Positions 1 to 53,862 of a stretch of 53,862 nt of DNA are shown here, in pieces. The notes beneath the pieces were generated by a model. The model was given only the letters and a program-made list of their open reading frames with translations. It was not told the DNA's origin and ran no database searches. Source of the stretch: a virus. The stretch is taken from IMG/VR virus record IMGVR_UViG_3300025732_000054, positions 1-53,862 of that record, one strand, 5' to 3'. The position numbers were made by a program, and so were the translations under genes. The first letter of the stretch is position 1. Each line of letters opens with the position of its first letter.

Positions 1-1
1 A

Positions 2-961
2 CTGGCGGAAGCCCAGAGCGCATGGGAAAAGAAACTGAAGAGCGGCTATGTCCGTTCCCTCCGCAAGGCCCAGTCGGGTGAAACCGACAGCCAGTTCATT
101 TCGGGCGGCGTGGAGCCCATGCTGGCCCACAAGTGGGAGGGCGGACGTCATGCCCAGTTCCCGTCCTTCGTCCAGCCCAAACTGGACGGCATCCGGTGCC
201 TGGCCGTGATCCAGAACGGCGTGTGCTCCCTGTGGTCCCGTACCCGCAAGCCCATCCAGTCCGTGCCCCATATTGCCGAAGCCCTGGAAGCCTGGTGTCG
301 TGCGGCAGGGCTGACCCGTGGGCAGATTGTGCTGGACGGTGAACTGTACTCCCACGACAAGCGGGAAGAGTTTCAGGAGATTGTTTCGCTCGTCCGCAAG
401 GAGGAGCCTGATCCCCGTGCCGTGGAGATCCAGTACCATGTGTACGACGGCTGGTGCGGTGGAAACCAGAGCGAGGCGTACAGCACCCGTTTTCTCGGCA
501 CGATTTGCGAGTCGCACGGTCTGGCGGCAACGGCCAAGGGCAAGTCGCCCATCCGTACCGTGAAGACCTTGCCTGTGGATTCGGGCGAAGCGGTAATCGA
601 GGCATTCAACGAGTTCCGTGAGCAGGGCTACGAAGGGGCCATCTGGCGTGGCGACAGCGGCTACGAGAACAAGCGGTCCCGCAGTCTCCTGAAGATCAAG
701 GAGTTTGACGACAAGGAGTTCACCATCACGGGCATCACGCTTGGGCGTGGACGCATGAGCGAGTGTGCCATTTTCCAGTGTGCGACTCCGGGTGGTGGGG
801 AGTTCCGGTGTAAGATGCGTGGCACGCTTGATGGGCTCCGTGCCATAGCGGAAAACCCCGAGCGGTTCGTGGGCAAGCCCCTGACCGTTCGGTTCCAAGG
901 CTATACGGATGACGGGATTCCCCGTTTCCCCGTGGGCGTGTGTGTGCGTGATTACGAGTAA
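2..961 (+). CDS. ATP-dependent DNA ligase (5' end outside window)
   Basis: The enzyme seals nicks in duplex DNA by forming a ligase-AMP intermediate, during phage replication and repair. The frame is open to the left edge, so the N-terminus is missing; 319 residues are visible. The start of the visible part has a W-x-K-K-x-K-x-GY segment and a G-G-V-x-PMLA segment, both usual just before the adenylation domain of small phage ligases. Motif I is KLDGIR with the nucleotidyl lysine at about visible residue 60. Later come a YEGAIWR segment (motif IV-like) and LLKIKEF (motif V, with the conserved lysines). The C-terminal 80 residues look like an OB fold and end shortly after a VRFQGYTDDG segment. 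An in-frame GTG at 110 is internal, because the homology extends upstream of it. Confidence 0.93.
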   Translation: MAEAQSAWEKKLKSGYVRSLRKAQSGETDSQFISGGVEPMLAHKWEGGRHAQFPSFVQPKLDGIRCLAVIQNGVCSLWSRTRKPIQSVPHIAEALEAWCRAAGLTRGQIVLDGELYSHDKREEFQEIVSLVRKEEPDPRAVEIQYHVYDGWCGGNQSEAYSTRFLGTICESHGLAATAKGKSPIRTVKTLPVDSGEAVIEAFNEFREQGYEGAIWRGDSGYENKRSRSLLKIKEFDDKEFTITGITLGRGRMSECAIFQCATPGGGEFRCKMRGTLDGLRAIAENPERFVGKPLTVRFQGYTDDGIPRFPVGVCVRDYE

Positions 962-974
962 GAAAGGATTCCCT

Positions 975-1115
975 GTGGACGAGACTGACCCTATGCGAAA
1001 CACCCCAGACATCTCTACCGAGAACACCATGACCGTGGTTGTGTTCCTCCTGTTTACCGTTGCCCTGGTTTCAGGCATCGGCTGGCTCATGTGGCTGAAC
1101 TCCAACCTGGGATAA
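975..1115 (+). CDS. Small single-span membrane protein
   Basis: A 46-residue protein starting at GTG 975, preceded by AGAAAGGA at 961-968, which gives good spacing. The next ATG (993) would remove only six residues. About 20 hydrophobic residues (MTVVVFLLFTVALVSGIGWL) form one membrane segment close to the C-terminus. It follows the ligase stop by 13 bp and precedes the next gene by 4 bp, so it belongs to the same transcript. No family is recognised. The alternative is a non-coding spacer, but the ribosome site and hydrophobic pattern favour a real gene. Confidence 0.55.
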   Translation: MDETDPMRNTPDISTENTMTVVVFLLFTVALVSGIGWLMWLNSNLG

Positions 1116-1119
1116 ACCC

Positions 1120-1578
1120 ATGACTAACTGGAACAAGTACAGGCCACAGAAGCCCGTGACGATTTCGGCAAACGCTACGAACAAGACCTACACGAATCAA
1201 ACCGTGAAAACCCATAACTTGCCCACAACGCTTCCGCCCAACGAAAAGGACTTCCGGTACTTGCTGCGTGGTCGCCTGTGTTGGGCGGTGTGTGGTCCCA
1301 ATGACCCCAACAACAGCGGATCGTGGATTGTTTTTGTGGCAGGTCCGACCACGAATGGTGCTTGGGGAACCGAGTTCGATTTGGTTCAGGTGTGGAAGTT
1401 CGACAGCCATTTCAATGCTCCTCCCGCACCCGAGTTCTTTGTTCCCCAAGCCGCACCGCCTGACGGATTCATCATACACTCCAACGGAGCGTACATGCGG
1501 CTCCAGGCGGCACGGGACGCATGGAAGAGTTTTGTGGACAACGGTTGGACTCCTTTTGCGGGAGACATTCACGCATGA
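1120..1578 (+). CDS. Hypothetical protein with C-terminal ARxxWxxxxxxGW motif
   Basis: A 152-residue soluble protein of no recognised family. Its C-terminal part contains an AARDAWKSFVDNGW segment. The same pattern, ARxxW followed by about six residues and GW, ends the proteins at 2236-2517 and 2917-3378, so the three form a local paralogue family or share a C-terminal domain. The middle alternates Trp, Val and Phe in a beta-rich pattern. The ribosome site is weak. The stop codon overlaps the next start (ATGA at 1575-1578), which implies translational coupling. The function is unknown. Confidence 0.8.
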   Translation: MTNWNKYRPQKPVTISANATNKTYTNQTVKTHNLPTTLPPNEKDFRYLLRGRLCWAVCGPNDPNNSGSWIVFVAGPTTNGAWGTEFDLVQVWKFDSHFNAPPAPEFFVPQAAPPDGFIIHSNGAYMRLQAARDAWKSFVDNGWTPFAGDIHA

Positions 1579-1856
1579 CGGACATCACAGAAATCCTGCG
1601 TAGCATTGCCAGTACTCATCCGCCCGATTCGCCCCATGCCGTAAAGATCGGCGAGGCGGCGGTGGAGATCCAACGGCTGCGTGACGAGAATGCGAATCTC
1701 ACGCAACGGATACAGGATGCGTCCATTCTCCTGTGGGATTGGGACGGATACTGGAATCCAGAGGCAGGCACGGGCAATGCCCGTGAACTGGCAGGACTTG
1801 TTGAATCGGCGTATACACTTCTTCAAAACGAATCATGGAGGAAATCAAATGAATGA
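1575..1856 (+). CDS. Small coiled-coil protein with IQRLRDE motif
   Basis: A 93-residue protein. The start at ATG 1575 is chosen over an upstream in-frame ATG because it forms an ATGA overlap with the preceding stop and removes a large overlap. Residues about 28-48 (AAVEIQRLRDENANL) are a short heptad helix. A closely similar A-x-EIQRLR segment lies in the protein at 1973-2239, so the two are probably paralogues. The role is unknown. It sits in a block of small coupled genes of the kind often used by phages for early host takeover. Confidence 0.7.
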   Translation: MTDITEILRSIASTHPPDSPHAVKIGEAAVEIQRLRDENANLTQRIQDASILLWDWDGYWNPEAGTGNARELAGLVESAYTLLQNESWRKSNE

Positions 1857-1980
1857 CTGGATTATTGGATTTGGAATGGGATTCGGGGCGGTCGTGGCAG
1901 GGGTTGCGTTGGGACTCCTTTGGTGGTATATTACCCGTTCGGTGTCCAACGGAATGAGAGGAATGGATCACGATGAATGA
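1849..1980 (+). CDS. Small glycine-rich membrane protein
   Basis: A 43-residue protein starting at ATG 1849, preceded by TGGAGGAAAT with good spacing. It overlaps the end of the previous gene by 8 bp. The N-terminal half (IIGFGMGFGAVVAGVALGLLWWYI) is a single membrane segment rich in GxxxG spacings, followed by a short polar tail. Such proteins usually insert in the inner membrane. It is too small to be called a holin on sequence alone, and no lysis partner is visible nearby. Confidence 0.65.
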   Translation: MNDWIIGFGMGFGAVVAGVALGLLWWYITRSVSNGMRGMDHDE

Positions 1981-2239
1981 AGCGAAGGCCACAACTACCG
2001 ACAGCATTATCAGCCGATTGCGGTGTGGCTCCAGGCACTCCATTCTCAACGTGGCCGATGAAGCCGCCGACGAGATCCAGCGGCTGCGTGAGGAGCGTGA
2101 CGAGGCACGGCGAAATGTGTGCTTCATTGAAGCAGCAAATCTTTCCTTTGGACCGGATGGAATTCCGTACCATCCATCCGTGGCACACAAGATTGCCGAA
2201 GATTACGGGTGGGACTGTTTCCAGGACAAGAGCAAATGA
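1973..2239 (+). CDS. Small coiled-coil protein, paralogue of 1575-1856
   Basis: An 88-residue protein whose start ATG 1973 overlaps the end of the preceding gene. It carries an ADEIQRLREERDEA helix near residue 30, matching the IQRLRDE segment of the gene two places upstream. The C-terminal half is acidic and aromatic and ends in KSK. A competing ORF in another frame over the same interval (1977-2243) was rejected because it lacks this similarity and has worse start context. The function is unknown. Confidence 0.68.
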   Translation: MNEAKATTTDSIISRLRCGSRHSILNVADEAADEIQRLREERDEARRNVCFIEAANLSFGPDGIPYHPSVAHKIAEDYGWDCFQDKSK

Positions 2240-2517
2240 TTAACGACGGAACACTTGAATCTTTCAAGACGGCATCCATTACGGATAGGGACAAGCAGTG
2301 GAGGATGCGATTTGTGTGGACTCCTGCCCAAAAGGTCTACAACGAAGTTTTCGTAACCCTTACAGACATGACCGGCGACAAAGCCGCTTCTGCTTTCAGG
2401 GTAAACGAGTTGGAGTTTGTGGGTGACGGAGTGTCGAGCGAACGTCACCTGTGGGTGAAAACCGATGATGCTCGCAAGTGTTGGATCACCATGATTGATT
2501 GTGGATGGAGGCAATAA
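2236..2517 (+). CDS. Hypothetical protein ending in ARxxWxxxxxxGW motif
   Basis: A 93-residue protein. Start ATG 2236 is chosen because it overlaps the previous stop as ATGA; a GTG 27 bases upstream is possible but would overlap more. It ends with DDARKCWITMIDCGW followed by two residues, the compact form of the motif shared with the proteins at 1120-1578 and 2917-3378. This suggests the motif closes a small folded domain of about 90 residues. The function is unknown. Confidence 0.75.
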   Translation: MINDGTLESFKTASITDRDKQWRMRFVWTPAQKVYNEVFVTLTDMTGDKAASAFRVNELEFVGDGVSSERHLWVKTDDARKCWITMIDCGWRQ

Positions 2518-2927
2518 TGACCATGATTGGAATGTCTAGTGAACGTTGGAATCGTTTGACTGAAACGGGCGAGGCTCTCACCGAAGTGGAGATGGACGCA
2601 GGCTGGCACTGGTGTCACGAATGGGATGGACTCCCGATCGGACCTGGAATGCCCGAGGCCATCTGTTGTAATTGTGGTGTGCCTGCGGTTGAGGCATGGA
2701 AGGCAAGCGAAGACGCACGACGGCTTGCGGATGAACAGAAAGAACTGAACGAGGAGTTTGAGATTCTTTCACGGCAGCAAGCAGCAGAGCAGAGCCAGTT
2801 GACCGAGGGAACGGAACCCCGAGAAGAACTTTCTGATGAGGAGTTCTTTTCAGAGTACGGTGAAGACGAAACGGAAGAAGCGAACGAGTGTAATGAACAC
2901 TTCAGGAACAATCCCAATGGGGACTGA
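2517..2927 (+). CDS. Hypothetical acidic protein with Cys/His cluster
   Basis: A 136-residue protein starting at ATG 2517, preceded by GGAGG at 2507-2511 and overlapping the previous stop as TAATG. Residues about 32-57 hold a possible metal site: WHWCHEW, then CCNCG about 20 residues later. The C-terminal half is strongly acidic, with runs of Glu and Gln predicted as helix. No family is recognised. A Cys-rich head with an acidic tail would suit a binding protein, but that is a guess. Confidence 0.7.
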   Translation: MTMIGMSSERWNRLTETGEALTEVEMDAGWHWCHEWDGLPIGPGMPEAICCNCGVPAVEAWKASEDARRLADEQKELNEEFEILSRQQAAEQSQLTEGTEPREELSDEEFFSEYGEDETEEANECNEHFRNNPNGD

Positions 2928-3378
2928 AACCTATCAGCAAAAGCGTGTGTCGGGAACCGCATGGACTCTTCAGGCTCCAGGGAGCACCATCGAGGCCGAG
3001 TTCGTGGTGCGTGATGATCCCCAACACCCCAAGGCTGGTTTTGTGTATGTGGCCTTTTGGGATCAGGGGAGTGCCATCTCGTTCTCTTGGGTGCTCTTCC
3101 AGCACATAAAGGGAATAAAGTGGAACATGACTCCTGTTATTAATTCTGGAACGATTCATCCCATGTCACATTACCAAGCCATCACCACGGTTGGGTCCAA
3201 GCGTTTTGATTTTACTTTCATCGCTCCCACCGATGGAACCCCACAGAAGTACGCTCTGGACACGGAGAACTACATGAGCATTGGAAGTGCCCGGGGACTC
3301 TGGACCTTGCTGAAGGAAAACGGATGGGACATGCTCCGAAAACCCAGTGTTGCCCTTGATGCTTTTTCTGCTGACTAA
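2917..3378 (+). CDS. Hypothetical protein with ARxxWxxxxxxGW motif
   Basis: A 153-residue protein. ATG 2917 is preferred because AGGAA lies 8 nt upstream and the resulting length matches its 152-residue paralogue at 1120-1578; ATG 2893 is the alternative. The C-terminal SARGLWTLLKENGW segment is the shared motif. The middle is beta-rich, with alternating Val, Phe and Trp. It is the last gene before an untranslated gap that contains nested inverted repeats and a promoter. The function is unknown. Confidence 0.78.
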   Translation: MGTETYQQKRVSGTAWTLQAPGSTIEAEFVVRDDPQHPKAGFVYVAFWDQGSAISFSWVLFQHIKGIKWNMTPVINSGTIHPMSHYQAITTVGSKRFDFTFIAPTDGTPQKYALDTENYMSIGSARGLWTLLKENGWDMLRKPSVALDAFSAD

Positions 3379-3418
3379 TCCGCAAAGGTGAAAATCGGCA
3401 TACACCAAATCTGTTGCC

Positions 3419-3491
3419 CTTCTCTGGATATTCCAGAATCTGGTGGAGTAAATCCAAAATCTCACCAGAGAAAATCTTTCTTGGAATATCC
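3419..3491 (+). repeat. Nested inverted repeats between gene blocks
   Basis: Two interleaved inverted-repeat pairs lie here: GGATATTCCA (3426-3435) with TGGAATATCC (3482-3491), perfect over 10 bp, and inside them TCTGGTGGAG with CTCACCAGA, one bulge. TTCTCTGG can also pair with CCAGAGAA. The whole 70-base stretch can form one long interrupted stem or two alternative stems. There is no T-tract after it, so it is not a classic terminator. The promoter at 3499 follows directly. Confidence 0.6.
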
Positions 3492-3498
3492 TGACCCC

Positions 3499-3527
3499 TT
3501 GACCCCATCCCCCGCTTGTGGTATACT
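3499..3527 (+). promoter_or_regulatory. Sigma70-like promoter, TTGACC-17-TATACT
   Basis: The -35 box TTGACC is at 3499-3504 and the -10 box TATACT at 3522-3527, with an ideal 17-nt spacer. It lies 24 bp before the start codon at 3551. It is one of five sites in the window with a TATACT -10 box. Confidence 0.85.
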
Positions 3528-3550
3528 TTACCTGTAAAGGCGGAAACTCC

Positions 3551-3994
3551 ATGAACACCATGACCGAAAACATCGACTACAAGACCCTGTGCCGCAACCT
3601 CGCCAAGGTGAACTACCATCTTCTGAACGCTCTTGAAGAGAGCGAAGCGGAAGTCCAGAACCTTTCGGAGAAAAACTTGAGCCTTCAGATTCGGAACGAT
3701 CGTCTCGCCAAGAACAGCGACCTTGACTCGGACACCGTGTTCGACCTCCGCACCGACAACGACATCCTGCGGGACCGTGTGGAGGAGTTGGAGCGGGTCG
3801 CCCGCAGCCACGGCGCACTGTGCTCCCGTTGCGAAGTCCTGCTCATCCTGTCCCGCTACAACGATCCGGCGAGTCCGTACGATGCGGATGCCCTTGAGGA
3901 TCACCTTGGTGGCATCTGCTCCAGTTGTGCGGCGGATGACCGGCTCCGTAAGGAGCGTGGCACGGGCACCTGTATCTCGGCGGGAGCGGACTGA
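3551..3994 (+). CDS. Coiled-coil protein with two CxxC pairs
   Basis: A 147-residue protein, first gene of a new transcript. ATG 3551 is chosen because an upstream in-frame start would sit inside the promoter, and AAGGCGG precedes it. Residues about 20-90 are a long heptad-rich coiled coil. The C-terminal third carries CSRC and CSSC pairs about 33 residues apart, consistent with one zinc site. An N-terminal dimerising coil plus a zinc-binding end would suit a DNA- or protein-binding regulator. No family is recognised. Confidence 0.82.
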   Translation: MNTMTENIDYKTLCRNLAKVNYHLLNALEESEAEVQNLSEKNLSLQIRNDRLAKNSDLDSDTVFDLRTDNDILRDRVEELERVARSHGALCSRCEVLLILSRYNDPASPYDADALEDHLGGICSSCAADDRLRKERGTGTCISAGAD

Positions 3995-3997
3995 GCC

Positions 3998-4168
3998 GTG
4001 CTGAAGAGCAAGCCCAGCGATCGTCTGTTCCTTCCCCGTGGTGTTGACCGTGATGACTTCGGTCGCCCCCGCAACCGTGCGAAGACTTGGGGAACCAAGA
4101 CGCAAGACCCCAAGAGTTCCCGTCGTGATTGGCGGCGGGAGATGCGGAGAGAATATGGATTCGGCTGA
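3998..4168 (+). CDS. Small basic protein (GTG start)
   Basis: A 56-residue ORF starting at GTG 3998, three bases after the preceding stop. It is very basic, with a C-terminal SSRRDWRREMRREYGF segment. The codons keep the high third-position GC of the neighbouring genes, which supports real coding, and the ORF fills a gap that would otherwise be empty. A GGGAG ribosome site lies about 11 nt upstream, slightly far. The charge suggests binding to nucleic acid, which is inference only. Confidence 0.55.
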   Translation: MLKSKPSDRLFLPRGVDRDDFGRPRNRAKTWGTKTQDPKSSRRDWRREMRREYGFG

Positions 4169-4430
4169 ATCCAACGAAAGCGAAATCCCTTGGCAAGAAA
4201 CCCGGCGTGGCTATCGTGTGGGCAAAGACAAGCACGGCAGTCTCGGCATTTACGAAGTGACCTATGATGGCAACCAGAAGCCGTGTGCCATCAGCGAAGT
4301 TCCCGCTGCGATCACAGGCAGCAACATGTGTGACCTGACGAGCGCATACGGCTCCATGCACGATGCGTTCAACCGACCCGTTCTCTCGATAGAAAAGATC
4401 CGCAACCAAAACCGCAAAGGACTGACCTGA
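4155..4430 (+). CDS. Hypothetical protein
   Basis: A 91-residue protein. ATG 4155 is chosen, with CGGAGAG just upstream and a 14-bp overlap with the small basic ORF. It opens with an acidic stretch (MDSAESNESEIPWQE) followed by a beta-rich segment (GIYEVTYDG). No family is recognised. The stop overlaps the next start as TGATG. Confidence 0.72.
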   Translation: MDSAESNESEIPWQETRRGYRVGKDKHGSLGIYEVTYDGNQKPCAISEVPAAITGSNMCDLTSAYGSMHDAFNRPVLSIEKIRNQNRKGLT

Positions 4431-4840
4431 TGGAAACCCAGAGTATGGCAAAGGATGACAAACCCGGCTTCTGCCTCCGTGTGGATGAACCTGATACGGG
4501 CGACGAATACCGCATGGGATCACGGGGCTTTTTCATTGGCTTCGCCAATGGCTATCGAGTCTCGGTACAGTTCGGCAAGTTCAACTACTGCTCGGCTCGG
4601 GGCGAAGTGAGTCGCAAGCCGTTCCCGAAGGCCCAATACGAAGCATGGCTCCAAGAGAACTGCCCTGATGCGGAAGTCGCCATCTGGAATCCACAGGGCA
4701 ATCTGGTTCCTTTCAAGACCTCGGAGAACTCCATCCCTGATGATGTTCGACCGTACACCGATCCTGAAACCCTTGTGAAGATCCTGGAATGGGCAGCAAG
4801 CCAGCCGCCCATGCCCCCCGCCTCTGCTCCGACTAACTAA
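4430..4840 (+). CDS. Hypothetical beta-rich protein
   Basis: A 136-residue protein. ATG 4430 overlaps the previous stop; ATG 4445 is a second possible start. A GFFIGFANGYRVSVQFG segment near residue 35 gives a beta-hairpin pattern, followed by a Cys and a helical stretch (KAQYEAWLQENC). The C-terminus is Pro/Ala-rich and probably disordered. No family is recognised. It is co-transcribed with the small genes around it. Confidence 0.75.
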   Translation: METQSMAKDDKPGFCLRVDEPDTGDEYRMGSRGFFIGFANGYRVSVQFGKFNYCSARGEVSRKPFPKAQYEAWLQENCPDAEVAIWNPQGNLVPFKTSENSIPDDVRPYTDPETLVKILEWAASQPPMPPASAPTN

Positions 4841-4851
4841 AATGGACGAAC

Positions 4852-5124
4852 ATGAACCACGAACAGAAAATCTCACAACCCCGTCCCATAGCGATGGCAC
4901 TGTCCATCCTTCCGGCCTTTGCCCTGGTTTTGATTGTACTGAAGTTGACTGGCAGGATCGACTGGCACTGGATGTGGGTGCTGGCTCCCCTTGCCTTTCA
5001 CTTCCTCGTATGTGTCATATTCGTCGTCGCAGCGACCTTTCTGGCATGGGCGAGGCTGTTTGGACTGATTGCTGATCTCATCGAAGATTTTGTCGGTAGC
5101 ACCACGGAGAACAAGAATGTCTGA
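4852..5124 (+). CDS. Two-span inner-membrane protein
   Basis: A 90-residue protein with two hydrophobic segments at about residues 13-33 (AMALSILPAFALVLIVLKL) and 40-64 (MWVLAPLAFHFLVCVIFVVA), joined by a short Trp-rich turn. The C-terminus is amphipathic and acidic. The ribosome site is weak. Two closely spaced spans are compatible with a holin-like hairpin, but there is no endolysin in the window, so this remains an uncharacterised membrane protein. Confidence 0.75.
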   Translation: MNHEQKISQPRPIAMALSILPAFALVLIVLKLTGRIDWHWMWVLAPLAFHFLVCVIFVVAATFLAWARLFGLIADLIEDFVGSTTENKNV

Positions 5125-5725
5125 AACCAACAACAACAACCCCACCAACGACGCTTTCGAGAATCTTCGCAACATGATTCAGAATCTGGAGAACCAGATC
5201 TCCAGCATCAAGAGCAACATGCCTCCTGATCCCAAGAATCCTCAGAATGTTTGGGCCAATCCCAAGAACCACCAGTTCGTGGACAACCCCATTAACGCTG
5301 CGTGGTTCCCGCCCATGATGCCGCCCCAGATGATGTCGCCTCAGATGCCGCCTCAGATGCCGCCTCAGCCCCCGCAGGTGGCTCCCGATGTGGCACAGTT
5401 CATCAGCATGGCGGAAGTCCTCCTGTTCAATGCCATGTACCTGCCGTTCAGCCGTGGGGCCAGCCGTCTTTCTGATTTCTTCGGTTTGGTCCTCCAGGCG
5501 AAGGCCCGGATGAGCCGTGAGGATTTCACGGACCAGGATCGTCAGGCTTTCGCCAACTGGTGTAAGCAGATTGGCAACATCATTGACCTCTCCCAGAGCA
5601 AGGGCGTGTGGCTGCTTGATGACGAGCGGGAGTTTGTCCACAGCATGGCTACGGGCAATGTGTGGAACTACGAGGGTGGTCCTGGTTCGGATGAGGGCTT
5701 TGACGGAGAGGGGGAGTTCCAGTGA
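5117..5725 (+). CDS. Hypothetical protein with MPPQ repeats
   Basis: A 202-residue protein starting at ATG 5117 with GGAG upstream. Its parts are an Asn-rich N-terminus, a short coiled coil (about 12-35), a Pro/Met-rich linker with repeated MPPQ units (about 75-98), a helical C-terminal domain, and an acidic tail ending in GEGEFQ. The linker joins an oligomerising helix to a helical domain. No family is recognised. The next gene starts inside its stop codon (GTGA). Confidence 0.78.
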   Translation: MSETNNNNPTNDAFENLRNMIQNLENQISSIKSNMPPDPKNPQNVWANPKNHQFVDNPINAAWFPPMMPPQMMSPQMPPQMPPQPPQVAPDVAQFISMAEVLLFNAMYLPFSRGASRLSDFFGLVLQAKARMSREDFTDQDRQAFANWCKQIGNIIDLSQSKGVWLLDDEREFVHSMATGNVWNYEGGPGSDEGFDGEGEFQ

Positions 5726-5877
5726 ATACCATTCCTCCACTCCACCGTGGCTGGCATCGTCCTGCGAAGCCCCAGCCTGGCCCGTCCACTCCGCCTTCGT
5801 GGATTGACCGCCGATGGGTCCGCCGTCTGAAGAATCCCAACACCATTCAAACCCCGAGACTGGAGCGAAGTCGATGA
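5722..5877 (+). CDS. Small Pro/Arg-rich protein (GTG start)
   Basis: A 51-residue ORF starting at GTG 5722, overlapping the previous stop as GTGA. A strong GGGGAG ribosome site lies 6 nt upstream. It ends in ATGA with the next gene, so it links two coupled genes without a gap. The composition is Pro and Arg rich (WIDRRWVRRLKNPN). No function is suggested. The double coupling is the main reason to call it. Confidence 0.5.
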   Translation: MNTIPPLHRGWHRPAKPQPGPSTPPSWIDRRWVRRLKNPNTIQTPRLERSR

Positions 5878-6170
5878 GCGAAGAGACACCGATCGACCCT
5901 GTTTGGAAACTGCTGCTTGATGAGTTGCGTCGGGCGGAAGTTGTGGTACACTTCACGAAGCGTGACGGCACAAAGCGGCAGATGCGGTGTACCCTGAAGG
6001 AGTCCGCCATTCCCCAAACCCCTAAGGCCGAAGGCGGACGGACCCGCAAGAGTTCGCCTGATGTTCAAATCGTGTGGGATCTGGATGCGGGCGACTGGCG
6101 TTCGTTCCGTCGTGAATCCATTGACCACTATGTGCTGCTCCCGTTCCCCAAGGAGGAAACCTGTGCCTAA
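5874..6170 (+). CDS. WYL_2 / DUF2693-like Sm-fold protein
   Basis: A 98-residue protein. The pattern VVVHFTKRDGTKRQMRCTL, followed about 30 residues later by VWDLDAGDWRSFRRESI, matches what I recall of the phage-associated WYL_2 (DUF2693) family, a small SH3/Sm-like beta barrel. The start at ATG 5874 is fixed by overlap with the previous stop. The function of the family is not established; a nucleic-acid or ligand-binding role is inferred from the fold. The family assignment comes from motif memory, not a search. Confidence 0.72.
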   Translation: MSEETPIDPVWKLLLDELRRAEVVVHFTKRDGTKRQMRCTLKESAIPQTPKAEGGRTRKSSPDVQIVWDLDAGDWRSFRRESIDHYVLLPFPKEETCA

Positions 6171-6411
6171 TTGTCTTTCCGAAACCCTAACCGTGTCCTT
6201 TCACCAGTCCCCGTACGGCAAGAACTGGATTGCCTCCATTCATGGAATTGATGTGGACGAGAGTTGCGACGGCTATACAGCCAGCGAACTCCGTGAACTC
6301 GCCGAGCGATTCAATCATTATGCCAGTGTTCTGGATCGAATTAATTCCAGTGTGGACACCCCCATTCTTTTTGATTCGGTCGCCGACGAAAACAAAATTC
6401 AGCAAAGTTGA
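6163..6411 (+). CDS. Hypothetical protein (GTG start)
   Basis: An 82-residue protein. GTG 6163 is chosen because a perfect AGGAGG lies at 6151-6156 with 6-nt spacing; the frame has no suitable ATG downstream. The start overlaps the end of the previous gene. The N-terminal half is a beta-pattern (TLTVSFHQSPYGKNWIASI), then a helix (ASELRELAERFNHY). It is the last gene of this block. The function is unknown. Confidence 0.7.
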   Translation: MPNCLSETLTVSFHQSPYGKNWIASIHGIDVDESCDGYTASELRELAERFNHYASVLDRINSSVDTPILFDSVADENKIQQS

Positions 6412-6431
6412 TTCTTTCTTTTCAGAGGGAC

Positions 6432-6459
6432 TTGACTCTTGCCGATGAACTAGTATACT
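6432..6459 (+). promoter_or_regulatory. Promoter TTGACT-16-TATACT with palindromic -10 region
   Basis: The -35 box TTGACT is at 6432-6437 and the -10 box TATACT at 6454-6459. The -10 box sits inside a perfect 14-bp palindrome, ACTAGTATACTAGT (6449-6462), which looks like a dimer-binding operator. The leader that follows holds a CAGACGG/CCGTCTG stem (6484-6490, 6515-6521) just before the ribosome site. Confidence 0.8.
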
Positions 6460-6539
6460 AGTAGCGTACAGGTGAGGGTACGACAGACGGCGTATCCAAG
6501 CCTCCAAACTGAACCCGTCTGACTTGTAGGAGATTTTGT

Positions 6540-6923
6540 ATGAAGACTCGTAGCAACCGTTCGACTCGTTCCAGCACCCGTTCCAATTGGGATCTTGGCA
6601 CTGCCACCATCACGGTGGGTGACTCCTCGTACGAGGTGACTACCTTCGGTGGTCGCTTTGTTTTCGAGAACACCTTCAATGGCAAGAACTACGGCCCCGA
6701 GGCCACCCAGTCGGATCGCATCCTTGCGTTCCTCTCCAACGGTTACAGCATCAACCAGGCTGCTGCGACCCGCATGTTCGGGTGCAAGAACCTGAGTGCC
6801 GCCATGAGCGTCATTCGGGCGAAGGTTGAGCGTTTCGGCAACTGGCGCATCGTGACGAACGATGAGGGCACCGAGTACAGCCTGAAGGGTGTTGTCCTCG
6901 TTGACCCGCAGGACATGGCCTGA
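6540..6923 (+). CDS. HTH-like protein, candidate autoregulator
   Basis: A 127-residue monocistronic protein with AGGAG before ATG 6540. The N-terminus is Ser/Arg-rich and likely disordered (about 1-17). A beta-hairpin follows (TATITVGDSSYEVTTFGGRF). Residues about 58-110 resemble a winged-helix domain: SDRILAFLSNG, then INQAAATRMFG, then NLSAAMSVIRAKVERFG and a short wing. Phages often carry this small HTH. It is flanked by its own palindromic promoter and by tandem hairpins downstream, so it is expressed alone, probably at a high level. Autorepression is inferred from the palindrome only. Confidence 0.75.
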   Translation: MKTRSNRSTRSSTRSNWDLGTATITVGDSSYEVTTFGGRFVFENTFNGKNYGPEATQSDRILAFLSNGYSINQAAATRMFGCKNLSAAMSVIRAKVERFGNWRIVTNDEGTEYSLKGVVLVDPQDMA

Positions 6924-6967
6924 TCGAACCTTTGAGATGGCTACCCCCGAGGTAGCGTGATTCGGGC

Positions 6968-12802: not shown

Positions 12803-15223
12803 ATGCCAACAACAATCGAACACCAAGCCCACAAGGTAAAGTATGTTTGGACATTCAATGAAGATGTCGAAACTGGAACTTTCTGGGATGGTAGTCCGTA
12901 CATCATCAGTAAACCTGGATTGAAACTAGTCGATGTGGAAATGCACACCGAGTTTGGGGTCGAAAAGCCGAATCAAATCATTCCTGACCTGGAGTTGGGT
13001 TGGGCAGGAAAAGAAGGATTCAAAGGCGAACTGTATATCAATGGACTAGTCAAGAATCCACGAGGACAAGACGATTACGGTTCTGATGGACGAGTACGGA
13101 ACCGTGGAAATGCGTTCGACTCCCGATCTTTCGGAACTTCGAATAAGGGCTGGACTCCGTATAAGAGAGCACCGGTAAACGGAAAGTGGACCAAAGTTCC
13201 GCTTCCTACAAATCAAGCGTCTTCGTATAGTGGATTTGACCTGAATACTTTTCTTGCCACCAAAACTCAATTAGAAAACGGTGGAGTGGATGTGGAACTG
13301 GGGGATGTGCTTGTTGTCCAGTGGTCTAATTTTGACATTAACGCTCCACACAAATGGAATGTCGCTAATGCTTTGACCTACCCATATACCCGAACAGTCA
13401 GCCGTTCTTGTTGTATGTCTTACGGAACTCTGTTTGTTTTAGACAAGCATCCGGAAGAAGTTTCGTTCCGACCACCAGTCCTTTGGCCCGAAGAGAACCG
13501 TCGCAACAGACCGCTCTATTCAGTTTCCCGCTTGAACGGCAAACTACCCGACGCATCGGAACTTGTGGTAAATCCGTGGCCGAGAGTGAAAACACCAACC
13601 TTTGTCGGTGATCCTGCTTTCCGCACTTTCTGTTACGGCTTCCCTTTCGGAAACGGAACAACCTATTCGCAGTCCATGCCTCTGTATTCTGGCAGCAAGG
13701 ACGGCACAATCCATGCTTACGGGGCATATTACCAATCTCCTTTGATTTCTCGTCTACAATGCCTCTATTCCAAAGAGGTTCCTGACGCTCAAAGAGCGGA
13801 AGCCCTTAAGGTAATAGTCCAATGGGGTATTGACGCTTTCGGGTCCATCAAGTCGTACGCATGTACTTCTAGTGGTGCTGGTCAACGCCCATGTACGGCA
13901 CGTCCGTGGTCTATCATTGCTGGTCATTTCTTGGGTGAACTTGCCATGCGTGCTCCAGAAACCACCATGATTTCTGACACCACAAGATCTAACGGGTTCT
14001 TGGCAAATAGAGGTGCTGTGACGGAAACTGAAGACGGAGAAGCAGAAACAGGAAACACCAATGAAAAGATGGTGATGATCTACGGCGATCCTAACACAAG
14101 CCTTAGTTCCAAAAAGCGTTGGCACTCCTTACAGATTTCGCTTGAAGCACTTTGCTACATGAAGGTTGTGGATCAAGTGGGAAATGTTCTAGACCATAGA
14201 ACTCTTGGAAAGACCCACCGTAGACTTTTCTCTGGAGCAGGAGCCAATCTTGCCGAAACTCCTGAAGATGTAAAGTACAGTCTGCTCGGAAGTAACTACT
14301 ACAGAGAAGGTTGGTCCGTATTTTCTGGCAAGTGCGCAAATATACAATGGAATGATGTTCCTGCTGATCTCAATAAAAATTGGGCAGCATCACACGACGG
14401 AAAGTCTGGTTCTTTCTTCTACTCTTATGTGAAAGTAGTTTCTGGTCCAGGAGCCGGAGACACCCTTTATCGAATTATAAAGGCATGGGGAGATTTCCGT
14501 AATGCCCAACCGAGCGCACAGAAGTTTAATACCGGATACGGGTTTATGCTCGATAAGCCTTGGCAAAACGGCCAACCAGATCAGACTTCCACTTTCGAGA
14601 TGATTACTTGTACTGAAAAGAATGTGGGAGAGGTGTTCTATCTCATCGGTCCTACCCGTTTCAACGGCATGGCTGATGCGAATCTTTCTCCACACACAGC
14701 ATATGCCCCAATATGCGAAGCCCTTGTGGTCCCCCTGTATGGTTGGATGAAATATATCGAGCAGAAGACTGGTGCTAATCCAGACTTGGACAAGGATGCC
14801 ACCCTAGCACACGAGTATGCTTACAGAATAATCTATACAAGTCCATACGAGTGGGTCACTTACAGCACAGATTACCATGCTATGGGTTGTAATCCTTGGG
14901 AAACAGCAGTGCTGAACAAGTGGTACGGCAGACCTGCCACTCCTGCTGAATTGGCAAAAACTATAGATTGGACAACTCTTAGTGGTGTGAAGACTTGGAT
15001 GGGAGTGGATGTTTCTAATCTTGGAAATCCAGACAGCCTTTTGGGATACGATGCCGACTTCAACAATGACGGTCAGGTAAATTCTGAAGACATGGAAATG
15101 CTCTTGGCAAAATGGGGAACCAATGACCCAACCTACGATCTTGATAATGACGGAATCGTGGGAGCCAGCGATCTTGCTATTCTTCAGGGGGAATGGGACG
15201 AACTAGACGAATTACAAGAATAA
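12803..15223 (+). CDS. Large virion-associated-like protein with dockerin-like C-terminus
   Basis: An 806-residue protein with AAAGGAG before ATG 12803. It is a full-length paralogue of the next gene: both share FRPPVLWPEE/QxR-type, YSQ-x-x-PLY, IVQWGIDAFGSIKS, GAGQRPC, ARPWSIIAG and MRAPETTM segments, plus an AxHDGKS segment. The C-terminus (744-806) differs and has two 12-residue calcium loops, D752-F-N-N-D-G and D779-L-D-N-D-G, each followed by a helix, the layout of a type I dockerin. Dockerins bind cohesins or cell-surface partners and are rare in phages. The body is not recognised; it may be a polysaccharide-active or surface-binding protein. No signal peptide is seen. Confidence 0.75.
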   Translation: MPTTIEHQAHKVKYVWTFNEDVETGTFWDGSPYIISKPGLKLVDVEMHTEFGVEKPNQIIPDLELGWAGKEGFKGELYINGLVKNPRGQDDYGSDGRVRNRGNAFDSRSFGTSNKGWTPYKRAPVNGKWTKVPLPTNQASSYSGFDLNTFLATKTQLENGGVDVELGDVLVVQWSNFDINAPHKWNVANALTYPYTRTVSRSCCMSYGTLFVLDKHPEEVSFRPPVLWPEENRRNRPLYSVSRLNGKLPDASELVVNPWPRVKTPTFVGDPAFRTFCYGFPFGNGTTYSQSMPLYSGSKDGTIHAYGAYYQSPLISRLQCLYSKEVPDAQRAEALKVIVQWGIDAFGSIKSYACTSSGAGQRPCTARPWSIIAGHFLGELAMRAPETTMISDTTRSNGFLANRGAVTETEDGEAETGNTNEKMVMIYGDPNTSLSSKKRWHSLQISLEALCYMKVVDQVGNVLDHRTLGKTHRRLFSGAGANLAETPEDVKYSLLGSNYYREGWSVFSGKCANIQWNDVPADLNKNWAASHDGKSGSFFYSYVKVVSGPGAGDTLYRIIKAWGDFRNAQPSAQKFNTGYGFMLDKPWQNGQPDQTSTFEMITCTEKNVGEVFYLIGPTRFNGMADANLSPHTAYAPICEALVVPLYGWMKYIEQKTGANPDLDKDATLAHEYAYRIIYTSPYEWVTYSTDYHAMGCNPWETAVLNKWYGRPATPAELAKTIDWTTLSGVKTWMGVDVSNLGNPDSLLGYDADFNNDGQVNSEDMEMLLAKWGTNDPTYDLDNDGIVGASDLAILQGEWDELDELQE

Positions 15224-15247
15224 AACGAATCTTGATTATAAGAAAGA

Positions 15248-15276
15248 GGGGGTCTTCGGACCCCCTTATTTCTTTG
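15248..15276 (+). terminator. UUCG-loop terminator
   Basis: Stem GGGGGTC/GACCCCC with a TTCG loop, followed by TTATTTCTTT. It ends the dockerin-protein transcript and separates the two paralogues. Confidence 0.95.
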
Positions 15277-15280
15277 GGTC

Positions 15281-15288
15281 TATAAATA
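15281..15288 (+). promoter_or_regulatory. T4-type late promoter TATAAATA
   Basis: A perfect TATAAATA directly after a strong terminator and 34 bp before the start codon at 15323. The position fits a late promoter recognised by a phage sigma-like factor, as in T4; that factor is not in the window. Confidence 0.75.
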
Positions 15289-15322
15289 AGAGGAATCCAC
15301 CACCGAACGAGAACGAGGACAA

Positions 15323-18085
15323 ATGAGCACAGCAATCATAACACAGGTAATGGACGGTATTACATTCTCTTGGAGCCTGAGTTCTTCGGGAGATGCGGCT
15401 ATAGAATCAGGAACTTTCTGGGATGGAACTCCGTATGTGGTTGCCGCCGAAGGTCTAAAAGTCACAGATGTGGACATTGTGAGCCAACTGGGAGCAGGTC
15501 TTACTTCAGAAAAACCGTGTAGGATTGCCAACCATGAACTTAATACCTTTAGCAACGGGACGAAGTATTACGGAAACCTGTACCTAAACGGGTTGGTAAA
15601 AAATCCCAGAGCAGTGAATGATGTGGATTCAGATTCCACAGGCAGAGAGGGCAACGGACAACAGTTCGACAACAGATACTTTGGTGTTTTTAGTAATGGG
15701 TGGACCCCAATTAAGCACCCTCGATCTCCTAAAACCACCGACGATCCCACGGCATACGGAACTGGTGGTGGATTCAATCTTGAAGGATTTCTGACAACCA
15801 AAAACCAGTTAGAAACTACAGGGATAGGGCTTGCTGCCCATGATGTGGTAATGGTAGCAAAATCAAATTATGATCCCAACAATCCACGCAAGTATTCTAT
15901 GAACGATTCCACAGGATACCCGTATCAGAAACACCTTAGCCGAAGTTGTGTTTTAGGATTTGGTGTGTTGTTTGTTTTAGCGGCGCACCCTGCTGGTGGT
16001 GGTCAGAATTACTTCCGACCTCCTGTTTTGTGGCCTCAAGAAGACCGAGCCAACAGACCGCTACATCTTCTTTCGGCCATAACCCCAAGAGTCCCAAACA
16101 GAGGCGATAGTTCAGATATGGCGGATATTAGGCCAACTCTTGCTGCTGGCACCTGGGGTCGTGGTGTGTTCCGTAATCTTGGAGGCCAGTTCATAAATTT
16201 CTGCTACGGGTTTCCGTTTGGTGGGGGAATAACCTATTCACAAGTCTTGCCCCTGTATCCGGCATACGGAGAAGCACACTGTAACAGTAGCAATAGTTCA
16301 CCATCCGATGCGTATGGAGCATATTTCATTACTGCTCTTCTTGTTCGGTTGACCGCCATATATGCCGATAGATCTGCTGTATTTCTGTCTGACGCCGATC
16401 GACTAAAAGCACTGCGCTCCATTGTTCAGTGGGGTATTGATGCGTTTGGCTCTATCAAGAGTTTCAGCGGAACCCAAAGCGGTGCGGGCCAGCGTCCGTG
16501 TGTGGCTCGGCCCTGGTCTATTATTGCTGGTTGGTTTTTGGGGGTGGAGGACATGCGGGCACCCGAAACCACAATGTTGTACGGAAGTTATGCTCCAGGC
16601 AATCCTACAAATGCGGGAAGACCTCTGACGGCTAGAGGTGCTGCTTGGTTGAACACTTCCATAGGAACAGAAACAAAAACCCTTCGTGGATACAGGTCTG
16701 TGGCAGAAGGCGGAACCGATGGTTTGGTCATTACCAAAGAGAACTGGTTCAACGAGGTCTATGGACACATAGACACTGAAGTGGGCAGAAAACGGAGAGC
16801 GGCACTAATGACCTCTCTAGAGTCTGTTTGCTACTTTAAAGTGGGAGGCGATCCGCAATCCCGAGTGTTGTATTATAAAAATTTGGGCAGAGCAAGAAAC
16901 AGAACTTTTACCACGACGAATGCCAAACCCCTAACCGTGAGCACTTCTTCGGTAGATGAAGCCATCCGTATCTACAATGCCGACTCAAACGCATCACAGC
17001 GATGGCGTGGGATTGTCGGTAAACTTCAGTGGTCTGAAAACCCGTTCCCAACAGGGTGGCCGGCTTCACACGATGGCAAGTCTCCCACTATTCGATTCTG
17101 CTATATTCGTGTCAAGTCAGATCCAGGCAGCAATACCAGCACAACTACCAATTACCGAATACTAAAGTGCGATGGGGATTTCCGCAGCAGCGATCCTGGG
17201 ACTGGTGGAAAATACACTCTGTACTTGGACCGTGATTGGGTTGGAGGAACCCCGAGCAGCGAAGCGACTTTTGAAATGATGGCTTTCACTGAAGAAAATG
17301 TGGGAGATATCATCTACATGATTTCAGTGAACTGGAAAGTTAATGGAGCGCTTGCGGCATTTGTGGAAGCCAATCCTAATCCCACTACGATATACGGAGG
17401 GATCTGCTATCCTATTCTTCTTACTCTGTATTCTTGGATACGGTTTGCCAAAAACAAATTGAATGGTGGACAGCCTGTGGACCTGGACGAAAATTCCACT
17501 TTTGCCCATGAGTTCTTAGAGCAAATCACCAGAAAAATGCCGTATGCTTTTTACGAGTACAGCACCAAAAGTATGGCTTCTCTTTACAATTGGGAAAGAC
17601 CAGTTTTGGGGTGGTGGCTGGGAGAAGGGAATCCTGCTCTTTCTTCTGGCGATCCTGACAGATTCCGTCCATTTAGTGATCTTTTGAGTAGTGGGGCGAC
17701 TGCTGTTGCCTTGGAGTTTGGAGCCAGCGGTTGGGCCAAACTCCCCGGTGTTAAGTACTGGCTGAACGGTGTGTATTTGCCCGCTCTATCATTCAATGAT
17801 GATCCACCCCCCCAATTGCCTACTCCTGACGACTTTACAGATGCGGGAGAACAGGAAAGCGGTGGTGATGCTGGGGACGGTACAGGGGTTGGTGTGTGTG
17901 GAGGGACAGACAGTGGAGCACTACACAGCGACGGTGCTGGTATTTGTGGATGGGCTCCACCCACTCCTACAATCGGTGATAATCCAATAATAAGAGGATA
18001 CAATCCCATAACTGCTATAAAACCAACTTTTGCTTTCTTTAGCGGATACGAACAGGCAATACTCAGACGGAGGAGAACAAGATGA
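15323..18085 (+). CDS. Large paralogue of the dockerin-bearing protein
   Basis: A 920-residue protein, start ATG 15323 with GAGGAC upstream. It aligns with the 806-residue gene before it over most of the length, including ESGTFWDG-x-PYVV-type N-terminal, NGLVKNPR, YRFP-type, IVQWGIDAFGSIKS, GAGQRPC and ARPWSIIAG segments. In place of the dockerin it has a Pro-rich linker, a Gly/Asp-rich stretch (about 845-880) and a basic end (ILRRRRTR). Its stop overlaps the start of a tail-tube-like gene (ATGA), and a late promoter lies in front, which argue for a late structural role. The biochemical function is unknown. Confidence 0.75.
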   Translation: MSTAIITQVMDGITFSWSLSSSGDAAIESGTFWDGTPYVVAAEGLKVTDVDIVSQLGAGLTSEKPCRIANHELNTFSNGTKYYGNLYLNGLVKNPRAVNDVDSDSTGREGNGQQFDNRYFGVFSNGWTPIKHPRSPKTTDDPTAYGTGGGFNLEGFLTTKNQLETTGIGLAAHDVVMVAKSNYDPNNPRKYSMNDSTGYPYQKHLSRSCVLGFGVLFVLAAHPAGGGQNYFRPPVLWPQEDRANRPLHLLSAITPRVPNRGDSSDMADIRPTLAAGTWGRGVFRNLGGQFINFCYGFPFGGGITYSQVLPLYPAYGEAHCNSSNSSPSDAYGAYFITALLVRLTAIYADRSAVFLSDADRLKALRSIVQWGIDAFGSIKSFSGTQSGAGQRPCVARPWSIIAGWFLGVEDMRAPETTMLYGSYAPGNPTNAGRPLTARGAAWLNTSIGTETKTLRGYRSVAEGGTDGLVITKENWFNEVYGHIDTEVGRKRRAALMTSLESVCYFKVGGDPQSRVLYYKNLGRARNRTFTTTNAKPLTVSTSSVDEAIRIYNADSNASQRWRGIVGKLQWSENPFPTGWPASHDGKSPTIRFCYIRVKSDPGSNTSTTTNYRILKCDGDFRSSDPGTGGKYTLYLDRDWVGGTPSSEATFEMMAFTEENVGDIIYMISVNWKVNGALAAFVEANPNPTTIYGGICYPILLTLYSWIRFAKNKLNGGQPVDLDENSTFAHEFLEQITRKMPYAFYEYSTKSMASLYNWERPVLGWWLGEGNPALSSGDPDRFRPFSDLLSSGATAVALEFGASGWAKLPGVKYWLNGVYLPALSFNDDPPPQLPTPDDFTDAGEQESGGDAGDGTGVGVCGGTDSGALHSDGAGICGWAPPTPTIGDNPIIRGYNPITAIKPTFAFFSGYEQAILRRRRTR

Positions 18086-18579
18086 GCAGTCCCAACTACC
18101 TAAGCCCTACAGCATTCCGTGTAATCATACCACGAATGCCTACCCTCACGGACTATATCCAGACCGTGAGCATTCCTTCGCTCACCATAAACTCTATGGA
18201 CATACAGTACAAGGGATTTCCCCGTGTGAGTGCTCCGTCTTCACTGGATCTTACAGATCAGATTGTGGTGAACTTTGCGGTTGACGAAGACATGGAAAAC
18301 TGGCAAGAAGTATACAATTGGATGAACTCCATTGTTCTTACGAGCACAAACAACGGGTATATCAATCCTAATACCGAACTGTATTCAGATATCATTGTAC
18401 TCACATACACCAATGCGAAGAAACCCAAAAAGAAGTTTACATTTCACCAGTGCTATCCTGTAAGCATGATGTCTTTCGAGTTCAACTCCATGACCACGGA
18501 AATTGATCCCATCATGGTCAATTGTAATTTCGCATACAAGACCTATGAAATAGAAACGCTTGCTGTAGGAACCCCATGA
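18082..18579 (+). CDS. T4 gp19-like tail-tube-fold protein
   Basis: A 165-residue protein, close to T4 gp19 in length (about 163). Typical features are NYLSPTAFRVIIPR at the start, SIPSLTI, VNFAVDEDMENWQEVYNWM in the middle and YPVSMMSFEFNSM near the end, followed by a final strand ending YEIE. This fold forms the inner tube of contractile tails. A second member lies at 27673-28239, so this one may be the major tube or an accessory tube-fold protein. It is translationally coupled to the 920-residue protein. Confidence 0.78.
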   Translation: MSSPNYLSPTAFRVIIPRMPTLTDYIQTVSIPSLTINSMDIQYKGFPRVSAPSSLDLTDQIVVNFAVDEDMENWQEVYNWMNSIVLTSTNNGYINPNTELYSDIIVLTYTNAKKPKKKFTFHQCYPVSMMSFEFNSMTTEIDPIMVNCNFAYKTYEIETLAVGTP

Positions 18580-18797
18580 TTCCAAACAAACAAAAAAAGC
18601 CACAAGAAAACGAAAACTACTGGTTTGCCGGACATCTATCCGACGATGGATATTTTACACCCCTGCTACTTACGGCACGGGAAATGGAAATAGCCAAGAA
18701 AAGAGCAGAACGAAATCCTGAAGATGTTCCCCATCATTCGGTTGCGTTTCAGCAAATATCTGGTGGAAATCCAGTAGGCCAAAAATACCTTTGCTGA
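18576..18797 (+). CDS. Small hypothetical protein
   Basis: A 73-residue protein. The start ATG 18576 overlaps the previous stop (ATGA). It is charged, with a helix TAREMEIAKKRAERNPEDV around residues 32-50. No family is recognised. It ends just before the promoter at 18814 and is probably the last gene of the late unit. Confidence 0.7.
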   Translation: MIPNKQKKPQENENYWFAGHLSDDGYFTPLLLTAREMEIAKKRAERNPEDVPHHSVAFQQISGGNPVGQKYLC

Positions 18798-18813
18798 AAC
18801 TTGTCAGACGCCC

Positions 18814-18841
18814 TTGACTCGGGGGCAAGTACGGGTATACT
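18814..18841 (+). promoter_or_regulatory. Promoter TTGACT-16-TATACT, possibly leaderless transcript
   Basis: TTGACT is at 18814-18819 and TATACT at 18836-18841. The start codon ATG 18849 lies 7 bases after the -10 box, where transcription would begin, and no ribosome site is possible between them. Confidence 0.8.
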
Positions 18842-18848
18842 CTTCACT

Positions 18849-19049
18849 ATGTCCAAACGACATCTAGACCCCATTGACCTTGCCGCCGAACGGGAAGGCG
18901 TTGCCGTTGCCCAGCACCGGCAGACCATCAACCGCCCTTTCGGACACGGCAAGCGTATTCAGCAACAGCGTCGTGCCCATATGGACGGTTCCAAAAGAAT
19001 TGAATGCCGTATTCTCAAGCAAACATTTGATAGGATTCGATATGCGTGA
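18849..19049 (+). CDS. Small basic protein, possible leaderless mRNA
   Basis: A 66-residue protein rich in Arg, His and Gln (about 20 basic residues), with MSKRHLDPIDLAAEREGVAV at the start. ATG 18849 is the first base or so of the predicted transcript, so translation would be leaderless; the in-frame extension upstream would cross the promoter. It overlaps the next gene by 8 bp. No family is recognised. The charge suggests nucleic-acid binding. Confidence 0.62.
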   Translation: MSKRHLDPIDLAAEREGVAVAQHRQTINRPFGHGKRIQQQRRAHMDGSKRIECRILKQTFDRIRYA

Positions 19050-19254
19050 TTGCGATACTTGCGGCAAGCCTATTCCTCAGATTAGGCTTGAGGCTCTTCC
19101 CCGTGCCACTACCTGTGTGGCTTGCTCTCGGGAGGAAAAGCGTGTAGGATTCATGGATTGGTATCACAAAACAGCACCAGAGTTGGTGGTGGTGGCACCA
19201 GAAAACAAAGAAAGCCTGCGTAGGGCTATTCGTGTGAATTGTAGGAGCCGATGA
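19042..19254 (+). CDS. DksA/TraR-like zinc-finger protein
   Basis: A 70-residue protein. The pattern C4-x-x-C7-GKPIP-x-x-RLEALP-R-A-x-x-C25-x-x-C28 matches the C4 zinc finger of DksA/TraR proteins. These act in the secondary channel of RNA polymerase; small phage forms may change host transcription. The long coiled coil of DksA is missing, so it is like the short TraR-type members or only shares the finger. The start ATG 19042 is fixed by the position of the finger. The stop overlaps the UvsE start (ATGA). Confidence 0.82.
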   Translation: MRDCDTCGKPIPQIRLEALPRATTCVACSREEKRVGFMDWYHKTAPELVVVAPENKESLRRAIRVNCRSR

Positions 19255-20186
19255 TTCGACATTTGGGATATGCTTGCCAAAATCTATCTTTGGCCGAGGG
19301 TCGTAAAAAGAAAGATCGGATTCTTACCGATCGAACCCTTCGCCAAAGTGGATTTTCCCTTGAACGGGTGGGGGATCTGGCCGTACAGAACTCTGCCGAC
19401 CTTTTGCCAATCCTGGAATGGAATCAAAAGAATGGAATCCGATTCTTCCGAATTGGCAGCGGAATGTTTCCTTTCATGGACCATCCTGATCTGCGGTACG
19501 GGCTTGAGGATCTCTCCCAGACCCACAGGGATGCCGTTACAGCCGCCCTCGCACGTGCGGGGGCGTACGGGCGGGCGCACGGGATGCGGCTCTCATGCCA
19601 TCCTGGTCCCTATACCTGTATTGCCTCTCCTGATCCCCAAACGGTGAGCAAAAGTATCTTATGTTTGGAGATGCACTCCCTTATTGCGGACCTTTTGGGA
19701 TACGGTCCCGAGTTCGCAATTAATATTCATGTGGGTGGAACATATGGGGATAAGTCGGGAACCGCCCAACGGTTCTGCCGTAATTTCTCCAGTTTGCCCC
19801 AAACTCTACAGAACCGTATAACATTGGAAAACGACGACAAGGAGTCCATGTGGTCCCTGAGCGATCTCCATTCGTATATTTGGAAAGGGTGTGGAGTAAA
19901 ACTAGTACTGGACATCCATCACCACCGATTCTGTAATCGGGAACCTGTGACCGAAGCAGCCAGTCTCGCTTTTGAAACATGGGATGGATTCTTAGAAATA
20001 CCAAAAATACATTATTCGGAATCTAAACCTAATTCCCGACCCCAAGCCCACTCGGACTACATACAGTACCCTATTCCAGATCTCGGTGATCGGGAGTACG
20101 ATGTTATGATTGAGGCCAAAGCCAAAGACCTCGCACTCCTGCGTTACCGAACCCTCTGTGAAGCATGGACCGGAGTAAAAGTATGA
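19251..20186 (+). CDS. uvsE: UV damage endonuclease (UvsE/UvdE family)
   Basis: A 311-residue TIM-barrel endonuclease that nicks DNA 5' to UV photoproducts without a glycosylase. The start MIRHLGYACQNL is characteristic. Metal ligands can be seen in order: H117 in SCHPG, H142 in EMHS, H160 in INIHVGG, E193 in LEND, D221 and the HHH at 223-225, and a late HYSESK segment. The length matches the family. It is coupled to the DksA-like gene by ATGA and to the next gene in the same way, so the three are co-expressed from the promoter at 18814. It gives light-exposed phages a repair route for their DNA. Confidence 0.94.
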   Translation: MIRHLGYACQNLSLAEGRKKKDRILTDRTLRQSGFSLERVGDLAVQNSADLLPILEWNQKNGIRFFRIGSGMFPFMDHPDLRYGLEDLSQTHRDAVTAALARAGAYGRAHGMRLSCHPGPYTCIASPDPQTVSKSILCLEMHSLIADLLGYGPEFAINIHVGGTYGDKSGTAQRFCRNFSSLPQTLQNRITLENDDKESMWSLSDLHSYIWKGCGVKLVLDIHHHRFCNREPVTEAASLAFETWDGFLEIPKIHYSESKPNSRPQAHSDYIQYPIPDLGDREYDVMIEAKAKDLALLRYRTLCEAWTGVKV

Positions 20187-20572
20187 CTGAAGCAGAAATT
20201 GATGAGATGAAAAAGGAACTGATTCTTCTGCGATCCCAGCGGGAGAAAACTGAAGAAGAGTTCACCAAGATGCGGGCGATGATCCAGCAGTTGTACTCGG
20301 ATCTTGCTAATTCGGACATGGCAGAAACTGAAACCAGTTCTGGTGATTGTGCGAAGGCCATTCTGGAAACTGTACTTGTCCAGTCGGAAACGGGTGGTGT
20401 GCGGGGATCGCCACTACAGTACAACCACGAAACTGGTGGCTGGGCGTTTTGGGACGAGACTGATACAAATCTAAGTAACGAATACCCCACAATTGACGAA
20501 GCCCTAGTTCAATTTGCCCATTATTGTGATTATTTGGATTCCCAAACCACCAAGGGTGGAGAGACGGCATGA
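20183..20572 (+). CDS. Coiled-coil hypothetical protein
   Basis: A 129-residue protein. ATG 20183 is chosen for the ATGA overlap with the uvsE stop and for GGAG 8 nt before; ATG 20165 is the alternative. Residues 1-42 form a charged coiled coil (EIDEMKKELILLRSQREKTEEEF). The rest has a Trp-rich beta segment (YNHETGGWAFWDETDTNLS) resembling a sensor or binding domain, then a helix. The stop overlaps the next start. The function is unknown. Confidence 0.75.
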   Translation: MTEAEIDEMKKELILLRSQREKTEEEFTKMRAMIQQLYSDLANSDMAETETSSGDCAKAILETVLVQSETGGVRGSPLQYNHETGGWAFWDETDTNLSNEYPTIDEALVQFAHYCDYLDSQTTKGGETA

Positions 20573-20826
20573 GTGGATACAGGCTACATATGGACATTCT
20601 CCTACCGTTCACCGAAGCCGAGGCTCTGGAACGGGCTGAGGAGATTGTGCGAATGTTGAGCGATAAGGAAAAAATGCGGGAGATGGGTGTTCAGTCTATA
20701 AACTATCGGCTTGGTCACGACGAGGACCGGCAGAAGAGCAATTACTTTATTAAGAATAGCAATGGTCATGTGAACAACAAAAAGTCCAAAGTTTTGTTTT
20801 CTGAGGACTTGACCGGGGTGGAGTGA
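20569..20826 (+). CDS. Small hypothetical protein
   Basis: An 85-residue protein with an ATGA overlap at its start. A helix EAEALERAEEIVRMLSDKEKMREMG occupies about residues 16-40; the C-terminal half is polar with many Asn and Lys. No family is recognised. A promoter for a tRNA lies over its last codons. Confidence 0.7.
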   Translation: MSGYRLHMDILLPFTEAEALERAEEIVRMLSDKEKMREMGVQSINYRLGHDEDRQKSNYFIKNSNGHVNNKKSKVLFSEDLTGVE

Positions 20827-20836
20827 GTGGTATACT
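20809..20836 (+). promoter_or_regulatory. Promoter TTGACC-16-TATACT before tRNA-Ile
   Basis: TTGACC is at 20809-20814 and TATACT at 20831-20836; the start would be near 20843, 8 bases before the tRNA. The -35 box overlaps the end of the preceding gene. Confidence 0.83.
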
Positions 20837-20850
20837 CTGTGGAGTGTGAT

Positions 20851-20925
20851 GCGCCGTGGGAGGTCTTGGTTATCTCAGCCCGACTTATAATCGAGTAAGA
20901 CTAGGTTCGATTCCTAGACGGCGTA
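20851..20925 (+). tRNA. tRNA-Ile (TAT)
   Basis: Acceptor GCGCCGT/ACGGCGT (one GU), D-loop with GG, anticodon loop CTTATAA giving TAT, T-stem CTAGG/CCTAG. The anticodon stem has one C-A mismatch. A TAT isoleucine tRNA is rare in bacteria, which normally read ATA with a lysidine-modified CAT tRNA. Confidence 0.85.
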
Positions 20926-20975
20926 CTGAATGTGATGGGTTCAATTTTAACAATTTTAACAAAGGAGAGTGCCTA

Positions 20976-21497
20976 ATGTTTGTGAAGAGTTCAAGTTTTC
21001 ATCAGGATTTGCTCAATGTGGTGGGTGTGCTTGCGGGCGGTGTTGCCCTGTACGGGTATGCTGAAGGCAATCACTCCTTGACTGTTGCTGCGGCAGCGGT
21101 GTGTGCGGGTTCGTTCTTTGCGGTTTCCCGTATTCTGAACGGGTCGATTCTCCGCAGTGACGAGAACGAGCGTTTCAGTAAGGTGTGGTCGGAAGTAGAC
21201 AGCCTACACGAAAAGATTGAACGGCAAGACAACGCAATCCACGACCGGATTTTTGAAGTGGAAGACCGTCTTGCGAAGCGGCTAGCGGAAATGGTTCCCC
21301 AGTCCGAGTTCAATGACTACATGCGGAACACCAGCGACCGCTTTGACGAGGCTTATCGCCAAATGGAAGATCAATCATCAAACATCTGCCGTATGCACGA
21401 ACAGGAGACTGAAGCCGTGCACAGGCGGATTGACGAAATCACCGAACTCACCAATGAGTGTCGGGAGGCTTGCGATTCAGGCAAGCGTAGCAAGTAA
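20976..21497 (+). CDS. Membrane-anchored coiled-coil protein
   Basis: A 173-residue protein with AAAGGAGAG before ATG 20976; an upstream in-frame start lies in the tRNA and is rejected. Two hydrophobic spans (about 12-27 and 34-51, including LTVAAAAVCAGSFFAV) form an N-terminal hairpin. The remaining 115 residues are a long coiled coil with VDSLHEKIERQDNAIHDRI and further heptads. It is a larger version of the 83-residue protein at 11672-11923. It may act as a membrane-tethered scaffold; this is inferred from the layout alone. Confidence 0.82.
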   Translation: MFVKSSSFHQDLLNVVGVLAGGVALYGYAEGNHSLTVAAAAVCAGSFFAVSRILNGSILRSDENERFSKVWSEVDSLHEKIERQDNAIHDRIFEVEDRLAKRLAEMVPQSEFNDYMRNTSDRFDEAYRQMEDQSSNICRMHEQETEAVHRRIDEITELTNECREACDSGKRSK

Positions 21498-21521
21498 GCG
21501 TTTTACGAAAGGAGAAAAACA

Positions 21522-21728
21522 ATGAGTAAGAACGCTAATGAGACGGTTTGTGGAACTAGTGCTTGGTGCGGTGGGGACTTCCTCACCAGAGCGCTCGGGA
21601 AGGTTGGAGTTTCCCGTAGCCTGCTCGTCACCCTCGCAGTTCTTCCATTCGCCTGGAGCGGTGTAGCATTTGTTAAGAATGCCGTCGTCCACGTTTGGAA
21701 CTTCATCACCACGGCTGTCGCCCAGTGA
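21522..21728 (+). CDS. Small single-span membrane protein
   Basis: A 68-residue protein with AAAGGAG before ATG 21522. A hydrophobic stretch at about 33-53 (SLLVTLAVLPFAWSGVAFV) spans the membrane once, followed by an amphipathic end. Two Cys near the N-terminus (CGTSAWC) could form a disulphide or bind metal. It is co-transcribed with the preceding membrane-coil gene. The function is unknown. Confidence 0.72.
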   Translation: MSKNANETVCGTSAWCGGDFLTRALGKVGVSRSLLVTLAVLPFAWSGVAFVKNAVVHVWNFITTAVAQ

Positions 21729-21760
21729 TACTTGGCCCATCACAATGTGGTGGGTCACTT

Positions 21761-21834
21761 GCTCCCATAGATTAACTGGCTAAATCCCCGCCCTTTCAAG
21801 GCGGTGAGTCGGGGTTCGAGTCCCCGTGGGAGTA
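21761..21834 (+). tRNA. tRNA-Glu (TTC)
   Basis: Acceptor GCTCCCA/TGGGAGT (first pair GU), anticodon stem CCGCC/GGCGG with loop CTTTCAA, T-stem CGGGG/CCCCG, T-loop TTCGAGT. Confidence 0.95.
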
Positions 21835-21911
21835 TTCAATCAGAACTAACACGACCTTAACACAACCGTGTCTACATACCTGCTCTAACACAGGAAAACA
21901 CGGAGGAAAAA

Positions 21912-22151
21912 ATGGAACTAGCACTACTAGGGGCGGGAGTCATATCATCTGTTCTTCTCTATAAACACGGAAAGAAAAAAGGGCAAGAACAGGGATACAC
22001 ACTCGGATACGATCACGGTATTTTCAAAGCACAAGAGTTCGCAGAAATCATAGCCAAACAGCGGACAATAAATGAAAAACTCGTCCCCGGCCATAAGCCA
22101 ACCAAAGCCCGATTCCACAAGCACGGAAAAGACGTCGCCTGGGTCGGTTGA
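21912..22151 (+). CDS. Small membrane-anchored basic protein
   Basis: A 79-residue protein with CGGAGGAA before ATG 21912. A short N-terminal hydrophobic segment (LALLGAGVISSVLLY) is followed by a Lys/Gly-rich stretch (KHGKKKGQEQGYTLGYDHG) and a basic C-terminus. Its last 80 bases overlap the methyltransferase ORF in another frame. The function is unknown. Confidence 0.7.
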   Translation: MELALLGAGVISSVLLYKHGKKKGQEQGYTLGYDHGIFKAQEFAEIIAKQRTINEKLVPGHKPTKARFHKHGKDVAWVG

Positions 22152-22677
22152 AACCCGTAACATTATAGACCATTACCACTACTGGAAGCACGAAGCCATT
22201 CTTGCGGATCTTGACACCCGCAGGAAAAACTTCACGGTTGTGTGCTGTAATGTGGGTAATGATTTTAATATTGCCACTACCATACGAAATGCCAATGCGT
22301 TTCTTGCTCGGGAAGTATGGGTGTACGGCAAAAAGCAGTACGACCGGCGTGGCACTGTGGGCACCCACAACTACACACGGTTTCGGCACTTTCCTACATT
22401 TGATTCTCTGCGGGATGCCGTTACTGGATCTCAGGACTCACAGATCGTGTGTATAGACAATGTGGCTGGTGCCAGACCTATTGATACCATGAGGTGGGAC
22501 CGGAACACCCATTACTATCTGGTGTTTGGTCAGGAACAGGTGGGAATCCCACAGGAAGTTCTTGACTTGGCCCACGACTGTCTGTATATTAAGCAGTACG
22601 GTTCTGTGCGAAGCCTGAATGTAGGAACAGCAAGTGGAATAGTAATGTACGATTACTGTTCCAAGGTGGGAGAATAA
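22072..22677 (+). CDS. TrmH/SpoU-family RNA 2'-O-methyltransferase
   Basis: A 201-residue SPOUT methyltransferase that transfers a methyl group from SAM to a ribose 2'-OH in RNA. Motif 1 is N63-DFNIATTIRNANAF, with the conserved Asn and Arg; motif 2 is LVFGQEQVGIP at about 150-160; motif 3 is SVRSLNVGTASGIVMY at about 178-193, forming the knot and SAM site. The first 25 residues are low-complexity and may not be translated, because they overlap the preceding gene by 80 bp, but no later ATG is available. The tRNA-Leu(CAA) gene starts on the base after its stop. TrmL-type enzymes of this superfamily methylate the wobble base of tRNA-Leu(CAA), so this tRNA is the likely substrate; this is inference. 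Confidence 0.9.
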   Translation: MKNSSPAISQPKPDSTSTEKTSPGSVETRNIIDHYHYWKHEAILADLDTRRKNFTVVCCNVGNDFNIATTIRNANAFLAREVWVYGKKQYDRRGTVGTHNYTRFRHFPTFDSLRDAVTGSQDSQIVCIDNVAGARPIDTMRWDRNTHYYLVFGQEQVGIPQEVLDLAHDCLYIKQYGSVRSLNVGTASGIVMYDYCSKVGE

Positions 22678-22759
22678 GCCGAAGTGGATGGAATGGCAGA
22701 CACGGCGGATTCAAAATCCGCTGCCGCAAGGCGTGTGGGTTCGACTCCCACCTTCGGCA
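22678..22759 (+). tRNA. tRNA-Leu (CAA)
   Basis: Class II tRNA: acceptor GCCGAAG/CTTCGGC, anticodon stem GCGGA/TCCGC with loop TTCAAAA, variable arm, T-loop TTCGACT, discriminator A. It begins directly after the methyltransferase stop codon. Confidence 0.96.
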
Positions 22760-22796
22760 TTCATACATAAATTGTAAAGGATAAGGAGACACACAT

Positions 22797-23612
22797 ATGG
22801 GATACGACCCTTTTCACGCAATGCTTGGTGGCGGCTTTCTGAAGAAGCGTTTGGAAGAAAAGAATCTGGTTCCAGAACCGCTTGTAGAGGCTAAACTGTC
22901 TCGTATCTTTCAGTATGTGGAAGATCCCAAGAAAACCTTTGGGATCGTATCTGCTTCCCGCTCAGAACTCCCTGATGCTGAAAACAACCAGCGGTATACG
23001 GAACTGAAGAAAAAGGTCCGTGAAATGGGTCTGGGTTTCATCGAGATGAAGGGAGGTTGGACCGAAGGTGGGATTACCTCGGAAGAGTCCAGCCTTTTCA
23101 TTCCAAAGATTTCACGGGAACAGATACTGGCTCTCGGCAAGCACTACGGACAGTACTCGGTAATGCACAAGGACGAGAAGGAGTTTGTCTACATCGGCAC
23201 TAATGAAAATGCGGGTGTCGGCAAGATCCTTAGCCGATTCAAGGCCAAGGAAGGGAAAGAGAATATTGATTTGACCAAGGAAAGGGTAAAGGATTACTTT
23301 TCAATGCTCCGAAAAGGTTCCCACAGAGGCAAAAAGTTTGTTTTCAATCCCAAGGCAGGACCAGACGAAAAGACAAGAGAGGCCGAAAGCAAGGTTAAGA
23401 AGCCTGGTTCTGTTTGGAAAACCGAAGGCGGTCTTTGGGGAGCAAAGAACCGTGCCGGTGAACTGGATTATTTTGAGGATCAGCACAAGGCTGAAGGGTT
23501 TGCTAAATCAATGCGTGAGGAGTTTCAGATCTTTGAAAAAGAAGAGTGGAACTTTGCGAAGGCTGCTTACATCCGCAGGGGGTTTGATCCCGCTTGGATT
23601 CGTATTGACTGA
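22797..23612 (+). CDS. DUF3293-like protein
   Basis: A 271-residue protein with ATAAGGAG before ATG 22797. The N-terminal part has FGIVSASRSEL, then an N-x-x-R pattern (NNQRY), then GLGFIEMKGGW and, about 25 residues later, ESSLFIPKIS and HYGQYSVMHKDEKEF. These match what I recall of the DUF3293 family, common in phages and of unknown function. The C-terminal half is more basic, with VWKTEGGLWGAKNRAG and a final aromatic segment, and seems to be an added domain. The gene is convergent with the tail genes; tRNA-Pro lies in between. Confidence 0.75.
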   Translation: MGYDPFHAMLGGGFLKKRLEEKNLVPEPLVEAKLSRIFQYVEDPKKTFGIVSASRSELPDAENNQRYTELKKKVREMGLGFIEMKGGWTEGGITSEESSLFIPKISREQILALGKHYGQYSVMHKDEKEFVYIGTNENAGVGKILSRFKAKEGKENIDLTKERVKDYFSMLRKGSHRGKKFVFNPKAGPDEKTREAESKVKKPGSVWKTEGGLWGAKNRAGELDYFEDQHKAEGFAKSMREEFQIFEKEEWNFAKAAYIRRGFDPAWIRID

Positions 23613-23621
23613 GTTGAGTGA

Positions 23622-23695
23622 CGGAGAGTAGCACAACTTGGTAGTGCGCTTGCTTTGGGTGCAAGAGGTTGCAAGTTCAAATCTTGTCTCTCCGA
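23622..23695 (+). tRNA. tRNA-Pro (TGG)
   Basis: Acceptor CGGAGAG/CTCTCCG, anticodon stem CTTGC/GCAAG with loop TTTGGGT, T-loop TTCAAAT. It lies between convergent genes and ends one base before the stop codon of the tape-measure gene on the other strand. Confidence 0.95.
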
Positions 23696-23696
23696 T

Positions 23697-26690
23697 TTAT
23701 CGATATACCATAGAGTAATATCTAGCCGACGAGAACAAAATAGAAGGATCGGTCATTCTTCCGCTCTGTGGTAACATCATCGTAGAAGATCCTATATTGG
23801 TATTGTTATTCATCATCATGGCAGCATTAGCACCAGCACCCACAGCCTGACCCATTCTAGCAGATTCTGCTTCGCCTTTGAGTTTTTCATTAGAACTCAT
23901 TACCTTTTCCATTGCCATGGAAACGTCTTGTAAATTTTTCATTTGAGTCGCATCAAGATTTATCAATTTATCTATCGTAGCCATAGCACTTGATGAATCT
24001 GAAAAACTTGCCAATGCGGTTCCTAACCGTTCAATAGCCGAAGCAATCATATTCAGTGCGTTCGCCGCAACCATCAGATCTCCACTAACCGAGGCAAATG
24101 CCATAATTTGATCGAATACACTTTTCTTTTCTTCACCAGAAATTTTGGAAGTCGCCCAGTTTAATCCTGAAGCCACGAGCCCGCCCGCCGCTTCTCCAAC
24201 TCCTCCCACGGCCATCGCAGCACTAAACACTCCTACTGCTGCGGCGAGTGCGACTATAGCGGCAGCAGCACCGAAAAGATTACCAGCACTAGATGCCAAT
24301 CCATTCATAGTGGCCGATAGAGCCATAAGTTTTTCTGTGTCTATAAGGGATAGGCTAAACGCCAAAGGCAACATACCCAATCCAACGGCAGCAAGCCCTA
24401 AACCTGCTAAAATTAGAAGGGGAGAAAGTATCGCCATTATTGCTAGTCCAGGAGCAAGAGCAAGCAAACCCATTCCAATGCCTGTTAAGAGATTAGGATC
24501 TATACCTTTAAGTAGACTCAATCCGTATGCGAATGGTATGAACGATGCTCCTATAAGGGCGAGCAATCCCGCTCCTATTGCGATTGCCGCAGCACCAATT
24601 CCACCACTTCCAGTTGCCAATATACCTATTCCCAACGCAAGAGCAGATATTGCCACTAACGCACCAACCGCACTCCAAATTACCGCAGGATCTACGGCTG
24701 TAATAAGAGTTAGGCTTGCGGCAAATATGGCAAATGCTCCAGTAACGGCAAGCATGGTTAATGCTCCCTTTAATACATCTCCATACATTTTGCCCATTGC
24801 CACAGCCGTATATGACAGAGCAATGATAGCACCAGTCGCTAGCAAGATATTTTCCCAAGGAACTTCCATAAGTTGTTTCATGCCTAAAGCGAACGGTATT
24901 ACTGATGCTCCAACAAGTGCCATACCAAGGGCACCTTTGGCTACATCCCTGTTTCCAAACTTCTTCACTCCATCGGCAATGGCTCCCAAGAAATTTGTAA
25001 TTCCAGAGAAAGCCCCACCACCTCCGCTAGATGTTGGAGCAACAGGAGTAACTTCTTCACCTTCACCTCCACCAAGTAGTTCCATTCCCTTTTCCAAAAT
25101 CCCGGCTTCAGATTCTTCACCAGATTCTTCACCAGATTCTTCATCAGATGTGCCAATTCTTTCTTTAGTTAAAAAGTCGTAGATGTTTTTGATAATCTTT
25201 TCTAAATGAATATCATGGGTATAAAGCGATCCTGGAGTGGTCGCTTCTTTGGTTAGGGTGCTTATATCTTCCGCCGTAGTTGTGATCGAATCTGCCACAT
25301 CTGCTCTTTCTGCTTCTGTGGTAGGAACAAGTTCCTCTTTGCCCTCCAGTCTTTCTGCTTCTGTGGTAGGAACAAGTTCCTCTTTGCCCTCCAGTCTTTC
25401 TGCTTCTGTGGTAGGAACAAGTTCCTCTTTGCCCTCCAGTCTCTCTAGTCTTTCTGCTTCTGCGGTAGGAACAAGTTCCTCTTTGCCCTCCAGTCTCTCT
25501 AGTCTTTCTGCTTCTAGTTTTTTATTTGCTTCTATTCCTTCTCTGACAAGATCTTCTAGTCCAAGATCTTCTGCTTCCTGTCGCCTATACTCCTCTAACT
25601 TTTTCATATCGTCTTCATTAAGAGTAGAAAGCGCTCCACGGCCAGCGGCGGCGGTCATAATTGCTTCTGCTTTTTGTGTTTTTTCTAATCGGGCTTCTTC
25701 ACTAGACGCACCAAAAGCACCAGTTTTACTGAGTCCCAATTTGCCTGTTACTGCTCCGAAAAGATCACGACCCATTTGGGACAACATTTCGTCTGGTCCT
25801 TTTCCTTCAAAAAGGAATCCATGTAAACCACCAGTGAAAGAACGAGCAAACAGATTTTTAAGATAGCCTCCGGTTTCTGTTTTACCCTCTATCTCCTCGC
25901 TTTTTTTAATCGTTCCTCTAGAGATCTCATTTTGTTCTCGCAAGAAGCGTATTTCTGCTCCAAGTCTTACCAATCTCTTCTCTTCTTCGGAGGTGAGTTC
26001 GCCCTCTTTTTCTTTTAATTTAGCGTATCTGGATTCTAGTCTTACTAGCAATTCTTCTCTTGACTGTAGAACAAGCCTTTGTCCTTCAATCACACCCTTC
26101 ATTCTTGCCCTAGCAAAATCTTGTTCTGTTTCTGTGTTTGCTTCACGAAGAGCAGCCACAGCAGCACCCATTCTCTTAGTCATAACATCTTCAAGGGTGA
26201 ATCTTGATTGAATTTTTTCCACAATGCGTTTCTGACCGTCGAGTTCTGCATTAAGTCGTTCTTCTAATGCTTTTTTTCGTTCTTCGTTTTCTACTTTTCT
26301 AATTTTTGCTAGTTCTTCTGGGAACTTTTTTTCCATTTCTTGTAATTTTTGTTTAGCCGCCTCTAAGTCTTTTATATTCTTCGAAGATCCGAAAAAAGCA
26401 TCAAGATCTTCGTTAATTGCTTTTCTTGCTCGATATGCTAATTTTTCAGAAAGACTCATTGAAGACATTAATACTTTTTCTAATCTATCGGCATCAAGAG
26501 TATGTCCTAGATCAGCGATGGCAGAAATAGACATCTCTGCCGCTTCCATCATTTGCGTGGAATAACGACCAAATAGACCACCAAATTTAGCCATTTGCCT
26601 TTTGCGATCTTCTGGCATCTCTATGTTGAGAGCGGCAGAAGACAGTGCTTCTAGTGCTGCGGCTACTTTAGAGTCTATTGGTCTTGCCAT
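23697..26690 (-). CDS. Tape-measure-like tail protein
   Basis: A 997-residue protein with the layout of a tail tape measure: a helical and coiled-coil N-terminal third (about 90-290), a repeat region (about 405-480), an acidic Ser/Glu stretch (about 520-540), a very hydrophobic Gly/Ala/Ile-rich section with several predicted membrane spans (about 590-840), and a polar C-terminus. Tape measures set tail length and enter the host envelope on ejection; the hydrophobic part could cross the inner membrane. The repeat region has four copies of an LEGKEELVPTTEAE-type unit. It follows the hub-assembly genes on the minus strand. T4 gp29 has the same role but no clear sequence match is seen. Confidence 0.72.
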   Translation of the reverse strand: MARPIDSKVAAALEALSSAALNIEMPEDRKRQMAKFGGLFGRYSTQMMEAAEMSISAIADLGHTLDADRLEKVLMSSMSLSEKLAYRARKAINEDLDAFFGSSKNIKDLEAAKQKLQEMEKKFPEELAKIRKVENEERKKALEERLNAELDGQKRIVEKIQSRFTLEDVMTKRMGAAVAALREANTETEQDFARARMKGVIEGQRLVLQSREELLVRLESRYAKLKEKEGELTSEEEKRLVRLGAEIRFLREQNEISRGTIKKSEEIEGKTETGGYLKNLFARSFTGGLHGFLFEGKGPDEMLSQMGRDLFGAVTGKLGLSKTGAFGASSEEARLEKTQKAEAIMTAAAGRGALSTLNEDDMKKLEEYRRQEAEDLGLEDLVREGIEANKKLEAERLERLEGKEELVPTAEAERLERLEGKEELVPTTEAERLEGKEELVPTTEAERLEGKEELVPTTEAERADVADSITTTAEDISTLTKEATTPGSLYTHDIHLEKIIKNIYDFLTKERIGTSDEESGEESGEESEAGILEKGMELLGGGEGEEVTPVAPTSSGGGGAFSGITNFLGAIADGVKKFGNRDVAKGALGMALVGASVIPFALGMKQLMEVPWENILLATGAIIALSYTAVAMGKMYGDVLKGALTMLAVTGAFAIFAASLTLITAVDPAVIWSAVGALVAISALALGIGILATGSGGIGAAAIAIGAGLLALIGASFIPFAYGLSLLKGIDPNLLTGIGMGLLALAPGLAIMAILSPLLILAGLGLAAVGLGMLPLAFSLSLIDTEKLMALSATMNGLASSAGNLFGAAAAIVALAAAVGVFSAAMAVGGVGEAAGGLVASGLNWATSKISGEEKKSVFDQIMAFASVSGDLMVAANALNMIASAIERLGTALASFSDSSSAMATIDKLINLDATQMKNLQDVSMAMEKVMSSNEKLKGEAESARMGQAVGAGANAAMMMNNNTNIGSSTMMLPQSGRMTDPSILFSSARYYSMVYR
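25306..25515. repeat. Tandem 45/54-bp repeats in tape-measure-like gene
   Basis: About four direct copies of a unit encoding (LERLEG)KEELVPTTEAER: two of 45 bp, which differ from two of 54 bp by three extra codons. The copies are almost identical at the nucleotide level, which points to recent expansion. All lengths are multiples of three, so copy-number change keeps the frame. Confidence 0.85.
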
Positions 26691-26694
26691 TTTA

Positions 26695-26862
26695 CTATCT
26701 CTTTCTGCTTCTAGACGAAGCCGCCTTCATTTTGGCGTTTTCTGCTTCTATCCGTTTGTTTTCTTCCTCCACATAATTTCTAAGAAGGGTCACGTATATG
26801 TCTCTCTCCCAAGGTATCATATTTTCAATTTCAGTTAAACTGTATTTATGATGCTGCATCAT
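26695..26862 (-). CDS. 55-residue protein between hub and tape-measure genes
   Basis: Reading from ATG 26862 (or 26859) it starts MMQHHKYSLTEIENMIPWER, continues DIYVTLLRNYVEEENKRI and ends basic. A small ORF with the Y-x-L-x-E-x-E-x-M-x-PWER pattern, placed between a gp26-like gene and the tape measure, is seen in T4-like phages of aquatic hosts; its position suits a baseplate-hub or tail assembly chaperone (the gp51 or E' role). The identity of function is inferred from position. The ribosome site is weak. It fills the only gap in this minus-strand block. Confidence 0.65.
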   Translation of the reverse strand: MMQHHKYSLTEIENMIPWERDIYVTLLRNYVEEENKRIEAENAKMKAASSRSRKR

Positions 26863-26888
26863 CTGAAAGTTCAGATTATAATAATTAG

Positions 26889-27632
26889 TCAGGCTATTGT
26901 GGGAGAGACAGAACCGAAAAAATCTTGAATGCCCCGCAGAACGATGTCTTGCTCATAGGAGCATTTTGGGCACTTGAAATGAACTCTCTTTTCCACACGG
27001 GGAATATTTGTTATGAATTCCACCATTTTGGTAAATGGTTCACTGGTGATGCTTTCCATAAATTCATTTATTTCTTTTGCGGAGTAGGTTTTCGGGTCGT
27101 AGGTTTTTTCTCCATCAAAGATCATGTCGATACACTTTGCCAAGATAGAAAACACTGTTTCTGTATCTGTTTTTTTATTTCCTAGTGCCGCAGTAGCCGC
27201 TTCTGCTATTTGAATTGTTGGATACACCATAGTTAAACCAAGAGTATCGGTTATCATTATTTTATAAGGGCTGCTATAGTTTGTGTTCATGTTTACTTGT
27301 ATTCCGGAAAGATCTATTTTTATCTTTCCGGAAAGAGAACAACCTGGGCATACAACTACTGGTTCTAGCACCTCTCCCACAGACTTCCCCCGTATCTGTA
27401 TGAAAATGTGTTCCACATCAAATACAGGCATTGAATCTACAGAGATATCATCGTCTATGCAATTTGATAGTATCTGTTTGATTGCCTTGTTTTGTGCTTT
27501 TGTGTCTCCCGTTTCCATAGCGAGAAGGAGTATCTTTTCTTCCTTCACCAAGAATGGACGGAAAGTTACTTTTTTGCCCGTGGAGGGCAGGGTTGTTTCA
27601 TATTTTGGTACACTAATTGTTGGTAACGCCAT
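26889..27632 (-). CDS. T4 gp26-like baseplate hub protein
   Basis: A 247-residue protein beginning MALPTISVPKYETTLPSTGK and continuing VTFRPFLVKEEKILLLAME, the conserved start of gp26-like baseplate proteins of T4-like phages (T4_baseplate family). Two CxxC pairs (CPGC near residue 96, CPKC near 223) form a probable zinc site, also common in this family. TAAGGAG precedes the start. It is required for hub assembly beside the tail tube. In T4 gp26 is about 208 residues, so this is slightly longer. Confidence 0.85.
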   Translation of the reverse strand: MALPTISVPKYETTLPSTGKKVTFRPFLVKEEKILLLAMETGDTKAQNKAIKQILSNCIDDDISVDSMPVFDVEHIFIQIRGKSVGEVLEPVVVCPGCSLSGKIKIDLSGIQVNMNTNYSSPYKIMITDTLGLTMVYPTIQIAEAATAALGNKKTDTETVFSILAKCIDMIFDGEKTYDPKTYSAKEINEFMESITSEPFTKMVEFITNIPRVEKRVHFKCPKCSYEQDIVLRGIQDFFGSVSPTIA

Positions 27633-27672
27633 TATATTCTCCTTATTTTAATGATTTCATGGCACATTAATT

Positions 27673-28239
27673 TTATTGTTCTTGACCGACATCGTGACGC
27701 ATGGTATTTAGCAGATAGCAAGAAAAGGTTGCTGTGGCCTTTAGGTATTCTCCACCCTCGGAAGAGAACGAAATGCTCTGAAGTGAAGTTGGATATAGAC
27801 CTTGAATGGTAACAAGTTCTTGCCCTGCTCTGTTTGATATTCGACAGGAGTTGTCGATACAATACTCTTTAAAATAACCACTAGTATAGTAGACTTCTCC
27901 GCCGCCCAACACCCCTATCGCTTTTACGGCTTTCATCCACGCCTCTATGCTATACAGCACTCCAAAATCTCCAGTCAAACGCCAAGACATTTCCATGTCT
28001 CCCACGGTAATGTCTGTTCCTAATTTGGCTGTAAGAGAGTTTGCTATTCTGGAGTCTGAAGTTTGTATGGTTCGTTCAGGAATGTTTACTGTTTCAATGT
28101 AATCGTTGTAGTTGTTCAAGTCTCCCACATGGAGGCCGGTCCAAGTAACACTGAAATCAGAGTTAAGAACATAGTCCTTCTCTGCGGTTCTCAATTTAGA
28201 GAGTATGTTTACTAGGGGTGTGCTGGATATGCTCGACAT
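27673..28239 (-). CDS. gp19/gp54-fold tail tube-like protein
   Basis: A 188-residue protein. Motifs typical of the tube fold are VNIPERTI near residue 56, MEMSWRLTGDFG, AWMKAV and, near the C-terminus, GLYPTSLQSISFSS followed by ATATFSCYLL. AAAGGAAATT precedes the start. In T4, gp19, gp48 and gp54 share this fold; here the member lies between the hub gene and the gp2/gp4-like genes, so it may be a tube initiator or a tail-end protein. It is not a close relative of the 18082-18579 protein. Confidence 0.72.
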   Translation of the reverse strand: MSSISSTPLVNILSKLRTAEKDYVLNSDFSVTWTGLHVGDLNNYNDYIETVNIPERTIQTSDSRIANSLTAKLGTDITVGDMEMSWRLTGDFGVLYSIEAWMKAVKAIGVLGGGEVYYTSGYFKEYCIDNSCRISNRAGQELVTIQGLYPTSLQSISFSSEGGEYLKATATFSCYLLNTMRHDVGQEQ

Positions 28240-28250
28240 CTTAATTTCCT

Positions 28251-28955
28251 TTACAGTCTGCCCATGAGTTCACGAATCTTCATTTTGGTTTCTATCCAAA
28301 CCTTTTCCTTGTTTGCTTTTCCTCCACCGGCAACATGGAAATCAGTGAAAGGAAGAGATACCGCATTTGCCCATTCATTGGATGGTATGATTACCACCCT
28401 TCCTATTATTCTACTTATATCATAAGCCCGCAAACAACTCAGTCCAGCCACATATTTCATTGTTTTCAGGTCTTCGTATGTTATCCGAAACATCCCCTGT
28501 CCTTTGGCTGGAACTTTGAGTCCCTTTGCTCCATTTGCCAAGCCTAGCATTCTGTCTACTATTTCTGCCCGTATATCTGGCGGCAGGAAGTGAAGGTTTA
28601 TCCCTAGCAACAGGTTTTCGTGAAAGCCCAAAGAAATCACAATGGGTGTTGCGTCCCAGTATTTCAGCGTTTCATACCCTTTAGGAAGATAAGAAAAGAC
28701 GAACATTCTCCCTTCCATCATCAAATACTTTTTTGAAGACTGCCGTTGTCTAGAGTTAAGGATGCTTTTCTTGATCTGATTGTTTGGGGGCAGAACAATA
28801 CCACCCTCTTCAATCTTGTTTAAAAACCAACTTGCGGCCCCAGGATCTGAGCCAGACAGTTTTGCCTGCTCCATCAGGGCTTGTCCCATCCCCTTAAGGA
28901 TGTTTCGACTTGTCCGAAGGTCAACTACTTGTGGTTTTTTTTGATCTCTAGGCAT
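28251..28955 (-). CDS. Probable gp2-like DNA end protector
   Basis: A 234-residue protein. The pattern GRMFVFSYLPK, then YWDATPIVISLG, then LLLGINLHFLPPDIRAEIVD is a conserved run I associate with phage structural proteins annotated as DNA end protector (gp2) or as an undefined virion protein. The order gp4-gp2 on the same strand, 4 bp apart, agrees with the neighbouring positions of genes 2 and 4 in T4. The C-terminal part is basic, with an SNEWANAVSLPF segment. If correct, it caps DNA ends before head completion. The assignment is moderate. Confidence 0.6.
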   Translation of the reverse strand: MPRDQKKPQVVDLRTSRNILKGMGQALMEQAKLSGSDPGAASWFLNKIEEGGIVLPPNNQIKKSILNSRQRQSSKKYLMMEGRMFVFSYLPKGYETLKYWDATPIVISLGFHENLLLGINLHFLPPDIRAEIVDRMLGLANGAKGLKVPAKGQGMFRITYEDLKTMKYVAGLSCLRAYDISRIIGRVVIIPSNEWANAVSLPFTDFHVAGGGKANKEKVWIETKMKIRELMGRL

Positions 28956-28959
28956 TTTA

Positions 28960-29403
28960 TTAGAATATGTCGTCTTCGGTCAGAACGACAAACTCCCATC
29001 CCCTTTCTTCTGCGAACCGTTTAGCCGCTTCCCACTTCTGTTGATTCACCATCCAGGTCTTGGCTTCGTATATGTAGTTTGATTTTTGCTTTTTCGTGGG
29101 TTTCTCTGGCTGTTTGGGTTCTTTACACTGCTTTTTGGGTTTGATCTCCACAAGGGACACCTTGCGTCCGCCGTCTTTCCCCGTACTCTCGATTACAAAG
29201 TCTACCAGGTATTGGTGAACACGGTCGTCCAGTGGAGATAGATACGGTATCTTTATTACTTCTGATCCCCATTTAGTTATGCTAGTATTGGTGTCGCAAT
29301 ACACCATGAATCGGCGCTCCCACAGGGACCGATACTGTATGTTTCCGATGTTTCCCACATACTTGTTGGGGTTTTGTGGTTGATACTTACCTTTGTACGA
29401 CAT
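28960..29403 (-). CDS. T4 gp4-like head completion protein (nuclease fold)
   Basis: A 147-residue protein. The start ATG 29403 (MSYKGKYQPQNPNKY) is chosen over an upstream ATG because it matches the family start. It continues YRSLWERRFMVYCDTN, SEVIKIPYLSPLD, VDFVIE and VEIKPK, and ends GWEFVVLTEDDIF. D68, E86 and K88 fit a PD-(D/E)XK core, related to the TnsA N-terminal nuclease. The T4 protein of about 150 residues is needed to complete DNA-filled heads before tail joining. The start codon overlaps a CATAAATA box that faces the other way. Confidence 0.92.
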   Translation of the reverse strand: MSYKGKYQPQNPNKYVGNIGNIQYRSLWERRFMVYCDTNTSITKWGSEVIKIPYLSPLDDRVHQYLVDFVIESTGKDGGRKVSLVEIKPKKQCKEPKQPEKPTKKQKSNYIYEAKTWMVNQQKWEAAKRFAEERGWEFVVLTEDDIF

Positions 29404-29408
29404 AAATA
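29401..29408 (+). promoter_or_regulatory. Candidate late promoter CATAAATA for gp48 operon
   Basis: CATAAATA differs by one base from the T4 late box. It lies 21 bp before the start codon at 29430 and overlaps the divergent gp4 start codon (29401-29403). GAGAGGAG at 29419-29426 is the ribosome site. Confidence 0.55.
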
Positions 29409-29429
29409 GTTCTGAAACGAGAGGAGAAC

Positions 29430-30176
29430 ATGGCATCCCTTACCTATCCTAATTCCATAAACAGCGCAAGAGGAGTCCCGTATGTGATATTCACTTTCTT
29501 GGATGGGCCTCTTACTGGACCAGTCAGTGCTTCAACAAATGGAGACAGTATTACCTTATTTATGCCTCCAGCATTTCAAATACAAGACTCCCATGACTAC
29601 GAGTTTAAAAAGGGTGGAGCGGCTACTCAAGTGTTTCAAGGTATTCTTAATTTAGGAATGGGGAATGGTGGGGTTGGAGGCAACGCTCTTGGCGGTATAG
29701 TAGACGCCGCCTACGGATTTTTCCAAAGAGGATTTAAGGGAAATTTGGAAGGGGCAGACGCATTTGGTGCTGCTGAAGCAGGTGCTGCGGTTCGAGATCC
29801 CAAGTTTTTCAACTATAAAGAACCAAAGCCCCGTGAGTTTACATTCAACTACAAGTTTGAACCAAAAAATCTTGGCGATGCCCAAGCAATGATAGCGATA
29901 ATTCAAAAGTTCCGATTTGCCTCTTATCCTTCGTTGCTTGGAACAAAAATTTACGGCGTTCCTTCTTCTGTGTCTATGTCTTTTCATAATTTTAATTCCA
30001 CTATGGAAAAAAATGAAAATATGGTTATTAAGCAAGTCAATACAACACTCTCGGAAGGAGAGCAAGTTATGACTTTTAGCACAGGAATACCCACACAAAT
30101 AGGGCTTCAATTAGAACTAGCAGAAACCAAACTCATCACCAAAAGTGGCGATGAACTCGTTGGTTCTCCGACCTAA
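29430..30176 (+). CDS. T4 gp48-like baseplate tube cap protein
   Basis: A 248-residue protein. It begins LTYPNSINSARGVPYVIFTF, has a Gly-rich middle (about 75-110), and then the conserved FTFNYKFEPKNLGDAQAMI, IIQKFRFASYPSL and YGVPSSVSMSF segments seen in gp48/gp54-type proteins of T4-like phages. These cap the baseplate and start the tail tube. Its position before gp53- and gp27-like genes supports the assignment; gp54 is the alternative. Confidence 0.78.
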   Translation: MASLTYPNSINSARGVPYVIFTFLDGPLTGPVSASTNGDSITLFMPPAFQIQDSHDYEFKKGGAATQVFQGILNLGMGNGGVGGNALGGIVDAAYGFFQRGFKGNLEGADAFGAAEAGAAVRDPKFFNYKEPKPREFTFNYKFEPKNLGDAQAMIAIIQKFRFASYPSLLGTKIYGVPSSVSMSFHNFNSTMEKNENMVIKQVNTTLSEGEQVMTFSTGIPTQIGLQLELAETKLITKSGDELVGSPT

Positions 30177-30188
30177 TCAGGAAATTCA

Positions 30189-32150
30189 ATGGCATTCCAA
30201 TACTTCTCAAAACTACCAGTAATAGATTACCCTATATCCCAAACCCAAACTAAACGGGGAAGGGATATTCTCCACAGATTTTTTGTGGACCAAAGATATG
30301 CAAAGATGAATGAATACCTTATGCAGTATAGGGCTGAAGACGGAGACGCCTTGGATGTTATTTCTGCTAAACTATACAAAAGAGCGGATTACCATTCTAT
30401 CATAATGTTCATAAATCCTGCCAAGGGGGTGTTTGGTGGTGGGTTGCCTGTTAGTTCTGCGGTACAAGAAGAATATATGGATGCTGTTTACGGCGACACC
30501 GTTCATGTATTAGATCCTATTTTGCCACCGGCAGTCATATACGATTGGGCACCAGTAACACCAACTTTCAATGTTCCTGAAATTAAATCTAAACTAGAAA
30601 GTATCCGTGCGGAACCGTACATCTATGTTTCGCAAAACGAATTTGGGGGACAACTTCTTTCAGGAGTTATTGACCCGAGCAATGTGGTAAGTTTGATACA
30701 GGGTAAGTACGGCAGCAATCCTAGTGGATGGGGAATGTTGGATTTTGAAATTCCGTTCCAATCTGTATTGGAAGCAGGACCGTCAACTGGTGGATATGCT
30801 ACATGCGTAAACAGTCTTGTAAGCACAATGGAGGCGGTAAAATCCGCATTCCCACGGGTCCGTTGGACATACTATGGATTTCCTGGTCTGTCCTATTATC
30901 CAGGTGCTGGAAATCTATGGGCTTTTGCCAGCGAATCGGCACGAAAAACAGAAATCGAAAAACAGATTCTTGGTTTTAGTCCAGTTTTACGGGTAATGGA
31001 TTGGTATTCACCTTCTGTATATGATGTATTCGACCAGAGCCATCCCGCTATGTCTGTGGGGGATGCTGCTCAACACAATGTGAACGAGCGAGAGTATCGA
31101 ATTGCCCGTGTAGGGGTAGTGAAAGAATTTCTAAGCAGAAATGGGTTGGGGCATCGCCCCATACTGCCAGCCGTTTCACCGTTCTTTGCGCCTGGTGGGG
31201 GGCCAAGTGGAGTAACTCTAGAAAATAAAAAGATTCCGTTCACCCAAATGGTACAAGATCAGATTCTTCCGTTAACAGAAGCAGGGTGTAACGGAGTTGC
31301 CATATGGTCTGCTGCTGATTTTTATGCGGCACAAGCGCTCACAGGAACTGATGCTGGGAATTCCATACAAGTCCGAGTTCGTCCCATATATACGGTTGAC
31401 TACTTTGCTGGAATAACTCCTGGAGACTCGGGAACTCCTGGGTGGACGGCGGCGGCAACCCGAACCAAACTGTTGACTGGTCTAGGGAATGCCGTGGCAG
31501 ACATGGCCGTGGCAGCAGCAGGCAATAGCGGACTACAAGAGGGGCGTGACATCTACCCCATCTTTGGTTACGGTTTGGAAGAGGGAGAAACGGTATTCTC
31601 TTGGTTCCCCGCCAATCCCAATCAAGAGGTGGATACAGAAACGGCTGCGGTGGTAAGAGAATGGAATCCACGCCTAATGACCGTAAAATTGGACCAAACA
31701 CGGGGATCGTTTCCTGTGGGTGGAGTTATAGGAAATGAAAGCAAAACTGCCCTGTTCCGTGTGACTAAAAAGATCCAAGAGAAGGATGCCGTTCACCATT
31801 TCGAGGCAATACAAGATACTTTCAATGGAACTCCGCTGAAGAAAGGATCTATTATTGATCCCCTGTCTGCGGTGTATCCTGTTAGTGGCGGAGTGGTATT
31901 GACGCCAATAGGTAATCCTGGTATTTGCGGTGGATCGACTGGCTCTTATTTCAACAGCCTTGTGTGTCTACACAACACAATTGGTATTCCTCCTGCCATA
32001 TCTCCGTATATCAAAGCCGTTTCCAATCAGGAACAGGAATACAGAAATATTGAAAGCAATAGAAACATGATCGTTCCTTCCAACAATCCAAATCTGCTAG
32101 AAGGTTTAGTGACCGCAGTGGAAGAAATACTTGATGGAGTTCAAAGATAA
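30189..32150 (+). CDS. gp53-like baseplate wedge protein with large inserted domain
   Basis: A 653-residue protein, roughly three times T4 gp53 (about 196). Residues 1-112 match the gp53 start: YFSKLPVIDY, then YRAEDGDALDVISAKLYKR, a LysM-like part, and an MFIN segment. The last 200 residues match the gp53 end, with AVVREWNPRLMTVKL, PVGGVIG and SPYIKAVSNQEQEYRNIESNR. Between them (about 115-430) is an unrelated domain with WGMLDFEIP, RWTYYGFPGLSYYPG, VLRVMDWYSPSVYD, HRPILPAVSPFF and CNGVAIWSAADFY, the strand-helix pattern of a TIM-barrel glycosidase. gp53 sits in the baseplate wedge. The acidic residues D185 and E187 and D271 are candidate catalytic positions. The enzymatic function is inferred. 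Confidence 0.8.
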   Translation: MAFQYFSKLPVIDYPISQTQTKRGRDILHRFFVDQRYAKMNEYLMQYRAEDGDALDVISAKLYKRADYHSIIMFINPAKGVFGGGLPVSSAVQEEYMDAVYGDTVHVLDPILPPAVIYDWAPVTPTFNVPEIKSKLESIRAEPYIYVSQNEFGGQLLSGVIDPSNVVSLIQGKYGSNPSGWGMLDFEIPFQSVLEAGPSTGGYATCVNSLVSTMEAVKSAFPRVRWTYYGFPGLSYYPGAGNLWAFASESARKTEIEKQILGFSPVLRVMDWYSPSVYDVFDQSHPAMSVGDAAQHNVNEREYRIARVGVVKEFLSRNGLGHRPILPAVSPFFAPGGGPSGVTLENKKIPFTQMVQDQILPLTEAGCNGVAIWSAADFYAAQALTGTDAGNSIQVRVRPIYTVDYFAGITPGDSGTPGWTAAATRTKLLTGLGNAVADMAVAAAGNSGLQEGRDIYPIFGYGLEEGETVFSWFPANPNQEVDTETAAVVREWNPRLMTVKLDQTRGSFPVGGVIGNESKTALFRVTKKIQEKDAVHHFEAIQDTFNGTPLKKGSIIDPLSAVYPVSGGVVLTPIGNPGICGGSTGSYFNSLVCLHNTIGIPPAISPYIKAVSNQEQEYRNIESNRNMIVPSNNPNLLEGLVTAVEEILDGVQR

Positions 32151-33583
32151 TGTCTAGACCATACAGCAAACCACTAGACTATATTGTAGATTTCGTTGGT
32201 ATATCGAGCACTAAATCAGACGACAAAGAAGTTATCGTTTTACACGATGACTCGAAGGATATAATGCGGTGGAATGCTATTAATGTATATGAAGATATTT
32301 TTAGAAATTTTATGACATGCGAAATAGCAATATTAGATCAAGATGGTGGATTTTTGGATCGTATACGCACCGAAGAAATGATTACAATCAAATTCAGAAC
32401 TCCAGGAAAATCACCAAGAACACATTACTTTTATTTGTACAAAGTCAATCCGATTATCCCCCTAGACAAAATCATGGGTGCTCAATATGTTATACATGGA
32501 ATCTCCGTGGAATTTTTTGCCAATTCTCTTAGGGCTTTTTCCAAATCATATTCTGGAAAAACAGAAGACATGGTTAGAGAAATTTACAGTGAATTTTTAC
32601 TATCAAAAACAGAAAAACTTAAGAAAAAGTTATATCTTGGAAATATCGAAGATTCTAAAACAAAGTATGATATGAAATTTTCTTTTCCATATGTAAATCC
32701 CGTGGAAGCAATAAATCATATGGCATCTGTTTCTATAAACGAAAAGAACTCGTTTGCTTGTAATTACATATTTTATGAAAATAGGGACGGATTTTGGTAC
32801 ACCTGTTTAGAAGAGATATTCAAAAATCCAGACTTTAGCACTGAGGGAGCAGTAAGACGAACACACACCTATATTTCATCACAAACGCTAACAGAATCTT
32901 ATCTTGATTTTTTGAAACATTTCAACAACACCATACGAGTAGAACCTCAAAACACCGGTGATAAAATCGTAGACACTATTGATGGGGTGTATGGTGAATA
33001 CTTTTCAGAGTTTGATCTTTTATATAAAAAGTATACGCCGTATATCAATCCGGATAAAAATACAACTAAGTACCTTGATGTTAAACCGGCAGAGGGCCAG
33101 CGTTATTTAGACTACTTCGACAAAACAGCCCATGCCGAAAAGAGCATCAAACCACTTCTTTCAAAAGATAACGAAATATTTCATTACCCCTTGGGAAGAA
33201 ATCGTGTGTGTTTTACTAATGGTGCTCTATATTCTGATCCTGTAAAAGATCCTAATAATTCGTCTAGAATCACAGGATGGAAATTGTACGACACCCATGA
33301 GGGAGAATATTCTTTTCTCCGAAGATCACAGATGCAACAGATAAACCTATTCACTGTTCAGATTACTGTTCCAGGAAATACAGACATTACGGTTGGAGAC
33401 TCTGTTAATCTTAATGCTGCCATATACAGATCAGGTGACGGTACTTTTATTGGAGGCAAATACCTAGTGATCGCCGTAACTCATAAGATTATTCCATCGG
33501 GATATCAATCTGTTGTAACTCTTGCCAGAGACGGTGTTCGCTATAGGGAGTTTGATACTAAAACCGAAGGTAAAGCGGTATGA
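32150..33583 (+). CDS. T4 gp27-like baseplate hub protein
   Basis: A 477-residue protein, longer than T4 gp27 (391). The N-terminal part has EDIFRNFMTCEIAILDQDG, an EEMITIKFRTPG segment and YVIHGISVEFFANS, the hub domain pattern. The C-terminal ends NLNAAIYRSGDGTFIGGKYL, VTHKI and VVTLARDG, which are conserved in gp27-like proteins of aquatic T4-like phages. It trimerises and forms the hub cup below the tail tube, holding the gp5-like spike encoded next. The start overlaps the gp53-like stop (TAATG). The gene is visibly more AT-rich than its two neighbours. Confidence 0.85.
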   Translation: MSRPYSKPLDYIVDFVGISSTKSDDKEVIVLHDDSKDIMRWNAINVYEDIFRNFMTCEIAILDQDGGFLDRIRTEEMITIKFRTPGKSPRTHYFYLYKVNPIIPLDKIMGAQYVIHGISVEFFANSLRAFSKSYSGKTEDMVREIYSEFLLSKTEKLKKKLYLGNIEDSKTKYDMKFSFPYVNPVEAINHMASVSINEKNSFACNYIFYENRDGFWYTCLEEIFKNPDFSTEGAVRRTHTYISSQTLTESYLDFLKHFNNTIRVEPQNTGDKIVDTIDGVYGEYFSEFDLLYKKYTPYINPDKNTTKYLDVKPAEGQRYLDYFDKTAHAEKSIKPLLSKDNEIFHYPLGRNRVCFTNGALYSDPVKDPNNSSRITGWKLYDTHEGEYSFLRRSQMQQINLFTVQITVPGNTDITVGDSVNLNAAIYRSGDGTFIGGKYLVIAVTHKIIPSGYQSVVTLARDGVRYREFDTKTEGKAV

Positions 33584-33596
33584 TAAAGGATAAAAT

Positions 33597-35822
33597 ATGA
33601 GTGCAGTAGAATACATTTCTAGAAACGAATTTGTATGGTGGCAAGGGATGGTGGAAGATGTTCACGATCCGATGAAAGCCGGTCGGGTTCGTGTTCGTGT
33701 TATAGGTTGGCACAATCCCGACAAAGGCCAACTACCAACAACAGATTTGCCTTGGGCTCTCGCAATCATGCCTGTCACTAGTGCCAGCAGTTCTGGCATA
33801 GGGCATTCCAGCACAGGGCTTGTGCCTGGTTCATTGGTTATTGGTTTTTTCCGTGACGGTCAACTGGCACAGCAACCAGTGATTTTCGGCTCCATACTCG
33901 GTATTCCTCTAGAAGGACCACCTGGATCTTCGTTTGGCTATGGAGATCCACGACTGACTGTTGCCACTGGTGGTCTGTACAAACCCAACACCGCAATGCT
34001 TGGATCGAGTGGAGAGATTGGAAGATTCTCCCCACGATCGGGACACTATGTGGGAGAAACTTTTGATCCTGGAGAAGACCTTGGTTTGACCGAAGAAATC
34101 AAAAGCGTCGGTGGTATTGCCAAGTACGAATACGATTTCTATGGCAAAGGCATTATCCATGCCAATTCCGAATACGGAAATATCTATCCTCGTTATTGGG
34201 GTGGTCCCACAGGCAGCATATCACCAATAACCGATGTGAATGCGCTTGCGGGAGGCTGTGGACCAACTCATGGATCTAAAATCCTACAGGAGTATATTAT
34301 TGATCGGGCATCCCTGGGAACTGTGCTGCCTGTTCCGAAGTTCCGTCCTGTTTATGAAATACCCCTAATGGGATATGATGTTCCTGTAACAGATCTTTTA
34401 CAATCCTTGGACGGTGGTGGAATCAATGAAACCACCATCAAAAAGTTTGACTTGGGTGCTGGTGGTGGTTTCAGAACCGGAGACGACATCTTTGGAAAAT
34501 ATGGTGGACTGCCGCCGCTGCCTGATGGAGTTTCTTCTGGGAACGAGTTATTCGCATCGGCAGGAGATTTGGAAAATGCCGGAAATCCATTCTATGGGTT
34601 TGAAACTACAACTACCATGCGTGGAAACGAGTATTTCGAGCGGATATTCGGAGCAACAACAGAATACATTACAGTTGAAAGGGATCGTGAAGGAAATCCC
34701 AATTACATTGTAGACAAAGAGAATCCTTGGGTGTTTACACAGCCCCAAGGGACAACCCTTACACGGCAATATCCGTACAACCATGTTTACGAAACAGAAT
34801 CTGGTCACATCATGGAGTTTGATGACACCAATGGCGGAGAGCGGATAAAGATTGCCCACAGATTGGGAACTTCCGAAGAGATAATTGAAGACGGCTCCAA
34901 GATAGAGCAAGTGATAAACGACAAGTATACCCGAATACTTGGGGACCACAACACTGTAGTGGGAGGAAACTCCATATTTTTTGGTGAGCGTGGATTCAAG
35001 GCAATTATTAATGCCGAAGCCATTTACTATCCACGGGACACGGAACTACAAGGCAGACCAGCCGCACTCACTCCACAAGGTGATACAGGTGACGATCCGT
35101 TTGTGTACGGTCCAGGATTCTTGGGAACCGCAGAAGTTGGTGGACCAGGTTGGTGGGATGGGGAAACCTATCCGGATGGTTCGACTCCTGAAGATTCCCA
35201 ATTCTTTATAGATCCCCAGCGAGAGCGGGACATCTTTGGTGGAAATTACGAGTTAGACATACCCAGAGGAGTGAGCCTGGATCCTGGAATAACTTTCCAC
35301 GGTGGCTATCGTGGCTTGCCTCGTATGAATTTTTTCAAGGGTGGAAATACGGACATCATCGTGGCATACGGAAATGTGAACCTCCATATCATGCGGGGGA
35401 ACGCCAATGTTCGTGTAGACGATGGTGATATGAACTTGGAACTGCTTAATGGGGACATGAAATCTTATATCTCTGGAAACCACTTTCAAAGAATTGACGG
35501 GAGCGAAGTTCGTTATATTGCTGGCAATAAATATGATATTGTCCGTGGAACTGCTAGACAAATAGCACAGAATCAAGAAGTAACGACTAGAGGTGGTGTC
35601 GGAATACTGAACAACTATGTCTCGTTGGACTTTACTATAAGAAATATTGGAGGCGATTCTTCCCTGTCTAGCCCTAGCGGAAACGGTCCTGTTGCTGGTG
35701 CCGGAGGCGGAGGAAGCGATCAGGAATTGCGTGGACTGAACGAAGACATAGCCAACTTTGGAGGCCAAGTTCCACCAGTATTTCCTGTTGTTGGTGGGTT
35801 TGGCGGAGGAGGTCTACCATGA
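33597..35822 (+). CDS. gp5-like baseplate spike protein without lysozyme domain
   Basis: A 741-residue protein. The N-terminal OB domain reads WWQGMVEDVHDPMKAGRVRV, LPWALAIMP, PGSLVIGFFRDGQ and QPVIFGSILG. The middle holds NHVYETESGHIMEFDDTNG and RIKIAHRLGT, typical of gp5/VgrG-like spikes, and the C-terminal part is a beta-helix (residues about 585-670, GNVNLHIMRGNANVRVDDGD repeats) ending in a Gly-rich tail. T4 gp5 (575 residues) has a lysozyme domain between OB and helix; here no E-(8)-DT-type lysozyme core is visible. It forms the membrane-piercing spike on the gp27-like hub. Confidence 0.87.
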   Translation: MSAVEYISRNEFVWWQGMVEDVHDPMKAGRVRVRVIGWHNPDKGQLPTTDLPWALAIMPVTSASSSGIGHSSTGLVPGSLVIGFFRDGQLAQQPVIFGSILGIPLEGPPGSSFGYGDPRLTVATGGLYKPNTAMLGSSGEIGRFSPRSGHYVGETFDPGEDLGLTEEIKSVGGIAKYEYDFYGKGIIHANSEYGNIYPRYWGGPTGSISPITDVNALAGGCGPTHGSKILQEYIIDRASLGTVLPVPKFRPVYEIPLMGYDVPVTDLLQSLDGGGINETTIKKFDLGAGGGFRTGDDIFGKYGGLPPLPDGVSSGNELFASAGDLENAGNPFYGFETTTTMRGNEYFERIFGATTEYITVERDREGNPNYIVDKENPWVFTQPQGTTLTRQYPYNHVYETESGHIMEFDDTNGGERIKIAHRLGTSEEIIEDGSKIEQVINDKYTRILGDHNTVVGGNSIFFGERGFKAIINAEAIYYPRDTELQGRPAALTPQGDTGDDPFVYGPGFLGTAEVGGPGWWDGETYPDGSTPEDSQFFIDPQRERDIFGGNYELDIPRGVSLDPGITFHGGYRGLPRMNFFKGGNTDIIVAYGNVNLHIMRGNANVRVDDGDMNLELLNGDMKSYISGNHFQRIDGSEVRYIAGNKYDIVRGTARQIAQNQEVTTRGGVGILNNYVSLDFTIRNIGGDSSLSSPSGNGPVAGAGGGGSDQELRGLNEDIANFGGQVPPVFPVVGGFGGGGLP

Positions 35823-37567
35823 AAAACAGAAAACCTGATATTGCTTTTTCTGGCGTAGGTTTAACTCCAGAGCAAAGGGCATTCGTAAACTCGGTCATAA
35901 ACGGCAAAGGGTTCAAAAATCCCATTGAAGATAAGATACGATCCCTGTATCGTTCAGTTGTTCGTGGTATAGAGCAGTTGAATGAACCAAACTTGTTTGG
36001 AGACGATAATCTGTCTTTGGATTATCAAGATCTTTTCCAGATGAAACTTGAAAATCTTCAAATTGCCATTGTCGAGTATTGGAAGCACTCCAACAAATTG
36101 TCTGGTGTCGTGGATTCTGAAATTCCTGAACTCGGCGAGTTTGATGCGATATACGCAACAACAACACCCCCACCACCACGGAAAAAGATATATGGAACCG
36201 ACCGAACAGAATCCACTTCTCCTCTAGACAAAAATAAAGTCGGTTGTCTTCAGAATATAGCAGAATTTTACGATCGGCTTGTGACCTCTGTTAATTACTG
36301 TACTGCTAGATCAGAGATGAACCAGTCTCCAGATTGCGATTTTGCTCCATTCGGCAGCATACTCGGAGACTCAGATCGCATAATAAGTGGAGTAGACCGT
36401 GGAGTGGAATGTGGACCAGGCTGCTGTGATCCGTGTACACAACTCCCGTGTACGGGTCTTGAGCCTGTATGTTTTGGCTTGGATGGAATTGTGGATCACA
36501 TTATTTCCATAAGAAATTCTGTTGGTGGTCAGCGTGGAATAGATTCGGCACTTCAGGTTGCCTATCAGTACTCTTTGGGTGTTGACAGATTGACCGCAGA
36601 GTTCCAGTGCCTTATTAATCGTGACGATCTGAATTACTGTAAAGAAACAAAATATGCCGAAAGATTCGCTCTTGCCCGCCGAATTGCGAATGATCTCGCA
36701 CAGGGAGACAGCAATTTGGCACAGATAATGAATGTCATGTTTAATGACAGATTTGTCTTGAAAAAGCCTATCGCCCCTAGATTAATTCTGGATGAAAGAA
36801 TTCGGAAAAAGATAGAGCAGTTACTACGTTCTAAAGAGTTGAGTCAACTAAAATATGACGAACCGGACGATACTTGTGGTTGCCCCGAATATTTCCCGCC
36901 AGATCCTCCAAAATTACCAAGAAGAAGACGACCAGGACTTCCGCCAGCACCAGTGGCTAGACCAAGAATTCCACCACCGCTTCCTCCTCCTCCGGCGAGA
37001 TTCAAGGCTCCTCAACTTCCCAGTGCTATTCCTCCGCTTGTGGCCCCTCCACCTGCCATATTCATCTCTCCGGCCATAACGGACGAGGGAGGGCCAACAG
37101 AAGAAGAAGAAACCACCACACTGCCTCCAGACGGGACGGTAGAGGATGTCACCACCGAATCGCCACCTGGAAACGATGTGGGTGACGGAATTTTTGAATC
37201 CACGGTTTGCTGTATTGGAAGCATTGGTGGAGCGGGCACAGATTCGTCCTTGTCTAGTCATGCCGAGAGCAGCATAATAACAGGAGAATTTCGTGCCGGG
37301 TGTTTCCCGTGTTGTGATTCCAGTGGAGGGTTTAAACTTATTGCTCAACAAAGGGGAGGAAAATTTGGATTTTGCGAGCGTGGTGGCCTACAGATATGTG
37401 TATGCCAGGCAAAACGAAATCCGTCCAACCCGTGTTATACACCAGAAGGAGTGATGTCTCCACCCGGATCCAACCTATCTCTTGTAGGAGAGTTTAAGAA
37501 AGAACCATTGCCTCTTCAGTATGTTAGTCCGGAAGATTATTACGATGCGGAACTAGTCCCTACATAA
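35819..37567 (+). CDS. Cys- and Pro-rich baseplate-region protein
   Basis: A 582-residue protein, GGAGGAGG before ATG 35819, coupled to the gp5-like gene by ATGA. The N-terminal half is helical (LTPEQRAFVNSVIN; later YSLGVDRLTAEFQCL). Cys clusters occur at about 200-220 (GPGCCDPCTQLPC) and in the last quarter (STVCCIG, GCFPCCDSS, CERGGLQICVCQ). A proline-rich linker (about 365-415, with PRRRRPGLPPAPV and PPPLPPPPARF) joins the two halves. No family is recognised. The Cys content is unusual for a phage structural protein assembled in the cytoplasm and suggests metal sites or extracellular disulphides. Confidence 0.78.
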   Translation: MKNRKPDIAFSGVGLTPEQRAFVNSVINGKGFKNPIEDKIRSLYRSVVRGIEQLNEPNLFGDDNLSLDYQDLFQMKLENLQIAIVEYWKHSNKLSGVVDSEIPELGEFDAIYATTTPPPPRKKIYGTDRTESTSPLDKNKVGCLQNIAEFYDRLVTSVNYCTARSEMNQSPDCDFAPFGSILGDSDRIISGVDRGVECGPGCCDPCTQLPCTGLEPVCFGLDGIVDHIISIRNSVGGQRGIDSALQVAYQYSLGVDRLTAEFQCLINRDDLNYCKETKYAERFALARRIANDLAQGDSNLAQIMNVMFNDRFVLKKPIAPRLILDERIRKKIEQLLRSKELSQLKYDEPDDTCGCPEYFPPDPPKLPRRRRPGLPPAPVARPRIPPPLPPPPARFKAPQLPSAIPPLVAPPPAIFISPAITDEGGPTEEEETTTLPPDGTVEDVTTESPPGNDVGDGIFESTVCCIGSIGGAGTDSSLSSHAESSIITGEFRAGCFPCCDSSGGFKLIAQQRGGKFGFCERGGLQICVCQAKRNPSNPCYTPEGVMSPPGSNLSLVGEFKKEPLPLQYVSPEDYYDAELVPT

Positions 37568-37586
37568 TACGATAAATGGAGACATT

Positions 37587-40500
37587 ATGGCCGAAAGACC
37601 CCTTGTAATTAATGCCAAAGTTATAAACCTGCTTAATGCTGCTCCGGTAAGAAACTTACGGCCAGCACTGGGTTCGTTGATCCAGAGAAAAACACTGGAT
37701 GTGGGGTGCTATCCGTTTCCGTTCATGGTCAATGAGCAGAATGTTCCATTGGACGGGCGGGTTGTTGGGGGTGTTACTCTGGACACACGACCTGTTCCGT
37801 ATTGGTGTTCCGAAAATGCGTATGCCACAAAATACGGGGACGCCACCTATAACAACGGGGACATAGTATGGTCTGGTGGAGCGGGGGGAATTAAACAAAA
37901 AGGAACCGGTAATTCTGGAATCATTATTCCTAATGCTTTCCGATACGATTCTGTTCTGGGTGTCACCTATCCCACACGACGGGTAAACATGTCCTTTGTG
38001 GGAATGGAAGAAACAGTTCCCGTGGAATGGGAAAATCTAAAGAATGCCTATTATGCCGGAGGGGTCACTTTCACAGGGGAAGACGGGGTGACTCTAGGAA
38101 TAGCCTCCAATGTGCTTTTCAAGGTATGGACAGGTCTGACATTTGAACAGAGAACCATCGTGGGGGGTAGTGGTGTAACCTATGTTCTTAAACCCATGAG
38201 CAATTACATTTTGGGTGGAGGCACATACAGCCAGTCTTTGGCCCTGTACAACTACCAGTGCCTGGATCAGATATTCAATTCTCCGTTCATAACCCAAGTG
38301 GGAGGAGATCCCAATACTTTTTGGGAAGGCAGCGGATACGGATTGTCTTTCGGGGTGAGTGCTGGTACTACCGGTGAGTTGTTTCTCCTTAACGCAGTTT
38401 ATGCCGGAAATAATCCAAACCTTGCGGGATCATATTACCTTGAAAATGCTGGCTCTTGTGCTGATTTTCCGTACAGCCAGTTTTTCTTAGGGGCCACTGC
38501 GGGATCGACATTCTCGGGCAGACAACTGGCAATAAACATGGCTGGTGCTGGTGGGGTGGTTCCGTTTTTGAGGGCAGACGAACCGTATCCTGGAAGAAGT
38601 TTTATTGATACTATGGCATTAATATTGGGAACAAACCAAACCGTAGTCACGCTGGTGACTGGCGGAACTGCCTCTATACGCAGCATTGATTTTAACAATC
38701 CATGCTCTTCTTCTTTGCTTTATCGTGAAGACACGGAACTTGGTCGTTGGGGTTATGACATTGAAAGAATAAATCTGGAATACCAAACAACACCCCCACC
38801 AATACCCACGGATTTTGGATGCCATATAGGATCGTTCATAGAGTATATGAGCGGACCTACTGCTATACAAAATGGATTGTACCACCCGCTTTCCCTGATG
38901 TTCTGGAGGCAGATCAGTAGTGGAACAGATGTTCAGGGTACTATCAACGATTATGTTGGAGATGATCCCCTTTCTAGTGAGCCTGTAATTAACAAGTTAG
39001 AGGGCATACACGACTACTTGTGTTACGAGTATTACTCTGGGAGTACCTTGGAGTCCCGTGTTTACTATCCCATAAGACCCATAACAAAACAGTGGTATGA
39101 TTCTAATTTTATTCCTGCTTACAACAGCAATGGTGGAGGAGATTCAGAAACCGTGGGAGGGTTTGGAACCACTCTTGAAAACAAATTCTCGGTAGGTTTT
39201 CCTGAAGCGTTTAGGGGAGATGGATCTGTAAATGATCCCATAAGCCTAAAATATTTGGAAGAGAATCCAACCAATACAAATACGAATTTCGATTTTGTGG
39301 GAACATCTAGTTTAACGGGGGTCACGGGTGTGGCTTTCCCGTATATGATTCCAATCTTTACTTATGGAATGAAAGGAATACCTAATAAAACCCTTGATAT
39401 ACAGGGAGAGTTCCAAAACTTTGAGTCGTCGTGGAACAGAGATCTCTTCGGGGTGGGGGATGAATCACTAAATTCGGAACTGTATCCGTATTATGCCGAT
39501 GGTGTTTCTTCGGGAGCAGATTTTCGTAGTGATGCGATTTCTCCATACAATTTTGAAACACTAGATGGTAAACACAACTTCAGACTTTACTCTTGGGATG
39601 CCCTGAACAAGATTTCTCCAAATGACACATCCGGATCTCCCGTAAGAAGTTCTTTCTCCGCTCTCCCTGAAGGCGACGGGTTGGGCAGATTGACTTATAA
39701 ACAAACAGGAGCAAATCAGAGGATAGAAATGGACGGAACCGAAGTTTCGGTAGACCCACTACTGTTTCCTCCCGCTGTATTGCCCAGTGAACCAATTAGT
39801 GGATTAAAAGTAAACGGTATTAATCTGGGTTGTGATGCGTATGTTAATCTTGTTCGGTATGCGAATTCTGTGTCACTAGACAACACAACACCTGGTCTGA
39901 CAGCCAAACGAGTTCTTCTGGCTTCCAAAGATTTGAGCGATTCTACACAGACCTTTGCCGAATTTGAGGGTGGTTCCGAATTTTTGGATGATCCCCAACA
40001 AGTATTTACTAGAACTGGAGATGCCCCTAACGCATCCAACAATTTCTATACTCCTGTTCCTGACAGTGGTGATTTATCCTCTGGCGGTAATTTCTTCTTT
40101 AGAACGGCTGGTTCCACTCTTACTGTATTCGGTGGCTCTTACTACCTCACACCATCAGACTATGTGACCAAATACGTGGGTGGAACTGAATTTGCTGGAA
40201 ACTGGTGGGAAAATGTCTCAGTCCCCCCAGATCAAATTGATGGAATAGCAGCACTAATTTCTGAGTTGCTGTCGGCTCCGAATCCTGGAGATGTCTGGTC
40301 GTCAGATACAACCACTAATCTTTTTAAAGGAAGTCCATACAATTTCGAGTCAGAAGCCCCAAATGGGACAGGGGGTATTGCTGCTGCGTTGGGAGGAGAA
40401 AATCGTTTACACCCAGCATTTGTGTATCGTTTACTGACATCCTCTGCTCTGGGTTCTAATCCTTTTTATACTGAGAGTTGTTTAGAAAGTTGGTCTTATG

Positions 40501-42323
40501 GGGGTACTCCTTGTCATAAAGTCCCCGACATAATTGAACCTTTTTATTCTGGATTTGACTCTTATTTTGGCAGTGGGGCAACAGGATGTGGACAATACGG
40601 GCAAGATGAAGTTGATGAAAATTCTTATTTGGATTTCTTCTATAGGTGTAGATTGGGGGATGATGTCTTCTCAGAAAGAGTCTATGCCTATTCTGCTGCT
40701 TACTTTAATCCTGGACTGAACTCTCTATATTCTTACCAAAATGAAGGCTGTAATACCAGCGGGGGAGGAATACCAGATCCACCGGCAGGAGCCACCCTTA
40801 CCCCATTCGGCCTTACTTTTGCCTCAGCCCTTGCTGCGGTGGCCGGAACGGACATAAATTTCGGGGACCAAAGCCAAACAGGTCGTTTGGCCGTTAGAAA
40901 TGTGTTTGGTTTTTCGGGCAATACGGCAACCACTCTGCCAAACGGAAGCAACAACAGTGTTGGAACGCCTGTGTCACAGTGGCTTCAAGAGAAATTGGAA
41001 TCTCTGTTCGAGTTCTATAACGAAAACTATCCCGCAACAGATGCTCCCACCAGAGCAAAAGTAGAAAAAGTAAACAGATTCTTTACGGCTTTATACGGAC
41101 AAGATTTTACGGATTACGAAGCGGGTTTACAAAACAGCAAGACTTACAAGTTATGGGCAATCAAGCCACGGTGTTTAGAAGAAATGGATGCCGATTGTCT
41201 GGCTCTTGCGAGGCAACTATTAAACAACACTCAAACAGCAGCAGCCACAGACGGTGGAAATTACATCTTCCGTGATCCCAAGCCTCCTGTGGACAAGTTG
41301 ACACGGCAAAAAATATCAGACTTACAGAGGTCAAACATATCCCCAAACAGACCCATAACCACATCTGATATTACACCAACCAATGACGGGTTCCTTAGTG
41401 CTTTCCAAACAATATATGTGGAACCACTGGGCAAAGCCCCTAATGTGCTTGCGACACAGGCACAGGCGGTTTCACGGGCAACAATACGGAGCACCGTTTT
41501 CGGAAAACTAATATCCGTGATAGACAGCCGTGGCATGTTGCGGGATGCCAATGTCATAACCTTGGAATCAGGTTTCGGAACAAAGATCACGGGAAGCAGT
41601 GGGGGCAATGCCATAACAATCTCTGTGGAAGGCTTGAGTCTTGGCAGTCTAAACGACGTGTCTTCCGTTGCTGCCACCGATGGAGATGTGCTTTCTTATG
41701 ATTTGGTGAACGCCCGTTGGATCAATCGTTCCCTGTACGACCTGAACGATATTCACAGTGGAATGCCGTATATCTTTTCAGGAAATACCCAACCTTTGTT
41801 TAATCTGAACATCGGACAGGTGGGTGGAGCCGATCTTACCACAGTTCTTGCCAATGCGGGAACCCTGAAGTTCAATGGCAAGCCTGAAAAGACCCCCACC
41901 GAGGTGTACTTCTCGGTTTCAGACGCCAACGGCAACAACCAGACCGGACTATTCAACCGTTTCGGTACGGGAGTGGCAGGAACCTTGCTCCTGAAAAAGT
42001 TCGGCGATCCCAATACTTTCTACCGTTTCCAAGTGGACGGGTTGACAGGTCCGTATGCCACTGCTCCTGGAGGGTCGGCAGCGGACACAGGAGTACAGGT
42101 GTCCCTGATAAACTCTGGTACAGGAACCCTTTCTGAGGGCGATCGCCTGACGGCATTCCTGTTCCTGGAGCCTGCCACCAACCGTGTAAACTTCTACTAC
42201 CAAGCCCTCCCGCCCACGGGCGCAGGCGTGACGGGCGGTAGCAGGTGGATGAACTCTGAAACAGGCACGGAATATATCTACATTAATGACGGTGACACAA
42301 ATCAGTGGGTACAGGCGGTGTAA
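37587..42323 (+). CDS. Very large fibre/baseplate structural protein
   Basis: A 1578-residue protein with TGGAGAC before ATG 37587. Most of the length is not recognised; it is rich in Gly, Ser, Asn and aromatic residues with repeated short beta segments. The last 250 residues look like a fibre module: LGSLNDVSSVAATDGDVLSY followed by NARWINRS, of the LxDVxxxxxxDGxVLxYD type found in tail fibres, and a final beta-sandwich-like domain ending in EYIYINDGDTNQW. It is probably the proximal fibre or a baseplate-attached fibre protein, made late with the genes before it. Confidence 0.72.
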   Translation: MAERPLVINAKVINLLNAAPVRNLRPALGSLIQRKTLDVGCYPFPFMVNEQNVPLDGRVVGGVTLDTRPVPYWCSENAYATKYGDATYNNGDIVWSGGAGGIKQKGTGNSGIIIPNAFRYDSVLGVTYPTRRVNMSFVGMEETVPVEWENLKNAYYAGGVTFTGEDGVTLGIASNVLFKVWTGLTFEQRTIVGGSGVTYVLKPMSNYILGGGTYSQSLALYNYQCLDQIFNSPFITQVGGDPNTFWEGSGYGLSFGVSAGTTGELFLLNAVYAGNNPNLAGSYYLENAGSCADFPYSQFFLGATAGSTFSGRQLAINMAGAGGVVPFLRADEPYPGRSFIDTMALILGTNQTVVTLVTGGTASIRSIDFNNPCSSSLLYREDTELGRWGYDIERINLEYQTTPPPIPTDFGCHIGSFIEYMSGPTAIQNGLYHPLSLMFWRQISSGTDVQGTINDYVGDDPLSSEPVINKLEGIHDYLCYEYYSGSTLESRVYYPIRPITKQWYDSNFIPAYNSNGGGDSETVGGFGTTLENKFSVGFPEAFRGDGSVNDPISLKYLEENPTNTNTNFDFVGTSSLTGVTGVAFPYMIPIFTYGMKGIPNKTLDIQGEFQNFESSWNRDLFGVGDESLNSELYPYYADGVSSGADFRSDAISPYNFETLDGKHNFRLYSWDALNKISPNDTSGSPVRSSFSALPEGDGLGRLTYKQTGANQRIEMDGTEVSVDPLLFPPAVLPSEPISGLKVNGINLGCDAYVNLVRYANSVSLDNTTPGLTAKRVLLASKDLSDSTQTFAEFEGGSEFLDDPQQVFTRTGDAPNASNNFYTPVPDSGDLSSGGNFFFRTAGSTLTVFGGSYYLTPSDYVTKYVGGTEFAGNWWENVSVPPDQIDGIAALISELLSAPNPGDVWSSDTTTNLFKGSPYNFESEAPNGTGGIAAALGGENRLHPAFVYRLLTSSALGSNPFYTESCLESWSYGGTPCHKVPDIIEPFYSGFDSYFGSGATGCGQYGQDEVDENSYLDFFYRCRLGDDVFSERVYAYSAAYFNPGLNSLYSYQNEGCNTSGGGIPDPPAGATLTPFGLTFASALAAVAGTDINFGDQSQTGRLAVRNVFGFSGNTATTLPNGSNNSVGTPVSQWLQEKLESLFEFYNENYPATDAPTRAKVEKVNRFFTALYGQDFTDYEAGLQNSKTYKLWAIKPRCLEEMDADCLALARQLLNNTQTAAATDGGNYIFRDPKPPVDKLTRQKISDLQRSNISPNRPITTSDITPTNDGFLSAFQTIYVEPLGKAPNVLATQAQAVSRATIRSTVFGKLISVIDSRGMLRDANVITLESGFGTKITGSSGGNAITISVEGLSLGSLNDVSSVAATDGDVLSYDLVNARWINRSLYDLNDIHSGMPYIFSGNTQPLFNLNIGQVGGADLTTVLANAGTLKFNGKPEKTPTEVYFSVSDANGNNQTGLFNRFGTGVAGTLLLKKFGDPNTFYRFQVDGLTGPYATAPGGSAADTGVQVSLINSGTGTLSEGDRLTAFLFLEPATNRVNFYYQALPPTGAGVTGGSRWMNSETGTEYIYINDGDTNQWVQAV

Positions 42324-42325
42324 CT

Positions 42326-42505
42326 GTGGCTCTAAACTTTCCCACCAATCCCACTCCCGGTTTTATCTACACCCATGGCAGTCGTTCTTGGATTTGGAAC
42401 GGCTATGCCTGGGATGTCTATCAACCGTATAGTATAAATATCGACGGTGGTCGGGCAAATGAAGTCTATGGAAGCCTTCCAGGGATCGACGGGGGAACCG
42501 CATAA
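42326..42505 (+). CDS. Short fibre-linker protein (GTG start)
   Basis: A 59-residue protein. GTG 42326, just after the stop of the giant gene, gives VALNFPTNPTPGFIYTHGSR; the GTG at 42305 overlaps the preceding gene. The pattern NFPTNPTPG, then WIWNGYAWDV, is a small Trp-rich module common at the ends of aquatic phage fibres, where it is usually fused to larger proteins. Here it stands alone. The TATAAATA at 42433-42440 lies inside it. Confidence 0.65.
   Translation: MALNFPTNPTPGFIYTHGSRSWIWNGYAWDVYQPYSINIDGGRANEVYGSLPGIDGGTA
42433..42440 (+). promoter_or_regulatory. TATAAATA box inside short fibre gene
   Basis: A perfect T4 late -10 match 65 bp before ATG 42506. It lies in coding sequence (Ser-Ile-Asn-Ile codons), so it could be chance or an internal late promoter for the fibre genes. 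Confidence 0.35.
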
Positions 42506-43894
42506 ATGGCACTACGAATACAGGTACGGAGGGACACAGCCCAAACTTGGACTGCGGTCAACCCCATTCTTGCCATTGGCGAAATCGGTTACGAAACCGA
42601 CACCAATAAACTCAAGGTAGGAACAGGTCTTACCGCATGGGTATACCTGCCGTATATCACCGGCGATGGGGGTATATCCGGAGACTATATTTCTACAATT
42701 AATGGTGCGACTGGTCCCATAGGGCTGTCGGCTGGTCGTAATGTGGAAATCACGAAAACGGGCAATACCTTTACCATAGGCTCGATTTTCGGGACTACGG
42801 GGGCATGGGGAGCGTTCTGGGACACACGCATACAGACGAATGTTGCTGGACAAAACGGTTCCAATGTGGTGATGTTCAACAGCGGAGACACCGCTAGCAT
42901 TGGTGTCACGGTTGCGGGACCGTCTGGTTCCCATCTGAAAGTTCTACAGGCGGGCGTGTACAATATTCAGTTCTCTGCTCAACTGAGTAAAACTTCATCA
43001 GGAGTAGACCAGGCATATATCTGGTTCCGAAAAAACGGCACAGATATTCCCGATTCCAATACCACGGTTGAACTAAACGGAAACAATAGCGAGGCGGTGG
43101 CCGCATGGAACTACATGTTGCCCCTGGAAGCCAACGAGTATGTGGAACTAGTATGGTATACCGACGAGCCCAATCTTAGCCTGTTCGGACAGCCAGAAAC
43201 GGTTTCAAGTGGTGTGACTCTCCCCGGGATTCCATCAGTCATAGGAACCGTACAGCAGGTCACTTTCAACCAGGTCGGACCAACTGGTCCCACAGGACCA
43301 CAGGGATTGGTGGGTCCGGTTGGAATTGGTCTACAGGGACCAACAGGATCGACTGGACCAACTGGACCAACCGGTCCCCTCGGACCAACCGGACCCACTG
43401 GTGCCACGGGTGTGGGAATATCGGGAGCCACCCTTTCTAATTATAATTTAGTTATAACCTATACAACCGGAGCCACAGCCGATGTGGGATATATTCGTGG
43501 AGCCACAGGAGCACAGGGCGAAGCGGGAACTCTTAGTGAAACTTATGTCAGGAGTATAAACGGAATTACAGGAAATGTGGTTGTAACAGGAACCACAGGT
43601 CAAATCGATGTTACTACCATTACAGACACGGGAGTTGTTCCCAAAGGGATTACCCTGGGATTTCCGACAAATGTAAAAATACTGGGAAGTCTAAACATTG
43701 GTGGAATAACCCTTTCGGCAAGCGGGGGCGACCTTCTTGTCAATGGTGGCCTCTGGAGCCTCGGAAACATATATAACACGGGCAGTCTAAATGTGGACGG
43801 TCTGATCATTACAAAAACCGGGTTTAGTGGATTTACTGGTGACAGTGACATTGAACCTATAGAAGCAGTTCTGCTTGATGGAGGCGAGTTCTAA
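42506..43894 (+). CDS. Collagen-like tail fibre with C1q-like domain
   Basis: A 462-residue protein. The N-terminal module ([32 protein letters not shown]) is the attachment unit of many phage fibres. Residues about 95-240 resemble a C1q/TNF-like jelly roll ([45 protein letters not shown]). A collagen-like G-x-x stretch follows at about 255-305 ([16 protein letters not shown] and further triplets). The C-terminal part is a beta domain. The trimeric collagen rod and jelly roll are typical of receptor-binding fibres. The stop overlaps the next start. Confidence 0.85.
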
Positions 43895-45294
43895 TGGCAA
43901 CTATTAGATTTAGACGGGGCGATAGCAATCCTACAGCAGCCATTCAACCTACCGGGATCACCATGGGTGAGCCCGTATTCAATAAAGAACTAAACACATT
44001 CTGGATCGGGGGTAGTGGTGGTGTTGACGGCTTTACGGCCATATGGGTGGGTGCGGAGATTGAGAACAATGTAACCTGGAATAGCCCTAGCCAGTATAAA
44101 CTTGCGACACAGGCTGCCATTGCTTCCCAAATCAACACTATTGTTGGTGCTTCGGCGGGCGTCCAGACCATTGAAGGTTTGTCCGGTCAAATTGATCTTA
44201 TATTTGGAACGGGCATTTCTGGTTCTACGAGTGCCGGTACAATTACTCTAGAAAATACCGGTGTTACCCGCTTGGGTCTTAGTGGAGACTGGCGGACTCG
44301 TGGAGTTACGAATTTTGGCGGTGCTGCCACGGGTGGAGTGACCCTTGGAAGTGAAGTTTGGGCTGGAAATGCCACTCCTGCGATAAACTCAGCCCAATTA
44401 AGTAGTGGTAAATTTGGTGCTATTACAAATTCCACAGTACTCACAGGAAAGAGTCCTATGGAAATATTGGAATTAATGCTTATAGATTATTTGACACCCA
44501 CACTCAGCAATCTTATTATGGGTTTTGTTAATGCTTCTTCCACAAACAATACTGCTACTAATCTTGCTTTTGGAATGACTGCGGACAGTAATGGTACTAG
44601 TTTAGTCTCTTGGAGTTATAGCAATCCAACAAATATAGCAAGCGGCGGTGCTACCCTTTCTGCTTCCACTTCAACACTTGTTTCTGGATCTAATGGTACA
44701 CTATTAACACCCGCCTCTATTCCATCTGCTACTGGTACTGATGGTGGTCAAAACATATCATTTACTCCGGCTGCTCATTATGTGGGAATTACCGTAGCCA
44801 GTACCACAGCCACATCCAGTGTTGCGTTCACGCTGACAGCCAAACCGACACAGGGTTCTAATATTACAACATCAAGAACTTACAGATGGTATCCAAGAAT
44901 ATATCATGGATGGACAACAGATCCAGGTTTGATGTATCCTCCAGATTCGTGGAAGAGAGATAACAACTTAGCAAATGGACTTACTACAGGTGCCCTTATG
45001 GGAACTCAGAGCATGACCGTAAACGACCCCGACGGGGGTTACTCATGGACAATGCCAAACACCCCCGGTGATGGTAATACTCCCAATTATGTGTATTTCT
45101 GGATTCATTCCCATTGGTTACCAGGAGTAATTAAAGACGCTGTTTCTGGTGGTAATGATTTTGCCATAGACACAGACATTGCAGGAACTCTGGTCACAGG
45201 TCTTACTATTGATAATGGGTACACAGCAACTTACAGAAGATATAGATCACAGGACTTATTGACTTCGGCAACAATAGCACTTAGAGATGTTTGA
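43894..45294 (+). CDS. Tail fibre protein
   Basis: A 466-residue protein coupled to the previous gene (TAATG), GGAGG upstream. The N-terminus (ATIRFRRGDSNPT, GITMGEPVFNKELNTFWIGG) is a variant of the shared fibre attachment module. VQTIEGLSGQIDLIFGTGIS follows, a repeat type also found in the next genes. The C-terminal 250 residues are a Ser/Thr-rich beta domain with an RTYRWYPRIYHGW segment, probably receptor-binding. No similarity in the C-terminus to the other fibres is seen. Confidence 0.78.
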   Translation: MATIRFRRGDSNPTAAIQPTGITMGEPVFNKELNTFWIGGSGGVDGFTAIWVGAEIENNVTWNSPSQYKLATQAAIASQINTIVGASAGVQTIEGLSGQIDLIFGTGISGSTSAGTITLENTGVTRLGLSGDWRTRGVTNFGGAATGGVTLGSEVWAGNATPAINSAQLSSGKFGAITNSTVLTGKSPMEILELMLIDYLTPTLSNLIMGFVNASSTNNTATNLAFGMTADSNGTSLVSWSYSNPTNIASGGATLSASTSTLVSGSNGTLLTPASIPSATGTDGGQNISFTPAAHYVGITVASTTATSSVAFTLTAKPTQGSNITTSRTYRWYPRIYHGWTTDPGLMYPPDSWKRDNNLANGLTTGALMGTQSMTVNDPDGGYSWTMPNTPGDGNTPNYVYFWIHSHWLPGVIKDAVSGGNDFAIDTDIAGTLVTGLTIDNGYTATYRRYRSQDLLTSATIALRDV

Positions 45295-45314
45295 TTGAAG
45301 TAAAGGAATAACAG

Positions 45315-48300
45315 ATGCCAACACCCTATGTAGGAACAGTAAAATTATCAGGTAGAATATCTCCATCAAATATAGAGGATGTTTATCCTGTATTCGATCC
45401 GGCGACAGGATTAGGTAGTCTTCGTACTGTAGGTACAACTGCCGAACGGGATGCTATTACTTCCCAACGTCGGCAAATAGGCATGGTGGTGTATGTCACA
45501 GGCGGTGCGGCGGGAGAGACTGGATACTATGCCCTTATAGGGTCTACCACAGCAAATACCAGTTGGACCAAGGACTTCCGCATCGGCACTGGCGGAGATG
45601 CCATTGGTAATCTGTATGTAAAGACCTTTAATTCAGCAACTGGAGATATTCTTCTTGTTGCCGGTACTGGAATAACTGTTGGAACCGATGTCGCAAATAA
45701 AACAGTAACGGTGAACAACAACGGTGTTCTACAGATCACCAATGGCAATACTAATACCTACGGTATTCGTGTGGCCAGTGGGGGAACCGGAACTGGTGGA
45801 GTTCTCCTTGAGAATACAGGCGTTACGCACACGGTTGCCGGGTCGGGAATAGCCCTTTCAGGCAACTTCTCTGGTGCCAGCGGAACCGTGACTATCACCA
45901 ATACCGGTGTGACGGGAATGACGGCTTCGGCTGGTTCTGGTATTCGTCTGACCGGGACTACAGGCAATATTACCATAACCAACATCGGTGTTACTGGACT
46001 CGGTACTAGAGACTCGTTTATATCTCTCAGCGGAAGCACAGGTAGTATCACCATAGGAAATGAAGGTCTTCACTCTTTCAATGGAGAAACCGGCGCTATA
46101 ACTTTTACTATATCGCCGAGTGTAGATAATGGAAACGGCATAAGAGTTGATGATAACAGTACCGGAAAGTCAATAGACTTTACGGTAGTTAATACAGGTG
46201 TCACGGGGATTGCTGCTGGTTCTGGTGTGTCTGTTTCTGGGGCCACAGGAAGAGTAGTAATCTCCAGTACTGGTGTCACTGGAATCACAGCCCAAGCCGG
46301 TTCTGGTATTTCTATATCTGGAACCACAGGCAACATCACTATAACGAACATTGGTGTAACAGGACTGTCTTCATCTGAAGCACTGGGTATAAGGTTCAGC
46401 AGTAGCACCGGAAATATTACTGCTACAAACGTTGGTGTTACTGGCATTCGGCAAGGAAGCAATATCAGTCTCAGTGGTGGACCCACAGGAGATATCACGG
46501 TTGCAGTAACCACAGACCCAACTTTCTCTGGTAATGTTGTAATCGGTGGAAATCTTAATGTTGCCGGAAACTTCACCGTAAATGGCACTAGTACAATAGT
46601 GAACACCAGCACACTTTTCGTAGAAGATCCCGTGATTTACATCGGAGGCGTATCTGGCGGTGGGGAACAAACCTCAGACGACAATCTGGATCGTGGTATT
46701 GCTTTCTCATACTATGACACCGCAGGAAGAACAGGCTTCTTCGGGTGGGATGATAGTGCCTCTAGATTTATCTTTATGCAGAACGGAACTCTTGCCGGAA
46801 ACACGGTAAATCCAACCACATACGGGAGTGTTCTTGCTGCTAACTATGAAATAGCGGCTGGTGGAACATTAAATTTCAAGGATGGCGATGGAGGCCAAAC
46901 AGGAAGTCTCTCCGTAGCGGGCAATCTCACAGCAAACAGAACATACACCCTACCAGACGTCAGCGGACAACTACTAGTTCATGGTATGATTTATGCCGGA
47001 ACTGGAGTAACCATAGACAGTGCCGCAGCGGGAGTAACAGTAAACAACAATGGTGTTCTACAGGTATTGAACTCCAACGTTCTTGGTGGCACTTATGGAA
47101 TAAGTAGAAGTAACACCACTGGTACTGGTTCATTCTTCCTTATAAACACTGGTGTGACTCATATCAGTGCTGCTTCGACATCCAATACATCAGGGATCTC
47201 TGTATCTGGTGCAACTGGCACAGTCACCATAACCAATACAGGTGTTACAGGTATTTCTGCTGGAACTGGACTGAGTATAACTCCAGCCGGTGGTACAGGT
47301 AGAATCACTCTTACTAATGAAGGTGTTCTGTCTTGGAATGGTTTGACCGGCAATCTTCAAGGAGTGAGCGGGATACGAGGAACTGATTTCAATATTATTG
47401 CTGTAAATGAGATATACACGGCAGGCACAGGATCTACAGCGTATGGGTTTGGACTGACTGGCGCAGTACAACTATACTTACCGCCGGTGGTCAAAATAGG
47501 ACAACCAGACACCGAACTATCAGGTTGTGCCAACGTTGGACTTTTGGTGGAAGGTGAAGCAAGAGTTTTGTTCCCGTATATCTTGCTTGGATCGACTTTC
47601 GCTGGTCTGACCGGAACTGCTTTCAATAGTGACGGGGCTCTAGACCGTGGCGAAACTGCGGACATTGGTATTGATTTCAAGTATAACGACCAAAGCCCGA
47701 CACCAGATACAGTAAAAAGAGGGTTCTTTGGTTTTAATACAAAGAACAGCAGATTTACCCTAAAGTTTAACGGACAAAGAATATATGGCGACAGAATAGG
47801 GGCAGATGCTAGTGGTTCTCTTTACTTTGACGGTGGTGGGGTAGAAACTACTGTTTCTACACGACCTCCTGTACTTGGAACTGGAGCACCAATTCCAACT
47901 ACCTCTACCACTAGCACCACAGCAGAGCCAAGTACGAGCACAACAAGCACAACAAGCACAACAAGCACAACAAGCACAACAAGCACAACAAGTACAACAA
48001 GTACAACTACAAGTACAACTACTACTCTTCCGCCAACCACTCCGTTCCAAACAGTAACACCATGTGATCCTCCAGGATCTACTCACGGGACAAGATTTCA
48101 GGGAGCGATAGGTGGAGCGCATTTCCGAACTCTTCACATAGGAGCAAAACCACTATATGGAAATGGAAATGAATTCTATGATGAATGGGTTACTGGTAGA
48201 ATTGGAGTTTGGGGAGACGACGAGGAAACTCAAAACTATGGAGATCTTACTCAAGATCGCTTCTGGGGTTTTGGAAATTATAGCGGAGCAATACCAACTC

Positions 48301-48617
48301 CACAAGACTTCGGTGGTGCTGGACAATTCCTTATGTCCACAAACACTACGGGTGTGTGCGCAGATCAACAACCAGTCTGGACTTATCTACAACTTGGTAG
48401 GGACACAGACGGTCAGTATATTTCTACAATAACAACAGGAACTGGATTACAAGTCGAATTAACTAGTGGAAGTTATTATTGGGATAGTACCGCAAATATT
48501 ACTCTTTCCACCATTACCAGCGGGCTAGACTTTGAGTTGTTCGGATTTACTGCTAACGAGTTTGTAAATACTGCTGGTGTTGTGTCTCTGGGTATAATTG
48601 ACGGAGGAGTGTATTGA
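45315..48617 (+). CDS. Long repeat-rich tail fibre with Thr/Ser linker
   Basis: An 1100-residue protein with TAAAGGA before ATG 45315. Residues about 110-380 and 560-680 are built of repeating units such as SGISVSGATGTVTITNTGVT, beta-repeats of a trimeric shaft. A segment at about 420-520 (STIVNTSTLFVEDPVIYIGG) resembles a fibre domain that often precedes the tip. A low-complexity TST/TTS linker lies at about 865-910, followed by a C-terminal domain with FRTLHIG and NEFYDEWVTGRIG. It is a receptor-binding or long-fibre component. Confidence 0.8.
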   Translation: MPTPYVGTVKLSGRISPSNIEDVYPVFDPATGLGSLRTVGTTAERDAITSQRRQIGMVVYVTGGAAGETGYYALIGSTTANTSWTKDFRIGTGGDAIGNLYVKTFNSATGDILLVAGTGITVGTDVANKTVTVNNNGVLQITNGNTNTYGIRVASGGTGTGGVLLENTGVTHTVAGSGIALSGNFSGASGTVTITNTGVTGMTASAGSGIRLTGTTGNITITNIGVTGLGTRDSFISLSGSTGSITIGNEGLHSFNGETGAITFTISPSVDNGNGIRVDDNSTGKSIDFTVVNTGVTGIAAGSGVSVSGATGRVVISSTGVTGITAQAGSGISISGTTGNITITNIGVTGLSSSEALGIRFSSSTGNITATNVGVTGIRQGSNISLSGGPTGDITVAVTTDPTFSGNVVIGGNLNVAGNFTVNGTSTIVNTSTLFVEDPVIYIGGVSGGGEQTSDDNLDRGIAFSYYDTAGRTGFFGWDDSASRFIFMQNGTLAGNTVNPTTYGSVLAANYEIAAGGTLNFKDGDGGQTGSLSVAGNLTANRTYTLPDVSGQLLVHGMIYAGTGVTIDSAAAGVTVNNNGVLQVLNSNVLGGTYGISRSNTTGTGSFFLINTGVTHISAASTSNTSGISVSGATGTVTITNTGVTGISAGTGLSITPAGGTGRITLTNEGVLSWNGLTGNLQGVSGIRGTDFNIIAVNEIYTAGTGSTAYGFGLTGAVQLYLPPVVKIGQPDTELSGCANVGLLVEGEARVLFPYILLGSTFAGLTGTAFNSDGALDRGETADIGIDFKYNDQSPTPDTVKRGFFGFNTKNSRFTLKFNGQRIYGDRIGADASGSLYFDGGGVETTVSTRPPVLGTGAPIPTTSTTSTTAEPSTSTTSTTSTTSTTSTTSTTSTTSTTTSTTTTLPPTTPFQTVTPCDPPGSTHGTRFQGAIGGAHFRTLHIGAKPLYGNGNEFYDEWVTGRIGVWGDDEETQNYGDLTQDRFWGFGNYSGAIPTPQDFGGAGQFLMSTNTTGVCADQQPVWTYLQLGRDTDGQYISTITTGTGLQVELTSGSYYWDSTANITLSTITSGLDFELFGFTANEFVNTAGVVSLGIIDGGVY
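47930..48025. repeat. AACAAGCAC-type 9-bp microsatellite in fibre gene
   Basis: Tandem 9-bp units (ACAACAAGC register) encode repeated Thr-Ser-Thr triplets. Every unit is three codons, so slippage changes linker length without shifting the frame. Confidence 0.85.
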
Positions 48618-48654
48618 TCCCCTATACATAATGTAAACAGGAGTGCGGCGTAAT

Positions 48655-53862: not shown

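Follow-up and report, generated by a model that had tools for sequence, protein, structure and literature searches.

The window analysed here is a whole virus record of 53,862 bases, in which T4-like tail genes stand in a row on the + strand: a tail-tube-cap protein (gp54/gp48-like; 29430..30176; PHROG 230, E 2.6e-21), the baseplate wedge protein gp53 (30189-32150; 653 aa, frame open throughout), a tail/hub protein (32150..33583; PHROG 350, E 7.8e-53), and a gp5-like spike with an OB domain (33597..35822; PF06714). Elsewhere, the window carries 14 tRNA genes (at 10611-12244 and 20851-23695), two genes on opposite strands that both match the tail-tube family PHROG 45 (18082-18579, +; 27673-28239, -), and a gene (42506-43894, +) whose product resembles a tail fibre and combines a collagen-like stretch with an Mtd N-terminal domain (PF18454).

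PHROG 232 ("baseplate wedge subunit") covers residues 4-103 only of the 653-aa gp53 (E 1.8e-6). Related virus loci (n = 80) were retrieved by way of a conserved neighbour, the head-closure protein at 28960-29436. The five nearest sister gp53s (L005, L007, L008, L009, and L010) have 323-340 aa, and residues 1-113 (41-54% identity) and 442/455-652 (34-38% identity) of the 653-aa protein fall on them as adjacent pieces. Since the flanking pieces touch in the sisters, residues ~116-453 were assigned as a single insertion at the linker; these ~338 residues are in frame, are missing from all five sisters, and replace a linker of 14-26 residues, with a net gain of 313-330 residues. The gene was accordingly divided into an N-terminal part, the LysM-like wedge core (residues 1-115; 30189..30533; +), which matches PHROG 232 and aligns to the sister gp53s, the inserted GH56-like domain, predicted to be a (beta/alpha)8 barrel (residues 116-453; 30534..31547; +), and a beta module with the C-terminal segment (residues 454-653; 31548..32150; +), which aligns to the sisters L005-L010 (34-38% identity). 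Judged by its alignments, the 653-aa protein is otherwise an ordinary gp53, interrupted in frame by a single, cleanly bounded domain, as the original prediction had it (gp53 at both ends and an unrelated middle). The insert had been placed at 30534-31478, with ~315 residues; the start was retained and the size agrees with the net gain, and the end was moved ~70 bases past 31478 because the C-terminal helix belongs to the domain.

The profile of 23 insert-free gp53s (sisters and relatives) matched T4 gp53 (5hx2/5iv5) with E 2.9e-12. The N-terminal match stops at about residue 118, and beyond it only a weak alignment of the C-terminal segment, at 157-189, was obtained; the insertion site therefore corresponds to the 118-157 stretch of T4 gp53. 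The N-terminal core, the C-terminal segment, and the gene order beside the tail-tube-cap and hub genes are shared with T4 gp53 (5hx2, 5iv5), whereas the length is not (653 aa here versus 196 aa), T4 gp53 being without such an insertion.

A gp53 match was obtained for 66 loci, three of which are copies of this phage, and 18 fetched loci had none; the GH56-like insert was found in none of the others among the 66. Apart from the five sisters (323-340 aa), 53 gp53s have 281-320 aa, two have 473 aa (L044 and L045), and three are truncated at contig ends. The two 473-aa proteins (L044:2357-3769 and L045:4030-5442, both on the - strand) carry an insertion of another kind, ~170 residues that look beta-rich; it is unrelated to the GH56-like domain and lies further downstream, within the middle module. 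Domains may have been inserted into gp53 repeatedly. Pattern scans (8 residues) for the fusion found, among viral contigs, only a near-identical second contig (IMGVR_UViG_3300007363_000077; same fusion, 100% identity over 17,959 bases) and, among genome contigs, no match. Searches of 50,697 phage records with tblastn gave no match for the whole 653-aa protein or for the nearest bacterial relative of the insert, and chance-level matches only (E 0.7-9) for the insert itself. A stand-alone copy of the enzyme was sought elsewhere in the window and in 81 phage loci (L004-L084); only the gp53 open reading frame matched.

The insert was aligned with HYAL1 and PH-20, and patterns taken from this alignment were used to search 84,980 genomes for homologues of the insert. 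Four Planctomycetota proteins were found (362-416-aa open frames; 31-33% identity), to which the insert aligns over its whole length and which have hydrophobic, signal-like N-termini (judged by eye); these four seeds were selected partly for a WxYYG-like motif because the scan pattern held it, and the scan E-values are relative to the candidates only. A profile search detected the family in six genomes out of a sample of 392 from Planctomycetota (two of the six being seeds); among 101 sampled genomes belonging to a single Planctomycetota family, 23 had it (four being seeds). The alignment used below comprises 20 sequences, namely the insert and 19 homologues, the later 15 of which came from the profile search without the motif filter; weaker or partial matches were omitted. 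The homologues constitute a secreted family in Planctomycetota without a Pfam model. At two places on the - strand of L126 (7117-10467 and 13194-16703), homologues form the end of 1117-1170-codon open frames near a Wzx-type flippase. The nearest homologue, L104, has 44.9% identity to the insert (55% of the aligned positions differ), and the two are joined within the bacterial family with support of 98/97 (midpoint root, for drawing only). Because the insert nests with L104 inside the bacterial family, transfer from bacterium to phage is more parsimonious than the reverse.

The structure of the insert was predicted with AlphaFold from an alignment of five sequences (the insert and the four seed homologues), and a (beta/alpha)8 fold was obtained (pLDDT 74.3, pTM 0.78); a model of the entire protein from its sequence alone reached a pLDDT of just 34.5 and was not usable. 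When the model was compared with the PDB by Foldseek, ranks 1-5 and 7 were all GH56 (best E 8.6e-8) and rank 6 was an aldolase (4.8e-4). With VIA-align, the top six chains were all GH56 (Z 15.4-18.4; 249-252 residues aligned), followed by a putative fucosidase (Z 11.7) and chitinase entries (up to 11.6). The predicted barrel is thus closest to the hyaluronidases, and the model and both fold searches reject a gp53 variant without an enzymatic fold. Nor is the insert a chance sequence, since the 19 bacterial homologues span the domain and it is predicted as a barrel.

The relation to GH56 was first guessed from sequence motifs and then tested. GH56 hyaluronidases have the motifs DxE, YYGFP, PSxY, and GVxxW. 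When the 20-sequence profile was searched against all PDB sequences, the GH56 enzyme 1fcq came first with E 9.5e-5 as the one credible match (next, 0.21); it was also the only GH56 chain in the PDB that was retrieved, which counts against a relation to GH56. The five-sequence profile retrieved nothing credible from the PDB (best E 0.01, a response regulator). In the comparison with HYAL1 and PH-20 by hhalign in local mode (probability 90, E 1.4e-6), YYGFP was paired with FYGFP, PSVY with PSIY, and the Trp of the last strand with its counterpart, and the global alignment additionally paired LDFE with IDWE of human HYAL1. When the insert was aligned locally with HYAL1, 498 of 500 shuffles gave a lower score. 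No match to PF01630 (GH56) was obtained in the whole window at E<=10, no GH56 match was obtained for the members of alignment A2, and single-sequence searches of the insert against Pfam, NCBIfam, and the PDB named no family; the one BFVD match below E 0.001 was an unnamed 255-aa phage protein (A0A6J5L5X0). We filed the insert as GH56-like and not as a member of GH56 because PF01630 fails to recognise the domain. It resembles the GH56 enzymes (HYAL1 2pe4, PH-20 9jub, bee 1fcq) in the whole-domain barrel and in having DxE on a strand, YYGFP, PSxY, and GVxxW in this order; it differs in its identity to them (10-15% in structural alignments) and in escaping PF01630, and also in being part of a phage virion protein whose bacterial relatives are tied to exopolysaccharide (EPS) clusters and not to animal hyaluronan. 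A plain GH18 chitinase was rejected: of the GH18 motif DxxDxDxE, the insert (GWGMLDFE) keeps just the final D and E, and chitinase entries score lower in the structural comparison (Z up to 11.6 versus 15.4-18.4 for GH56).

The residues that we take to have the catalytic roles of GH56 are D185, E187, Y229, Y278, and W373. The putative catalytic DxE (D185-F186-E187, with E187 as the proton donor; 30741..30749, +) has D and E in 20/20 sequences and is aligned with IDWE of HYAL1. The putative active-site Tyr, Y229 of YYGFP (30873..30875, +; 20/20), is aligned with FYGFP. On the next putative active-site strand (DWYSPSVY; 30999..31022, +), D271 and Y278 are both found in 20/20, PSVY being aligned with YPSIY, and on the last barrel strand the putative active-site Trp, W373 of GVAIW (31305..31307, +; 19/20), is aligned with GVVLW. 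Together with these, L184, P222, and P232 are invariant in the 20 sequences. All GH56-type active-site positions therefore appear to be retained in the insert, and the segments singled out at the outset (DFE at 185-187, DWY at 271-273, and GVAIWSAADFY) lie where they had been reported. The predicted fold, the homologues, and the kept catalytic positions support an inserted TIM barrel of the glycoside-hydrolase type.

The gene neighbourhoods of the homologues were examined in 18 regions from 17 genomes (better matches only), with 14 control regions from ten of the same genomes. Genes for a flippase, Wzy, or GDP-mannose dehydratase were present in 16/18 homologue contexts versus 0/14 controls, two of the controls having a dehydrogenase match only; the two negative contexts were L135 and L139. 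The query proteins came from three contexts (L124, L126, and L127), and without these the counts were 13/15 versus 0/14 (Fisher P 1.8e-6, with the contexts taken as independent though close relatives are included); L125 and L137 are near relatives, and L132 and L139 are short contigs. Around L104 there are glycosyltransferases, a Wzx-type flippase, an O-antigen-ligase-like gene, a UDP-glucose/GDP-mannose dehydrogenase, a GDP-mannose 4,6-dehydratase, and an epimerase. Some clusters hold genes for the modification of N-acetyl sugars; one neighbourhood has a flippase, an N-acetyl-sugar amidotransferase (WbuX), an AglZ/HisF2 acetamidino-modification protein, and a sugar aminotransferase. GH56 chemistry uses the N-acetyl group of the substrate, so N-acetylated polymers would suit a GH56-like enzyme.

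With regard to the host, the window encodes an 806-aa protein (12803-15223, +) with a dockerin type I domain at its end (residues ~745-800; PF00404, E 7.1e-5). In one Planctomycetota family, 97 of 101 genomes match this protein, and the matches listed fall on the dockerin end (34-58% identity). Dockerins occur in other phyla too, so this second planctomycete-type trait is only supportive of a planctomycete link. Cohesin and dockerin surface modules are described for freshwater planctomycetes (PMC6461901), and the dockerin of the 806-aa protein could dock the phage to cohesins of the host. The 806-aa protein and the adjoining 920-aa protein (15323-18085, +) appear, on visual comparison, to be paralogues, having ESGTFWDG.PY, WSIIAG.FLG, and APETTM in common; their bodies matched no family in PHROG or Pfam. 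The GC content of the phage is 47% versus 62-67% in the four homologue regions measured, which counts against a planctomycete host.

From these data, we consider it probable that a secreted, GH56-related enzyme of Planctomycetota was captured into the gp53 loop as a virion depolymerase directed against the EPS of a planctomycete host. The enzyme of an EPS cluster would have been captured minus its signal peptide and put in frame into the loop; with its active site kept, the barrel would probably hydrolyse N-acetylhexosamine-containing EPS of the host during the landing of the baseplate, and it may project through or beside the wedge, clearing EPS ahead of the tube. This depolymerase role is suggested by homology and gene context. 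According to PMC3004832, T4 gp53 is present in six copies, joins the wedge late, and triggers the association of six wedges into a ring; by analogy with these six copies, up to six barrels might stand around the hub. The same source places T4 gp53 in the upper, central baseplate, and the barrel may therefore not be exposed. It is a tentative extension that the EPS-cluster hydrolase has been domesticated in the inter-wedge machinery, with six barrels at the gp53 ring and with digestion of the coat coupled to the hexagon-to-star switch and not to fibres or spike, and that, the dockerin being included, adhesion and entry would both be made from planctomycete surface parts.

Catalytically dead glycoside hydrolase barrels serve as lectins, and a chitinase-like agglutinin (4uri) is among the structural matches; the barrel might accordingly bind EPS without catalysis and let the baseplate hold on to the host coat reversibly. 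Every putative catalytic position is intact, however, and we regard this as rather unlikely. A peptidoglycan hydrolase that replaces a lysozyme missing from the spike is quite unlikely. That the gp5-like spike has no visible lysozyme domain held on inspection (PF06714, no lysozyme family match), and the spore-cortex-lytic SleL (4s3j) is a distant structural match (Z 10.7). The insert-free sisters L005 and L009, however, have collinear gp5 spikes (68-69% identity over residues 1-722) in which a lysozyme domain was sought and is absent too, GH56 is clearly the best structural match, and the homologues are located in EPS clusters. Since L005 and L009 lack both, the absence of the gp5 lysozyme is independent of the insertion in gp53, and the proposal that an activity had moved from spike to wedge is not supported. 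Of the suggested wall- or polysaccharide-cleaving activity, cleavage of EPS is favoured and that of the wall is less likely, because the nearest fold is a hyaluronidase and the homologues sit in EPS clusters. It is very unlikely that the domain has a purely ornamental role or contributes to baseplate stability only: L044 and L045 indicate that gp53 tolerates inserts, but the D, E, Y, Y, and W are retained although more than half of the aligned positions differ from L104. That a phage gene and a bacterial gene were joined artificially during assembly is extremely improbable, since, although the fusion was seen in only one further contig, the frame is open, that contig is identical over the compared length, and the GC3 of the insert is the same as that of the N-terminal part of gp53 (0.37), in contrast to the high GC of the four bacterial homologue regions.

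The proposed depolymerase has partial counterparts in known systems. The tail lysozyme of T4 gp5, which PMC3004832 gives as the one known particle-associated enzyme of T4, and the hub of cyanophage A-1(L), for which two hydrolytic activities are described (PMC10966104), are likewise enzymes that form part of a baseplate protein; they are in the central hub or spike, whereas the predicted polysaccharide-hydrolase fold here is in the six-copy wedge. The purpose proposed here, the stripping of surface polysaccharide, is that of the capsule and EPS depolymerases of tail spikes and fibres. These are usually beta-helices, unlike the predicted TIM barrel within a core baseplate subunit. PslG and the Pel-linked hydrolases belong to other GH families, whereas the Planctomycetota family of insert homologues has no Pfam model. 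Like the homologues, they are encoded inside their own EPS cluster, and hydrolases within such clusters are a known theme (PMC9075953, PMC9894940). Among the open-access papers listed by literature searches, neither a fusion of gp53 or another baseplate-wedge protein to a glycoside hydrolase nor a phage GH56 enzyme was found.

An essential wedge protein thus appears to bear an enzyme domain with a predicted fold that is best known from animal hyaluronidases, which suggests that the phage cuts the slime coat of its host on landing. The finding connects the phage with EPS genes from a phylum that has been poorly cultured, and it offers a guess at both host and receptor. The conserved, unnamed GH56-like family in the EPS clusters of Planctomycetota is likely to yield new polysaccharide hydrolases.
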